A DNA stretch of 64,000 nt from Bugula neritina (lineage: Eukaryota > Bryozoa > Gymnolaemata > Cheilostomatida > Bugulidae), in NCBI GenBank assembly GCA_964035545.1, contig OZ037771.1, positions 7,668,690 through 7,732,689 of the forward strand. The letters are read 5' to 3'. Both the position numbers and the translations under genes were made by a program. This document shows, one piece after another, positions 1-64,000 of this stretch (position 1 is the first letter of the stretch; the number at the start of each line of letters is the position of its first letter). Under the pieces are notes generated by a model. That model was given only the letters and a program-made list of their open reading frames with translations. It did not search any database and was not told the DNA's origin.

Positions 1-3000
1 ATGTGTGAGTTGAGAGAGACTGTAATATACATACAATAAACCATGACTATAATTATACAAGTTACAGGAATATTATATGGCAAATATGCAGTGAATATAA
101 TTTATTATTGCCTTGTAATATAAATTGGGTAAGTTATTTGCATTTAAGAATTATATTTACTTTATTACTAGAGAGTTGGTATGCTGGGACTACTAGTATC
201 AGTCATATTATACTTTATTATATATTTACATAATAGTAGACAATATATAACTAATATATCTCACCTGTCAGGTAATGTATGTAAGTCACAGTTGCGTAGA
301 CGTAACTCTGTAAGTGACTCCATCTTTGGTATCACCTCAGGTAATGTTCCTAACTCATTACCAGACACATCTAATGTGTGTAGATGTGTGAGTTGAGAGA
401 GACTGTAATATACATACAATATACCTCGACTAAAATTATACAAGTTACAGGAATATTATGTTAAACATACTTTGAGGTTATATAAGGTGAAGAACAAAAA
501 TAAGGACTGAGAAAAACACAGCTTTCTGCCTGAGACTTGGAACTTGGAACTATAATGACCCTCCTAGCTGTTCCAAACTTCAAGCTTCTCAGCCACTGCC
601 AATGGGCCATGCAATTTGCAGATGATGTAATGCTGTGCAATGGATAGGCAAAGAGGGTGATAGGTTAGAAGAACAGAGGAAAGAAAATTAGAAGAAGCTG
701 GACTAAAGCTGAGCAGAACCAAGACTGAGTACATGCTACCAGTGAGACTAGATAACAAGGAGAAGAAATACTATGACTGAGATAACTACAGTGCTCTGCC
801 TGAGACTAGTGCTTTCAAATGCCTTGAAACTCTAATAATCAGAATGGTGGGTTGTGGCCTTGAAGTAGCTAGGAGGATTAGAGTGGCTTGGGACAAGTGG
901 AAGGATCTCTCAGAAGTGCTGTGTGATAAGAAGGTATCAACTAAACATACAGTACTTCTGTTTAGAATATCCATTCTGTATGGTAATGAAACCTGGTCAG
1001 TTACTCATGGGATGGAAGAAAGGATGAAGACAGCAGAAATGATACACAATTTCGGGATAACTTACGAGGAGCACATTGAACATGTGATTAGATAACAGGC
1101 TGAGGTGAAACGAATACCTACATACATGAAAAAAAATGTCTGCAGTGGTATTTGCATATTTGCAAAAAAGAAATGATGAGGATATTAACCTCAATTATAA
1201 TGTATAAAAATCAATGGTATATGGAGATATTAAAAATCTGACAAATGGGAACATACTATAAAATATATCAAGAAGTATTGGAGCCTTAAGCAAGAAGAAG
1301 TCCACAGCCGAGTGTAATTGAGCTGGGAGATTGCAGAACGGCTACCTTGCAGGACTATAGTCAGTTAGGTGAGAAAGGTGAAAAGTTGTATTTAATATTA
1401 TACTAATCTCTACAGTTTATGTAAAAGCAGTGAACATGTTATGACTCACCTGTCTGGTAATGTATGTAAGTCACAGTCCATTAGATGTAACTCTGCAAGT
1501 GACTCCATCTTTGGTATCACCTCAGGTAATGTTCCAAACTTATTACCAGACACAACTAATGTGTGTAGATGTGTGAGTTGGGAGAGACTGTAATATACAT
1601 ACAACAAACCATGACTATAATTATACAAGTTACAGAAATATTATATGGCAGATATGCAGTGAATATAAATTATTATTGCCTTGTTAATATGAATTGGGTA
1701 AGTTATTTGCATTTGAGTATTATATTCATTTTATTACTGGAGAGTGAGTATGCTGGGACTACTAGTATCAGTTATATTATACTTTATTATATGTTTACAT
1801 AATGGTAGACAATATATAACTAATATATTTCACCTGTCAGGTAATGTATGTAAGTCACAGCCCATTAGATGTAACTTTGTAAGTGACTCCATCTTTGGTA
1901 TCACCTCAGGTAATGTTCCCAACTTATTATAAGACACATATAATGTGTGTAGATGTGTGAGTTGAGAGAGACTGTAATATACATACAATATACCATGACT
2001 ATAATTATACAAGTTACAGGAACATTATGTTAAACATACTATGAGGTTATATAAGGCAAAGAACATAAATAAGGACTGAGAAAAACACAGCTATCTGCCT
2101 GAAACTTGGAACTATAATGACCCTAGTTGTTCCCAACTTCAAGCTTCTCGAGCCACTGCCAATGGGCCATGCAATTTGCAGATGATGAAATGCTGTGCAA
2201 TGGATAGGCAAATAGAGTGATAGGTTAGAAGAACAGAGAAAAAGAAAATTAGAAGATACTGGACTAAAGCTGAGCAGAACCAAGACTGAGTACATGCTAC
2301 CAGTGAGAATAGATAACAAGGAGAAGAAATACTATGTCTGTACTTCTGTTTAGAATATCCATTCTGCATGGTAATGAAACCTGGTCAGTTACTCATGGGA
2401 TGGAAGACGGGATGAAGACATTAGAAATGAGACACCTAGTTTATGAGGAGCACATTGAACATGACGTGATTAGATAACAGACTGAGGTGAAACGAATATC
2501 TACAGACATGAGAAGAGACCTGCAACAGTATGGACATGTTTGCAGCAAAGAAGATGATATTAGCCTCAACTCCAATGCATAAGAATCAATGGTAAATAGA
2601 GATAAGGAAGAATCAGACTAATGGAAACATACAATATAATCTAACAAGAAATGAGGGTGGTCTAAGCTAAAAAGGTGGGAGGTTTGTTGATGAATTGTAT
2701 CCACTTTACCATTAAAGAGTTGGTATGCTGGAACTACTAGTACCAGTTCTATTCTACTCTATTACATGTTTACATAATAGTAGACTATATATAACTAATA
2801 TATCTCACCTGTCTGGTAATGTATGTAAGTCACAGCCCCATAGACGTAACTTTGTAAGTGACTCCATCTTTGGTATCACCTCAGGTAATGTTCCTAACTT
2901 ATTAAAAGACACATCTAATGTGTGTAGATGTGTGAGTTGAGAGAGACTGTAATATACATACATTAAAAACCATGACTATAGTTATCCAAGTTGTAGAAAT

Positions 3001-5425
3001 ATTATATTAAACATGCAGTGACCTTTTATTATTTCTGCTCTGCAAGTATGAATTGTGTCAGTTATTTGTGTTTAGGAATTCAATTTATAATTAGAGAGTT
3101 GGTATGCTAGTATCAGTTTTATTATACATATAATACATATAATTAGAATACAGAGAGAATACATACAAAATTAGCAATTAGACCAAAGTAAGTATGAAAA
3201 GACCATGCTTTTTAAGAGATTAGATGATTCAGTGTAACAAATTGCTAAATCAACAGCAGTTGTAACAATTTTCCTGTAAAGAGAATATTGAAGATGGGTT
3301 TTACTCTGTATGACCAGGTTTTGCTGCCAAGGCAGCCACCTGAGAATTACTGATTACAGAAGGAGAGTAAAAAAACTGGAGACAAAACAAGAGAAGATAA
3401 ATCTCTGTAGTTACAATTCACTTAACTTGACTCTGGTGCAAGTGAATTCTGATGCAGTATAAAACTGGCCATAGGTGTGATAGTAGCTGTAAGGCAGGCA
3501 ATAACAGGTAGGCCTAAGTAATGAAAAGTCCAACAACTACTTTGAGATAATGAGAATAAAGTATTCACAACCCTGGACTAAGTATAAAGTGATTATAAAA
3601 GCTGGAGATACAATTGAGATAATGCTGATAGATAGGAAGGTAGATCTTATGTCAGAGTGATTCTAGATTATTACTCATCTGTATATATAAACTATAGCTG
3701 TGTTCAGAACATATTAAATATAGTTGATTGTTTTACTCCGTATTTCATTACATCTAAAAATATAGAACTTTATCTCACAATTTTAGCAACTCAAACAACT
3801 TCTAGAGCACTGATAATACACTAGAAGGAACGGAGATAAAACTAATAGCAGTGAATTTACTTTGAAGAAAAGGAAACAAACCTAAGGCTACAAGTTGTGC
3901 AGGTAAAATTATATTTGATTTGTGATTTCCTTAATGAATATACAACTATCTATTTTTCTACTGGCAGAATAAATATTAAAGTTATCCCCACATGCAAGTA
4001 ATCAGCTTTGATGTGTGAGTCACCAGAAGTCATGGTTGACCTCTTCCCCAGCAGCTTCAGCTCAAACTAATATAATTCTATTCAAGTTCTATACTTTTTA
4101 AATTCAATTCTTTATGGGTCTTTATGAATTTCTTTTTAGGGGTTTGGTTGAACATAATTTAGTTTGCACTTTTTCTCATCAAGCACACAGACTTTTCCAA
4201 AATTCACCCTTTTTTGCACCCACAGCTATCATTTAAGGAAAACAGAATGACTACTCAGGTGCAGTAGGGATACGAAGGAATATTGCTGACATGCCATACA
4301 AGTATAACTCACTAAACACTTCAACATTCCAGTAAATAGTCAGTGAGTTACAACTGAAATACTGACAGCTAAATACACAGCTCAAGTATATATAATTATC
4401 CAAAGAGAAGTCATGCTCTAGAGGATAGAGATATTGTGACCTTAAACATGTTGATAACAAAGTGATGATAGACTTACTATTCTAAACTGTTGATACTGGT
4501 TAGCCATCCAATACACAAGTTAGTCACAAGTGGAGCAAACTCTGTAACAGCAGGTGGCAGATCTCCCTCTATCTTTAGGTCAGTGATCACATGACCTGAA
4601 CAGAGCTTCTTTATTTCCTCCTTTGTATAGCATTTTGTAGATTTGGAGAACAACCCTCTTTTGTTAATAGGATCCATACCAGAGTGCCTCCACCAACACT
4701 TGTATTTCTCTGCTAATAACAAATGATCTAGTTTTAGTACATTCGTACCTAATAATAGAGTAAATATAATATCACCTGGTTTATAGTACATCTATCTATG
4801 GTAAAATTCTAGTAGTATAAAGTACATCATTTTACTGTTGAATTACTTATATAATAATTGAAAATATAAACCAGCAGTAAACATATTCCTATATTCGAAG
4901 AGACAAACATACTAATTGTTGAGTCATCAACATGAAGATTAATAGGAATAAAACTGAGACTTTCTTCACCTTTTTATATCAGGTAGACTGAAAACAAGTG
5001 AGAAACTTATCTATTAGACAATGCTGATGTTTCCATTTAAGATTTCACATACAACATGTTGATAAGAAAACACTAGCAAGTATAAGAAATGGCCAGAATT
5101 AGAAATAAACCTGATTTTAATGTGATCTAAAAATTTATTAACAGCTTCATTGAGCTACATGCAGATAAAAGTCACAGAAAGTGTACAGAAACACCATAGT
5201 ATAAATATAGTTCAGAGAAGAAACGTAAAGGGGGATAACAAAGTCTTTATTTTTAACTTTCAAGTTGGAAGATTCAATTAAAACCTATTCGGGTATATTT
5301 AAAGAATACTGTATTCAGGTGAATATTTTACCATTCTCCAGACCAACTAATATTGTATACGGACCTGTTTGTGAGGTTGCTGCTGCTACTTCATCCTCAG
5401 AACTGGTTACTGAGTTGGTAGCCAT
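1..5425 (-). CDS. Gene A: LRR-Roc-COR-caspase paralog, 5' part only (runs off left edge)
   Basis: Third member of the tandem family; only the start, N-terminal region and LRR cassettes lie in the window. Exons in transcript order: 5332-5425 (ATG at 5423-5425), 4478-4712, then 138-bp LRR exons 2809-2946, 1834-1971, 1450-1587, 265-402 and the first bases of another (1-19). Junction phases are 1, then 2 throughout, as in genes B and C. The Roc, COR and caspase exons are inferred to lie left of base 1 by analogy and are not seen. Introns carry two RTE-type LINE fragments (about 545-1240 and 2110-2640) that recur in the other copies. The exon model is firm; that A is a functional full-length gene is inference. 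Confidence 0.8.
265..402 (-). CDS. Gene A LRR cassette exon 4
   Basis: 138-bp phase-2 exon with two LRRs. Variable segments read LDVSGNEL and LRLRNCDL. A fifth cassette begins at 19 and runs off the window. Confidence 0.8.
545..1240 (+). mobile_element. RTE-type LINE fragment (reverse transcriptase C-terminal part), broken
   Basis: Conceptual plus-strand translation shows the RT catalytic motif FADDV near 615, then KLSRTKTEYM (second R of KLSRTK is at about 715), then a stretch from 844 with RIRVAWDKW and LYGNETWSV, typical of the 3' part of RTE-clade LINEs. Several stops interrupt it. Related fragments sit in gene introns at 2110-2640, 25296-25830, 53310-53540 and 56270-57010, so the fragment was amplified together with the LRR cassettes. 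Confidence 0.65.
1450..1587 (-). CDS. Gene A LRR cassette exon 3
   Basis: 138-bp phase-2 exon with two LRRs. Variable segments read LVVSGNKF and LHLMDCDL. Repeats with exon 2 at a spacing of 384 bp, so the duplicated unit includes intron. Confidence 0.8.
1834..1971 (-). CDS. Gene A LRR cassette exon 2
   Basis: 138-bp phase-2 exon with two LRRs. Variable segments read LYVSYNKL and LHLMGCDL. Splice sites are intact. Confidence 0.8.
2110..2640 (+). mobile_element. RTE-type LINE fragment, internally deleted copy
   Basis: Same family as 545-1240, lacking the middle section around the RIRVAWDKW region. It lies in the gene A intron between LRR cassettes at 1834 and 2809. Confidence 0.6.
2809..2946 (-). 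CDS. Gene A LRR cassette exon 1
   Basis: 138-bp phase-2 exon coding two 23-residue LRRs. Variable surface segments read LDVSFNKL in the first repeat and LRLWGCDL in the second. Flanked by ..ACAG acceptor and GTGAG donor. It lacks an upstream in-frame start in its intron, unlike its sisters, but the exon itself is intact. Confidence 0.8.
2947..4477 (-). other. Gene A intron between exon 2 and the first LRR cassette
   Basis: About 1.5 kb of AT-rich sequence with no coding signal that I can support. It is homologous to 25146-27252 in gene B and 57282-58827 in gene C, so it was present before the tandem duplication. Confidence 0.6.
4478..4712 (-). CDS. Gene A exon 2: N-terminal region leading into the LRRs
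   Basis: A 235-bp exon entering in phase 1 and leaving in phase 2. It contains the WWRHSG and KKLCSGHVITDLKIEG motifs, and the last third looks like degenerate LRR sequence. The acceptor is a TTATTAG|CAG site and the donor TA|GTAAGT. I recognise no named domain in the first half. Confidence 0.75.
5332..5425 (-). CDS. Gene A exon 1 (start codon exon)
   Basis: Begins MATNSVTSSEDEV, with the ATG in a good context (AACAAGATGG). It is a short Ser/Glu/Ala-rich N-terminus with no signal peptide, 31 codons plus one base, ending at G|GTAAAA. The same exon occurs at 28182-28275 and 59681-59774. The next exon starts with CA, completing an Ala codon. Confidence 0.75.
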
Positions 5426-7637
5426 CTTGTTTCTAGTATCAGATACTACAATGTAATACTAATGTGTGTACTATGAATAAAGTATGATATAGTATACAAT
5501 GTGTGTATATTGAGTGAAAGGGTGTGTAGAGCAAGTAGAATAGTAAACAGTAGAGAGACAGTAAAGTAAAACAAGGTGAACCAAGGAACAAATTTATTCA
5601 TAAAATTTTCGTTTATTGATCATTTTCAATATATATTTCATTAGCATTTTTAGCTATTGATAATTTATAGCATTTGATAATTTGTGACATACAGTTTTAT
5701 TCAACAAGTTTAACAGTAACTTGGCTTATATGTTTGAGACAAGATTATTGAATATTGCATAAGAGTTGGTTTAGGACAAGAGGAAATATCTAGTTTGACA
5801 ACTTAGTATATTTCATTTCATTGTTTAACAGGTACTAACTACTAGAACAAAGAAATTGATTTCTTAATAACAATGGAAACTGTGAGGACAAGCTACAATA
5901 GTATTCTAATAGTAATTTCCTATGTCTCATCTTTTACTTATGTTCACCAGAATTACCAATTTGTAGACTATTCCATTGTGTTTCATGTTTATTAACTATA
6001 CAATCATCTAACTGTTGTGGAGGTATAGACTGGTCATTAGCATGAAAAATATTTTAATGTTTCCAAGACCTCTGTACTGTGGGCATAAATACTGCAGTAA
6101 TTACTGATAATCTGATAATAAGTCTACTTTAGTTTGAACATAGACTTTCATTTAAGGAATAAACCATATTGTCTTTTTGTAACCTACTTCTTGGATATTT
6201 ACTATTGAATAGAAGTTTGTTATTGGTAACACTGGTGAACAATTCTAAACATAATATAGTGGTTACTATCTTCTGTGTTGAGAATTTCTGTTACTGTCTT
6301 TGCTACAGCAGATGTCATACAACTCAGCAAACCATGACCTCACTGTCACACCCATAGCTTTGTGAGCCAAACACTATAAATTACATTTCCATCACTGTCT
6401 TTACTACCAGTAATCATAATACAAATCATTGTGACAACTATAGCTCTGCTAGACAGATACCAAAAACTAGATCATTGTCAACACTGTGACTCTGCTAACC
6501 AATCATTGGATATTAGAAACACATATATTTTATTGTTGAATTATTGGAACCCGCCACACAGAAAGTAATATTAAAAATTAATAACAACTTGCATCTATTG
6601 TGATAAATATCAGAGGTTTAGGCAGTTGTTTTTGGTCCTGACTCTGCAGCATTAGGTATTTTACCTGCTCTAAAAAACAGGTTTCAGTTCATATTTGAAA
6701 GTTCACTACGCAAATTCCAGTATAACCTTCCTTGACAGGTGTTCGAAGTGTGTTGCAGCCAAGCCAAGTAAATCCTAACAATAAACCGCCCCCAAAAGCT
6801 AACTCAAAAGCTACAATTCAATACTACTCATATCAAATATAATTTAAAACAAGTCATACTCATAGTGAATGCTAAACTCGATGACACGTTCACTTTGATC
6901 ATCAATTACTTATCAAAATTAATAAAATAATTTCACCAATCAGAATAATATCACTATCATGACGATTATAATTATCAACATCAATACGAATATCTTCGTA
7001 TCCATCTTTATATTCAATACTCCTATTAACTAATGGGTTATTCATATTTTCATTTTCATACTGCTATTCACTATCATATTCATACTCAATTTCACATTGC
7101 TTCTCATTCTCGGACTTCAAACTCAAAGTGAAACTGAATACTTTTCTTCGAGATAAAACTGCAATGTATGACACTTACATTTTCACTTGACAAATCTTGT
7201 TAAATCCTCAGTTTTGTAGTAACATTCTGGTTTGAATTGTAGTTAGTATAGCGGTGGGACAGCTGAATTAGCTTCCTCATCCTCCTATTATCCACTGACC
7301 TGATTTCAAGGACTGCCGGAAAACGCCTACAATAACAGGAAACAGGTTAGCGACGGCTTAAATGGGGTTGGTGACAAATGTAGTCTTTTTAAAAGTTGGC
7401 AGGCGTTAACAGGTCGCTAACATTTAGAGAGAAGGACTTTATTTAGGAACTGAGCCGATATAAACAAAAAGCCGATTCTGATGACAAGAAAACATTTTAT
7501 ATATGCAATATGCAACAACACCAGTGTTACATATTTTCAAGAGAATAGTGCATTTGTTATAATTTACTTAAGCATTCAATGTTTTGAATGACATTACTGG
7601 TAATGTGTAGGGTAGACTATCACATTTTCACATCTTT
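5426..7637. other. Upstream region of gene A
   Basis: No coding sequence recognised. The first 150 bp or so are well conserved with 28276-28433 and 59775-59935, which suggests a shared promoter or 5' UTR. Homology to the gene B upstream region continues, with gaps, to about 8520. I could not place a TATA box or start site. Confidence 0.5.
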
Positions 7638-7643
7638 GATTAT

Positions 7644-8317
7644 GTTATAGTGGTAATTTACTATTTAGATTTAGTGGCCAACTTTGGCTGGCATACAATA
7701 TTGGCTGTCTGCACAATATGCAATATTATTACTATCTGCATGGACTTCAGACTGTCCTACCAGCAGACAGCCCATATCAATAAGCTGAATAGATGAATAG
7801 ACACATTTACATTTATTATTGCAACAGCTTGACTTTACTCTTTATAATTTGGATTACATAATCATTAATGATTAGGATTATAAATACTTTCAATTCATAT
7901 CTCTGCTGTCTAGAAAGCAGAGTTTGACGACCTGCAGTAATAATATAGTTATATTAATGAGTGTGGTGTATGTGTGGCTTGAATGAGAATGAAAAGTATA
8001 AAAGGGAGTGTGTATGAGAGAGAGAGAGAGGAGGAGGAGAGATAGAGTGAATGAAGAGATTGAAGATTGTGCAGATAATGCATTAAGCTATATGAGTGAG
8101 TGCTAGCCCAAGAAGTTGACTAGGGAGCACACACAGACAAATACCCCAACCCGGAGACGCCACTATACCCCTACAGACTGACGGGAGCTGGAGTCACCTC
8201 GCAGCCAAGCCAAGCAACCCGTGCCTGTATGCTGAACTTGAGCTCACCTGAAGGCTACAACCCAATTATATTATTCGGTGAGTTGCAATAGCTAAAAACT
8301 CCATATCCCGATATAAC
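7644..8317. mobile_element. 674-bp insertion upstream of gene A (non-autonomous element, class uncertain)
   Basis: Absent from the matching place in the gene B upstream region (about 31055). It is flanked by a GATTAT direct repeat (7638-7643 and 8318-8323) and has weak terminal inverted bases (GTTATA at the left, TATAAC at the right). It contains a TATAAAAG box near 7997 and a GA-rich run at 8018-8046. No ORF. Confidence 0.5.
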
Positions 8318-8323
8318 GATTAT

Positions 8324-8900
8324 GAATATCCCTTACTACTTTGAGTATCACAAGAAATGTTTTTGTTTTGTAAATGTAAAGTATAAAAACCTTTCATTTG
8401 AATAAATATATTTTTGGTATAATGTAGATGTTATTGAAATATTTTTATTAAGGGTACATTTTAGTTACCAGCTCTAAGCTGCAACTGCATAGCCAAGTAC
8501 AGCTGTACTTTACTTTACTAAATTTTACAAAATAATTCACAATTCATGCACATCTTACTGGTAAATACATACACTCCTACATCTTACACAGAATGGAAAT
8601 GTTTATGCAACTCAATAGATTCGCCTGTGGTATATGTTGAAGTTATCTACTCTTGCATTTTATTGAATATTTAATAGAACAGTATGCTTGTCTCCATGCT
8701 GCCTTGCTATAGATAATTGGTTCTATTTCGTTTGATTAAATGGCAGCATTTATTTCTATTTTAAATTTTGAGGAGTTTTGATTGGACGCTGTAACTATCC
8801 TTCTGCCAATCTACTTGTGAGTAACCAGGCTGCAGTTTGTGTTTGTCTCATTTCTCTTTTGTTCTGTTTGTGTAACCACTCTGTCACCCTTCCTTAACAG
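8324..8900. other. Junction region upstream of the TMEM33 exons
   Basis: 8324-8520 is homologous to 31062-31262 (gene B upstream), where the tandem similarity ends. From 8520 to 8900 I see no exon that matches the N-terminal half of TMEM33. Confidence 0.45.
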
Positions 8901-10058
8901 CTGCACCAGTAATTCTGATGCCAGTATTTTCCTTTGCCCTTCTTCATGTGACCACATATACCAAAACCCTACTAGATGTAAGTATGCTATGGGCTATTCT
9001 CTCTCTACTGCATATTATGGTCACTGCTGTGTTATAATTGCATATAGTATAAAGTGGTATATTGGTTACGCTGTCATTCTGATAAAATGTGTATACTGTC
9101 TGCTATACAGTAGTGCTCACTATTGAGGCTGTATACTTACCTCTTCCTTACAGTGTGTGGGACCTCAGTCTATGGGACTCATTAGAAGGCTGATTGAGAA
9201 AATTGATATCAAGCAGAGAGATCTACTCAAACTAATAGCCACTGTTGAAGTTACTCTTATGCCAGTTACACTAATGCTTGTCTTTAGGTGAATTTCTTAT
9301 CTCAGTTCTAAATGTAAATCCAACTCCAGTATTGGTTATAATAAATATCTAATAGACAACATAAAATAGTGAATGGATTTCATAAACTTTGCACTTGCTA
9401 ATTGCTTTCTATATTGTCTATTCATAAATATATAAAAACACTTTTGATCTCGTATTCCTACAACATCTCCACCTAATGTCATGTAATGTCCTGATTTCAG
9501 TGGCGCTGCCTCTATAATGCTGCCCTTTGGCTACTACAGATTCCTCTGTCTCAGGTATACTTCCATCAGAAACCCCTATACCAGGTGAGCTCCTCTCTAA
9601 GTACTTTCATATGCAAGTGTTTTATATTTGAATTATTGTCAATTGTTCTAGTTCTAGTTTTAATGTGGTAATTTATAAACTGCCATGTTGTCAATGTACA
9701 CAGTGTAATCTCACTTTATCTATTAGTAGTAAACAAGTGTATCTTGCCTACAATCAGCATATACTGAGTGTTGACATCCTCCGGAGATTTCTAGTGACAA
9801 GAAAGACAACTCTTGTGACTCTCCACATAAGATTGGAATTGTATTGTGACATACAATATGTATTTGAATTATACTCACTGAGCATATTGTTACTTTCAAC
9901 TTACTATCATGTGCTGTAGAACCGTGTTCAATGAGATGAGACTTTTGGGTGAATATCTATCTCGGCATCCCAAGTGTCCAGCATTTGCCAGCTCCGTGCT
10001 CCTCAAAGTGATATCCTTTACCTGTAGGATGGCTCCGGTCACCGCCACACCTTCATGA
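8901..10058 (+). pseudogene. TMEM33: TMEM33 (Krueppel homolog 2 family) C-terminal half, 4 exons; N-terminal exons not found
   Basis: Exons 8901-8977, 9154-9287, 9501-9584 and 9920-10058 join in one frame (all GT-AG, phases 0, 2, 2) to give about 117 residues. They match the C-terminal half of TMEM33, an ER and nuclear-envelope multi-pass membrane protein of the Pom33/UPF0121 family. Landmarks are LLHVTTYTKTLLD, YYRFLCLRYTSIRNPY and a C-terminus with SFTCRMAP before the stop at 10056-10058. The frame is undamaged. The first visible exon starts inside a codon, so an upstream exon is required, yet none is recognised between gene A and 8901. Either the N-terminal exons have escaped me or a breakpoint of the tandem duplication removed them. 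The family call is firm; the pseudogene call is inference. Confidence 0.7.
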
Positions 10059-11235
10059 ATCCGTAGGTTTGAGAACTTAGTCTTTTAAACTATCTCTTGT
10101 CACTATATGAGAACTGGTGCTTATTTTGGTCAAAAATTTAGTTCAGTTTCAATACTTCATAAATTTCGCTTTTTACTATTTCCCAAGTTTACTACATGAA
10201 TCATGACTGCTCGCACATATTGATATGAACAGTAATTCTCTCGAATGGGGTATGCCAAAATCAAATTCAGATTTAGGCTAACAGACTCCTATCTAGCCGA
10301 TATATTACCTGTGCCATTTTTATTGGTGCGATTTTTACCGGACACTAATAAATACATATGGAATTTGGAAATAGGCCTTAATTAATAATATATGGAGAGT
10401 TTTGACAGAGACACTGAACTTTCTAGTGGCCTTTTTGGTGGCTCAGGGTTATTTTACGGCCTTTTCCCAAAAAAGGTTGAGCACCCATGTATTAGAGGCT
10501 CTAAAAGTGCTAATTGATTCAACTACTCAGTTTTTAAGGTGTTTATATAGTGTTTTGTCAGATTTCTTGAGCTGTTTGTGGTATAAGCGTTGCATACAAG
10601 ATCATTGTTATCACATTATCTCCTTATTTAGAGAAGATAACTTCACATCGTCAGATATTTGCTAACAAGCTGTTTTTAGAAGCACCCTGGCTCTATTTTA
10701 TCATCTTTTTTTATCATTTTCATATGCCCAGTGAATTCTAACTATTTTTTTATTTTCTGATTTTGCAGATCATGTTTGGAAGTTGCCTTCACCCTGATGC
10801 TAATACTGAGGCAGAGGTGCTGCACTAGGATGTTATAATGATATGAATAATAATGTTTACTGCAAAATGAAAATATACCAGTCTGTCTTGCATCTTTATT
10901 TCAGTTAACTATTTTCCCACATATATTGAATGATGACAGTTTCATGTTCAACATACCACCCTCTTATATTAATTATTTTGTAAACCTTTTCTCACATTTG
11001 ACATGTTTTTATGATTTATTACCTACTATAAAAGATGTTGAGATTTTGAAAAATTTATGAGGTTGAAGTTTTGTCTGCCGTAGTCATGCATAAATATTTT
11101 ACTAGCAGTTTTATGAAACGCTTAGCTTCGAGTTTGATGGACTTACATGCTACCTTGACATAGATATTACCCCATCTCCACAATGCTTATTAGGAAACTG
11201 CAGCTATTTGCAACATAATTATAAAGTGCAATATA
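10059..11235. other. Intergenic region between TMEM33 and the gene B 3' end
   Basis: AT-rich sequence with no coding feature that I can support. A plus-strand open stretch at 10402-10665 has no recognisable motif. Confidence 0.4.
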
Positions 11236-11241
11236 TTTATT
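11236..11241 (-). terminator. Likely polyadenylation signal of gene B
   Basis: AATAAA on the minus strand about 380 nt after the gene B stop. The matching position downstream of gene C (32184-32189) also has AATAAA, which supports shared use. Confidence 0.5.
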
Positions 11242-11618
11242 TCGTGAATAAATGTGCTAGTAAATATGAGTAAATAATGTTAGCAATCATATAGTAATAG
11301 TGTATACATACAAAATCATTTGTCACTAGACTAAGTGCATGAGCTATGTATATGCAGAAGCATATATACATAGTATAGCAAAAGTATAAAATTGTAAATA
11401 GCAGTAAATATGTATATTCATAGTTCGCAGGTAAAGTATATCACATAGCAGTATATAGAGTGTCACATGTATAGAGCATGTAGTAAAATATAATACCACA
11501 TGCAAGGTTTAGATACTGTAGTCAGTATATACATAATATCTGTATTAAATGTGTATATATGATATAAATAGTGTAGTACCATACTCTACATGTCCACACA
11601 GGGATGTGGGAGCTCAGT

Positions 11619-11762
11619 CTACCACTCTCCATAGAATAAAGGAAACAAGTAAATCTTCCTTCTACCAGTGAGAGTATTTATAACCACAGGAGTCTGTGTC
11701 ACGTAAACAGTTGGATTTCTTTCTCTCCTTTTACCAGATATTTTCCTCACTCTGTGCTTCAC
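11619..11762 (-). CDS. Gene B last exon: end of caspase p10 and stop
   Basis: 47 codons plus TAG. Contains TQTPVVINTLTGRRKIYLF, the typical closing strand of caspase p10 (a Q.P...STL.KKLYF-like ending), then a short tail. It enters in phase 0 after AAAG. A basic segment, RVRKISGKRRER, marks where gene B differs from gene C. Confidence 0.8.
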   Translation of the reverse strand: MKHRVRKISGKRRERNPTVYVTQTPVVINTLTGRRKIYLFPLFYGEW

Positions 11763-14700
11763 CTTTAAATATTTTAAAACTAAATATATGCTGTTGTTTG
11801 CAGACATCAAAATTTTTATTTTTTTAAAATATACTAGATGGAAAACTAGAACAAATGTTATTCAAATAAAATATCAAGAAATTCTGTTCTAACAGAGATA
11901 ATAGAAAGGTATCAAATCTGAAAAAACATAATATAATGTGCAGGAAGCTTATAAAAAGTATTATATATGAAATAGAGAACTCAGTAAAGCTCATTCACTC
12001 TGCATCTTATACTATGACTATATCAAACTGCGACTATACTATACTATTACATGACGATGTTATACTATGACTATACTATACTATGACTATACAATAACAT
12101 GACTATAATATTACACTATGACTATATTATACTATGACTATACTACACTATGACTATAATATACTATGACTATACTATGACTATACTATACTATAACTAT
12201 ATTATTCTATGACTATATTATACTATTGTAGTAATTTGTGCAATTACTGAGCGTGAGTTATTTACTTGCGTATAGTTAGCTGGTTATTCTGCTATCAATT
12301 ACTAGGGTAGCTGTCGAGTACTTATATTTATTATCCACAATAAAGCATAAAACAAACATCACATCAAATTATCCTATACAACAGTCAACTACTAACACAT
12401 GTTACTACTTTAAGCCTCCGCTTACAACAACGTGATATAATGTTAATAACCCGGGAAGTGTCACGTGAATCGGAAGCATATCTTCCGGAGCTGCTAATTG
12501 GTTGCTACATAATGGTCTAAGTATTCCAAAAGTAGGGAGAGGACGATTCCCGTATTTGTACTTTGCACTACTCACTACACCATGACTATACTATACTATG
12601 ACTATACTATACTATGACTATATTGTACTATGACTATATTATACTATGACTATAATATACTATGACTATATTATACTATGGCTACATATTATATTATGAC
12701 TATATTATACTATGACTATACTATAACTAGTCACTACACCTATACTACTGTGACTACACCACACTGACTAATATGAAAACAGCCTCCTCTGAATAGGAAT
12801 TGATGTCACAGGAAGTTACTCACAATATCAAATAAGTCAGCAAGATCACGATGACAGCCATGTCTGTGTAAAGTCCTGACAAGTGTTCTTATCAATAATG
12901 AGCCACCGTAATCAAACTTCATAGAAGCACTGTCTATTAAAATAACACAATGAGTTGAATAGTAAATATTACACAGTGTAAAGTAACAGTGAGTGACACT
13001 ATCCAGTAAAAACTGGTGAGAAATGCTAATTGAAAATTTGAAAATTGGGTTATTTCAGCAACGAAAGGTATATCTTGAGAAAGTCACATGACTGGTGGGT
13101 TTCAAAACTACTTGATGGTGATTGGGAGTTGTGGCCCATGGTTTAGGTGAAAAGGGATTAACCACACAGAATTGTTTGTAACTTAATCGTCTCACTTTAA
13201 ATTAAAAACATTCAGCTAGAGAAAATACTTAGCCGAGTATTTTTAGGCAGCAGAGTATAAACTGTACAGACTAGTGTATCACAGATTACATGAAAACTAG
13301 ATAACTGTAACTCACACACAAATGGTCTATGTACTCAGTTCAGGTTTATGAAAGGTCATGTGATTAGACAGCACACCACAGCTGCTACCTGCTCTTTTTA
13401 TTCTATTTGTTACTAATTTTCAATTGAATAATGGATTTGCGTTTAAAATTTTGGCCGATAACACCCTGAGCAAACTTTATTAATAAAATTATGACAATCC
13501 TAAAATGATGCAAGAAATATTCGTTTCTTTCGGTGGACAAAATTCTTACTTTCAAAGCATGAGTGAAGGATTAGAAGGTCGTCAACATCAAAGTTCCTCT
13601 GTCCAGTTGAAGTCTCAGCTTCCTGTTGATGAGTTTTGAGAGCAGAAAGTTCTGGTGAGGAGGAGTTGGTACTCTGTTGAATATTCTGCTCAGTTTGACT
13701 GACTGAGTTACCTGATTGATTAGTAACACATGTGATATACCAACCAGTATTCTATGTATATGTATGAAGACTAGAGTATCATATAATACAGTATTACAAT
13801 AGTATAATATATTCTTACTCGTATCATATCTACACTCACCAACTCTGCACGCCTGAATAACCACAACTTTAGGCTTGCCGGCCATGTTGGGAAAATTTGT
13901 AGAGTTAATGAGACTGTAGATCTGTGTTAGATAGACTGGCTGTGAGTCAACTCCATGAATCATTCCATTAGCTCCGTGTGCAAACAGAAACAGGAAGAAC
14001 ATACCATAAGTGTTATGAATCTCATCTCTTGTCTCTGATTGAATACACTGGAGTATCTCCTGTATATGAATATAACACAACACACACAATATACAAACTC
14101 AAGCAAGCATATTTGTCACATCTCGTACTAGCCTCTAGGAAGTTAGCTCCGTGAAACAAAAGTTAGCCTAAAAGCGAAGATTCTGCATTTCCCGAACTTG
14201 ATAACTGATTCAATAGACAAGTCTGCAGGCTATTATAACAGTGAAGTGAGACATTAACCACTATTAACTAGTCACACTACGTGATAAGAAAAGGGAGACA
14301 ACTACAAGTAAATAGAAATATACCTCAGCTGTGAGATCCTTCTGCTTCACAACCTCAAATCTCATCTTCCTGAACAGAGCAAATGTGTTGTCAACATCAT
14401 AACTAGAGCCAAGTCTCTGTCCTATATTTCTATACTTGTTGTTGTTTATAATCAGAGCTCTTCCTCTGAATGGACTCGTCATCTTGTATATCTGTAGATA
14501 CAGACTATGTAATTAGTTTAGTACTTATTCATCTCATATTATAAGCAACTGAAGAATAATGAGTTAAAAATCATCCATGAGTAGACTAATATGGTTTCGG
14601 ACATATTGTGTGGCTTTAACACAGGTGCCAGCCTTAACAGTGCTGGGAAAATTGAAAGTACAACCTGGCAGTTTGTTCCATAGATTAGTGACCATCATTC

Positions 14701-17700
14701 ATACTTACCGTACCGTAGGCCGTAACAGCAAATATCAGCCATTTTTACAAATGTCTGAGCTTCCTGTATGGCATTGTGGTACGTTAGGATCAAGCGCTGC
14801 TTGATTCAAAAATGTTGCGGCGGCTTTCTATTGGACAGAAAAACTTTTGCGTCAACGCTCAAGGAGAGCCAAGGCTATACAGAGATAACAGAGAGGAGAG
14901 CCAAGGCTATAGAGAGACAATAGAGAAGAGAGCCAAGGCTATACAGAGATAACAGAAAAGAGAGCCAAGGCTATACAGAGATGACAGAGAGGAGAGCCAA
15001 GGCTATAGAATATTCAACATGACATACAAACCTCTGAAGTGTTGATGAAGAGAGACTTGATACTCTGATTAGTAGTAGGAACTAGTGTCAACTTGGTAAG
15101 ATCTTCTGAAGTGGAGGTAGTACCTTCTTCTTCGTCCGAAACATCACTCAGTACATCATCAGTACCAACAGTATGAGTAGCAGCTCCACTGTGTCCAATA
15201 TTATCTACATGTACAGGAAACATCACATAAACAGCTCACAGAAATGTAATGAAACCAGCAACCTACAGGAACAACTTCAACTGTCAATAACAAACATGGA
15301 GAATCAGAAAGGAAGAAAGTTATTCCTAATCAATTCACTAGAAGTAAGTTTAACTCAAGATACCTGGTGGCTTGTAGTTGGTCTTCACAAAGTCACTCAG
15401 TTTCTGCAGCTCATCTCCAGAAAGCTGAAAAACTGCAATATAAGTATGAATTATGGAGGTTGCTATTACTTGGACAGTACATCGCCATCTAAATATTCTA
15501 TAAATAACCCAACAGAAGACAATCATACTAACTTGGGTGTAAAAGACAAGCTGGGATATCTCTGTATTTTCCACATCTACCAGGTGATGAATCTGAAGTC
15601 ATGGGAAGGGATTCACCATACTTTGGAGGTCGACACCAGGGTGGGTTGATGAACCTCTTTGGTCGCTTTTCTCCAACCAATGGGCAGTGAGCACACAAGT
15701 TGATACAGGTAATTTTACTTGCTCCCCACCATAAGTTGAAGTACTTTACGGTTGAATGAACTGAAGTGGTCAACATCCTCCAAGCATTGCCTATCTGTCG
15801 ACAAGCAGACGTTACGGAGATACTGAGTTTACAAGATTTGTAGTCATGCAGCAACTGCAGGGTGTAAGCTTCGTCTCTCAGCTCCACTCCATTCTTTTTC
15901 ACAGCTTTTTCACTACAATCCTGGATATCATTGAGAAGTTTCACAGAAATCTGGTGGTAAACGTACTGAGGGGGAGTCAGGCCACCAAACAACATGTCTA
16001 CTGACAGCTTTACAGGTTGTCTCCTGGAGGCAGTCAAGTCGGTGAAATACTCCTGTGAGCAGTATGGCATAGTGTAACTTAGTTTCTGGGATGAATCTTT
16101 CATCTCGAATAACAACTGGAAAGATTGCAGCAATGCGACTGCCACCTTCATCTTGTCACTCGTGGTGAAGCTGGTCTCTGCTATCAGAAGATGCTGAAAC
16201 AGCTTCTCACCCATCCCGCCAGTTCGAACAAACTCTTGAGCCAAATTATTAAACTCTGTTTTATTTTCTGTCAACAGAATATCAAGTGAATCCTCTTCAA
16301 TCGCTGACCGTCGATTGCTCCACACTTCCTTCTCGTGAGTGAAGAATACGTGGAGCAGCTTTGTAACCACGGAGATGTCGTAGAATACCAGAGACTGCAA
16401 ACTCTCCCTATCCTGGTACCAAATGAGATGGCCGCTGTTATGCATGTATGACAGAATCACTCTCAGCTGGTCTTCACTTTCCAACTTGCATTCAGTGACA
16501 AGTTGAAGCACTTCTGGAAATGTCTTGTAACTTCCATGGAATGAGTTGAATGTTTGAGCAACTTTTCTCCACAGAGTAGGCACCTTCTTCACGACTAGTT
16601 TACTATCAGATATGATATGACTTCTCAGCTGATCAAACACCTCTTCATATTCATCACCCACAACATATATATCTTGTTCTTGAAACATCTCTTGGCACTG
16701 AAAAAGAAAAACTTGTGCAAAGGAGCTGGAATAATTCTCTTTAGAATTTTCTTCTAGTTGTATCAAATTGAATACACTTTTGGTGTGGAAAAAGAACAGC
16801 CTTTTTAGCTCTTCAAATCCATCTGCACTGTAAGCATCTCGGTGAGTGAAAACCAGTTTGGGTGCTCTGAGCCCGGGATTGGCCAGGTACAGATGTGAGA
16901 GCCAATCAAAATATGTGCATCGAACTGCTTCATTACCATTCACTTCTAAACAGAGCTCTTCAAACTCTTTTAGATTCACAACCACAATAGGAATACAGTT
17001 CTGTTTCAACGTGAACTGGTAGGTAGATTGGTATATTTTATTGCCACCAAAATCTATGAACTGAAGAACATTGTCACCAACCACTAACTTTTCCATATTG
17101 AAGACACGAGTTATTTCATCTTCCACTGCATCAGCCGCTCTATTGGTTAATTTCCTTTTGCCATCTGATCCCACCAGCGTTTTAGTCAGGCTGGTTTTGC
17201 CAGACAGCGATCTACCCACTAGAGCGACCGTAGCTTCAGAAACTTCTACATGACCACCAGAACTAAGATCGTTATAATACTGTCTGATAGCTGGTAGTCC
17301 GTCTACACACACAGCATAAGGTGGAGATGTGAGTGATACACACATGTAGCAGTACAGTTTAGTCAGATTAGGCATGTTGAGAAGTTGAGGAGTTAAAGAT
17401 GTCATCTGAGAGTTGAGTGACAAGTCTAAGACTTGGAGATTCTTGAGTTGACCAACACTACCAAGTAAGTATACAGTATAACTTTAGTATTATTCTATAT
17501 CAAATGTGTTATGTTTAAAAGTAAAACTTGATTGAATACATAATAGTTAGGTATCTAATATAGCCTGAGAGAGAAATAGTGTTTGACAGCACAACTGTTG
17601 CAAATGACTAGAACACAGGCCAAACTGAAAATATACCGATTACTTGACTTAACAGTAAAACTATTACAGTGAAAAAATAGAGTATTGAGTCACAATTTAC

Positions 17701-20700
17701 AAATTGTGTTACATGTAAAAACTTTGGATCTACAATAATACAATTGTAATATATGGAAATTGTATTATTGCAAAACTATTAAAGCCATGCGTAAAAGTTT
17801 TGACACCCTCATACATTTTTGCAGCTTTGAAAAATGGCTAAACAGGATGTTCAATCTCCTAATGTTTCAAACAATTTAAAGTAATGCCATAATGTTACAT
17901 ATGGTATTGTGTGTTGTTTTGTAATCTAACTAAACACATTTAAACAATTTCAAATAGATAAACTATATTTGCTCTTAGAAGTTCCTGATATGAAGTAAAT
18001 TTTCCTGTGTTGTTTACCCATTTAGGTTAATTTTTGCCTTCATACCATTGTACATTCAAGGCAAAATAGTGTATTGTGAATGAATATTTACAAAGTTTCA
18101 ATCTGGGAACAAACATTGCGCAACTTAAAATGAAACTGTATTACAGACTGAGTAAGCAGCAATGACATAATATACCTCACAATTCTACTATTTTCTAAAC
18201 TCAAACTTCACTTCATTATGATGAGTGGTGGAAGACAAAATTTTAGTAGACAGCAGTCATCAAACTAAGAAGTGTAATGTTTTGAATGTTAACTGCATGC
18301 ATTAGAGTTGTTTGTTATTACTGCATGAATCAGATGATTTTTGGCAACTGTATGATGTCATATTCTGCATGTATATAACATGAAGATTTACAAATAAATA
18401 GTTAGTTTTAGCTCTCAACGAAGTGTAGTCTCTACAGCATAAATATAATAACTGCAACTTAACACAACATAAAAAGAAGTACTAAAAGAAAGAAGTAATT
18501 AGGTTTGGTTTTGCAGCATTACAGAAAACTGGGGAGTGAGTTTTGGAATGTTATGACATTGGTGATTTCATACTTATAATTGGCTCATGAAAATTACTAC
18601 TCTATGGCAAGAACTGGTGAAATAAAAATTTCTGAAAGATAAATTCATGCTGCCAGCTTTGTGGAGATTATGCAGAAAAAAGCAACTTTAGAGAAAGTAT
18701 AAAAAATTTACTTTCTACCATACTTTCCTAGTAAAAGAGAGGAAGTTCAAGTACTTCAGTGGCCCATGCAAAAGTTAAAATAGATTTATAGACAATACAA
18801 AGAAAAGTAGCTGAGATAAAACCAACTGACATGGTCCATTTAGCTAGAACTGTCATCAATGCATGGTACAGGATGTGAGATAAACTACAAAATCAGCTGT
18901 GCTAGTGGAGAATATGTCAGCCTACTGCCTAGCAGTCATTGGTGCTAATAGTTACTCACTCACACTGAAACACTGACATGTTATGTGCAAGAATCTTTTC
19001 ACACACAGAAGACATCCCATTCTACAATCTTCTTCATTTTGCTAACCAAATAAAGAGAAAATTTCAATTCACGCATAATTATGTTTTAGTGCAAAATTTG
19101 ATGGTAAAGGGCTTTTTAGCACTTTTCTATCAATAATCTCGTGTTATACAGTTGAAAATTATCTAGAGTTGTAGCTCAGCCAATCAGTTCCATTATATAC
19201 ATATTCAAATATTTTTAGCATGTAAAATTTCAGAAATTGCAAATAAAGATGTAAACTTGTAAACAATTTGGGGGTGTCAAAACTTTTACTCGTGACTGTA
19301 TAATATATTGCAAGCTGCAATCAGATTTATTCAAACTTAGTAATCTCTATAGTTTATATAAAATAGATGATCATATATGATATCTTATATGTTTACATAA
19401 TAGTAAAACATATATAACTAATATAACTCACCTGTCTGATAATGTATGTAAGTGACAGTCCTCTAGACTTAACTGTGTAAGTGACTCCATCTTTGGTATC
19501 ACCTCAGGTAATGTTCCTAACTTATTACCAGACACAACTAATGTGTGTAGATGTGTGAGTTGGGAGAGACTGTAATATACATACAATATACCATGACTAT
19601 AATTATACAAGTTACAGGAATATTATATGGTAGATATGCGGTGACTCTAAATTATTATTGCCTTGCAGGTAAGAATTGTGTCAGTTATCTCTGTTTTAGT
19701 ATTATATCCACTTCATCACTAGAGAGTAGGTATGCTGGGACTTCTAGTATCACTTCTATTATACTTTATTATATGTTTACATAATAGTAGAACATATATA
19801 ACTAATATAACTCACCTGTCTGGTAATATATGTAAGTCACAGTACTGTAGAAATATCTCTGTAAGTGACTCCATCTTTGGTATTACCTCAGGTAATGTTC
19901 CTAACTTATTCTCAGACACATCTAATGTGTGTAGATGTGTGAGTTGGGAGAGACTGTAATATACATACAATATACCATGACTATAATTATACAAGTGACA
20001 GGTATCTTATATGATAGATATGCAGTGAGTCTCAATTATTATTGCTTTGTAACTTGTAAGTATGAATTGGGTAAGTTATTAGCATTTGAGTATTATATTC
20101 ACTTTATCACTAGAGAGTGGGTATGCTGGGACTACTAGTATTAATTTTATTCTACTTTATTATATATGTTTACATAATAGTAGACTATATATAACTAATA
20201 TAACTCACCTGTCAGGTAATGTGTGTAAGTAACAGTACTGTAGACGTAACTCTGTAAGTGACTCCATCTTTGGTATCATCTCAGGTAATGTTCCTAACTT
20301 ATTATAGGACACATTTAATGTGTGTAGATGTGTGAGTTGGGAGAGACTGTAATATACATACAATATACCATGACTATAATTATACAAGTTACAGGAATAT
20401 TATGTCAAACATGTTATGAGCTTTTATTATTTCTGCTCTGCAAGTATGAATTGTTTATAGTCTGGCAGAAAAACACCAATTTTTGACTTAGGTTCGCACC
20501 CCCGGATAAAGTTTTTTTCTCTCCTGATTATTCAAATATAGGGTCTAGGTAAATGTTTCCAGGTGGGTGTGGACTTCTTACCCTTGAGCATTTTGAGAAA
20601 TTCAAGATGGCCGCCAGGCACCAAATGATTTTTTCTAATTCAAATGTACCTACCCATTGGGGCTAAATTTAAGGTTCCAATGCTTTGAAATCTTTAGAAA

Positions 20701-23700
20701 TTAATATAATAAAGATGCATGTGCCTTTATCATATGCATTATTGAGTAATAGGCAAATGATACCCAAGGGTAACTAAGCTAAGCCTTAATCATTCATTTT
20801 TTCAAGTTTAACCTAGCCTTGCCGTGTTTATAATTTCCTTTTATCTCTGCATCAGTTTGTTCTAACTTCATAAAAGTTTACTATATGGTGTGATTTTATA
20901 TGCTGATTACAAGTATGTCCACCAAATAAAGCTGAAAGGAGTTCTGCAAACTTAAAATGCAACGTCATTGCCATATGAGTTGAATAGCAATTTATTTCCA
21001 ACTGGCATGCCTATCGAAAAGATTTGTTGAGCTGCCAACTTAATAGTTATTTTCAGTTTTAAAACTTTAGCTATGTTTTTTAAAGTTATAAAAAGGGGTC
21101 AAAAATTTTAATAACACAGCACCAAGGCTTCTTAACATAATTTAATTGCTTTATTATTGACACATCATTTATCTAAATATTGACATTTTTGCTTTCGAAA
21201 ACTATTTCTACAATCAGCCCATTTGACTTTTCCTCTAAAAGCATTTGCAACAGTTTTTTATAAATGAAAATGTATTTCATGCTGAGGGAAGTAATACATC
21301 TATTAGAACAGTGGTTCCCTACCTTTTTCATACCAATCCCCTTTCATTAACGTTTACTATTAATTTCTCCCCTTTTAATGACCTATGTTGGGTGCACTGG
21401 AACACTAATAGCTGAAAGTGGTTTGGTAGAAGTAGTTAATTCTACTTTTGGTTGTTTCTCCAAAATGCTAAATAGAAAAAGTTTCTCCAGAATGTACAAG
21501 GTTTGAGAATATTGGTGGGAGAACTGTTAAAGCTAGTCTTGATGAAAGTGTAATCACTAGCATGAAGGAGCTTGAAAAGATGTTGATTAAGATTGCAGAG
21601 AGCTCAAGAACAGCAAAACTGTGGGCCATGTGCTTTATTGGACCAATTTTTACCATCAACACCCACATCATATCTGTTAGAAAATGAGACTGGGCCTTAT
21701 ACCTAGCAATAGAAGAGGAAATGCACTATCTGCATAGCGTGGAGGTCATGCCACAAGATGTAAGGATTGAATTCGCGGCTGGTAACCACGCAATGCATCA
21801 TAAACGCGGCCAGCTCGACGGCATCTGGTCAGACATGACCATTGAGGTGACCTTTGTGAGATTTGGTCACAGCAAGGGGGAATCATTGGCATCACCACTA
21901 AATTTGAAACTCTCAAGGTGTGGGTGTACAGCACTTCTGCATGCAACAAAATATAGTATGGCCTCAGTGACATCAGGGATGAGTCTGAAATAAATGCTTT
22001 CACTACTCATAAGGATGAGATGCAATCAAGAATCCAATCTGATTCAAAGGACAGGGAGTCTGTCAAACGGAAGATTGAACTCTGCAGTGACCCACTAAAA
22101 GAATGATGCCACCCAGTTGCTCTTGTCAATATTGAAGCAGATAAGTGCAACTGAGATGAGGATGCTTAAAAAAATTTACAATATGAATTGGGAAGACCAT
22201 GTAACAAATGATAATATAAAGGAGGAGGCCAAAATAGAAGCTATCGCAATACACATGAGGAGAAGACCTCTTCAATAGTATGGACATGTGCGCAGAAGAG
22301 ATATGGAGGAAGATATTATAATGGTGGCTGAGATGAAGATACAGAGAAAGAGAAAGGGAGAGGGGGGAGGGGGCAAAAAAGGTTAACGGATACAGTGAAG
22401 GATGGCATACTGAAATGTGGCTTCTCAGATGAAGATGTTGACAATAGAATCAGATGACACTCTCTGATAGCACTTGGTGCCCTGCAAAACCGCTACTCAT
22501 CTTGGACAACGGCGTACTGGATGAGAAAGTCTGAGACAAAGCCCTATGATGAACAATTTGCTGCCTTCCCATGGTCTCTCAGGGGCAACAATGTAGAATA
22601 TTGGAAAGGGAGTCCAGTCATACTAAATGTCTTGGTAGAAGGAAAATGTGATTTGGTGACACTAGTGCTTTTTTCAGGATTACTATTCATACAAGCTACC
22701 AAGTTTATGCTATGTTGCTACAATTATGCAAAGTGCTCCTCCATGACATCTACAAGACAAAAGACTTGGGAAACCAAGGTCAGCAATGCTATTTGCGATG
22801 TGCCTTTAACTTATGTACTTTGCCTCCTACAGATGAAGCTATTGGACAATGTCACCAGAGCACACCTCCAGGTAGCCATATGAAACTGCGGCATTAAGCC
22901 CACTAGAACATTGGTAAGTGATAGGGAATCTAATAGAATCTCTTTTCCCAAAAGGATTATGAAATGATGTTGTGCTTACACCAGACAGTATTATGAAGTA
23001 GATCATGTTAGTTAATTTGGTGTACACTCGACGGCTCTAGCTTTTGGCGATTTTTTACAGTTTAGCTGCTATTGTATACAGATTTTTGCCTCAAACTATC
23101 AAAATTTTAACAAATAAAACTGAATAATTAAGGTTTTTCCAATTATGCATGATTTTCTATGTCTATTCCTAATTTATTATTACATTGAGATATTATATAG
23201 GCCGTGATGATTCACAAATTTATATTCAGCTCGTATGACAATGACGCCGCGCTTAAATGTTGCAGGACCTCTTCCCAGTCATTTTGTTATGCATAGATAG
23301 AATCAGCAAATTCTATTACCCCATATAGTAAGTTTCATGAATTTTGAGCAAACTTTAAAATGTTTGATCATAATCTGCTGATGTGTACTAAATAAAGTAA
23401 AATGGCCCAAATTCATTAAATGCTCCTGTGGAAGCCAACAATCATGTTAAACAACAAGATATGGCTATTCTAGTACATCTATCCCATGCACAGAGTTCTG
23501 CCCTTGTGAAGCAGTAACAGGAGTGTGCTGCAATGAACTAACATTTCTAACAAATACTAATGTTAAAAAAAAATGAAAAAGGTGTTTAATATGAACATGA
23601 GTGAAAGTTTGTCGCATTTGTACGATTATATATACGTTCAATTTTAACTTTAGCTGAGCAATATGTTGCATCTGTATCTTTTTTTCACTTTTTATTTCCT

Positions 23701-26700
23701 GGCAATAAGTAATGTTTTTTTTCTATATCTGCCCAGTGCCCAAACAGTCATTCAAAAACCTTGTATCATTTCTCTGCACCATATGTGATGTTTTATTGAA
23801 GCAATTCCGATTTTTGAGCTGAAAAACATGTCTCTTAGCTCTTTACTTTGATTTCTTTTTTACTGGCATTGCACATATTCATTCTAAAAATGCACATCTA
23901 TTTTAATCATCAAAAAAATTTTGTTTTTGCAACATAATATAGACTTTATGCCGACTAGATTACGATTTTTTCATAATTGGCGGCCATCTTGGATTTCTCG
24001 AAATGCTCAAGGGTGGCAGGTCCACACCCACCTGGAAACATCTACCTGGACCCTCAAGATAAATAATCAAAAGAGAAAAAAACTTTATCCGAGATTGCGA
24101 ACCTAACCCCCAGTTCTGCCAGACTATTAAGTTATTAGTGCTTATGAATTCAATTTAAAACTGGAGAGTTGGTATGCTGAGATTACTAGTATCAGTTTTA
24201 TTATACTTTATTATATGTTTACATAATAGTAGAACATATATAACTAAGATATCTCACATGTCTGGTAATGTATGTAAGTGACAGTCCTCTAGACTTAACT
24301 CTGTAAGTGACTCCATCTTTGGTATCACCTCAGGTAATGTTTCTAACTTATTCTCAGAAACATCTAATGTGTGTAGATGTGTGAGTTGGGAGAGACTGTA
24401 ATATATATACGATATACCATGACTATAATTATACAAGTTACAGGAATGGTATACGGCAGATATGCAGTGAATATAAATTATTATTGCCTTGTAAGTATGA
24501 ATTGGGTACATTATTTGCATTTGAGTATTATATCCACTATATTATTAGAGAGTTGGTATGCTGGGACTACTAGTAATAATTTTATCATACTTTATTATAT
24601 GTTTACATAATAGTAGAACATATATAACTAATATAACTCACCTGTCAGGTAATGTGTGTAAGTAACAGTACTGTAAATGTAACTCTGTAAGTGACTCCAT
24701 CTTTGGTATCACCTCAGGTAATGTTCCTAACATATTATAAGACACATCTAATGTGTGTAGATGTGTGAGTTGAGAGAGACTGTAATATACATACAATATA
24801 CCATGACCATAAATATACAAGTTACAGCAATGGTATGCAGTGGGTTTATAACATTATAGCTTTTCAAGTATGAGATGTGGAACTTATTTTTGTTTTTGTT
24901 CAATTTATTACTGTAAAGTTGGTATGCTGGGACTACCAGTTTCAGTTATATTATACTTTATTATATGTTTACATTATAGTAGATTATATATAACTAATAT
25001 GTCTCACCTGTCTGGTAATGTATGTAAGTCACATTCCCGTAGATTTAACTCTGTAAGTGACTCCATCTTTGGTATCACCTCAGGTAATGTTCCTAACTTA
25101 CTAAAAGACACATCTAATGTGTGTAAATGTGTGAGTTGGGAGAGACTGTAATATACATACAATATACCATGACTATAATTATACAAGTTACAGAAATATT
25201 ACGTTAAACATACTTTGAGGTTATATAAGGTGAAGAACAAAAACAAGGACCAAGAAAAACACAGCTAACTGCCTGAGACTTGGAACTTGGAACTAGAATG
25301 ACCCTCCTAGCTGTTCCAAACTTCAAGCTTCTCGGCCACTGCCAATGGGCCATGCAATTTGCAGATGATGTAATGCTGTGCAATGGATAGGCAAATAGAG
25401 TGATAGGTTAGAAGAACAGAGAAAAGAAAATTAGAAGATGCTGGACTAAAGCTGGGCAGAATCAAGACCGAGTACATGCTACCAGTGAGAATAGATAACA
25501 AGGAGAAGAAGAAATACTATGACTGAGATAACTACAGTGCTCTGCCTGAGACTAGTGCTTTCAAATGTCTTGCAACTATAATAATCAGAATGGTGGGTTG
25601 TGGCACTGAAGTAGCTAGGAGGATTGGAGTGACTTGGGACAAGTGGAAGGATCTCTCAGAAGTGCTGTGCGATAAGAAGGTATCAACTAAACATACAGTA
25701 CTTCTGTTTAGAATATCCATTCTGTATGGTAATGAAACCTGGTCAGTTACTCATGGGATGGAAGACGGGATGAAGACAGTAGAAATGATACACAATTTTG
25801 GGATAACTTACGAGGAGTTGATGAATTGTATCCACCATATTACTGGAGAGTTGGTATGCTGGGACTACTAGTATCAGTTCTATTCTACTCTATTATATAT
25901 GTACATAGAATTAGAACACAGAGGGAATGTAGTATACTTACATACAAAATTAGCAATTAGACCAAAGTAAATATGGGAAGAAAGTGCTTTTTAAGAGATT
26001 AGATGATTCAGTGTAACAAATTGCTAAATCAAAAGAAGTTGTAACAATTTTCCTGTAAAGAGAATGTTGAAGATGGGTTTTGCTCTGCATGGCCCGACTT
26101 TGCTGCCAAGGTACCCACCTGAGAATTACTGAATACAGAAGGAGAGTAAAAAAGTTGGACAAAAAAAGTAGATAAATCTCTGTAGCTTCAATTCACTTAA
26201 ACTTGACTCTGATGCAAGTAAATTATGATGCAGTATAAAACTGGCCATAGGTGTGATAGTAGCTGTAAGGCAGGCAATAACAGGTAGGCCTAACTACAAC
26301 TACTTTGAGATAATGAGAATAAAGTGTTCACATCCCTGGACTAAGTATAAAGTGATTATAAAAGCTGGAGATACAATTGAGATAATGCTGATAGGTAGGA
26401 AGGGAGATCTTATGTCAGAGTGACTCTAGATTATTACTCATATGCATATATAAACTATAGCTGTGTTCAGAACACATTAAATATAGTTGATTGTTTTACT
26501 CCATATTTCATTACATCTAAAAATATAGAATTTTATCTAACAATTTCAACAACTTGAACAACTTCTAAAGTACCGACAATACACTGAAAGAAACGAAGAC
26601 AAAACTAATAGCAGTGAATACTTTGAAGAATATGAAACAAACTTAAGGCTACAAGCTCTGCAAGTAATATTATATTTGATTTGTGATTTCCTTAATGAAT

Positions 26701-28275
26701 ATTTAGCTATCCATTTCTCTATTGGCAGAATAAATATTAAAGGTTATCCCCACATGCAGGTAATCAGCTATGATGTGTGAGTCACCAGAAGTCATTGTTG
26801 ACCTCTTCCCCAGCAGCTTCAGCTCAAACTAATATAACTCTATTTAAGTACAATAGTGGAAAAAATTCCATACTTTTAAATTCAATTCTTTATGGGTCTT
26901 TATGATTTTCTTTTCAGGGGTTTGATTGAACATAATTTAGTTTGCACTTTTTCTCATCAAGCACACAGACTTTTCCACAATTCCACTCTTACTGCACTCA
27001 CTTTTATAATGCATGTCAAACAGAATGATTACTCAGGTGCAGTAGAGGTATGAAGGAATATTGCTGACATGCCATACAAGTATAACTCACTAACCATTTC
27101 AATATTCCAGTAAATAGTCAGTGAGTTACAACTGAAATACTGACAGCTAATTACACAGCTCAAGCATATATTATTATCCAAAGAGAATTCATGTTCTAGA
27201 TAGAGGGATTGTGACCTTTAACATGTTGATAACAAAGTGATGATAGACCTACTATTCTAAACTGTTGATACTGGTTAGCCGTTGAATACACAAGGTAGTT
27301 ACAAGTGGAGCAAACTCTGTAACAGCAGGTGGCAGATCTCCCTCTATCTTTAGGTCAGTGATCACATGACCTGAACAGAGCTTCTTTATTTCCTCCTTTG
27401 TATAGAATTTTGTAGATTTGGAGGACAACTCTCTTTTGTTAATAGGATCCATACCAGAGTGCCTCCACCAACACCTGTATTTCTTTGCTAAAAACAAATG
27501 TTCTATTTTTAGTATATATGTACCCAATTATAGAGTAAATATAATATCACCTGGTTTATAGTACATTTATATATGTTAATATTCTAATAGTATAAATTAC
27601 ATCATTTTACTGTTGAATTACTTATATAATAATTGAAAATATAAACCAGCAGTAAACATATTCCTATATTCAAAGAGACAAACATACTAATTGTTGAGGC
27701 ATCAGCATGAAGATTAATAGGAATAAAAATGATACTTATTCAACTTTTTATATCAGGTAGACTGAGAACAAATGAGAAACTTATCTGATAGACAATGCTG
27801 ATGTTTTTATAAAGTTTGACACCCACTTTACGACAGAAAATGTTGATATAAAAGAAAATATTAGAAAGTATAAGGAATAGTGAGAATGAGAAGTAACCTA
27901 GGTTCTCATGTAACCCAGAAGTTTCTCAACAGCTTTAATTGTCAAGTTGACAGCTTCATTAAACAACCCTTAGATGGAAAGTTACAGAAAGTCTGCTTCA
28001 TTAAGCTACATGCAGATAAAAGTCACAGAAAGTGTACAGAAACACCAAAGTATAAATATAGTTCAGAGAAGAAACTTAAAGGGGGATAACAAAGTCTTTA
28101 TTTTAACTTTCAAGTTGGAAGATGTAATTGAAACCTATTCAGGTATATTTAAAGAATACTGTATTCAGGTGTGTATTTTACCATTCTCCAGACCAACTAA
28201 TATTGTATACGGACCTGTTTGTGAGGTTGCTGCTGTTACTTCATCCTCAGAACTGGTTACAGAGTTGGTAGCCAT
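11619..28275 (-). CDS. Gene B: complete LRR-Roc-COR-caspase protein (1359 aa)
   Basis: Exons in transcript order: 28182-28275, 27253-27487, six LRR cassettes (25008-25145, 24642-24779, 24258-24395, 20209-20346, 19816-19953, 19432-19569), 15581-17457 (last LRRs, Roc, COR), 15364-15432, 15032-15204, 14324-14491, 13840-14059, 13550-13711, 12824-12933, 11619-11762. Their lengths sum to 4080 bp, divisible by three, and every junction agrees in phase. Domain order is N-terminal region, 12 cassette LRRs plus cap, Roc GTPase with P-loop GRSLSGKTS and THRD, COR, acidic linker, then caspase with FAHG and QACR. The likely role is an intracellular sensor whose GTPase switch controls a built-in caspase. 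This is inferred from the domains; ROCO proteins and caspases are known families, but I do not know this fusion. No transmembrane segment or signal peptide is seen. Confidence 0.85.
12005..12226. repeat. Minisatellite, about 16-bp unit (first part)
   Basis: Tandem array of units like TATGACTATATTATAC in the last-but-one intron of gene B. It is split by an LTR insertion (12227-12579) and resumes at 12581. A much larger array occupies the same intron of gene C. Confidence 0.85.
12227..12579 (-). mobile_element. Solo LTR, 353 bp, inside the minisatellite
   Basis: Bounded by TG and CA. On the minus strand it reads TGTAGTGAGTAG to AAATTACTACA and contains AATAAA-like poly(A) signals. It resembles the sequences at 60640-60906 and, more distantly, 30437-30764. 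No internal coding region follows and no clear target duplication is seen, so the solo-LTR call rests on ends and family resemblance. Confidence 0.55.
12581..12733. repeat. Minisatellite, second part
   Basis: Continuation of the 16-bp array beyond the solo LTR, ending at a CTAGTCACTACACC motif also found at the end of the gene C array. Confidence 0.8.
12824..12933 (-). CDS. Gene B caspase p10 exon (substrate-pocket helix)
   Basis: 110 bp, phase 1 to phase 0. Codes SASMKFDYGGSLLIRTL, followed by an LHRHGCHRDLADLF helix, the classical GSWFI.-type segment of p10. Aligned with animal caspases, the S1-pocket arginine of the SWR motif is Lys here (SMK), while gene C has Arg (SMR). Confidence 0.8.
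13550..13711 (-). CDS. Gene B caspase p20/p10 linker and first p10 strand
   Basis: 162 bp, phase 1 to phase 1. A Ser/Thr/Gln-rich linker of about 40 residues (candidate maturation region) leads into NFDVDDLLILHSCFE, the first p10 strand. An Asp cluster (FDVDD) could be an autocleavage site; this is inference. Confidence 0.75.
13840..14059 (-). CDS. Gene B caspase p20 exon 2, catalytic His and Cys
   Basis: 220 bp, phase 0 to phase 1. Catalytic His in LFAHGANG (codon 13976-13978) and catalytic Cys in IQACRVG (codon 13847-13849). The spacing, HG.DSQP segment and QACR are those of peptidase family C14A, not of metacaspases. Confidence 0.85.
14324..14491 (-). CDS. Gene B caspase p20 exon 1
   Basis: 168 bp, phase 0 at both ends. 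Contains RGRALIINNNKY, then QRLGSSYDVDN, whose Arg aligns with the p20 arginine of the caspase S1 pocket, then a helix and KQKDLTAE. Together these are the standard opening of a caspase p20. Confidence 0.85.
14692..14861. mobile_element. Truncated foldback MITE in a gene B intron
   Basis: Matches the left half of the 307-bp element at 43902-44208 in the same intron of gene C. The right terminal inverted repeat is missing, replaced directly by the 32-bp tandem repeats. Confidence 0.6.
14865..15010. repeat. 32-bp tandem repeat, about 4.5 units
   Basis: Units contain GAGCCAAGGCTATACAGAGA. The same intron of gene C has about ten units (44341-44680), so this locus changes in length. Confidence 0.85.
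15032..15204 (-). CDS. Gene B acidic linker exon between COR and caspase
   Basis: 173 bp, phase 1 to phase 0. Codes a Ser/Thr/Asp/Glu-rich segment with DVSDEEEG, probably disordered. Acceptor CATGTAG|AT; donor GAG|GTTTGT, a weak but conserved site. It likely tethers the caspase to the Roc-COR core. Confidence 0.7.
15364..15432 (-). CDS. Gene B 69-bp exon after COR
   Basis: Phase 1 at both ends. Codes FQLSGDELQKLSDFVKTNY, a predicted amphipathic helix. Bounded by TTGCAG and a GTATCT donor. Conserved at 45037-45105 in gene C. Confidence 0.7.
15581..17457 (-). CDS. Gene B Roc-COR exon
   Basis: Single 1877-bp exon. It opens with a phase-2 LRR (QLKNLQVLDLSLN) and an LRR cap. The Roc GTPase follows: P-loop GRSLSGKTS (about 17190-17216), switch II DFGG in place of the usual DxxG, and G4 motif THRD. 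A COR domain of some 250 residues follows (HLIWYQDRESLQSLVFYD), then a conserved Cys/His-containing tail (NLCAHCPLVGEKRPKRF). Roc-COR is the GTPase and dimerisation module of ROCO proteins such as LRRK2. The donor is CCTG|GTAGAT; reading past it reaches a stop at 15528, so splicing is needed to reach the caspase. Confidence 0.85.
17780..19300 (+). mobile_element. Degenerate Tc1/mariner element in a gene B intron
   Basis: Terminal inverted repeats share GTAAAAGTTTTGACACCC (17790 region and, inverted, 19270 region), next to TA dinucleotides. Plus-strand remnants near 18800 resemble the C-terminal end of Tc1 transposase (RVAEIKPTDMV-like in the gene C copy). Frames are broken. Also present in gene C (47457-48580), so the insertion predates duplication. 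Confidence 0.65.
19432..19569 (-). CDS. Gene B LRR cassette exon 6
   Basis: 138 bp, phase 2. Variable segments read LVVSGNKL and LSLEDCHL. The last Pro of the motif is replaced by Ser (LHTLSD). Confidence 0.8.
19816..19953 (-). CDS. Gene B LRR cassette exon 5
   Basis: 138 bp, phase 2. Variable segments read LDVSENKL and IFLQYCDL. Spaced 384 bp from exon 6. Confidence 0.8.
20209..20346 (-). CDS. Gene B LRR cassette exon 4
   Basis: 138 bp, phase 2. Variable segments read LNVSYNKL and LRLQYCYL. The large transposon at 20458 lies just upstream in transcript order. Confidence 0.8.
21450..22110 (+). pseudogene. Decayed coding region of unknown family inside the transposon
   Basis: Pieces in different frames give a continuous protein-like signal: AESSRTAKLWAMCFIGP near 21590, WALYLAIEEEMHYL near 21690, GQLDGIWSDMTIE near 21810, then in another frame FETLKVWVYSTSACNK near 21905. 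Stops and frameshifts break it. It looks like a conserved repeat-borne protein, but I cannot name it. Confidence 0.4.
22140..22400 (+). mobile_element. RTE-type LINE 3' fragment
   Basis: Reads EMRMLKKIYNMNWEDHV and, after a stop, YGHVRRRDMEED. These are hallmarks of the C-terminus of RTE-clade LINE proteins. Nested in the large transposon. Confidence 0.55.
24258..24395 (-). CDS. Gene B LRR cassette exon 3
   Basis: 138 bp, phase 2. Variable segments read LDVSENKL and LSLEDCHL. The last exon base before the donor is T instead of the G seen in every other cassette, so the 5' splice site is weakened and the junction codon becomes Ile instead of Ser. Confidence 0.75.
24642..24779 (-). CDS. Gene B LRR cassette exon 2
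   Basis: 138 bp, phase 2. Variable segments read LDVSYNML and LHLQYCYL. Confidence 0.8.
25008..25145 (-). CDS. Gene B LRR cassette exon 1
   Basis: 138 bp, phase 2. Variable segments read LDVSFSKL and LNLRECDL. Spaced 366 bp from exon 2. Confidence 0.8.
25296..25830 (+). mobile_element. RTE-type LINE fragment in a gene B intron
   Basis: Closest to 545-1240 and 56270-57010: FADDV, then RIGVTWDKW and LYGNETWSV with stops. It lies next to an LRR cassette as in the other copies. Confidence 0.6.
27253..27487 (-). CDS. Gene B exon 2: N-terminal region leading into the LRRs
   Basis: 235 bp as in genes A and C. Acceptor TTTTTAG|CA. The donor is GTAGGT, weaker than the GTAAGT of genes A and C. An AG that could act as an earlier acceptor in gene A (ATTAG) is ATTGG here and in gene C, which supports the downstream acceptor in all three. 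Confidence 0.75.
28182..28275 (-). CDS. Gene B exon 1 (start codon exon)
   Basis: 94 bp with ATG at 28273-28275 in the context AACAAGATGG. Ends G|GTAAAA in phase 1, as in the paralogs. Confidence 0.75.
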
Positions 28276-30436
28276 CTTGTTTCTAGTATCAGATACTACA
28301 ATGTAATACTAATGTATGTACTATGAATAAAGTATGAGATAGTATACAATGTGTGTATATTGAGTGAAAGGGTGTGTAGAAGAAGTGGAATAGTAAACAG
28401 TAGAGAGACAGTGAAGTAAAACAAGGTGAACCATAGAATAAATTTGTTCATAGCATTTTCATTAATTGATAATTTTCAATATATATTTTATTAGTATGTT
28501 TAGCTATTGATAATTTATAGCATTTGATAATTTGTGACATACAGTTTTATTCAACAAGTTTAACAGTAGCTTGGCTTACATGTTTGAGACAAGATTATTG
28601 AATATTGCATAAGAGTTGGTTAGGACAGGAGGAAATATCTAGTTTGACAACTTAGTATATTTCATTTCATTGTTTAACAGATACTAACTACTAGAACAAA
28701 GATTGATTTATTAATGATAATAGAAACTGTGAGGACAAGCTACAATAGTATTCTAATAGTAATTTCCTATGTCTCATCTTTTACTTATGTTCACCAGAAT
28801 TACCAACTTGTAGACTATTCCATTGTGCTTCATGTTTATTAACTATACAATCATCTAACTGTTGTGGAGGTATAGACAGGTCATTAGCATGAAAAATATT
28901 TTAATGTTTCTAAGACCTCTGTACTGTGGGCATAAATACTGCAGTAATTACTGATAATCTGATAACAAGTCTACTCTGGTTTGAACATAGACTTTCACTT
29001 TAGGAATAAACTATATTGTCTTTTTGTAAACTACTTCTTGGATATTTACAATTGAATAGAAGTAAGTTATTGGTAAAACTGGTGAACAATTTTAAACATA
29101 ATATAGTGGTTACTATCCTCTGTGTTGAGAATTTTTGTTACTGTCTCTGCTACAGCAGATGTCATACAAATCAGCAAAATTTAACCTCAATGTCACACCC
29201 ATAGCTCTGTGAGCCAAACAGTATAAATTACATTTCCATCACTGTCTTTACTACCAGTAATCCTAATACAAATCATTGTGACAACTATAGCTCTGTTAAA
29301 CAGATACCAAAACTAGAAATACATATTTTATTATTGGATCAGATCTCAATCCATATTTCAAACTTTACTATATAATCCAAGTATAACATATTAAATGCTA
29401 TAACTCTTCCTTGACAAGTGTTGGATGTGTGTTGTGGCCAGGCCAAGTAAATCCTAACAATAAACCGATCCCAAGGCAAATTTAAAAGCTACATAGTAAC
29501 ATCATTATGTGAGCTGAATAAATAATTTAAAACCACCCTACGCTGTTGGAATGCCTATACTTTAAAATTAAGCCATATCAACTTCAAGCCTACCCGCTGA
29601 CCTTGGTGATAGTGTTAACGGTCAGCACACCCATAACTAACGTCATTATTGTAATATTCATAGCGAATATAATTGAAAACGAGCCATACTCATAGTGAAT
29701 GTCAAACTAGATGACACTTCGATCATCAATCAATCATCAAATTTAATGTCAATCGAAATAAATCAATAATATAATTATTAATTATAACTATCAACATCAA
29801 TACGAATATTTTCATATTCTTCTTCATATTCAATATTCCTATTAACTATTAGCTTATTTATATTTATACTCATATTGATATTCACTATCATATTCATATT
29901 CAATTTGACATTGCATCTCAGACTCAAAGTGAAACTGAAACAGTGAAAGTCTTCGAGATGAAATTACAATGCATGACACTTACATGTGGTGCAACTTGAC
30001 AAATTCTGTTAGTTCTTCAGTTTTGTACTAAAATTTTGGTTTGAATTGTGGTTAGTATAGCGGTGAGACAGCTGAATTAGTTTCGTCATCCAGAATGCGA
30101 GCTTATCTTCTTTTTGCTTCGTTTCAAGGACTGCCGGAAAACGCCTACTACTGCAACCGGAAACACGTTAACGATGGGCTAAATGGTTTTAGTGACAAAT
30201 GTAGTCTTTTTAAAAGTTGGAAGGCGTTGACGGGCTCTCTAATATTTAGATAGAAGGACTTTTTTAGGAACTGAGCCTATATAATCAAAACGCTGATTCT
30301 GACGACAAGAAAACATTTTGTATACGCAACAGCAACAACACTAGTGTTACCTATTTTCAAGAGAATAGTGCACTTGTTATAATGTTTTGAATGACATTAT
30401 TGGTGTTGTTTTGCAATATTGACTAGGCCTATATAG
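28276..30436. other. Upstream region of gene B
   Basis: Homologous to the gene A upstream region. The first 150 bp are best conserved among the three genes. No coding sequence or promoter box that I can define. Confidence 0.5.
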
Positions 30437-30764
30437 TGTTGTGAAATTGTGCTTCACTTATTTGTGGGTAATTATGATTGAAGTAATGCTGCCGATTTAG
30501 AGTAAGAATAATTTTATTTATACGTAAGATACAAGATTTACCAACTACATAAAAACATACCGAGATTACATAACTGCACAAGACTGTTTACACGGCTTAA
30601 CTATCCTGCTACTACGAGCCAACTGCGCCCTCCTCAAGCGTACAGCTCCTTACTAGACATCCACCCGTAGGGTATAAGATCACTCGCTTCGCTGATTGGC
30701 TGCTGCAAGTGTCAGTTCAATATGGAATTGTCCTTTCGATATAATTGGGAGCACAATATTTACA
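30437..30764 (-). mobile_element. Probable solo LTR upstream of gene B
   Basis: Part of an extra stretch of roughly 600 bp that gene A lacks at this place. On the minus strand it begins TGTAAATATTGTGC and ends CAAATAAG..TCACAACA, with an AATAAA signal near 30510. Resembles the LTR at 12227-12579 in layout. Ends are not certain. Confidence 0.4.
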
Positions 30765-31339
30765 GTGGTTGGGTTTAAACGGATATTAAATTAATAAATG
30801 TAATATGTTTGCTAGCACAATTACCATACATTACTTTTGCCTCCTACAGATGGTATATCGGCTACAAATGAAGCATTTTTGGTTACTACTTACTAATAAG
30901 CAAATAATTCTAGCAGCAGACATCATCAATCCTGAGTCAGAATTTCTGCACTAGGAATATTTCAACATATGAGAGAATTGTAGCTATAATACTATATAGT
31001 CGACCAGCACACAGCCAATCAATGTGTAGGGTTGACTATCACATTTTCACAACTTTAGCTATGAATATCACTTACTCCTTTGAGTTTCACAAGAAATAAT
31101 TTTGTTTGTAAATGTAAAGTATAATATTCTTTCATTTGAATAAATATATGTCTGGTATAATGTAGATGCGTTATTGAAATTTTTTTATTAAGGGTATATT
31201 TTAATTACCAGCTCAAAGCTGCAACTGCATAGCCAATTACAGCTGTACTTCGCTAAAAATTACAAAAAAAAATAAAAATTTATGAACACCCTACTGGTCA
31301 AGGCAGGCGGTACAATACTACACCACTATACTACTACCA

Positions 31340-31760
31340 CGAGGCTTGAGGCTTTCTAATGACCGCATATCAATTCCAAGGCTATTCGTGTTCCTTTTGT
31401 AGGCGACCTTGAAACGCAATCTGAGATGTCCCCAGGGATCTGGAGCTTTCCGCAAGTTTGCCATAAAGCAGATTTATAGGAATTCGGCCATCTTGCATTC
31501 TGCACACATGTCAAAGCTAGCGAAGACACCGCTGGCCCAGAAAGAATGAAGATTGTCGGCATCCAAGGACATTGCAAACTGTCAGTACTAGGAATTTTGT
31601 CTTGCCACTTGAGATGGTTAAATAAAAACTGCTTAGTATATTTTTCAGAGTGGCACAGGATGTCCAGGTTACACTGGAGTAGAGTAGTGTGGACAATATA
31701 CATGCTTTGTAAACATGCATCTTAGTGTTTGCTGACAGAGTGCTGTTTGTCCACACACTC
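31340..31760 (-). mobile_element. LINE 3' coding fragment, frameshifted
   Basis: Minus-strand pieces include NTKMHVYKACILSTLLY, then in another frame KWQDKIPSTDSLQ and MPTIFIL. These are typical of the post-RT C-terminus of LINE proteins. It lies between the gene C 3' end and the gene B upstream region. Confidence 0.55.
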
Positions 31761-32183
31761 TCTTGTGTAACTTGTACATTACTGTAGAAAGTGTGGCAAT
31801 ACTTGAGTTGATATCAGACTGAATGGAGAGGGTTACACTGATGGTAGAGCCTGGAGACTGAACTCTGTCAACTGAGTTCAGCTCCTGACTTCCTACGCAG
31901 ATACTTCAAGTGTAGTATGTTTATAAAATTATACTCTAGTTCTAGTAATTATTCTGAAACATGTTGAAATACTGCTGAGTTCCTGGAAGGTGAACTACCA
32001 AAGAGTTTATAAAAAACTTTAAAGATCTTTTAAAAAAAATAATTTCAAAACTATACAAGCTAGTAGCAAGTTCCCTGTCCCAAATATTTATTTATTGGTG
32101 TTTTCTTTGCTTTGCTTAGTGCCAGAAGATTTGTAAACTTGCCTTATAAATGCAAAAAAGAATCAATTATAAAATGCAGTATA
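31761..32183. other. Short intergenic stretch between the LINE fragment and the gene C 3' end
   Basis: AT-rich; nothing recognisable apart from the AATAAA listed separately at 32184. Confidence 0.4.
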
Positions 32184-32189
32184 TTTATT
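32184..32189 (-). terminator. Likely polyadenylation signal of gene C
   Basis: Minus-strand AATAAA about 375 nt after the gene C stop, at the same relative place as in gene B. Confidence 0.5.
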
Positions 32190-32563
32190 GTGTAAATATA
32201 TTTCATAGTAAACATGAGTAAATAATGTCAGCAAACATATAGTAATAGTGTATACATACAAAGTCACATATAACTAGACTAAGTGCATGAGCTATGTGTA
32301 TGCAGAGCATATGCATGGTATAGCAAGAGTATAAAATTATAAGTAGAAGTGAATACTTATATTCAAAGTGCGCAGGTAAAGTATATCACATAGCAGTATA
32401 TAGAGTGTCGCATGTATAGAGCATGTAGTGAAATATAATACCACATGCAAGGTATAGATACTGTAGTCAGTATATACATACTATCTGTATGAAATGTGTA
32501 TATATGATATAAATAGCGTAGTACCATACTCTACATGTCAACACAGGGATGTGGGAGCTCAGT

Positions 32564-32701
32564 CTACCACTCTCCATAGAATAAAGGAAACAAGTAAATC
32601 TTCCTTCTACCAGTGAGAGTTTTTATAACCACGGGAGTCTGTGTAACAGTACCTTCTGAGTCGGATCTGTTACCTGATATTTTCCTCACTCTTTCTTGTA
32701 C
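32564..32701 (-). CDS. Gene C last exon: end of caspase p10 and stop
   Basis: 45 codons plus stop. Carries the same TQTPVVI.TLTGRRKIYLF ending as gene B. The segment before it (SGNRSDSEGT) is shorter than in gene B, less basic and contains Asp/Glu. Confidence 0.8.
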   Translation of the reverse strand, partial: VQERVRKISGNRSDSEGTVTQTPVVIKTLTGRRKIYLFPLFYGEW

Positions 32702-35700
32702 CTTTAAATATTTCATAATCAGGTAAACATTGGTCAGTATTACTGACACTACAGCATGAGTTAGAATGTATCGCATCTGTAAATTCACCTACTAGAAAAA
32801 ATTGTATTTGTGAATAGCAAAATTATATATACAAATAGTAAATCTATAATAAATTCAATTATATTGATATTGAATAGAGTGGAGACTACATAGCTAACAC
32901 CATAATATACTGTGATGGTATTACTATACTACAGTGTATTATGACTATAACATAGTATGATTATAGTATATTGTAAAATATTTGTGAAGGAAAGATTCTA
33001 TTTGCGTGAGAATGATTACATATTGCTATGACTATATATTACTACGACTATATTATACTATGACTATATTATACTATGACTATATTATACTATGACTATA
33101 TTATCCTATGACTATATTATACTATGACTATATACTACTATGACTATACTATACTATGACTATATTATACTATGACTATATTATACTATGACTATATGAT
33201 ACTATAAAAATAACTCACGCAATTTTTTAGTCGCTATCTCTGTGAGAAAACCCCTGATGGAAGGGGTTTTTGTTAAAGCCGGCTAAGGACTTATTTAAAT
33301 GAGGCACAAGAGCAATTATGACTGGATGCTCTTCCTAACATCACCAATGGCCTTCGTCTGGGGTCGAGCCCATGACCTTCAGGCTTACTAGGCAAATGCT
33401 CTAACCCCTAGACTACGGCTGCTCCCTGACTATATGATACTATGACTATATTATACTATGACTATATTATAATATGACTATATTATAATATGAATATACT
33501 ATACTATGAATATACTATACTATGACTATATTATACTATGACTATATTATACTATGACTATAATATACTATGACTATACTATACTATGACTATATTATAC
33601 TATGACTATACTATACTATGACTATATTATACTATGACTATATAATACTATGACTATACTATACTATGACTATATTATACTATGACTATATATTACAATG
33701 ACTATATTATACTATGACTATATACTACTATGACTATATTATACTATGACTATATTATACTATGACTATATTATACTATGACTATACTATACTATGACTA
33801 TATTATACTATGACTATATAATACTATGACTATATTATACTATGACTATATTATCCTATGACTATATTATACTATGACTACACTATACTATGACTATATT
33901 GTACTATGAATATATTATACTATGACTATATTATACTATGACTATATTATAATATGACTATATTATAATATAGTCATATTATACTATGACTATATTATGA
34001 CTATATTGCACTATGACTAGTCACTACACCTATACTACTGTCACTACACCACACCAACTAATACGAAAACAGCCTCTTCTAAATAGGAGATGATGTCACA
34101 GGAAGTTACTCACAATATCAAATAAGTCAGCAAGATCACGATGACAGCCATGTCTGTGTAAAGTCCTGACAAGTGTTCTTATCAATAATGACCCACCATC
34201 ATGGAATCTCATGGATGCACTGTCTATTAAAATAATACAATGAGTTGAATAGTAAATATTGTGGTAGATTTTAGTGGTGCAAGTATATTGTATTAATCGA
34301 AAAGGTTTACTCTATATTGTTTTATGTATCTTGTGAGTTCGACACTGTCGGAGTGTAACTATGGACAGTAGTGGCACCATTAGTAGCCACCAATCAGGAC
34401 AGTGACACTAATTGATAGCAGGTGGAGCTAGCTACTCGTAGTTGCAGTGCGCTGAGTAGCTAGCCGGCAGAGCAGCTTGGGACTTCATTTAGAACAGTTG
34501 TGTATTAAAGCTCACTAATTATGTAATCGTTTTCTATTCATGCTAGCAGTAAATAACCTTCTTGTATTTGTGTAAATAATAAAGTATCTTATCGTAAACA
34601 ACCTGTCGCAGTGGCTTTGATTAAGTAGACCCACAAATAATAATAGTGAACTGGCAAAATTCACTACACTGGTGGCAGCGGTGGGATCTCACTTAATACA
34701 AATGCCCCTAGTCAGGGAGTAAGATGGCCGACGAAGTCGTCGACGCGCCCCGACAGGAGCCAGCAGCAATAGAGGAGGATCACATAGGCGGCCCAGCGCT
34801 GCCTATGGACAGGTACCACTTGCGGGCTCCCACCTTCTCTGGAGAAGAAGATGTGGAGCAATTCATCACTGAGTTCAGTGATGTGGCGGACATCTGCGGA
34901 TGGCCGAACAGGGTTACTCTGATCCAGCTGCGGTTGTGTCTGACAGGGCCGGCTAAACCCTATGGGATAAGCCAGAATGTCGGTGACATATTTGAAGCAA
35001 TACGAGCTAGGTTTGGATTAACCGCTCGAGATGCTCGCGTGCAACTGCAGAGTCTTAGGAGAAATCCTAAGACCAATCTGCGAGAGCACGCTACCGTAGT
35101 CGAACGACTGGCACAAGTTGCTTACAGCGACTTGCCTGCCGATGGTCGACAGAGCCTAGCACTGGATGCATTCCTCCAGTCCATTAACAACCTCGGTCTT
35201 AAACAGCATCTGCTGGTGGCCGAAGTTGAGACTATGGAGAGAGCTCTAAGGCTTGGGAATGCCTATTTCCAAGCCGACAGTGCAAGTCGACCTGGCGCGA
35301 CAGTACAGCAAGTCGGGGCAGACGACGTGTCGACGTCGTCAACGAAGACAGCTGTACAAGTCGCAGCGGCAGCAGCAGACGAATCTAGCTTAACCACGAG
35401 CTTGATTCGAGAACTGCTCGCCGAGTTCAGGCAACTGCGCCAGCAGGCGACAGCCGAGAGACCCAAGAGGTCGTCGGTAGCTGTCGCCGACAGGCGCGGC
35501 CCCGTATGCTGGGGCTGTGGTAGTGGTGGGCACTTCCTACGAAGTTGCCCCCGCGGCAGTGGGAGGCGGTTAAACAGCGACGGCCCACGGTAACTTCCGC
35601 CTACCGTGGGCCCGAGTTTAACCCCCCAAGGCAAAGGCTACGGCCCCCACCCCATCGGGTGAGGAGGCCGCCTTCGCCAGAGTGGCAAGTCCCAAGGAGA

Positions 35701-38700
35701 GTGAGTCGGCCGCAAGGCCCACCAATACCTCCGGCTTGGGCACTCAAAAACCGCTTTGAAGGTTTGCTTGATGAGGGAGTGAACGACGAATGGGAGCACA
35801 ACAGGGATTTTCCTCGGTTGCCCACACGAGCATCAGTCCGAGAATTCACTCGGCCGCCCGTGTGTGAGCGAGACCGAGACGTACCCTGCCCGCCCATGCA
35901 ACGTCGACGACCCCCTCGCAACCGAAAAGCACAGGTGCATCCCCAATTCCATGCACATGAGGTGTCGCCTCAAGAGACAAATCGCTCAGTGAGCGCCCAG
36001 CCATATGGAAGCAGCTATTTCCTCCCCGGCAAAATTGCTGGTAAAGCTGCCACATTCCTGTTGGATACTGGGTGTACCACAAATCTACTGAGTCGACGTC
36101 TCTTCGACACTCTCAGTGCCAAGGACAGGGCTAGCCTAGAACCATATGAGGGGGAACGCGGCACGTTGGCGGACGGGTCGTGTATTCCTTTCTATGGGGT
36201 AATCCAGTTGACTGGTAGAGTCCGTGATCAGATGATCAGTGAGACCTTCATCGTCAGTCAACTCAAGGAGGATGCCATCTTGGGCATGCCATTTCTGAAG
36301 CGACACAGGTGCTACATCGACTTTAGCAAGTCGGCAGTAGTGATGGCGGGGCGTGAGCTGGCCTGTGTCGACCGATTTGGCCGACCCTTGGTGGGGGGAG
36401 TGCAGGTGGTACAGCGCTGTACTGTACCTGGGCGCTCCCGGGCTACAGTTCGCTGCAGAGTGAACTGTAGGGAGATCTCCGAGCTCGGAGTGGTGGAAGG
36501 TGCACTGGGGGGCGTCCAGCTCGCTAACAGTCTGAATAGACTGGATGAGCGGAGGGAGTTCCTGGTCCAGTGCGTAAACCCTTTCACGGAGCCGGTAGAA
36601 TTACCGGCTGGGTCTCTAGTAGGGAAGTTCCACTCCGTGCAAGAGGAGGATGTAGGGCCCGCGCTGGAAACAGCGGGCGGTGCCCGGGGAGTACCCACTA
36701 GAGACGGCAGGGGGCCGGTGCCTGAACACGTAGCAGAGTTGTACGAGGATGCCTGTGATGGCTGCGAGAGCAAGCGAGAACGCCTGGAGATGGCGCGGCT
36801 ACTCTCTGAGTACAAGGATGTGTTCAGTTGCGGCGACCATGACATGGGTCTGACTGAGACGGTTCGTCATGAGATACCCCTGGCGGCGGGGATGGTGCCG
36901 ATTCGGCAGCCGACCCGCCGGTTAGGTCCTGAGAAGGAGAGAGAAGTGAGCCGTCAGGTGCAAGACCTTCTGAACCGGGACCTGATTGAGCCAGGCCATG
37001 GGGCCTGGAGTTCTCCAGTCGTCCTGGTTCGGAAAAAGGATGGTAGCTGGAGGTTTTGCGTTGATTATCGCAGGCTGAACAGCGTGACCATCCAGGACGC
37101 TTACCCTCTCCCGAGGATTGATGAGTCGCTCGATGCCTTAGCTGGTAGCAAGTTCTTCAGCACGTTAGACTTGTTAAGCGGGTATTGGCAGGTGCCCCTG
37201 AGTCCTGAAGCACAGGACAAGGCCGCGTTTATAACGCGGGATGGGCTCTGGAAATGGAAGGTGTTGCCATTCGGACTTACGTCCGCACCAGCCACCTTCC
37301 AGCGACTCATGGAGCAGGTCCTGAGTGGACTGCACTGGAAGACCTTGCTCATATATCTCGATGATGTCATCGTCATCTCCCCCGACTTCGACACACATGT
37401 CAGTCGACTCAGGGAGGTGTTCGACAGACTCCGAGCTGCTAACCTGAAGCTGAAGCCCTCGAAGTGTGCATTACTGCAACGCGAGGTCAAGTACCTGGGC
37501 CATGTAGTTGGTCGAGACGGGGTCGCCACCGACCCCGAGAAGGTACGGGCCGTGAGGGACTGGGCCGTTCCTGTCGACCTCTCTGAATTGCGGGCATTCC
37601 TGGAGCTGGTTGGGTACTATCGTCAGTACATACCAGACTTCGCAGGAATTGCACAGCCGTTAAATCGGCTGACCGCAAAGGGGGTGCGATGGCAGTGGAC
37701 GCAAGCTGAGCAGAAGGCATTTGACCACCTGAAGGATCGCCTGGTGGAGGCACCCATCTTGGCGTATCCTGACCCTGCGAAGGAGTACATTTTGGATACT
37801 GATGCCAGTAACCATAATGTGGGGGCTGTGCTATCGCAGGTCCAAGATGGTCGCGAGGTGGTGGTAGCTTACTATAGCAAGGCCCTGTCGGCGCCTGAGA
37901 AGAACTACTGTACAACCAGGAGGGAACTCTTGGCAGTAGTCAAGGCGGTCAAACACTTTAGACCATATCTATACGGGCGCACATTCCGGCTTCGGACGGA
38001 TCATGCGTCCCTGATATGGCTGTGTCGACGGGCAGAACCATCCAGCCAAGTGGCGCGCTGGCTAGAGATCCTGGCAGAGTTTTCTTATCGGATCGAACAT
38101 CGACCCGGTAAGAAACACGGTAATGCAGATGGACTCAGCCGCCGCCAGGCAGATGGGTGTAAGCAATGCCAGAATATCGAGCGCAGGGACGGTGGACCCC
38201 CTCGCTCGGACGTCGAAGCGCAGTTGGGGAAAGCGGGTGTGTACAGCTGGGAAGAAGGGCAACTCCTGTCCGAATCACCCAACAAAGCTGTTAACAACCT
38301 TCACGCAAACCCCACGTTGCTTCGGAACGTCAGGGAGCTATGTCGGCTCCAGTCCACGCTACCAGGAGTGGTAGCTGACCTAGTCCGGGCCAAGAAGGAG
38401 GGACGGCGGCCGAGTGAGGCCGAACAGCGAGTGAAGAGTACTGAGTTTAAGTACTTCTGTGACCGCTGGGACTCCCTAAGGTTCAACAGCGATGGGCTGC
38501 TAACGATCACGTTGGCAGTCGGCACCAATCGCAGTGAACGAGAGAGGGTAGTCTGCCCGTCAGCTCTGCGGCGGGAGTTGATCTGGGACACCCATAAGCA
38601 AGCTCACGCAGGAGCTAGCCGGGTGATCAGGTGTCTTCAACTCCAGTGGTTTTGGCCCGGTATGACCCGGGATGTCCGACTCCGGGTGCGGAAGTGCGAG

Positions 38701-41700
38701 GTGTGCCAAGCTAGCAAGCATGGCCGCCCCACTGAGACCGCAGGGAGGCGTCGCCTCCATGCCGGTCGTCCGTGGCAGGTGGTTGCTGTCGATCTGGTAG
38801 GCCCCATGCCCACTACAGCGAAAGGTAATAACTGGATACTGGTATTAACTGACCATTTCACGCGGTGGTCTGATGCACTGGCTATTCCAGATGCGTCGGC
38901 CCCCTCGGTGGCCAGAGCTCTGGATCAACAAGTGTTCTGCTATTTCGGCTTGCCGGAGCAGATACACTCTGACCAGGGCGCCCAGTTTCAGTCGCAACTT
39001 ATGAGCGATCTCTGTAGAATGTGGGGGGTAAACCAGAGTCGGACGACCCCGTATCACCCGCAAGGGAACGGGGTCGTGGAGCGGAACAACCGAATGCTAG
39101 GGGATTCTCTGAGAAGCCTGCTTATCGGTAGGAGCCAGGAAGAGTGGGACTTGGTGTTGCCGCAGATCATGCGAGCGTACCGTAGTACCCCTCACTCCAG
39201 TACACTGGAGACCCCTAATTTTCTCATGCTGGGGAGAGAAACAAGGGTTCCTGAGCACGTAACCTATCATGTTCCGAATCCAGAGAGCAATGTCCACGAC
39301 TACGTGGACAAGCTCGTAAAACGCATGGGGACGGCTCACGAGGTGCTACGTGAGCAGCAGTGGCAGGTCAGGAGTGGTGACTCTGACGACCCACCTTTAT
39401 ACAAGGTGGGGGACTGGGTCTGGATGACCAGTCATCGCCGCAGGCGCGGACAGGCAGCCAAGTTGCAGCCGAAGTTCGTAGGTCCCTACTGCGTAATTGA
39501 GGTAATGCCAAATCATACATACAAAGTGGAACGGTCTGGACAAGTGTCGGTCCAGAACGAGGCACGGCTAAAACCTCACTGGGCAAGTCCTGATGCGGCA
39601 GGTCAAGCACCTCCTCTCTTAGAGCCAGCTAGGCGCCCTCCTATGAGGGGGCGACCCATGGCATATCGAGAGATTGAGGAGATACTGCCAGACCAGGACG
39701 GGGCGGCTGATGCGCCAGCCGACCAGCCCCAACCTCCTCCACCCCAGGAAGAGGAGGTCGACACACCTGAAGACCTGTCGGAGCCGGCACCACCACCTGT
39801 GGAGCCGGTCGACAGGCCCATCGTCCCGGATGAGATGGCAATTCCTCAAAATCATGAGGAAGAGGCAGCTGGGGGGGGACCACCCGTACTGGTGGACCCC
39901 CCCGTACTGGCGACACCACCCGTGGTGGAAGAGTCACCAGTCGTAGCAAATTCCCCAGTGCAGTTGGAGCGTAGCCAACGCACTAGGGCGCCTCCATCTT
40001 ATTTAAAAGATTTCTTGTGTGATGCAGTGGAAAAACATCCAGCAGCTATCATAAAAGAAATCTGGGGGGACGAGCAATTGAGAGTTGCGTTTCCAAGGTA
40101 TAAGGAGACGCAATTGTGAGTTGCCTACCCCAGTGGTGTGACACAAAACACCACCGGGGGTAAGAAATGAGCGAAGTCAGCTCGCTAGTGAAAGGGGTGT
40201 TATACAATCACTTTCACTGCGGAAAGCGTTCTTTTCTGATTCAACTGCCAACGTGCACGCATGTACTTGGCAGGCTGGCGCACTACGTAGCCTAAGTGAG
40301 CAGCAGACTAAAGTCAGGGCTGTCTTATGGTAAGTCTACTAGTATAATTCTATTATTTAAGTAGAATTCAAGCTGGTAGCCTAAATCAGTCTCGCTTTAT
40401 CATAACGATAAAGTTGATTTCCCAAGTCAGGTGATTCACTGATGACTTGAGTGGGGCGGTCGACCACATGATTAATTATTAATCAGTGGTTAGTGATTGC
40501 GAGACTCAGTCGAGGTGTCGTACTGACAGGTGCAAACCCCTTCAACAGTTGTTGGCATTCTGTTGCAGGTGAGACTGGAATGGCGGGGCCAAATTCCTTC
40601 TCATGGCATAACGCAGTCACATTATTCATCTCAACTTTTGGCTAGATGCTGGCTGCTTGACTAGATTCTTGTAGCGACATGACAGCAGTGCTGATGGCTG
40701 TCATCACAGAAGTGCCAGAGACAACTGGCACGTAGCTCCTTCCTCCCCTCCTCTGGCGATCACGTTCCGGTATAGGCAGAGTAGTTCTTCCCTCTTCTCC
40801 CCTGTGGCTACATCCTAATAAGAAGAAGAAGTAATATTAAAGATTCCTGCATGAAGTTAAAAAGTAAAAATAGAAGTTAAGAAGAAGAAGTAATACTAAA
40901 GATTCCTGCATGAAGTTAAAAAGTAAAAATAGAAGTTAAGAAAAAGAAGTAATATTAAAGATTCCTGCATGAAGTAAAAAGAAAAATAGAAGTTAAGAAG
41001 AAGTCTTCCCTTTCTTCCTTTTGGGAATTCGACGGCGACGAGGTAGACGTTGGTAGTAAAGAGACCAGTCAACCCCCCCTCCATCTTTCCCCCCTTTGGG
41101 GAGATTCCTTCCACTCTCTCCCCCCTTTGGGAGAGACTCCTTTGCCACGCTTGATTCTTCTGGGGACTCATCGATTCCCCCATCGCTTGGCTTCGACTAG
41201 ACGAGTGTGAAGCAGTACATCTCCTTCTCACTAAGTTCATGCTACCCTACATCATTTGGTGAAGAGATTCCCCCCCCCTACCCTGTGACTGACCCGGATC
41301 GATCGTGTACAACATGGACATCGTTTTGAATACATATTTTGTGTTCTCTCATTCCTGGTGGTTTTGATCTTTTTGTTTTATTTTGCCTTTATTCCTTTTG
41401 TTATTTTTTTGAGATTATGTGCATCAATCGTAGAGTGTACTTTTCGATAGGTGTGGCGAGTGTGGTAGATTTTAGTGGTGCAAGTATATTGTATTAATCG
41501 AAAAGGTTTACTCTATATTGTTTTATGTATCTTGTGAGTTCGACACTGTCGGAGTGTAACTATGGACAGTAGTGGCACCATTAGTAGCCACCAATCAGGA
41601 CAGTGACACTAATTGATAGCAGGTGGAGCTAGCTACTCGTAGTTGCAGTGCGCTGAGTAGCTAGCCGGCAGAGCAGCTTGGGACTTCATTTAGAACAGTT

Positions 41701-44700
41701 GTGTATTAAAGCTCACTAATTATGTAATCGTTTTCTATTCATGCTAGCAGTAAATAACCTTCTTGTATTTGTGTAAATAATAAAGTATCTTATCGTAAAC
41801 AACCTGTCGCAGTGGCTTTGATTAAGTAGACCCACAAATAATAATAGTGAACTGGCAAAATTCACTACAATATTATACAATGTAGAGTAACAGTGAGGGA
41901 CACATTGCAGTAAAACTAGTGAGAAATATAAAAAGAAAATAAGATGATTTTACAAGCTCAGCAACAAAAGGTATGTCTTGAGAAAGTTGAAGAATGGGTT
42001 TCACAGCTACCTAACTGGCTATTGGGAGTTGCAACACATTATTCAAGTGAAATGTACTCTAAAGCTCAGAGAAGGCTCTGAACTGTTAAGGAATGTTAAA
42101 GAGTTTAACTTAAAAATATTCAGCTGGAAAACAAATACTCGGCAGCAGACAATAACCTGTACAGACTAGTGTATCACAGATTAAATGAAAACTAGATAAC
42201 TGTAACTCACACACAAATAGTCTATGTACTCAGTTAAGGTTTATGAAAGGTCATGTGACTAGACAGCACAGGACAGCTGCTACCTGCACTTTTTATTCTA
42301 TTTGTTTTTAATTTTCAATTGAATAATGGATTTGCGGTTTGAAAATTTTGGAAGATAATACTCTGAGTTAAATTTTCTTAATAAAATTATCCCATTCCTA
42401 AGAATGATGCAAGAAATATTCGTTTCTATCAGTGGACTAAATTCTTACTTTCAAAGCAGGAGTGAAGGATTAGAAGGTCGTCAACATCAAAGTTCCTCTG
42501 TCCAGTTGAAGTCTCAGCTTCCTGTTGATGAGTTCTGAGAGCAGAAAGTTCTGGTGAGGAGGAATTGGTACTCTGTTGAATATTCTGCTCAGTTTGACTG
42601 ACTGAGTTACCTGATTGATTAGTAACACATGTGATATACCAACCAGTATTCTATGTACATGTATGAAGACTAGAGTATCATATAATACAGTATTACAATA
42701 GTATAATATATTCTTACTCGTATCATATCTACACTCACCAACTCTGCACGCCTGAATAACCACAACTTTAGGCTTGCCGGCCATGTTGGGAAAATTTGTA
42801 GAGTTGATGAGACTGTAGATCTGTGTTAGATAGACTGGCTGTGAGTCAACTCCATGAATCATTCCATTAGCTCCGTGTGCAAACAGAAACAGGAAGAACA
42901 TACCATAAGTGTTATGAATCTCATCTCTAGTCTCTGATTGAATACACTGGAGTATCTCCTGTATATGAATATAACACAACACACACAGTATACAAACTCA
43001 ATGTGAGAGAGTCTATTCTATGAACAGGACTGACCAGCTCCAATAAACATACACCTTTATTCAGTACAGAGAGAATACAAGTGAAGACAACTCCCGAGAC
43101 TACATCCATATATTTGGTGTGAGTGTTGGGAGAGGGGAGAATCATTTCCTTCAATAATTGCAGCTCAGACACAGAATGAAGCAAACATACAAACATGGCG
43201 GGGAGGAGGGGGGTGCAACCCAACCATTTGTCAACATCTTTTTTTCAACAACTGCTATCCAAATATAGAGACAAGCAAGCATATCTGTCACGTCTCGTAC
43301 TAGCCTATAGAAAGTTAACTCTGTGAAGCGAAAGTTAGCCCCAAAGTTAAGAGATTGTATTTCCCTATTTTGATAACTGATTCAATAGACAAGTCTGCAG
43401 GCTATTATAACAGTGAAGTGAGACATTAACCACTAATAACTAGTCACACTACGTGATAAGAAGAGGGAGACAACTACAAGTAAATAGAAATATACCTCAG
43501 CTGTGAGATCCTTCTGCTTCACAACCTCAAATCTCATCTTCCTGAACAGAGCAAATGTGTTGTCAACATCATAACTAGAGCCAAGTCTCTCTCCTATATT
43601 TCTATACTTGTTGTTGTTTATAATCAGAGCTCTTCCTCTGAATGGACTCGTCATCTTGTATATCTGTAGATACAGACTATGTAATTAGTTTAGTACTTAC
43701 TGGGTACATTCTATATAGAGAATATAATACTGAATAGAACACAACTGACCTGTTCATGTTATATTATAAGTAACTGAAGAGTTAAAAATCATCCATGAGT
43801 AGACTAATATGGTTTCGGGCATATTGTGTGGCTTCTACTAGCCGGAACAGTACTGGGTAAATTGAAAGTATAACCTAGCAGTTTGTTCCATAGAATAGTA
43901 ACCCATCATTCACACTTACCGCACCGTAGGCTGTAACAACAAATATCAGCCATTTTTACAAATGTCTGAGCTTCCTGTATGGCGTTGCGGTATGTAATCA
44001 ATCACAATCAAGCACTGCTTAATTCAAAAATGTTGGGCGCACTTCTATTGGGCAGAAGAACTTTTGCGTCAACGCATTGGATATAATTGTCCAATTAAGT
44101 GTCGTAAACCATACCTAATAGCGAATTTTGAAAACTTCAGCCCGAACACATTAAAAATGGCTGATATTTTACGCTATGGCTGACGGTACAGTAAGCGCGA
44201 ATGAAGGGTAAATCAATCACAAGACTGTTGAAAGAAGGTTATTTCAAACTTGAAGTAAAGTTGATTATTTATAGCGCTAGAAATAAGGTAAAATATTTTT
44301 GCAATGAAGACAGCTGGTAAGTAGTTGGCAAGATGAGAGTGGAAAGAAGAGCCAGGGCTATACAGAGAAAACAGAAAGGAGAACCAAGGCTATACAGAGA
44401 TAATAGAGAGGAGAGTCAAGGCTATACAGAGATAACAGAGAGGAGAGCCAAGGCTATACAAAAAACAGAAAGGAGAGCCAAGGCTATACAGAGATAACAG
44501 AAAGGAGGGCCAAGGCTATACAGAGATAATAGAGAAGAGAGCCAAGGCTATACAGAGATAACAGAAAGGAGGGCCAAGGCTATACAGAGATAACAGAGAG
44601 GAGAGCCAAGGCTATACAGAGATAACAGAAAGGAGAGCCAAGGCTATACAGAGATAACAGAGAGGAGAGCCAAGGCTATAGAATATTCAACATGACATAC

Positions 44701-47700
44701 AAACCTTTGAAGTGTTGATGAAGAGAGACTTGATACTCTGATTAGTAGTAGGAACTAGTGTCAACTTGGTAAGATCTTCTGAAGTGGAGGTAGTACCTTC
44801 TTCTTCATCCGAAACATCACTCAGTACATCATCAGTACCAACAGTATGAGTAGCAGCTCCACTGTGTCCAATATTATCTACATGTACAGGAAACATCACA
44901 TAAACAGCTCACAGAAATGTAATGAAACCAACAACCTACAGGAACAACTTCAACTGTCAATAACAAACATGGAGAATCAGAAAGGAAGAAAGTTATTCCT
45001 AATCAATTCACTAGAAGTAAGTTTAATTCAAGATACCTGGTGGCTTGTAGTTGGTCTTCACAAAATCACTCAGTTTCTGCAGCTCATCTCCAGAAAGCTG
45101 GAAAGCTGCAATATAAGTATGAATTATGGAGGTTGCTATTACTTGGACAGTACATTACCATCTGAATATGATATAAATAACCTAAGAGAAGATAATCATA
45201 CTAACTTGGGCGTAAGAGACAAGCTGAGACATCTCTGTATGTTCCACATCTACCAGGTGATGAATCTGAAGTCATGGGAAGGAATTCACCATCTTTTGGA
45301 GGTCGACACCAGGATGGGTTGATGAACCTTTTCGGTCGCTTTTCTCCAACCAATGGGCAGTGAGCACACAAGTTGATACAGGTGATTTTACTTGCTCTCC
45401 ATGTGGAGTTGATGTACTTTACGGTTGAATGAACTGAAGTGGTCAACATCCTCCAAGCATTGCCTACCTGTCGACAAGCAGACGTTACAGAGATAGTGAG
45501 TTTACGAGATTTGTGGTCATGCAGCAACTGCAGAGTGTAAGCTTCGTCTCTCAGCTCCACTCCATTCTTTCTTACAGCTTTTTCACTACAATCCTGTATA
45601 TCATTGACAAGTTTCACAGAAATCTGGTGGTAGACGTACTGAGGGGGAGTCAAGCCACCAAACAATATGTCTACTGACAGCTTTACAGGTTGTCTCCTGG
45701 AGGCAGTCAAGTCGGTGAAATACTCCTGTGAGAAGTATGGCATAGTGTAACTTAGTTTCTGGGATGAATCTTTCATCTCGAATAACAACTGGAAAGATTG
45801 CAGCAATGCGACTGCCACCTTCATCTTGTCACTCGTGGTGAAGCTGGTCTCTGCTATCAGAAGATGCTGAGACAGCTTCTCGCTCATCCCGCCAGTTCGA
45901 ACAAACTCTTGAGCCAAATTATTAAACTCTGTTTCATTTTCTATCAACGGATTGTCAAGTGAATCCGCTTCAATCGCTGACCGTCGATTGTTCCACACTT
46001 CCTTCTCGTGAGTGAAGAATACGTGGAGCAGCTTTGTAACCACAGAGATGTCGTAGAATACCAGAGACTGCAAACTCTCCCTATCCTGGTACCAAATGAG
46101 ATGGCCACTGTTATGCATGTATGACAGAATCACTCTCAGCTGGTCTTCACTTTCCAACTTGCATTCAATGACATGTTGAAGCACTTCTGGAAATGTCTTG
46201 TAACTTCCATGGAATGAGTTGAATGTTTGAGCAACTTTTCTCCACAGAGTAGGCACCTTCTTCACGACTAGTTTACTGTCAGATATGATATGACTTCTCA
46301 GCTGATCAAACACCTCTTCATATTCATCACCCACAACATATATATCTTGTTCTTGAAACAACTCTTGGCGCTGAAAAAGAAAAACTTGTGCAAAGGAGCT
46401 GGAATAATTCTCTTTAGAATTTCCTTCTAGTTGTATCAAATTGAATACACTTTTGGTGTGGAAAAAGAACAGCCTTTTTAGCTCTTCAAATCCATCTGCA
46501 CTGTAAGCATCTCGGTGAGTGAAAACAAGTTTGGGTGCTCTAAGTCTAGGATTGGCCAAGTACAGATGTGAGAGCCAATCAAAATATGTGCATCGAACTG
46601 CTTCATTACCATTCACCTCCAAACAGAGCTCTTCAAACTCCTTTAGATTCACAACCACAATAGGAATACAGTTCTGTTTCAATGTGAACTGGTAGGTAGA
46701 TTGGTAGATTTCATTGCCACCAAAATCTATGAACTGAAGAACATTGTCACCAACCACTAACTTTTCCATATTGAAGACACGAGTTGTTTCATCTTCCACT
46801 GCATCAGCCGCTCTATTGGTTAATTCCCTTTTGCCATCGGATCCCACCAGCGTTTTTGCTAGGCTGGTTTTCCCAGATAACGATCTACCCACTAGAGCGA
46901 CCGTAGTTTCAGAAACTTCTACATGACCAGACCTAAGATCTTTATAATACTGTCTGATAGCCGGTAGTCCGTCTATACACACAGCATAAGGTGGAGATGT
47001 GAGTGATTCACACCCTAAGCAGTTCAGTTCAGTCAGATTAGGCATGTTGAGAAGTTGAGGAGTTAAACATGTCATCTTAGTGTTGAATGGCAAGTCCATG
47101 TATCGGAGATTCTGGAGTTGACCAACACTACCAAGTAAGTATATAATATAACTTTAGTATTATTCTATATCAAATGTGTTATGCTTAAAAGTAAAACTTG
47201 ATTAAATACATAATAGTTAAGTATCTAACATAGCCTGGGAGATAAATAGTGTTTGACAGTACAACTGTTGCAAATGACTAGAACACAGGTCAAACTGAAA
47301 ATATAGCCTAGAATGCCTACTTGACTTAACAGTAAAACCATTACAGTGAAAAAATTGAGTATAGATTTAAAATTTGCAGATTTTATTACATTTGAAAACT
47401 TTTGTACTACAATAATACAATTGCAATATATGGAAATTGTATTATTGCAAAACTATTACAGCCATGCGTAAAAGTTTTGACACCCCCATGCACTTTTTGC
47501 AGCTTTGAGAAATGGCTAAACAGGATTTTCAATTTCTCAATACTCTAAAAAACTTAAAATAATGCCAAACTGTTGCATATGGTGTTGTGTGTTGTCTTCT
47601 AATCTAACTAAACAAGTTTAAATAATATTTTAATAATATTAAATAGATAAACTACATTTGTTCTAAGTAGCTCTCAAGCAGAAGTAAATTTTCAAGTGTT

Positions 47701-50700
47701 GTTTACCCATTTAGGCTCAGTTTTGCCCCCATACCATTTCACATACAAGGCAAAGTACTGTATTGTGAACAAAATATTTACAAAGTTTCAACCTGGGAAC
47801 AAGCATTGTGCAACTTAAAATGAAACTCTATTACAGACTGAGTAAGCAGTAATCACATAATACACCTCACAAATCTACTATTTCTCTAAACTCAGACTTC
47901 CCTTCATTATGGTGAGTGGTGGAAGACAAGATTTTAGCAGACAGCAGCTATCAAACTAAGAAGTACTGAAAGAAAGCAGTAATTGGGTTTGGTTTTTCAG
48001 CATTATAGGAAACTAGGGAGTGATTTATGGGATGTCATGACATTGGTGATTTCATACTTATAATTGGCTCATGAAAATTGGCTAAACCAGGTAAAAGAGA
48101 GAAAATTCAATTACTAGAGTGGCCCGTGCAGAAGGCCAAAAGAATATTTTTATAGACAATACAAAGAAGAGTAGCTGAGATAAAACCAACTGACATGGTC
48201 AATTTAGCTAGAACTGTCATCAATGCATGGTAATGGATATGAGATAAACCACAAAATCAGCTGTGTTAGTGGAGAATATGTCAGCCTACTGCCTAGCAGT
48301 CATTGGTGCTAATAGTTACTCACTCACACTGAAACACTGATATGTTATGTGCAACAATCTTTTCACACACGAAAACATCTCATTGTACAATCTTCTTCAT
48401 TTTGCTAACCAACTAAAGAGAAAATTTCAAATCCTACATAAATATGTTTCAGTGCAAAAATTGATGGCAAAAAGCTTTTTAGCATTTTTCTATTGATAAG
48501 CTTATGCTATACAATAAATAACAATGATCTAGAGTTGTAGCTCAGCCAATAAGTTGCATTTCATATATATATTTAAATATTTAAATATGTTTACGTAATA
48601 GAAGACAATATATAACTAACAAGTTGGCTTTCAAGCTGTTAAGAGGTGTTTTGAACAAGCTCACACAATACTCAACATTACTGGACAGCTTTCTATTAGG
48701 ACTCATTAACAGGAGGGGACAGTATAATTTCTATGAGCTGTCCCCAAATTGGGTAAGTGTTTAATACATGATTGCTTACTATTACTTGCCTACACCATGC
48801 CCCCCAAAACTAGAACTGATTCAACAGCATCAGATATTGATGCTACCATGAAAGAAATACTTCAACAACTGAAAAAGATTAATAATAGGATTGAGATAAT
48901 AGAAGAAAAGGTGGACAGTATAGAGAGTAGTCTGAACTATCATACAGAATGGAAGGAAGTGAAAGAGGATATGGATCAAATAAAGAATACCATTCCAGCA
49001 CTGAAAGGAAAGATGGAGGAGCACGAAATTGAAAAGGCAAATAAGATGGCAGAAATACAGGGCGTACCCCATCACCAAGATGAGTCCCTGAAGGATATAG
49101 TAACAAAATTAGCTGAATTGAATGATGTACACCTCACTCCAGTCAATATTGATATGGTTTACAGAAATAAATCCAAAAAGTCTATTATTGTCAAGTTTAT
49201 TCAGACTCATATCTGTCAAGACTTCATAAGATCATTCAAGGCTAAGAAAAACAAGTCACTTACTAGTAAAGAACTTGGTTATAAAACTGCATCTAAGATA
49301 TATATCAATGAATACCTCTTATACCCAACTAGACAACTGTTCCACAAAGTCAGAGAATATAAGAAAGAGAATAACTTTAAATTTGCTTGGACAATAAACC
49401 AAAAAGTCTTCTTGAGAGAAACGGAAGGTTCCAAAGCCATCCACATTAAGTCCCTATCTGATCTCTAAGATGCTTAAGACGCCAGTATTTATATAATCGA
49501 AATTGTTTTTCATATTCTAACAAAATGGAACTTTGTAATACCAGCAAACATTTCACTATAGATGACCTAAACAATATTTCTTGTAATGATTTTCGAGTGC
49601 TTCACTGCAATATACGCAGCCTTAGAAAAAACTTCAATAACCTTTTGGAATTACTCTCAATTGTAAATTGTTCTTTTCATGTTATTGCCATAAGTGAAAC
49701 TTTTCTCTACTCCAACGAATGCAATTACTTTCCGATTTCAAATTACTCTTATATAGGCTCATGCCGTGACTCCAGAGCAGGTGGATGTGGGATATATGTG
49801 CACAGTGGCCTGGCTGTAATTGAAAAACTAGAGCCATTAATTGAGGGTTCAGAGGCAATCTCTTTGTTAGTGGCCGGCTTGGATGAAGTCCCATTACGTA
49901 TTACTGCCATATATAGACAACCTTCGTCTGACACTGGTAGGTTCACTGATGACCTGCACAATTTTTTACACTCTATTTCTCATACTGATCACAATCACAT
50001 TATCACTGGTGATATTAATATTGATATACTTAAGCAAGAATCTGATAGCTACACTGACCTATTACATCAATACAGCTACACTCATTTAATAGAGCACCCA
50101 ACTCGCACTACCCAAACCTCCAGCTCTTGTATAGATCACATAGCCATAAATTTCTACAGTAGTAACGTCATTAGTGGTACACTTGATAAAGATATCTCAG
50201 ATCACTTTCCGGTATTTGCCTTTTTTGAGAATCTTGTGCAACCTAAATCTCAAACCTTCAAAAGACGCAGTTATAGATCACTTTGTGATATACAGCTAAA
50301 ACAAGAGTTTCAAAACTGTGACTGGAGCAAACTAGTATTTAAACATAATGATCCAATAGTAGCATACAGAAATTTCTTGAACGAAACATCTCATATATTT
50401 AACAAATTGGCACCTTTTCAAGAAAGGACTTTCCATTTCAATAGAAAAAAGGTGAATAACTGGATCACGGATCGTTTAAAAAAAGAAATTCACAAAAAAG
50501 ACAGGCTTTTTTCACAACACAAAGCTTTTCCATACAGCCCAAAACTTAAGCAAGCCTACATTAAGCAAAGAAACAAAGTATCAACCTTAATTAAACAAGC
50601 CAAGTATAACTACTATGATAAGCTGATTTCTAACCAAGCAGACTCCAGAAAGCTTTGGAATACAATCAACAATGCTTGTGGAAGAAAATCAACCTCTCCA

Positions 50701-53700
50701 AGCTTTCCAGTAAAGCTAAAAGCTGACTCAGAAATCATTACCCACCATACAGAAATAGCAAACTATATAAACAATTATTTCACTAACATTGGAAAGAACT
50801 TAGCCGATAAAATACCAAGTGTTCCTGAGATCCCAGTCAATGCCAAAGATTGTCCTTCATTTTATTTTCAGCTGGTAGACAAAAACAGAGTTTTAACTGA
50901 ACTAAAAAATTTGAATGAAAATAAATCAGAAGGCTTAGACTTGATCCCAGCGAGGCTAGTTAAACAAAGTGCAACTTACCTTTGTCAGCCTCTCACACAT
51001 ATTATAAACTTGATAATTAAATCAGGTGTCATTCCTAATGAACTGAAAGTAGCCAAGATTTTGCCATTTTACAAAAATAAAGGTGACAAACTTTTATGTA
51101 GTAATTATCGGCCTATCTCAATACTTCCAGTTTACTCTAAAATACTTGAAAAAATAATCTGCAAGCAATTAAATGAACATTTAAACCTACACAAAATTTT
51201 GTCGGTTTCTCAATTTGGCTTCCAACAGAAGAAGGGTGCACAAGACGCACTGATTAAGTTTTCAGACCAATCCTTCAAAGCACTTAATGACTCATCAGTA
51301 ATATTGGGTATTTTCATTGATTTCTCAAAAGCATTCGATACAATCAACCACAATATTTTGCTACAGAAACTACGAGATTACAATTTTGATTCTCACTCCA
51401 TAAGTTTAATCCAAAACTACTTGACCAATCGAACACAGCATGTTATAATAGAGAACAGTATATCCAATTCCTTGCATATTACCTGTGGAGTTCCCCAGGG
51501 CTCTATCTTGGGCCCTGTGCTCTTTCTGCTGTACATAAATGATTTAGCTACCCATTGTCCTTTATTTGATACTATTCTGTTTGCAGACGACACAAATCTT
51601 TTTTGGAAGAGCAAAGATTTAAATGCTGATATTGGAAATATAAACTCCTCACTAAATAAAGTTAATAACTGGTGCATTGCAAACAAACTAACTCTAAACT
51701 TAACGAAAACAAACTATATCATTGTTAAAAACTACCAAAAGAATTTTGTACTTAACAGTACCATCCATATTGACAATATACCTCTCTCGCCTAGCTCAGA
51801 AATAAAATTTTTAGGTGTAGTCATCGACATTAACTTAAACTGGTGTGCTCATATAAATTCTTTAAGGACTCAGCTCAACAAAGTAACTGGTATGATATAC
51901 TTAGCTTCAAAGTTTTTACCATACAAAGCTTTGATTTTATTATATAACAGTCTGATAAACAGCAAACTTACATATTGCTTAGAAGCCTGGGGAAATGCCC
52001 CTAAAACCCACCTGAACAAGTTGCTTTTAATTCAAAAACGCATTATTCGCATTATTTTCCACAAATCACCTACTGAACACACGTCACCTCTATTTATCAA
52101 AGCAGAAATTCTTCCTATTGATCTCTTGTATATCTACCGTCTATGTCTTCTTGGTCATTCAGCTTATTATACTCCATCTCACACCAAACAACCACCAAAT
52201 TACCTCACCAGACATTCTGAACTTTCCTTACCCTTACCTCTCTCTAACTCCGCAGCAGGTCATCGACAAGTGTCCTACCAGATGTCTAGCAATTGGAATA
52301 AACTACCTCTGACTTTAAGACATCATCAAAGCTTTGCCACATTTAAAATATTGTTGAAAAAGCACCTACTAAAATCTTTAACTTAATCTAAATAAATAGT
52401 TCGCACTATTTTTTCAACTGCCACTTGGGCCCCGCTCCTTGAATAGCTATGCTACTGAGCACATGGGCCCCCATCTTGATATTATATATAAATTGAATTT
52501 AGCTCTTTTTGTGTTACTGTTGTATATTTGTATTTTTTTGTCCTTTTTGTTTTTTTTTTGATGGAAATAAAGAAAACAAACAAACAAACAAACAAACAAA
52601 CAAACATAACTCACCTGTCAGGTAATGTGTGTAAGTCACAGCCCCGTAGACGTAACTCTGTAAGTGACTTCATCTTTGGTATCACCTCAGGTAATGTTCC
52701 TAACTTATTACCAGACACAACTAATGTGTGTAGATGTGTGAGTTGGGAGAGACTGTAATATACATACAATATACCATGACTATAATTACACAAGTTACAG
52801 GAATATTATGTTAAACATACTGTGAGTTTATTCTGAACTGTTGCTTTGTAAGTATAGATTGCCAGTTAATTGTGTGCAGTAAGGATAGCCAAAAGAGAAT
52901 AGGCAGTTTCAACATGTGGCAAACATATAGAAAGAGTCCTGGTTGCGCAATGCTGACATCCTGTAGTTTGTAATGGAAAGTAAAAAGTATTCAAAAGATG
53001 GAAAACCTCTAGGTGTGGTGACGATGAAGAGAAGGGAAAGATCACAGAGAAAGCATACGGAGAGAAGAAATAACAGACAACAAATAAAATTGTAACAGCC
53101 AAAGAGAAGGCATATGGGACAGTCTATGAATACTTACTTACAAGAGATCGAAGCAAAAAACCTATACACCTATATACCTATAAGAACCTGTATATACCTA
53201 GATACAAGTTGGTCAAAACAAGAAAAAGACGATTATTGGATATTAATAGAATGAAATTGTGACTATAATCCATCAGAATGGAGACAGCATAAATGAGAAT
53301 GTCAAGACACATCTTTAGGATAATTTATGAGGAGCATATGGAAAATGATGTGATTAGATAACAGGTTGGGGTGAAATGAATGTCTATAAACATGAGGAAA
53401 AACATCTGCAGTGGTATTGCGATGTTTGCAGCAAAGATGGTGATATTAGCTTCAACTTCAATGAATAAGAATCAATGGTATAATGGATATGAAGAATCTG
53501 ACAAATTGAAACATACAATATAATCCAACAAGAAAGGAGGGTGGTCTAGGCCAGTGGCTCCCAGCCTTTTTCCTACTATTCCCCTATTTAATAAATGTTG
53601 ACTACCGTATTAATTTCCTCCCCCCCCCCTTTTCGTAAAGTAAAAAAGTTTCATGACTGACATAATGACAATATAGGATACGATACAATATGGTTTGTTC

Positions 53701-56700
53701 TATTAAAATATAATTATAATAATTGTTATATTATCGTTATTATGTTATGCATGTATAGAACAAGGAGCAGTTCAATTTATAATGATTCTTTTGTGCCAGC
53801 TTGCATAAGTCTGCATTGCTGTTTTTGGCCATGCCCATCTTAATTCACTCTGCAGATTAGGGCAGTTTCTCTTCTCTTTGAGCTAATGAGAATCCTACCT
53901 CACTTGGAAAGATGGCGCTGGGTGGCACCAAAATTCTACTTTGTCAGCTATGTGTGGGGAGAGTTTGCTAGTTAAAACCCAAAATGATTTCAGGGGAAAA
54001 TGGCACAAATGGAGAAGTAGGTAAGACTGGCACACTGATGGTAAACTTTTCCAAACCCCCACCCGGCCATTAAAATTGAACCCCAAACCAAAACCTCCAA
54101 ATTGTATTCAAACCCAAAGTCCTCACCTCAAATCCCACCCCCAAACTCCAAACGCTCACCCCAATATTCAAAATGTGCCATTTTTACACACTTTTTAATT
54201 TTTGCCATTATTACCTGTGCCTTTTATACCAGACACCACCCACAATACATCAATTCAAGAAGAATTCAAATCAACCTTCATTGCTGAATTGTAAACCAAC
54301 TCAATGAAATCCTCTTGTAATTCTTCTGGATTCTTTTAACAGAACGTTGCAATAGATCACATGTCAAGCTAAGAATCAAGCTCTTTCTTTTTGAGAGTTA
54401 GCTCAGAAAAATATTGTTAAAACTCCAATAAAAGTTCAGAGAGATCCGCAGAAGTTTTTTGGAGAAAGAACCTGAAACAAGTGGTGTTCGGTAAAAGTGG
54501 CACAGGTAGTAGTGGCGCAGGTAGTAGTGAAACAAATGGAAAATTGAGTAAAAATGGCACATTTTCAATATTAAAGTTGAAGATTTGGGGTTGGGAGTTC
54601 AAGATGGAGGGTTTCGGGTTCAGCATGGGGGGTTTGAGAAAATTTAACACCAGTGTGCCGGTTTTACTTAACATCAGAACAGGTTCTTTTCCTAAAATAG
54701 TTCATGGAGTGTGGGGAAAGACACCATATTTTTGATAGACTCCACAACTTTAGTGTAATTTTGAAAACATTGATGCTGCAATGCAAAGCAATGATAAGAT
54801 TATTGCACTCCTGTATTTTTAGGTTCAAATTATTTAGTGTAGCAAATATAGTCACTAGGTTTGATACTTGTATTATGTATGTATGGTATATTATAGAGAT
54901 TGGCTTGCTTAAAGTTGGCCTATTGGTTTTTGCAAACTTTTGACATCCATTCAAAGTAGTACAGAGAACAGTCAGGGTAGAGTAATTAATAAACACATTC
55001 ATGTTGAAGTAAACCGAGATTGCAGAATATAGTTTGGTTAAATAGATTAACTAAGATGAAGGTTTATAGATATGCATGTACATGTATGTAACATGCAAAA
55101 GCTCAAAAAAGCCTTCAATAAACTGCGTGAATTTCTTAAAATCTAAATCCCCCCTAAAAAGCCCAAACTCTTCTCTAGGGGAGAATTCCCTCCAGGCTGG
55201 GAACCACTGGTCTAGGCAAAAAGGGTGGGAGGTTTGTTTAAGAATAATATCCACTTTATCACTGGAGAGTTGGTATGCTGGGACTACTATTATCATTTCT
55301 GTTATACTCTATTATATATGTACATAGAATTAGAACACAGAGAGAATGTAATATACATACAACTTAAGTGATTAGAGTTTAGACCAAAGTAAATGTGGGA
55401 AGAAAGTGCTTTTTAAGAGATTAGATGATTCAGTGTAAGAAATTACTAAATCAATGCTAAAACAATTTTCCAATTGAGAATAATATTCAATTTATTACTA
55501 AATAGTTGGTATGCTGGAACTACTAGTATCAGTTATATTATACTTTATTATATGTTTACATAATAGTAGAACATATATAACTAATATATCTCACCTGTCT
55601 GGTAATGTATGTAAGTCACAGTGCTCTAGATGTAACTCTGTAAGTGACTCCATCTTTGGTATCACCTCAGGTAATGTTCCTAACTTATTCTCAGTAACAT
55701 CTAATGTGTGTAGATGTGTGAGTTGGGAGAGACTGTAATATACATACAATATACCATGACTATAATTATACAAATGACAGGAATATTATATGGTAGATAT
55801 GCAGTGAATATAATTTATTATTGCCTTGTTAGTATGAATTGGGTAAGTTATTTGCATTTAAGAATTATATTTACTTATTACTAGAGAGTTGGTATGCTGG
55901 GACTACTAGTATCAGTTCTATTATACTTTATTATATGTTTACATAATAGCAGACAATATATAACTAATATATCTCACCTGTCAGGTAATGTATGTAAGTC
56001 ACAGCCCCGTAGATGTAACTTTGTAAGTGACTCCATCTTTGGTATCACCTCAGGTAATGTTCCTAACATATTACCAGACACAACTAATGTGTGTAGATGT
56101 GTGAGTTGAGAGAGACTGTAATATACATACAATAAACGATGACTATAATTATACAAGTTACAGGAATATTATGTTAAACATACTATGAGGTTATATAAGG
56201 CAAAGAACATAAATAAGGACTGAGAAAAATACAGCTAACTGCCTGAGACTAGGAAGTTGGAACTTTAATGACCCTCCTAGCTGTTCCCAACTTCAAGCTT
56301 CTCGGCCACTGCCAATGGGCCATGCAATTTCCAGATGATGTAATGCTGTGCAATGGATAGGCAAATAGAGTGATAGGTTAGAAAAAGAGAAAAAAAAATT
56401 AGAAGATGCTGGACTAAAGCTGAGCAGAACCAAGACTGAGTACATGCTATCAGTGAGAATAGATAACAAGGAGAAGAAAAAATACTATGGCTGAGATAAC
56501 TATAGTGATCTGCCTGAGACTAGTGCTTTCAAATGTCTTGCAACTATAATAATCAGAATGGTGGGTTGTGGCCTTGAAGTAGCTAGGAGGATGGGAGTGG
56601 CTTGGGACAAGTGGAAGGATCTCTCAGAAGTGCTGTGTGATAAGAAGGTATCAACTAAACATACAGTACTTCTGTTTAGAATATCCATTCTGTATGGTAA

Positions 56701-59700
56701 TGAAACCTGGTCAGTTACTCATGGGATAGAAGACGGGATGAAGTCAGTAGAAATGATACACAATTTTGGAATAACTTACGAGGAGCACATTGAACATGAT
56801 GTGATTAGATAACAAACTGAGGTGAAACGAATATCTACAGACATGAGAAGACAACTGCAACAGTATGGACATGTTTGTAGGAAAAAAGACGATATTAGTC
56901 TCAATTACAATGTATAGAAGTCAATGGTAAACAGACACAAAGAAGAATCTGTCTAATGGAAACATACAATATAATCTAACAAGAAATGAGGGTGGTCTAG
57001 GCAAGAAAGGTGGGAGGTTTGTTGATGAATTGTATCCACTTTATCACTAGAGAGTTGGTATGCTGGGACTACTAGTATCAGTTCTATTATACTTTATTAT
57101 ATGTTTACATAATAGTAGCCAATATATAACTAATATATCTCACCTGTCTGGTAATGCATGTAAGTCACAGAACTGTAGATGTAACTCTGTAAGTGACTCC
57201 ATCTTTGGTATCACCTCAGGTAATGTTCCTAACTTATTACGAGACACAACTAATTTGTGTAGATGTGTGAGTTGGGAGAGACTGTAATATACATACAATA
57301 AACCATGACTATAATTATACAGGTTACAGAAATATTATGTGAAACATGTTGTGAGTTTCTATTATTTCTGCTCTGCAAGTATGAATTGTGTCAGTTATTT
57401 GTGTTCATGAATTCTGTTCACTACTAGAGAGTTGGTATGCTGGGACTACTAGTATCAGTTTTATTCTACTCTTCTATATATTTACATATAATTAGAACAC
57501 GGAGAGAATGTAGTATACGTACAAAATTACCAATTAGACCAAAGTCAGTATGGGAAGAAAGTGTTTTTTAAGAGATTAGGTAATTTGGTGTAACAAATTG
57601 CTAAATCAAAAGCAGTTGCAATAATTTTCTTGTAAAGAGAATATTGAAGATGGGTTTTACTCTGTATGACCAGGTTTTGCTGCCAAGGCAGCCACCTGAG
57701 AATTACTGATTACAGAAGGAGAAAAAACTGGAGACAAAACAAGAGAGAATAAATCTTCGTAGTTTCAATTCACTTAAACTTGACTCTGGTGCAAGTAAAT
57801 TGTGATGCAGTATAAAACTGGCCATATGTGTGATAGTAGCTGTAGGGCAGGCAATAAAAGGTAGGCCTGAGTAATGAAAAGTCCAACAATTACTTTGAGA
57901 TAATAAGAATAAAGTATTCACAGCCCTGGACTAAGTATAAAGTGATTATAAAAGCTGGGGATACAATTGAGATAATGCTGATAGGTAGGAAGGGAGATCT
58001 TATGTCAGAGTGATTCTAGATTATTACTCATCTGTATATATAAACTATAGCTGTGTTCAGAATATATTAAATATAGTTGATTGTTTTACTCCATATTTCA
58101 TTACATCTAAAAATATAGAATTTCATTTCACAATTTCAGCCACTCAAACAACTTCTAAAGCACGGATAATACACTAGAAGGAACGGAGACAAAACTAATA
58201 GCAGTGAATACTTTGAAGAATATGAAACAAACCTAAGGCTACAAGCTGTGCAGGTAAGATTATATTTGATTTGTGATTTTCTCAATGAATATATAACTAT
58301 CCATTTCTCTACTGGCAGAATAAACATTAAAGTTATCCCCACATGCAGGTAATCAGCTATGATGTGTGATTCACCAGAAGTCATTGTTGACCTCTTCCCC
58401 AGCAGCTTCAGCTCAAACTAATATAATTCCATTTCAGTGCAATAGTGGAAAAAATTCAATACTCTTCAAATTCAATTTTTTATGGGTTTTTATGAATTTC
58501 TTTTTAGGGGTTTGGTTGAACATAATTTAGTTTGCACTTTTTCTCATCAAGCACACAGACTTTTCCAAATTTCCTAATAAATTCTACCCTTACTGCACTC
58601 GCTTTTATAATTCAAGGAGAACAGAATGATTACTCAGGTGCAGTAGAGATATGAAGGAATATTGCTGACATGCCATACAAGTATAACTCACCAAACATTT
58701 CAACATTTCAGTAAATAGTCAGTGAGTCACAACTGAAAATTCTACAGCAAGATGCACAGCTCAAGTATAAGTTATTATCCAAAGAGAAGTCATGCTCTAG
58801 AGTCTAACAAAGTAATGATAGACTTACTATTCTAAACTGTTGATACTGGTTAGCCTTCGAATACGCAAGTTAGTTACAAGTGGAGCAAACTCTGTAACAG
58901 CAGGTGGCAGATCTCCCTCTATCTTTAGGTCAGTGATCACATGACCTGAACAAAGCTTTTTTATTTCCTCCTTTGAATAGAGTTCTGTAGGTTTGAGGAA
59001 TAAGTCTTTGACATCAATAGGCTCTATACCAGAGTGCCTCCACCAACAGCTGTATGTTTCTGCTAAAAACAAATGTTCTAGTTTTAGTATATACGTACCC
59101 AATAATACAGTAAATATAACAGCATCCGGTTTATAGTACATTTATCTATGTTAAAATTCTAATAGTATACAGTGCATCAATTTACTGTTGAATTACTTAT
59201 ATAATAATTGAAAGTATAATCCAGCAGTAAATATATTCCTATATTCAAAGAGAGAAACATACTAATTGTTGAGTCATCAACATGAAGATTAATAGGAATA
59301 ATACTGAGACTTTCTTCAACTTTTTATATCAGGTAGACTGAAAACAAATGAGAAACTTATCTAATAGACAATGCTGATGCTTCTATTTAAGATTTCACAT
59401 ACAACATGTTGATAAGAAAACACTAGCAAGTATAAGAAATGGCAAGAATTAGAAATAAACTTGTTTTTAATGTGATCCAAAAATTTATCAACAGCTTCAT
59501 TAAGCTACATGCAGATAAAAGTCACAGAAAGTGTACAGAAACACCATAGTATAAATATAGTTCAGAGAAGAAACTTAAAGGGGGATAACAAAGTCTTTAT
59601 TTTCACTTTCAAGTTGGAAGATGTAATTGAAACCTATTCAGGTATATTTAAAGAATACTGTATTCAGGTGAATATTTTACCATTCTCCAGACCAACTAAT

Positions 59701-59774
59701 ATTGTATACGGACCTGTTTGTGAAGCTGCTGCTGTTACTTCATCCTCAGAACTGGTTACAGAGTTGGTAGCCAT
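32564..59774 (-). CDS. Gene C: complete LRR-Roc-COR-caspase protein (1264 aa)
   Basis: Exons in transcript order: 59681-59774, 58828-59062, four LRR cassettes (57144-57281, 55978-56115, 55595-55732, 52615-52752), 45254-47127, 45037-45105, 44705-44877, 43496-43663, 42739-42958, 42449-42610, 34114-34223, 32564-32701. The sum is 3795 bp, in frame throughout. Protein and introns are very close to gene B, but it has two fewer cassettes (eight cassette LRRs) and its introns hold a Ty3/gypsy element, a LINE, a SINE and a hAT-type element, stretching the gene to 27 kb. All catalytic residues are kept. Whether transcripts still splice across the long introns cannot be told from sequence. Confidence 0.85.
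33004..34015. repeat. Large minisatellite, about 16-bp unit, in the last intron of gene C
   Basis: Dozens of units like TATGACTATATTATAC over about 1 kb, interrupted by a SINE at 33206-33426. The orthologous arrays in gene B (12005-12733) are much shorter. Confidence 0.9.
33206..33426 (-). mobile_element. tRNA-derived SINE, 221 bp
   Basis: On the minus strand it starts GGGAGCAGCCGTAGTC and shows an RNA polymerase III A box (TAGTCTAGGGG) and B box (GGCTCGACCCC) at tRNA-like spacing. A tRNA-unrelated body with GGAAGAGCATCCAGTC follows, then a T-rich tail. A perfect 17-bp direct repeat, TGACTATATGATACTAT, flanks it (33189-33205 and 33427-33443), as expected of LINE-mediated insertion. Confidence 0.8.
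34114..34223 (-). CDS. Gene C caspase p10 exon
   Basis: 110 bp, phase 1 to 0. Codes SASMRFHDGGSLLIRTL. The Arg of SMR fits the p10 arginine of the caspase Asp-binding pocket. The acceptor AG (34224-34225) is only some 35 bp from the Ty3/gypsy insertion at 34260. Confidence 0.8.
34260..34668 (+). repeat. 5' LTR of the Ty3/gypsy element
   Basis: Starts TGTGGTAG, ends CACTACA. Contains AATAAAGTATC poly(A) signal near 34580. Identical in length and, by eye, in sequence to 41461-41869. Confidence 0.95.
34670..34687 (+). promoter_or_regulatory. Primer-binding site, tRNA-Leu
   Basis: TGGTGGCAGCGGTGGGAT, one base after the LTR, is complementary to the 3' end of animal tRNA-Leu(AAG type) including CCA. 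It would prime minus-strand DNA synthesis. Confidence 0.8.
34724..35593 (+). CDS. gag: Gag of the Ty3/gypsy element
   Basis: 289 residues from an ATG at 34724. A capsid-like region with FSGEEDVEQFITEFSD and the usual helical Gag pattern is followed by one CCHC zinc knuckle, CWGCGSGGHFLRSC, near the C-terminus. The 3' end overlaps pol, which is in the -1 frame, so Pol is expected as a Gag-Pol fusion by frameshifting. Confidence 0.9.
   Translation: MADEVVDAPRQEPAAIEEDHIGGPALPMDRYHLRAPTFSGEEDVEQFITEFSDVADICGWPNRVTLIQLRLCLTGPAKPYGISQNVGDIFEAIRARFGLTARDARVQLQSLRRNPKTNLREHATVVERLAQVAYSDLPADGRQSLALDAFLQSINNLGLKQHLLVAEVETMERALRLGNAYFQADSASRPGATVQQVGADDVSTSSTKTAVQVAAAAADESSLTTSLIRELLAEFRQLRQQATAERPKRSSVAVADRRGPVCWGCGSGGHFLRSCPRGSGRRLNSDGPR
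35569..35612 (+). promoter_or_regulatory. Predicted -1 ribosomal frameshift signal
   Basis: Slippery heptamer G UUA AAC (35569-35575) lies in the gag frame 16 nt before the gag stop codon. Six bases later comes a perfect 11-bp stem (35582-35592 with 35602-35612) and a 9-base loop. Shifting -1 here enters the pol frame exactly. The stem includes part of the gag stop codon. Confidence 0.75.
35575..40119 (+). CDS. pol: Pol of the Ty3/gypsy element
   Basis: Continuous -1 frame from the slip site to 40119, over 1500 codons. There is no ATG at the start of the open frame, which fits translation as Gag-Pol. Domains in order: aspartic protease with LLDTGCTTN (about 36060), RT with YLDDVIV (about 37355), RNase H with ILDTDASN (about 37792), integrase with an HHCC zinc region (about 38590-38710) and D, D, E catalytic residues (VAVDLVG, IHSDQGAQF, VVERNN), then a GPY-type C-terminal module (FVGPYCVIE). 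It ends in a Pro/Glu-rich tail of roughly 150 residues. No frame damage and no envelope gene. Confidence 0.93.
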   Translation, partial: QRRPTVTSAYRGPEFNPPRQRLRPPPHRVRRPPSPEWQVPRRVSRPQGPPIPPAWALKNRFEGLLDEGVNDEWEHNRDFPRLPTRASVREFTRPPVCERDRDVPCPPMQRRRPPRNRKAQVHPQFHAHEVSPQETNRSVSAQPYGSSYFLPGKIAGKAATFLLDTGCTTNLLSRRLFDTLSAKDRASLEPYEGERGTLADGSCIPFYGVIQLTGRVRDQMISETFIVSQLKEDAILGMPFLKRHRCYIDFSKSAVVMAGRELACVDRFGRPLVGGVQVVQRCTVPGRSRATVRCRVNCREISELGVVEGALGGVQLANSLNRLDERREFLVQCVNPFTEPVELPAGSLVGKFHSVQEEDVGPALETAGGARGVPTRDGRGPVPEHVAELYEDACDGCESKRERLEMARLLSEYKDVFSCGDHDMGLTETVRHEIPLAAGMVPIRQPTRRLGPEKEREVSRQVQDLLNRDLIEPGHGAWSSPVVLVRKKDGSWRFCVDYRRLNSVTIQDAYPLPRIDESLDALAGSKFFSTLDLLSGYWQVPLSPEAQDKAAFITRDGLWKWKVLPFGLTSAPATFQRLMEQVLSGLHWKTLLIYLDDVIVISPDFDTHVSRLREVFDRLRAANLKLKPSKCALLQREVKYLGHVVGRDGVATDPEKVRAVRDWAVPVDLSELRAFLELVGYYRQYIPDFAGIAQPLNRLTAKGVRWQWTQAEQKAFDHLKDRLVEAPILAYPDPAKEYILDTDASNHNVGAVLSQVQDGREVVVAYYSKALSAPEKNYCTTRRELLAVVKAVKHFRPYLYGRTFRLRTDHASLIWLCRRAEPSSQVARWLEILAEFSYRIEHRPGKKHGNADGLSRRQADGCKQCQNIERRDGGPPRSDVEAQLGKAGVYSWEEGQLLSESPNKAVNNLHANPTLLRNVRELCRLQSTLPGVVADLVRAKKEGRRPSEAEQRVKSTEFKYFCDRWDSLRFNSDGLLTITLAVGTNRSERERVVCPSALRRELIWDTHKQAHAGASRVIRCLQLQWFWPGMTRDVRLRVRKCEVCQASKHGRPTETAGRRRLHAGRPWQVVAVDLVGPMPTTAKGNNWILVLTDHFTRWSDALAIPDASAPSVARALDQQVFCYFGLPEQIHSDQGAQFQSQLMSDLCRMWGVNQSRTTPYHPQGNGVVERNNRMLGDSLRSLLIGRSQEEWDLVLPQIMRAYRSTPHSSTLETPNFLMLGRETRVPEHVTYHVPNPESNVHDYVDKLVKRMGTAHEVLREQQWQVRSGDSDDPPLYKVGDWVWMTSHRRRRGQAAKLQPKFVGPYCVIEVMPNHTYKVERSGQVSVQNEARLKPHWASPDAAGQAPPLLEPARRPPMRGRPMAYREIEEILPDQDGAADAPADQPQPPPPQEEEVDTPEDLSEPAPPPVEPVDRPIVPDEMAIPQNHEEEAAGGGPPVLVDPPVLATPPVVEESPVVANSPVQLERSQRTRAPPSYLKDFLCDAVEKHPAAIIKEIWGDEQLRVAFPRYKETQL
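40120..41460 (+). other. Long 3' non-coding region of the Ty3/gypsy element
   Basis: 1.34 kb between the pol stop and the 3' LTR without coding sequence. It holds a GAAAGGGG run directly before TGTTATAC (40190-40205), a 59-bp tandem repeat (40821-41005) and C-rich runs near 41075-41130. No typical purine tract abuts the 3' LTR. Confidence 0.7.
40821..41005 (+). repeat. 59-bp tandem repeat, three units
   Basis: Each unit has GAAGTAATATTAAAGATTCC then GCATGAAGT and a purine-rich A/G run. Spacing is 59 bp between units (40831, 40890, 40949). Confidence 0.85.
41461..41869 (+). repeat. 3' LTR of the Ty3/gypsy element
   Basis: Copy of 34260-34668, with which it appears identical over 409 bp. Confidence 0.95.
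42449..42610 (-). CDS. Gene C caspase p20/p10 linker and first p10 strand
   Basis: 162 bp, phase 1 to 1, the same layout as 13550-13711 in gene B. The linker between the catalytic Cys and the p10 strand DDLLILHSCFE is Ser/Gln-rich. Confidence 0.75.
42739..42958 (-). CDS. Gene C caspase p20 exon 2, catalytic His and Cys
   Basis: 220 bp, phase 0 to 1. Catalytic His codon at 42875-42877 in FAHGANG; catalytic Cys codon at 42746-42748 in QACRVG. Encodes the same residues as gene B, apart from silent changes. Confidence 0.85.
43000..43268. mobile_element. Insertion of about 265 bp present in gene C and absent from gene B
   Basis: Aligning this intron with 14090-14110 of gene B shows extra sequence in gene C between ACAAACTCAA and CAAGCAAGC. 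No family recognised; possible CAA duplication at the ends. Confidence 0.4.
43496..43663 (-). CDS. Gene C caspase p20 exon 1
   Basis: 168 bp, phase 0 at both ends. Same motifs as gene B (RGRALIINNNKY, ERLGSSYDVDN, KQKDLTAE), with Gln replaced by Glu before the pocket Arg. Confidence 0.85.
43902..44208. mobile_element. 307-bp foldback MITE in a gene C intron
   Basis: Imperfect inverted repeats of about 56 bp (CCCATCATTCACACTTACC at the left, GTAAGCGCGAATGAAGGG at the right), flanked by TAA on both sides (43899-43901, 44209-44211). A 3-bp TAA target suggests a PIF/Harbinger-type MITE. A truncated copy sits at 14692 in gene B. Confidence 0.65.
44341..44680. repeat. 32-bp tandem repeat, about 10.5 units
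   Basis: Units contain GAGCCAAGGCTATACAGAGA, with alternating variants (GAGAGG, GAAAGG). Gene B has about 4.5 units at the same place. It lies directly beside the acidic-linker exon. Confidence 0.9.
44705..44877 (-). CDS. Gene C acidic linker exon
   Basis: 173 bp, phase 1 to 0. Contains DVSDEEEG as in gene B. Donor AAG|GTTTGT. Confidence 0.7.
45037..45105 (-). CDS. Gene C 69-bp exon after COR
   Basis: Phase 1 at both ends. Same helix (FQLSGDELQKLSDF-type) as gene B. Confidence 0.7.
45254..47127 (-). CDS. Gene C Roc-COR exon
   Basis: 1874 bp, one codon shorter than gene B (one Gly lost just before the Roc domain). P-loop GRSLSGKTS, DFGG, THRD and the COR signature are kept, with scattered substitutions elsewhere. 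The near-identity with gene B over 1.9 kb points to recent duplication or gene conversion. Confidence 0.85.
47457..48580 (+). mobile_element. Degenerate Tc1/mariner element, right end lost
   Basis: Left terminal repeat TACAGCCATGCGTAAAAG at 47457. Plus-strand remnant near 48170 reads RVAEIKPTDMVNLARTVINA, the C-terminal part of a Tc1-type transposase. The right terminal repeat present in gene B (19270-19300) is deleted here. Confidence 0.7.
48797..49468 (+). CDS. LINE ORF1 protein
   Basis: 223 residues from the ATG at 48797 (ACACCATGC); an in-frame TTG further upstream is less likely as a start. A coiled-coil region (LQQLKKINNRIEIIEEKVDS and following heptads) occupies roughly residues 20-90. 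A basic C-terminal part with YRNKSKKSIIVKF and KELGYKTASKIYINE resembles the RNA-binding and C-terminal modules of L1-like ORF1 proteins. It would bind element RNA as a trimer; that is inference from the family. Confidence 0.8.
   Translation: MPPKTRTDSTASDIDATMKEILQQLKKINNRIEIIEEKVDSIESSLNYHTEWKEVKEDMDQIKNTIPALKGKMEEHEIEKANKMAEIQGVPHHQDESLKDIVTKLAELNDVHLTPVNIDMVYRNKSKKSIIVKFIQTHICQDFIRSFKAKKNKSLTSKELGYKTASKIYINEYLLYPTRQLFHKVREYKKENNFKFAWTINQKVFLRETEGSKAIHIKSLSDL
49525..52386 (+). CDS. LINE ORF2: endonuclease and reverse transcriptase
   Basis: 953 residues starting 56 nt after the ORF1 stop. The N-terminal apurinic-type endonuclease has HCNIRSL, AISETFL, ITGDINIDIL and ISDHFPV. The RT domain has NYRPISILPV, FIDFSKAFDTINH, GVPQGSILGP and the catalytic FADD at about 51588. 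A C-terminal domain follows. All key residues and the frame are intact, so the copy could be active or recently so. Confidence 0.92.
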   Translation: MELCNTSKHFTIDDLNNISCNDFRVLHCNIRSLRKNFNNLLELLSIVNCSFHVIAISETFLYSNECNYFPISNYSYIGSCRDSRAGGCGIYVHSGLAVIEKLEPLIEGSEAISLLVAGLDEVPLRITAIYRQPSSDTGRFTDDLHNFLHSISHTDHNHIITGDINIDILKQESDSYTDLLHQYSYTHLIEHPTRTTQTSSSCIDHIAINFYSSNVISGTLDKDISDHFPVFAFFENLVQPKSQTFKRRSYRSLCDIQLKQEFQNCDWSKLVFKHNDPIVAYRNFLNETSHIFNKLAPFQERTFHFNRKKVNNWITDRLKKEIHKKDRLFSQHKAFPYSPKLKQAYIKQRNKVSTLIKQAKYNYYDKLISNQADSRKLWNTINNACGRKSTSPSFPVKLKADSEIITHHTEIANYINNYFTNIGKNLADKIPSVPEIPVNAKDCPSFYFQLVDKNRVLTELKNLNENKSEGLDLIPARLVKQSATYLCQPLTHIINLIIKSGVIPNELKVAKILPFYKNKGDKLLCSNYRPISILPVYSKILEKIICKQLNEHLNLHKILSVSQFGFQQKKGAQDALIKFSDQSFKALNDSSVILGIFIDFSKAFDTINHNILLQKLRDYNFDSHSISLIQNYLTNRTQHVIIENSISNSLHITCGVPQGSILGPVLFLLYINDLATHCPLFDTILFADDTNLFWKSKDLNADIGNINSSLNKVNNWCIANKLTLNLTKTNYIIVKNYQKNFVLNSTIHIDNIPLSPSSEIKFLGVVIDINLNWCAHINSLRTQLNKVTGMIYLASKFLPYKALILLYNSLINSKLTYCLEAWGNAPKTHLNKLLLIQKRIIRIIFHKSPTEHTSPLFIKAEILPIDLLYIYRLCLLGHSAYYTPSHTKQPPNYLTRHSELSLPLPLSNSAAGHRQVSYQMSSNWNKLPLTLRHHQSFATFKILLKKHLLKSLT
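52573..52605 (+). repeat. (AAAC)n tail of the LINE
   Basis: About eight AAAC units after AATAAAG. It ends directly at the intron sequence next to the LRR exon donor. Confidence 0.85.
52615..52752 (-). CDS. Gene C LRR cassette exon 4
   Basis: 138 bp, phase 2. Variable segments read LVVSGNKL and LRLRGCDL. Its splice donor GTGAGTTAT is followed directly by the inserted LINE. Confidence 0.8.
53310..53540 (+). mobile_element. RTE-type LINE fragment in gene C
   Basis: Short piece matching the 3' part of the other RTE fragments (around GATGTGATTAGATAACAG). Lies next to the hAT-type insertion. Confidence 0.45.
53552..55209. mobile_element. hAT-type non-autonomous element, 1.66 kb
   Basis: Ends CAGTGGCTCCCAGCC and, inverted, CAGTGGTTCCCAGCC, typical of hAT elements. 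A perfect 8-bp target duplication, GTCTAGGC, lies on both sides (53544-53551, 55210-55217). The empty site is preserved at about 56996. No transposase. A second inverted-repeat element is nested inside. Confidence 0.8.
54020..54675. mobile_element. Foldback element nested in the hAT-type element
   Basis: The left arm (about 54026-54230) and right arm (about 54485-54672) are imperfect inverted copies, with matching outer ends (ACTGGCACACTG and CAGTGTGCCGG) and matching AATGTGCCATTTTTAC. No coding potential. Confidence 0.6.
55595..55732 (-). CDS. Gene C LRR cassette exon 3
   Basis: 138 bp, phase 2. Variable segments read LDVTENKL and LHLEHCDL. Confidence 0.8.
55978..56115 (-). CDS. Gene C LRR cassette exon 2
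   Basis: 138 bp, phase 2. Variable segments read LVVSGNML and LHLRGCDL. 383 bp from exon 3. Confidence 0.8.
56270..57010 (+). mobile_element. RTE-type LINE fragment in a gene C intron
   Basis: Contains RMGVAWDKW and LYGNETWSV (56558-56812) as in the gene A and B copies, with stops upstream. The FADDV motif is altered by a substitution (TTTCCAGATGATG). Confidence 0.6.
57144..57281 (-). CDS. Gene C LRR cassette exon 1
   Basis: 138 bp, phase 2. Variable segments read LVVSRNKL and LHLQFCDL. Two extra changes occur in the framework (LHKL, LHALPD). Confidence 0.8.
57282..58827 (-). other. Gene C intron between exon 2 and the first LRR cassette
   Basis: Homologous to 2947-4477 in gene A. No coding feature. 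Confidence 0.55.
58828..59062 (-). CDS. Gene C exon 2: N-terminal region leading into the LRRs
   Basis: 235 bp, phase 1 to 2. Same WWRHSG and CSGHVITDLKIEG motifs. Donor GTAAGT. Confidence 0.75.
59681..59774 (-). CDS. Gene C exon 1 (start codon exon)
   Basis: 94 bp, ATG at 59772-59774 in the context AACAACATGG, ending G|GTAAAA as in genes A and B. Confidence 0.75.
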
Positions 59775-60639
59775 GTTGTTTCTAGTACCAGATACTACAA
59801 TGTAATACTAATGTATGTACTGTGAATAGAGTATGAGATAGTATACAATGTATGTATATTGAGTGAAAGGGTGTGTAGAGGAAGTAGAATAGTAAACAGT
59901 AGAGAGACAGTCAAGTAAAACATAAGTAGGGTGAACGAAGGAACAAATTCATTCATAGCTTTGTCAGCTATTTGATTTTGATCTAGATTTTTCAAATAAA
60001 AAACCTTCAACTGTAACTTGGAAGTTACATTTTTAGTAAAATATTTCTTTATTACTAGACAAATCAATTTGAAATTATAGTTCATCTAAAGTTGCCTGAA
60101 AATTCCCAGTAACAGTTGGCGTAGACATAAAAAAATAACCAAGTTGACAATTCAGCGTACTAAATAGAAATGATATAGGTAGGCAAACTACAAAAATAAA
60201 TCATTAATTTGTTCTCATAAAAGAAACTGCGAAGACAGAAAAGGTGTCTTAAGATATCAACGTCAGCTTTTGCATTTCAAAAGTAGTCACTGACAAGTTT
60301 CTGATTTGTCAGACTTGAAAGTATAATATTAATATAAATTATAATGCATATCAATTTATATAGCACCAAATTGATAAATCATTGTAATGAATGTCATTCT
60401 ACTTACTAATACTGACTCTAAATATTGTGCTTATACTTATAGTAACACTAATAAGTAAAAAGTAATATTATCATAATTATAAGACTTAGTAATGCTCATT
60501 GATATTCATACGGTAAGTGTTAGAGTATGTGCAGATAGTTTAAAATATATGTAAGCTAGTATTATTAAAACTATTAGACATATTATAACTATAAAACTGA
60601 GAGTATAATTATTGGTATACGTTTGATTATTAGGACTAT
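59775..60639. other. Upstream region of gene C
   Basis: The first 160 bp or so match the gene A and B upstream regions. Beyond about 59940 the similarity stops, so the distal upstream region of C is different. Nothing coding is seen. Confidence 0.5.
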
Positions 60640-60906
60640 TGTAGTAATTTATGTAACTACTATGCGTGGGTTCCTAGCTTGTAATTATGTCTATTTATCT
60701 ACACCAATAAAGTATTTAGGTAAAAGCTTCCAAGTTTATTTACTACTAATTATATAAAAGATATAGCACGTACACAGATTAGAGATTACATCTTCGCTTA
60801 GTTAACACGCTCTCTCTACTGCAAAACTACTACTAACTAAGGCCTATCACGTGACGCACTTGGATAGGCTGAAGGAATGCGGGGGACGCGCGTATTACGT
60901 CCTCAC
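60640..60906 (-). mobile_element. LTR of the 12227-12579 family, cut by the next element
   Basis: Shares TGTAGTAATTT and the following pattern with 12227. The other end stops a few bases short of the expected CACTACA, where the next retrotransposon LTR begins, so it served as an insertion site. Confidence 0.45.
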
Positions 60907-61508
60907 TGTTGTGTTGTTTGACTCGCTATTATACAACCAACGGCACAAAGCCACTCTGTTGCCTGAACTTTCTCAAGGTTCACCCGTCTATGTCAGAGAC
61001 ACTAAGAAACAGGGCACAGTTCTGGCAAGTGTAGCTCCACACTCATACACGGTTAAAACTGAAACAGGAGTTATACGCCGAAACAGAAGTGCGTTGGTAG
61101 ATCTTCGGGAAGAGGACCCCGTGGTGCTCAAACCAAAAGCTCCTCCGCCGGTTCCTATGAGTGCAGAGGTGCTTGGTCCAAAAGCTAACAAAAAAGCCAA
61201 TCCATCAGGAACGCAGGCATCCGGAACATTGGTCGCAGAGGGCTCGGGTACGTCTTTGGCCCATACAGCCAGTCCAACGGTTCCGGGTAGGTTTGGTGCT
61301 CTATCCAGAGAGCGAAGATTGCCCCGGAGATTTGATGACTATGTGATGAATTAACATCCAGACGATCTAACCACGGAGACACTCGTGCCTTCTATGAAAC
61401 AATCATAAAAATACATATTGTCATGTTTTTTCTTACTATTGTCAATCTTAATTAATAGCATACGTGATTACATATAAATGTTTTTTGTAACCCACTTAGA
61501 AAGGGGGA
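60907..61508 (+). mobile_element. Deleted Ty3/gypsy element: 26 bp of LTR fused to the end of pol
   Basis: 60907-60932 equals the first 26 bp of the LTR at 61509. It runs straight into the C-terminal part of a pol gene (about 60933-61354, with ELSQGSPVYVRD and a final RFDDYVMN). Then come a spacer and a purine tract AGAAAGGGGGA (61498-61508) before the LTR. Everything from gag to most of integrase is deleted. Confidence 0.7.
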
Positions 61509-61653
61509 TGTTGTGTTGTTTGACTCGCTATTATTCACCGCGAGACTCGTTGAGCTCGGGGATTTTCCTACTAGCTAGAATTGAAATAAATCACGATAAT
61601 TATCAGCTTAGACTCAATCCAACGTTGTTGTACTCTTACGCACCAATCACACA
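61509..61653 (+). repeat. 145-bp LTR shared by the deleted and the intact element
   Basis: Starts TGTTGTGTT and ends ATCACACA. Preceded by a purine tract and followed by a primer-binding site, so it serves both as 3' LTR to the left and 5' LTR to the right. Confidence 0.75.
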
Positions 61654-61667
61654 TGGTGGCAGCAGTT
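61654..61667 (+). promoter_or_regulatory. Primer-binding site of the second Ty3/gypsy element
   Basis: TGGTGGCAGCAGTT directly after the LTR. It differs by one base over the first 13 from the tRNA-Leu site at 34670. Confidence 0.6.
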
Positions 61668-61677
61668 AAAACTAATA

Positions 61678-64000
61678 ATGGGCGATGAAGAAGTTCAGCA
61701 ACAAATAATTGTGCATAGGAATGCACCCAGAATCGAACCACCAGGTGAGATCGTTTTGAATTGTGAGCGTGAGCAAAACTTCAGAAGATTTAAAAGCCGG
61801 TGGCAGTCGTTTTACATTCTGTCTAGACTTTCGGAGGAAAGTGATGAGTACCAGAGAGCATTGCTATTATATACAATTGGTGATGATGCATGCCGAGTGG
61901 TAGAGTCAAGTCACAAATATCAGAATGATAAGAGTCTAGCAGCGATAATAGACATTTTGGAGCAATACTGTGTAGGAGAACGAAATATAGTGCACGAACG
62001 TTATAAATTTAATACAAGGTGTCAATTACAAGGAGAGAATTTTGATGCTTTTTACTCAGAATTACGTGCGCTAGCAGATAAATGTGGATTTAATTACCGA
62101 CCTGCCACTGATGAGGCACCAGCACCATTTGATGAGATGCTGAGAGATCGAATTGTTTTAGGAATTAGAGATGACTCTCTTAGAAAGAAATTGATTTCTC
62201 AAGGTAACACTTTAACGCTAGACCAGGCAGTACGTATTTGTAGGAGCAGTGAAGTCACTTCAACTGTGATGCAAAGTGTAACAAAAGGAGCAAGCTCAGG
62301 GTCTGTAGATGCTATAAGTAAAGCACAAAGCAGCTACCCTAAATATAAGCAAAGCAAACCAAGTAATACACGCAAGCAGGGAGGTGCTGTCCAGCTGCCA
62401 GTTAACTCTCAGATGTACAAGCCTACAAACAGCCAGGATTCTTGTAAAAGGTGCGGTAGGGAACCACATTCAAAAGCGGAATGCCCAGCTAAGGATGCTC
62501 AATGCAGGAAGTGCAAGAAAGTGGGCCACTTCCAGCGGCAATGCAGAAGTAGATCCATCCAGGAGGTGACCGAAGCAAGTAATGACGACGGTATAATGTT
62601 CACAGGAGAGTTCAAAATAGAAAACCTAACTGTGGATGCTTGGAAAGCCAAAGTAGCAGTAAATGGTAACTGTACTACTTTCAAGCTCGATACAGGTGCA
62701 GATGGCACAGTAGTCAGTGACAAACTACCGTGGCTGTCTACTATTTCACTGCAAACTACAGGAGTCCGCTTATATGGACCTGGAGGAAAGCAACTCCAAG
62801 TCTTAGGAACTTTTGAGGCAGATCTTCAATATAAAAGTCAAAAGTACAAGGAGACAGCCTACGTAATTCAAAATCAGTCAACCTCTCTACTCAGTAGAAC
62901 TGCTTGTGAAAAGTTAGGGCTGATAACATGCCAAGTAAAGCAGCAAGGGGAAATAACCAAAGACATTCACACAGACTTCTCAAAGCTATTTAAAGGCCTT
63001 GGAGCACTCAAGGGATACTCATACAGAATATCACTAATTCCAGATTACCAGCCAACATGCATCTACACTCCAAGGAAAATTCCCATTCCAATACGAGACA
63101 AAACCAAGAAAAAGCTAGATGAGATGGCACAACAAGGAGTTATCTCTCCCGTAACAGAAGCTACAGAGTGGTGTAGTGGAATGGTCCCAGTCCTCAAACC
63201 ATCAGGAGATGTACGCGTCTGTGTGGACCTGACTGGCCTGAATAAAGCAGTTAGAAGGGAAATCTATCCAATGCCAGCAGTCGATGAAAGTATTGGACTG
63301 TTGGGGGCAAGTAAAATCTTCTCAAAGCTAGATGCCAATAGTGGGTTCTGGCAAATACACTTGGACAAGGAGTCAAGAAAACTGACTACCTTCCTCACAC
63401 CTTTTGGCCGGTTCTGTTTCAACAGACTTCCATTTGGCATATCTAGTGCACCGGAGATTTTTTCTCGAGCTATGTGCAGACTACTAGGCGACATAGAGAA
63501 TGTCATCTGCCACATGGACGATATTCTAGTTCATGGTAAAGATGCAGAAAGCCACGATAAAACCTTAAAGCTGGTTTTAAGCAGACTGGAAGAAGCAGGA
63601 CTCACATTGAATGAAGACAAGTGTGAGATTGGCCAAGCTCAAGTGAAGTTTTTAGGCCACATTATAGATGCTAAAGGAGTCAGCCCTGACCCGGATAAAG
63701 TCGCATCAATACGTGACTTCCCAGCCCCTACCTGTAAGACAGAGTTGAGACGACTAAATGGTATGCTGAATCAGCTAGCTAAGTTTATCCCTCACCTGTC
63801 TGAAATCACAGCTCCCATGAGAGAGTTACTGAAGGAAAGTAAGGCTTGGACATGGAATCAACCTCAAGAGGAAGCTTTCCAAAAGGTAAAGCAAACACTG
63901 ATGTCTGCTCAGGTCATAGCACACTATGATCTCAAGCTGAAAACAATTGTTGCCACTGATGCTAGCAACACTGGACTTGGAGCTGCTATGTTCCAAATAC
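61678..64000 (+). CDS. Gag-Pol of a second Ty3/gypsy element, open to the right edge
   Basis: One uninterrupted frame of 774 codons from the ATG at 61678. Gag is followed by two zinc knuckles (CKRCGREPHSKAEC and CRKCKKVGHFQRQC, about 62446-62546), an aspartic protease with KLDTGAD (about 62684), and RT with HMDDILVHG in the catalytic position (about 63510). The start of RNase H (VATDASNTG) lies at the right edge. Gag and Pol share one frame, so no frameshift is needed, unlike the element at 34260. It resembles the K02A2.6-like single-ORF lineage. Integrase and the 3' LTR lie outside the window. Confidence 0.88.
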   Translation, partial: MGDEEVQQQIIVHRNAPRIEPPGEIVLNCEREQNFRRFKSRWQSFYILSRLSEESDEYQRALLLYTIGDDACRVVESSHKYQNDKSLAAIIDILEQYCVGERNIVHERYKFNTRCQLQGENFDAFYSELRALADKCGFNYRPATDEAPAPFDEMLRDRIVLGIRDDSLRKKLISQGNTLTLDQAVRICRSSEVTSTVMQSVTKGASSGSVDAISKAQSSYPKYKQSKPSNTRKQGGAVQLPVNSQMYKPTNSQDSCKRCGREPHSKAECPAKDAQCRKCKKVGHFQRQCRSRSIQEVTEASNDDGIMFTGEFKIENLTVDAWKAKVAVNGNCTTFKLDTGADGTVVSDKLPWLSTISLQTTGVRLYGPGGKQLQVLGTFEADLQYKSQKYKETAYVIQNQSTSLLSRTACEKLGLITCQVKQQGEITKDIHTDFSKLFKGLGALKGYSYRISLIPDYQPTCIYTPRKIPIPIRDKTKKKLDEMAQQGVISPVTEATEWCSGMVPVLKPSGDVRVCVDLTGLNKAVRREIYPMPAVDESIGLLGASKIFSKLDANSGFWQIHLDKESRKLTTFLTPFGRFCFNRLPFGISSAPEIFSRAMCRLLGDIENVICHMDDILVHGKDAESHDKTLKLVLSRLEEAGLTLNEDKCEIGQAQVKFLGHIIDAKGVSPDPDKVASIRDFPAPTCKTELRRLNGMLNQLAKFIPHLSEITAPMRELLKESKAWTWNQPQEEAFQKVKQTLMSAQVIAHYDLKLKTIVATDASNTGLGAAMFQI

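Follow-up and report, generated by a model that had tools for sequence, protein, structure and literature searches.

Does a single gene of Bugula neritina encode LRRs, a Roc-COR GTPase and a caspase in one chain, or do two neighbouring genes share the locus? Animal cell-death alarms are usually divided among receptor, adaptor and caspase. In the stretch of 64,000 nucleotides analysed here (hereafter the window), a first-pass annotation had nevertheless joined 16 exons with matching phases and no stop into one gene, in a host that it implied to be an early metazoan; B. neritina is a bryozoan, not an early-branching metazoan. We reproduced the exon model exactly: it yields 1364 aa, its introns are bounded by GT and AG, the phases are compatible and the spliced model of the window copy contains no internal stop codon. 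The observation of an LRR/Roc-COR/caspase fusion model is thus confirmed, and its first interpretation is partly supported. The features are as follows.

28215..28275, minus strand: exon 1, presumed start codon at 28275-28273, GT donor present
27253..27487, minus strand: exon 2, N-terminal module (KYRCWWRH...), aligning from model residue 20 with the N-terminal part of Watersipora P0026
25008..25145, minus strand: exon 3, two LRRs, 138 bp, phase 2-2 (exon model)
24642..24779, minus strand: exon 4, two LRRs, 138 bp (exon model)
24258..24395, minus strand: exon 5, two LRRs, 138 bp (exon model)
20209..20346, minus strand: exon 6, two LRRs, 138 bp (exon model)
19816..19953, minus strand: exon 7, two LRRs, 138 bp (exon model)
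19432..19569, minus strand: exon 8, two LRRs, 138 bp (exon model)
15533..17457, minus strand: exon 9, last LRR, Roc GTPase and COR, 3′ end a phase-1 GT donor (profile and fold match)
15364..15432, minus strand: exon 10, linker (exon model and paralogues)
15032..15204, minus strand: exon 11, acidic linker, LSDVSDEEE in the window copy (exon model and paralogues)
14324..14491, minus strand: exon 12, N-terminal part of caspase p20 (IYKM..RGRALIINN), phase 0-0 (exon model, structure alignment)
13840..14059, minus strand: exon 13, caspase p20, catalytic His 13978-13976 and Cys 13849-13847 (QACR) (exon model, structure alignment)
13550..13711, minus strand: exon 14, intersubunit linker and start of p10 (exon model, structure alignment)
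12824..12933, minus strand: exon 15, caspase p10 (exon model, structure alignment)
11619..11762, minus strand: exon 16, end of p10 (RKIYLFPLF) and stop (exon model, Watersipora P0026 alignment)
45201..47153, minus strand: Roc-COR exon frame of the next tandem paralogue, L024 (ROCO locus list)
42734..42970, minus strand: caspase p20 match of the next tandem paralogue (converted from C7:7711423-7711659)
265..402, minus strand: LRR exon, by order probably of the preceding tandem paralogue, L022, whose Roc exon lies beyond the window

Searches of the whole window with Rfam (gathering scores) and for tRNAs gave no matches.

In the spliced protein the domains follow in the order LRRs, Roc-COR, acidic linker and complete caspase. 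Profile searches, proposed with the model as a check, agreed with it: exon 9 matched the Roc profile with 29.4 bits (cut-off 27) and the spliced protein matched PF00656 with 134 bits over profile positions 1-227 of 233. The Roc motifs GRSLSGKTS (P-loop), DFGG and THRD are carried by exon 9, at positions invariant or nearly so across 35 aligned sequences. COR directly adjoins Roc on its C-terminal side, and Roc-COR showed a fold match to CtRoco/LRRK2 (VIA-align). Alignment with caspase-4 covered both p20 and p10, and the top rows among solved structures (best 60 of 180 matches) were CED-3 and caspase-4, -11 and -3. No NACHT or NB-ARC match was obtained with Pfam up to E 0.1 in the spliced protein. 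AlphaFold, run on the caspase part of P0006 (a second B. neritina prediction) with 4 sequences as input, reached a mean pLDDT of only 35, and this poor model was not used.

The catalytic residues of exon 13 stand in the contexts AHG (His) and QACR (Cys), in line with the HG and QACxG of C14A caspases. Both were kept in 26/26 places with a complete exon 13, window excluded, a count that leaves out L001, L002, L006, L015 and L016 (no Roc exon beside them) as well as L045 and L049 (truncated), takes L017 and L059 as one place and includes L020, which has no known Roc neighbour. The caspase S1 pocket for a P1 Asp is basic and consists of a p20 Arg, a p20 Gln and a p10 Arg. The p20 RxG and Gln are retained in the window copy; the position of the p10 Arg is occupied by Lys in the window copy and by Lys, Arg or Leu in paralogues. 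The caspase part is of C14A type with p20, p10 and catalytic residues, and is a candidate protease.

We then considered the COR-caspase junction. Conserved COR sequence stops at a phase-1 GT donor in 28/30 loci; the matches of the other two, L037 and L039, stop short of this position, and these loci were left out of the scoring. A linker exon follows COR in 29/30 loci, with only part of it matched in L050; L046 is the exception. In the chromosome-7 and C1:348-363 kb copies, which make up 11 of the 28 scored loci, an in-frame stop comes shortly after the donor; in the other scored loci the reading frame continues past the donor for differing lengths. Exons 9-14 kept their AG/GT sites in 8/8 chromosome-7 paralogues, with length changes only in multiples of 3; in two of eight close paralogues the Roc exon is interrupted by an in-frame stop. 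Against two 65-66%-identical paralogues (L030 and L031, on which we rely), dN/dS was 0.16/0.18 for Roc-COR, 0.22/0.31 for the linker and 0.22/0.23 for the caspase, at a dS of 1.1-1.8 that is close to saturation. Among close paralogues, linker values ran from 0.10 to 1.22 on few changes; for L024-L028 the caspase comparison is without genomic cover of exon 15 and/or 16, and spurious short alignments may have entered it. That the linker is constrained at the protein level is supported. The possibility that the window copy is a pseudogene was rejected, given the lack of an internal stop and the constraint relative to the distant paralogue pair.

An alignment search for the window protein (24 proteins, 8000 candidates scored) returned Bugula P0001 and P0006, Watersipora P0026 and P0032, unnamed Roc-COR open frames and distant ROCO proteins. 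P0026 of Watersipora subatra, a bryozoan of another genus, is a relative that carries the name MFHAS1-like; it aligns end to end with the window model, caspase included (451/1396 identical), while P0032 (648 aa) ends within COR, without caspase. P0001 and P0006 join COR to caspase and come from a B. neritina draft annotated by AUGUSTUS with transcriptome hints. P0001 lacks exon 12, so that in this annotation COR runs into a p20 that is incomplete; with the linker-caspase part as protein query, it was the only match among 2997 candidates. A named fused ROCO-caspase of another animal phylum was not found among the 8000 candidates scored, a search of limited reach.

At least 94 Roc-COR exons were counted in the genome of B. 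neritina; most lie in clusters, some have in-frame stops and not all are intact. At least 80 of the 94 have a same-strand caspase (C14) match within 8 kb downstream, and 14 have none, among the matches listed (150 of 176); a p20 exon is nevertheless present in two of these 14, L040 and L043. Chance neighbourhood of Roc-COR and caspase was rejected: for the first 68 exons, a downstream caspase was observed in 61, versus a mean of 2.92 at shifted positions. A 2363-aa open frame at L041 was rejected as a giant frame, since it consists largely of a stretch of N. Taken together, the window gene is probably a real member of a large bryozoan ‘ROCO-caspase’ family of one-piece sensor-caspase proteins.

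Exons 3-8 each encode two LRRs in 138 bp with phase 2-2, which makes them skippable. In 40 distinct LRR exons (53 sequences collected, 13 duplicates removed), pN/pS was 4.41 at 8 concave positions versus 0.28 at the other 37, by a simple count method rather than a codon-model likelihood test and with the 8 positions, placed by the LxxLxLxx register, set after the alignment was viewed. Diversifying change of the concave LRR face is supported.

Could the locus instead hold two genes that were duplicated jointly, one for LRR-Roc-COR with its end behind exon 9 and one for the caspase alone? The stops behind the COR donor in 11 loci, the Met of IYKM as a potential start codon in the p20 exon and the caspase-less P0032 would fit such an arrangement, which the first-pass annotation had set against its own model with a Roc-COR gene ending at 15528. 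That Met, however, belongs to the Y-x-M...RG motif usual in caspases. Since COR ends at the phase-1 donor, a linker exon follows and the Watersipora protein aligns end to end, separate genes are very improbable; the varying frame beyond the donor, the constrained linker and the B. neritina predictions that join COR to caspase also stand against them. The annotated union of LRRs, Roc-COR and complete caspase in one protein holds on the same donor, linker and P0026 evidence. More room is left for alternative splicing, with the full protein made beside shorter forms, by retention of intron 9 or skipping of exon 12, that would act as decoys or regulators: we consider this possible, at rather less than even chances. 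A stop just behind the donor means that intron retention would yield a caspase-less form; exon 12 is of phase 0-0 and absent from P0001, although P0001 may be a mere prediction error; the LRR exons are skippable, and those of brown-algal ROCO genes are described as alternatively spliced (PMC11378527).

A fusion that is expressed with its caspase as pseudo-enzyme or scaffold would be compatible with the variable p10 S1-pocket position (K/R/L) and the Roc-exon stops of two close copies, but seems quite unlikely in view of the His and Cys kept in all 26 places and the low caspase dN/dS against the distant pair. Only slightly less unlikely are regulators of cell death in development or tissue remodelling rather than immune or allorecognition receptors. 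Caspases do act in development as well; against this, clustered Roc-COR exons in such number, exchangeable LRR exons and a diversifying ligand face are typical of a recognition repertoire. In the best reading, the one-piece sensor-caspases would serve defence and/or allorecognition.

NLR inflammasomes combine LRR sensor, nucleotide switch and caspase output, and the likeness of the bryozoan protein to these NACHT/NB-ARC-LRR systems is one of working only: it has a Roc-COR GTPase in place of a STAND ATPase, the caspase in the same chain and no NACHT/CARD match. An alternative to NLR inflammasomes, as the annotation put it, is a plausible inference. Like MFHAS1 and other animal LRR-Roc-COR ROCO proteins, the protein is an LRR-Roc-COR without kinase; we know of no protease domain in proteins of the MFHAS1 type. 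The annotation knew of no described ROCO-caspase. For animals this stands, as no account was found in open PMC papers (subscription papers and preprints lying outside this scope); for bacteria it does not, as a caspase is mentioned in effector position of LRR-(AP-GTPase/Roc)-COR proteins (Kaur et al. 2021, PMC8195603). According to the same source, the bacterial proteins carry effector domains of at least 24 kinds, occur as several paralogues in one genome and have rapidly evolving LRRs. The order LRR-Roc-COR-effector is common to both; the bacterial effector varies between proteins, whereas in the bryozoan it is a caspase of animal type, made up of p20 and p10. In 80 C-terminal pieces (≤450 aa) of bacterial and archaeal ROCO proteins, PF00656 matched 0/80 at E 0.001; TIR_2 was found in 16/80, CHAT in 3/80 and C25 in 1/80.

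Among eukaryotes, Trichoplax ROCO proteins with CARD, death or TIR domains and Aplysia TIR-ROCO proteins (PMC4104024, PMC9334734) similarly join an animal ROCO to death or immune domains, but these are adaptor domains, whereas the bryozoan ROCO bears the protease itself; the passages on them in these papers do not mention a ROCO-caspase. Humans have 4 ROCO genes and vertebrates few copies (PMC11378527). Brown algae, as described there, have an expanded family of 9-47 simple LRR-ROC-COR genes with one LRR per 72-bp phase-2 exon and positive selection at concave sites. Phase-2 modular LRR exons, concave-site selection and family expansion are shared with the bryozoan; two-LRR exons of 138 bp, the attached caspase and the larger set of Roc-COR exons are not.

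How would such a protein work? Behind its N-terminal module and modular LRR run come the Roc GTPase and the COR dimerisation domain, and a linker rich in Asp and Glu leads on to the C14A-type caspase. The protein would be located in the cytosol. The LRRs may bind a variable microbial or allogeneic ligand, freeing Roc-COR from an autoinhibited state; rearranged or clustered Roc-COR would draw the caspase domains together and activate them by proximity. The activated caspases may cleave the Asp-rich linker, releasing the protease, and could trigger cell death or inflammation with no need of CARD/DED adaptors. Coupling of a GTPase-driven dimer switch to the caspase is proposed; for a bacterial LRRK2 homologue, the title of a 2024 paper reportedly speaks of GTP-driven monomerization and activation.

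Tentatively, and with the balance tipping slightly the other way, we suggest that cheilostomes replaced or supplemented the NLR-adaptor-caspase chain with about a hundred one-piece sensor-switch-caspases, varied by exchange of two-LRR exons and letting single cells sense pathogens or non-kin tissue and die directly, LRR-Roc-COR-caspase having arisen independently in animals and bacteria. If true, this family, fusing LRR sensor, Roc-COR switch and caspase, would be a compact alternative to split alarms. Roc-COR is the module mutated in LRRK2 Parkinson's disease, and ROCO-caspases would show how its conformational change can be wired to a second enzyme. They would also provide a colonial invertebrate with a candidate immune or allorecognition repertoire.

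The alternative to an LRR-Roc-COR-caspase fusion is two genes, a Roc-COR gene stopping behind exon 9 and a caspase gene of its own, which the first-pass annotation had named as the refuting case; six comparative results speak against it. With the window exon as query, 68 Roc-COR exons were found, and a C14 match lay on the same strand within 8 kb downstream in 61 of them, against a mean of 2.92 at shifted positions; one had a match upstream and none on the opposite strand. Two further searches extended the set to 94 exons, 80 of them with a downstream match (median distance 1.4 kb), a lower bound because it is based on 150 of the 176 caspase matches. In all eight chromosome-7 paralogues, the AG/GT sites of exons 9-14 were kept and length differences were multiples of three only (exons 15 and 16 were visible only in the retrieved stretches long enough to include them). 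COR conservation stopped at a phase-1 GT donor in 28 of 30 loci, identity falling to about 39% (the other two were not scored), and the in-frame stop that follows was not conserved: the 11 closest loci had it immediately after the donor, the other 17 at a greater distance. Of the 30 loci, 29 had a same-strand linker exon downstream, marked by an acidic Ser-Asp motif (partial in one locus). Against two 65-66%-identical paralogues, at dS values of 1.1 to 1.8, near saturation, dN/dS was 0.22 and 0.31 for the linker, 0.16 and 0.18 for Roc-COR and 0.22 and 0.23 for the caspase, and these substitution ratios indicate that the linker exon is under protein-level constraint. Among close paralogues the linker ratio scattered from 0.10 to 1.22, with few changes behind each value.

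Predicted proteins that join COR to caspase also argue against two genes. The closest named protein to the window gene, B. neritina EB796_002463 (P0001), is a Roc-COR-caspase without the 168-bp phase 0-0 exon 12 that, in the public prediction, ends early in p10; the missing exon reflects either real exon skipping or an annotation error. Another B. neritina prediction, P0006, carries the COR-B end, the linker and exons 12 to 14. For the published draft, genes were predicted with AUGUSTUS guided by transcriptome hints (PMC7576161). From another bryozoan genus, the 1386-aa Watersipora subatra protein P0026 (MFHAS1-like at NCBI) is a full-length relative: its alignment with the spliced window protein runs from the N-terminal module through the final strand of the caspase (451/1396 identical), and it matched PF00656 at 8.3e-38. 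Domain search found no caspase in P0032, a second Watersipora protein, which ends inside COR and may be a partial sequence. The observation of a fusion was confirmed, and the fusion is well supported by co-occurrence, splice phases, the linker, P0001 and P0006, and P0026.

All 26 places besides the window in which exon 13 is complete keep the catalytic His and Cys. Of the residues expected in the S1 pocket, the window copy has the p20 Arg-x-Gly and Gln. At the p10 position of this pocket (exon 15, 12933-12824), where caspase-4 has Arg, the window copy carries Lys, close paralogues carry Lys or Arg and a chromosome-1 pair carries Leu, the protease being otherwise conserved; substrate choice may be unusual.

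The 94 Roc-COR exons, a count of exons, some with stops, and not of genes, are distributed over contigs C1 (37), C6 (33), C7 (10), C5 (7), C8 (4), C3 (2) and C4 (1), and their coordinates place them mostly in clusters. The window gene belongs to a six-copy array on chromosome 7 (7.585-7.716 Mb), with three further copies at 5.064-5.108 Mb. Brown algae are reported to carry 9 to 47 ROCO genes, more than other species (2024 survey, PMC11378527). Two of eight close paralogues have one in-frame stop each in the Roc exon (TGA in L022, TAA in L028), exons 9-14 being otherwise kept; both are probable pseudogenes or assembly errors, and such stops fit a birth-and-death family, as expected. Further caspase matches were seen at C1:3.61-3.64 Mb and C8:4.82-4.90 Mb. 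Those at 4.82 and 4.887 Mb on C8 lie downstream of Roc-COR exons; several at 3.6 Mb on C1 had no neighbour in the first Roc-COR exon list and are probably ordinary caspase genes.

Other elements in the window were as follows.

~17785-19290: terminal-inverted-repeat-transposon-like sequence with similar ends in opposite orientation, AAAGTTTTGACACCC / GGGTGTCAAAACTTT (by eye)
33427-34004: minisatellite, 16 bp, 36 copies
34712-40119, plus strand: Ty3/gypsy-like retroelement; gag-like and pol-like frames overlap, and by eye include protease, reverse transcriptase, RNase H and integrase
44342-44680: minisatellite, 32 bp, about 11 copies
48737-52386, plus strand: two frames resembling ORF1 and ORF2 (endonuclease and reverse transcriptase) of a LINE-type element (by eye)

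The inverted ends lie in the intron that separates exon 8 from the Roc exon. The Ty3/gypsy-like stretch is GC-rich (0.51-0.58) and sits between two tandem ROCO-caspase genes, and the LINE-like frames are upstream of the next paralogue's Roc-COR exon. The 32-bp minisatellite is inside the intron preceding the p20 exon of that paralogue; a shorter similar run was seen by eye in the window gene at about 14860-15000.

Among 53 chromosome-7 LRR exon sequences collected, 40 were distinct, with sites 14, 34, 36 and 37 the most variable. At the eight concave positions pN/pS was 4.41 and at the remaining 37 it was 0.28, by a count method on paralogues rather than a codon-model test and with concave positions set after alignment inspection. 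In brown algae, ROCO genes are described whose LRRs lie on phase-2 exons and whose concave sites are under positive selection, similar to the pattern seen here; the algal exons are 72 bp long, and alternative splicing is described for them (PMC11378527).

The first-pass annotation had known of no described ROCO-caspase, which stands for animals, no account having been found in open full-text literature, but not for bacteria. Kaur et al. (2021; PMC8195603) report bacterial proteins in which rapidly evolving LRRs and an AP-GTPase of the Roc class are followed by COR and a C-terminal effector; caspase is one of the effectors that they list. The domain order therefore has bacterial precedent. Among the best 80 of 542 confirmed bacterial and archaeal ROCO proteins, a scan of the C-terminal pieces found PF00656 in none at E 0.001, CHAT in 3, C25 in 1 and TIR_2 in 16. 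Animal ROCO proteins are reported with CARD, death and TIR domains in Trichoplax (PMC4104024) and with TIR in Aplysia (PMC9334734). The bryozoan genes pair the ROCO architecture with an effector that is an animal caspase, in a repertoire that is large, exon-modular and diversifying. Its host had been taken for an early-branching animal; Bugula neritina is a cheilostome bryozoan, a lophotrochozoan.

Domain content, recurrence, constraint and sensor diversity of the ROCO-caspases are supported, and the earlier interpretation as a whole partly so. The protein would be a cytosolic receptor, inactive until its LRR face meets a variable ligand. Binding would shift the oligomeric or domain arrangement of Roc-COR, letting caspase domains meet and become activated by proximity; the Asp-rich linker could be a self-cleavage site. 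A study of a bacterial LRRK2 homologue has GTP-driven monomerization and activation in its title, so a simple GTP-dimer-caspase chain is not to be assumed. The output would be cell death or inflammation with no need of a CARD or DED adaptor. An immune use is plausible, and in an animal that lives in colonies an allogeneic ligand is equally possible.
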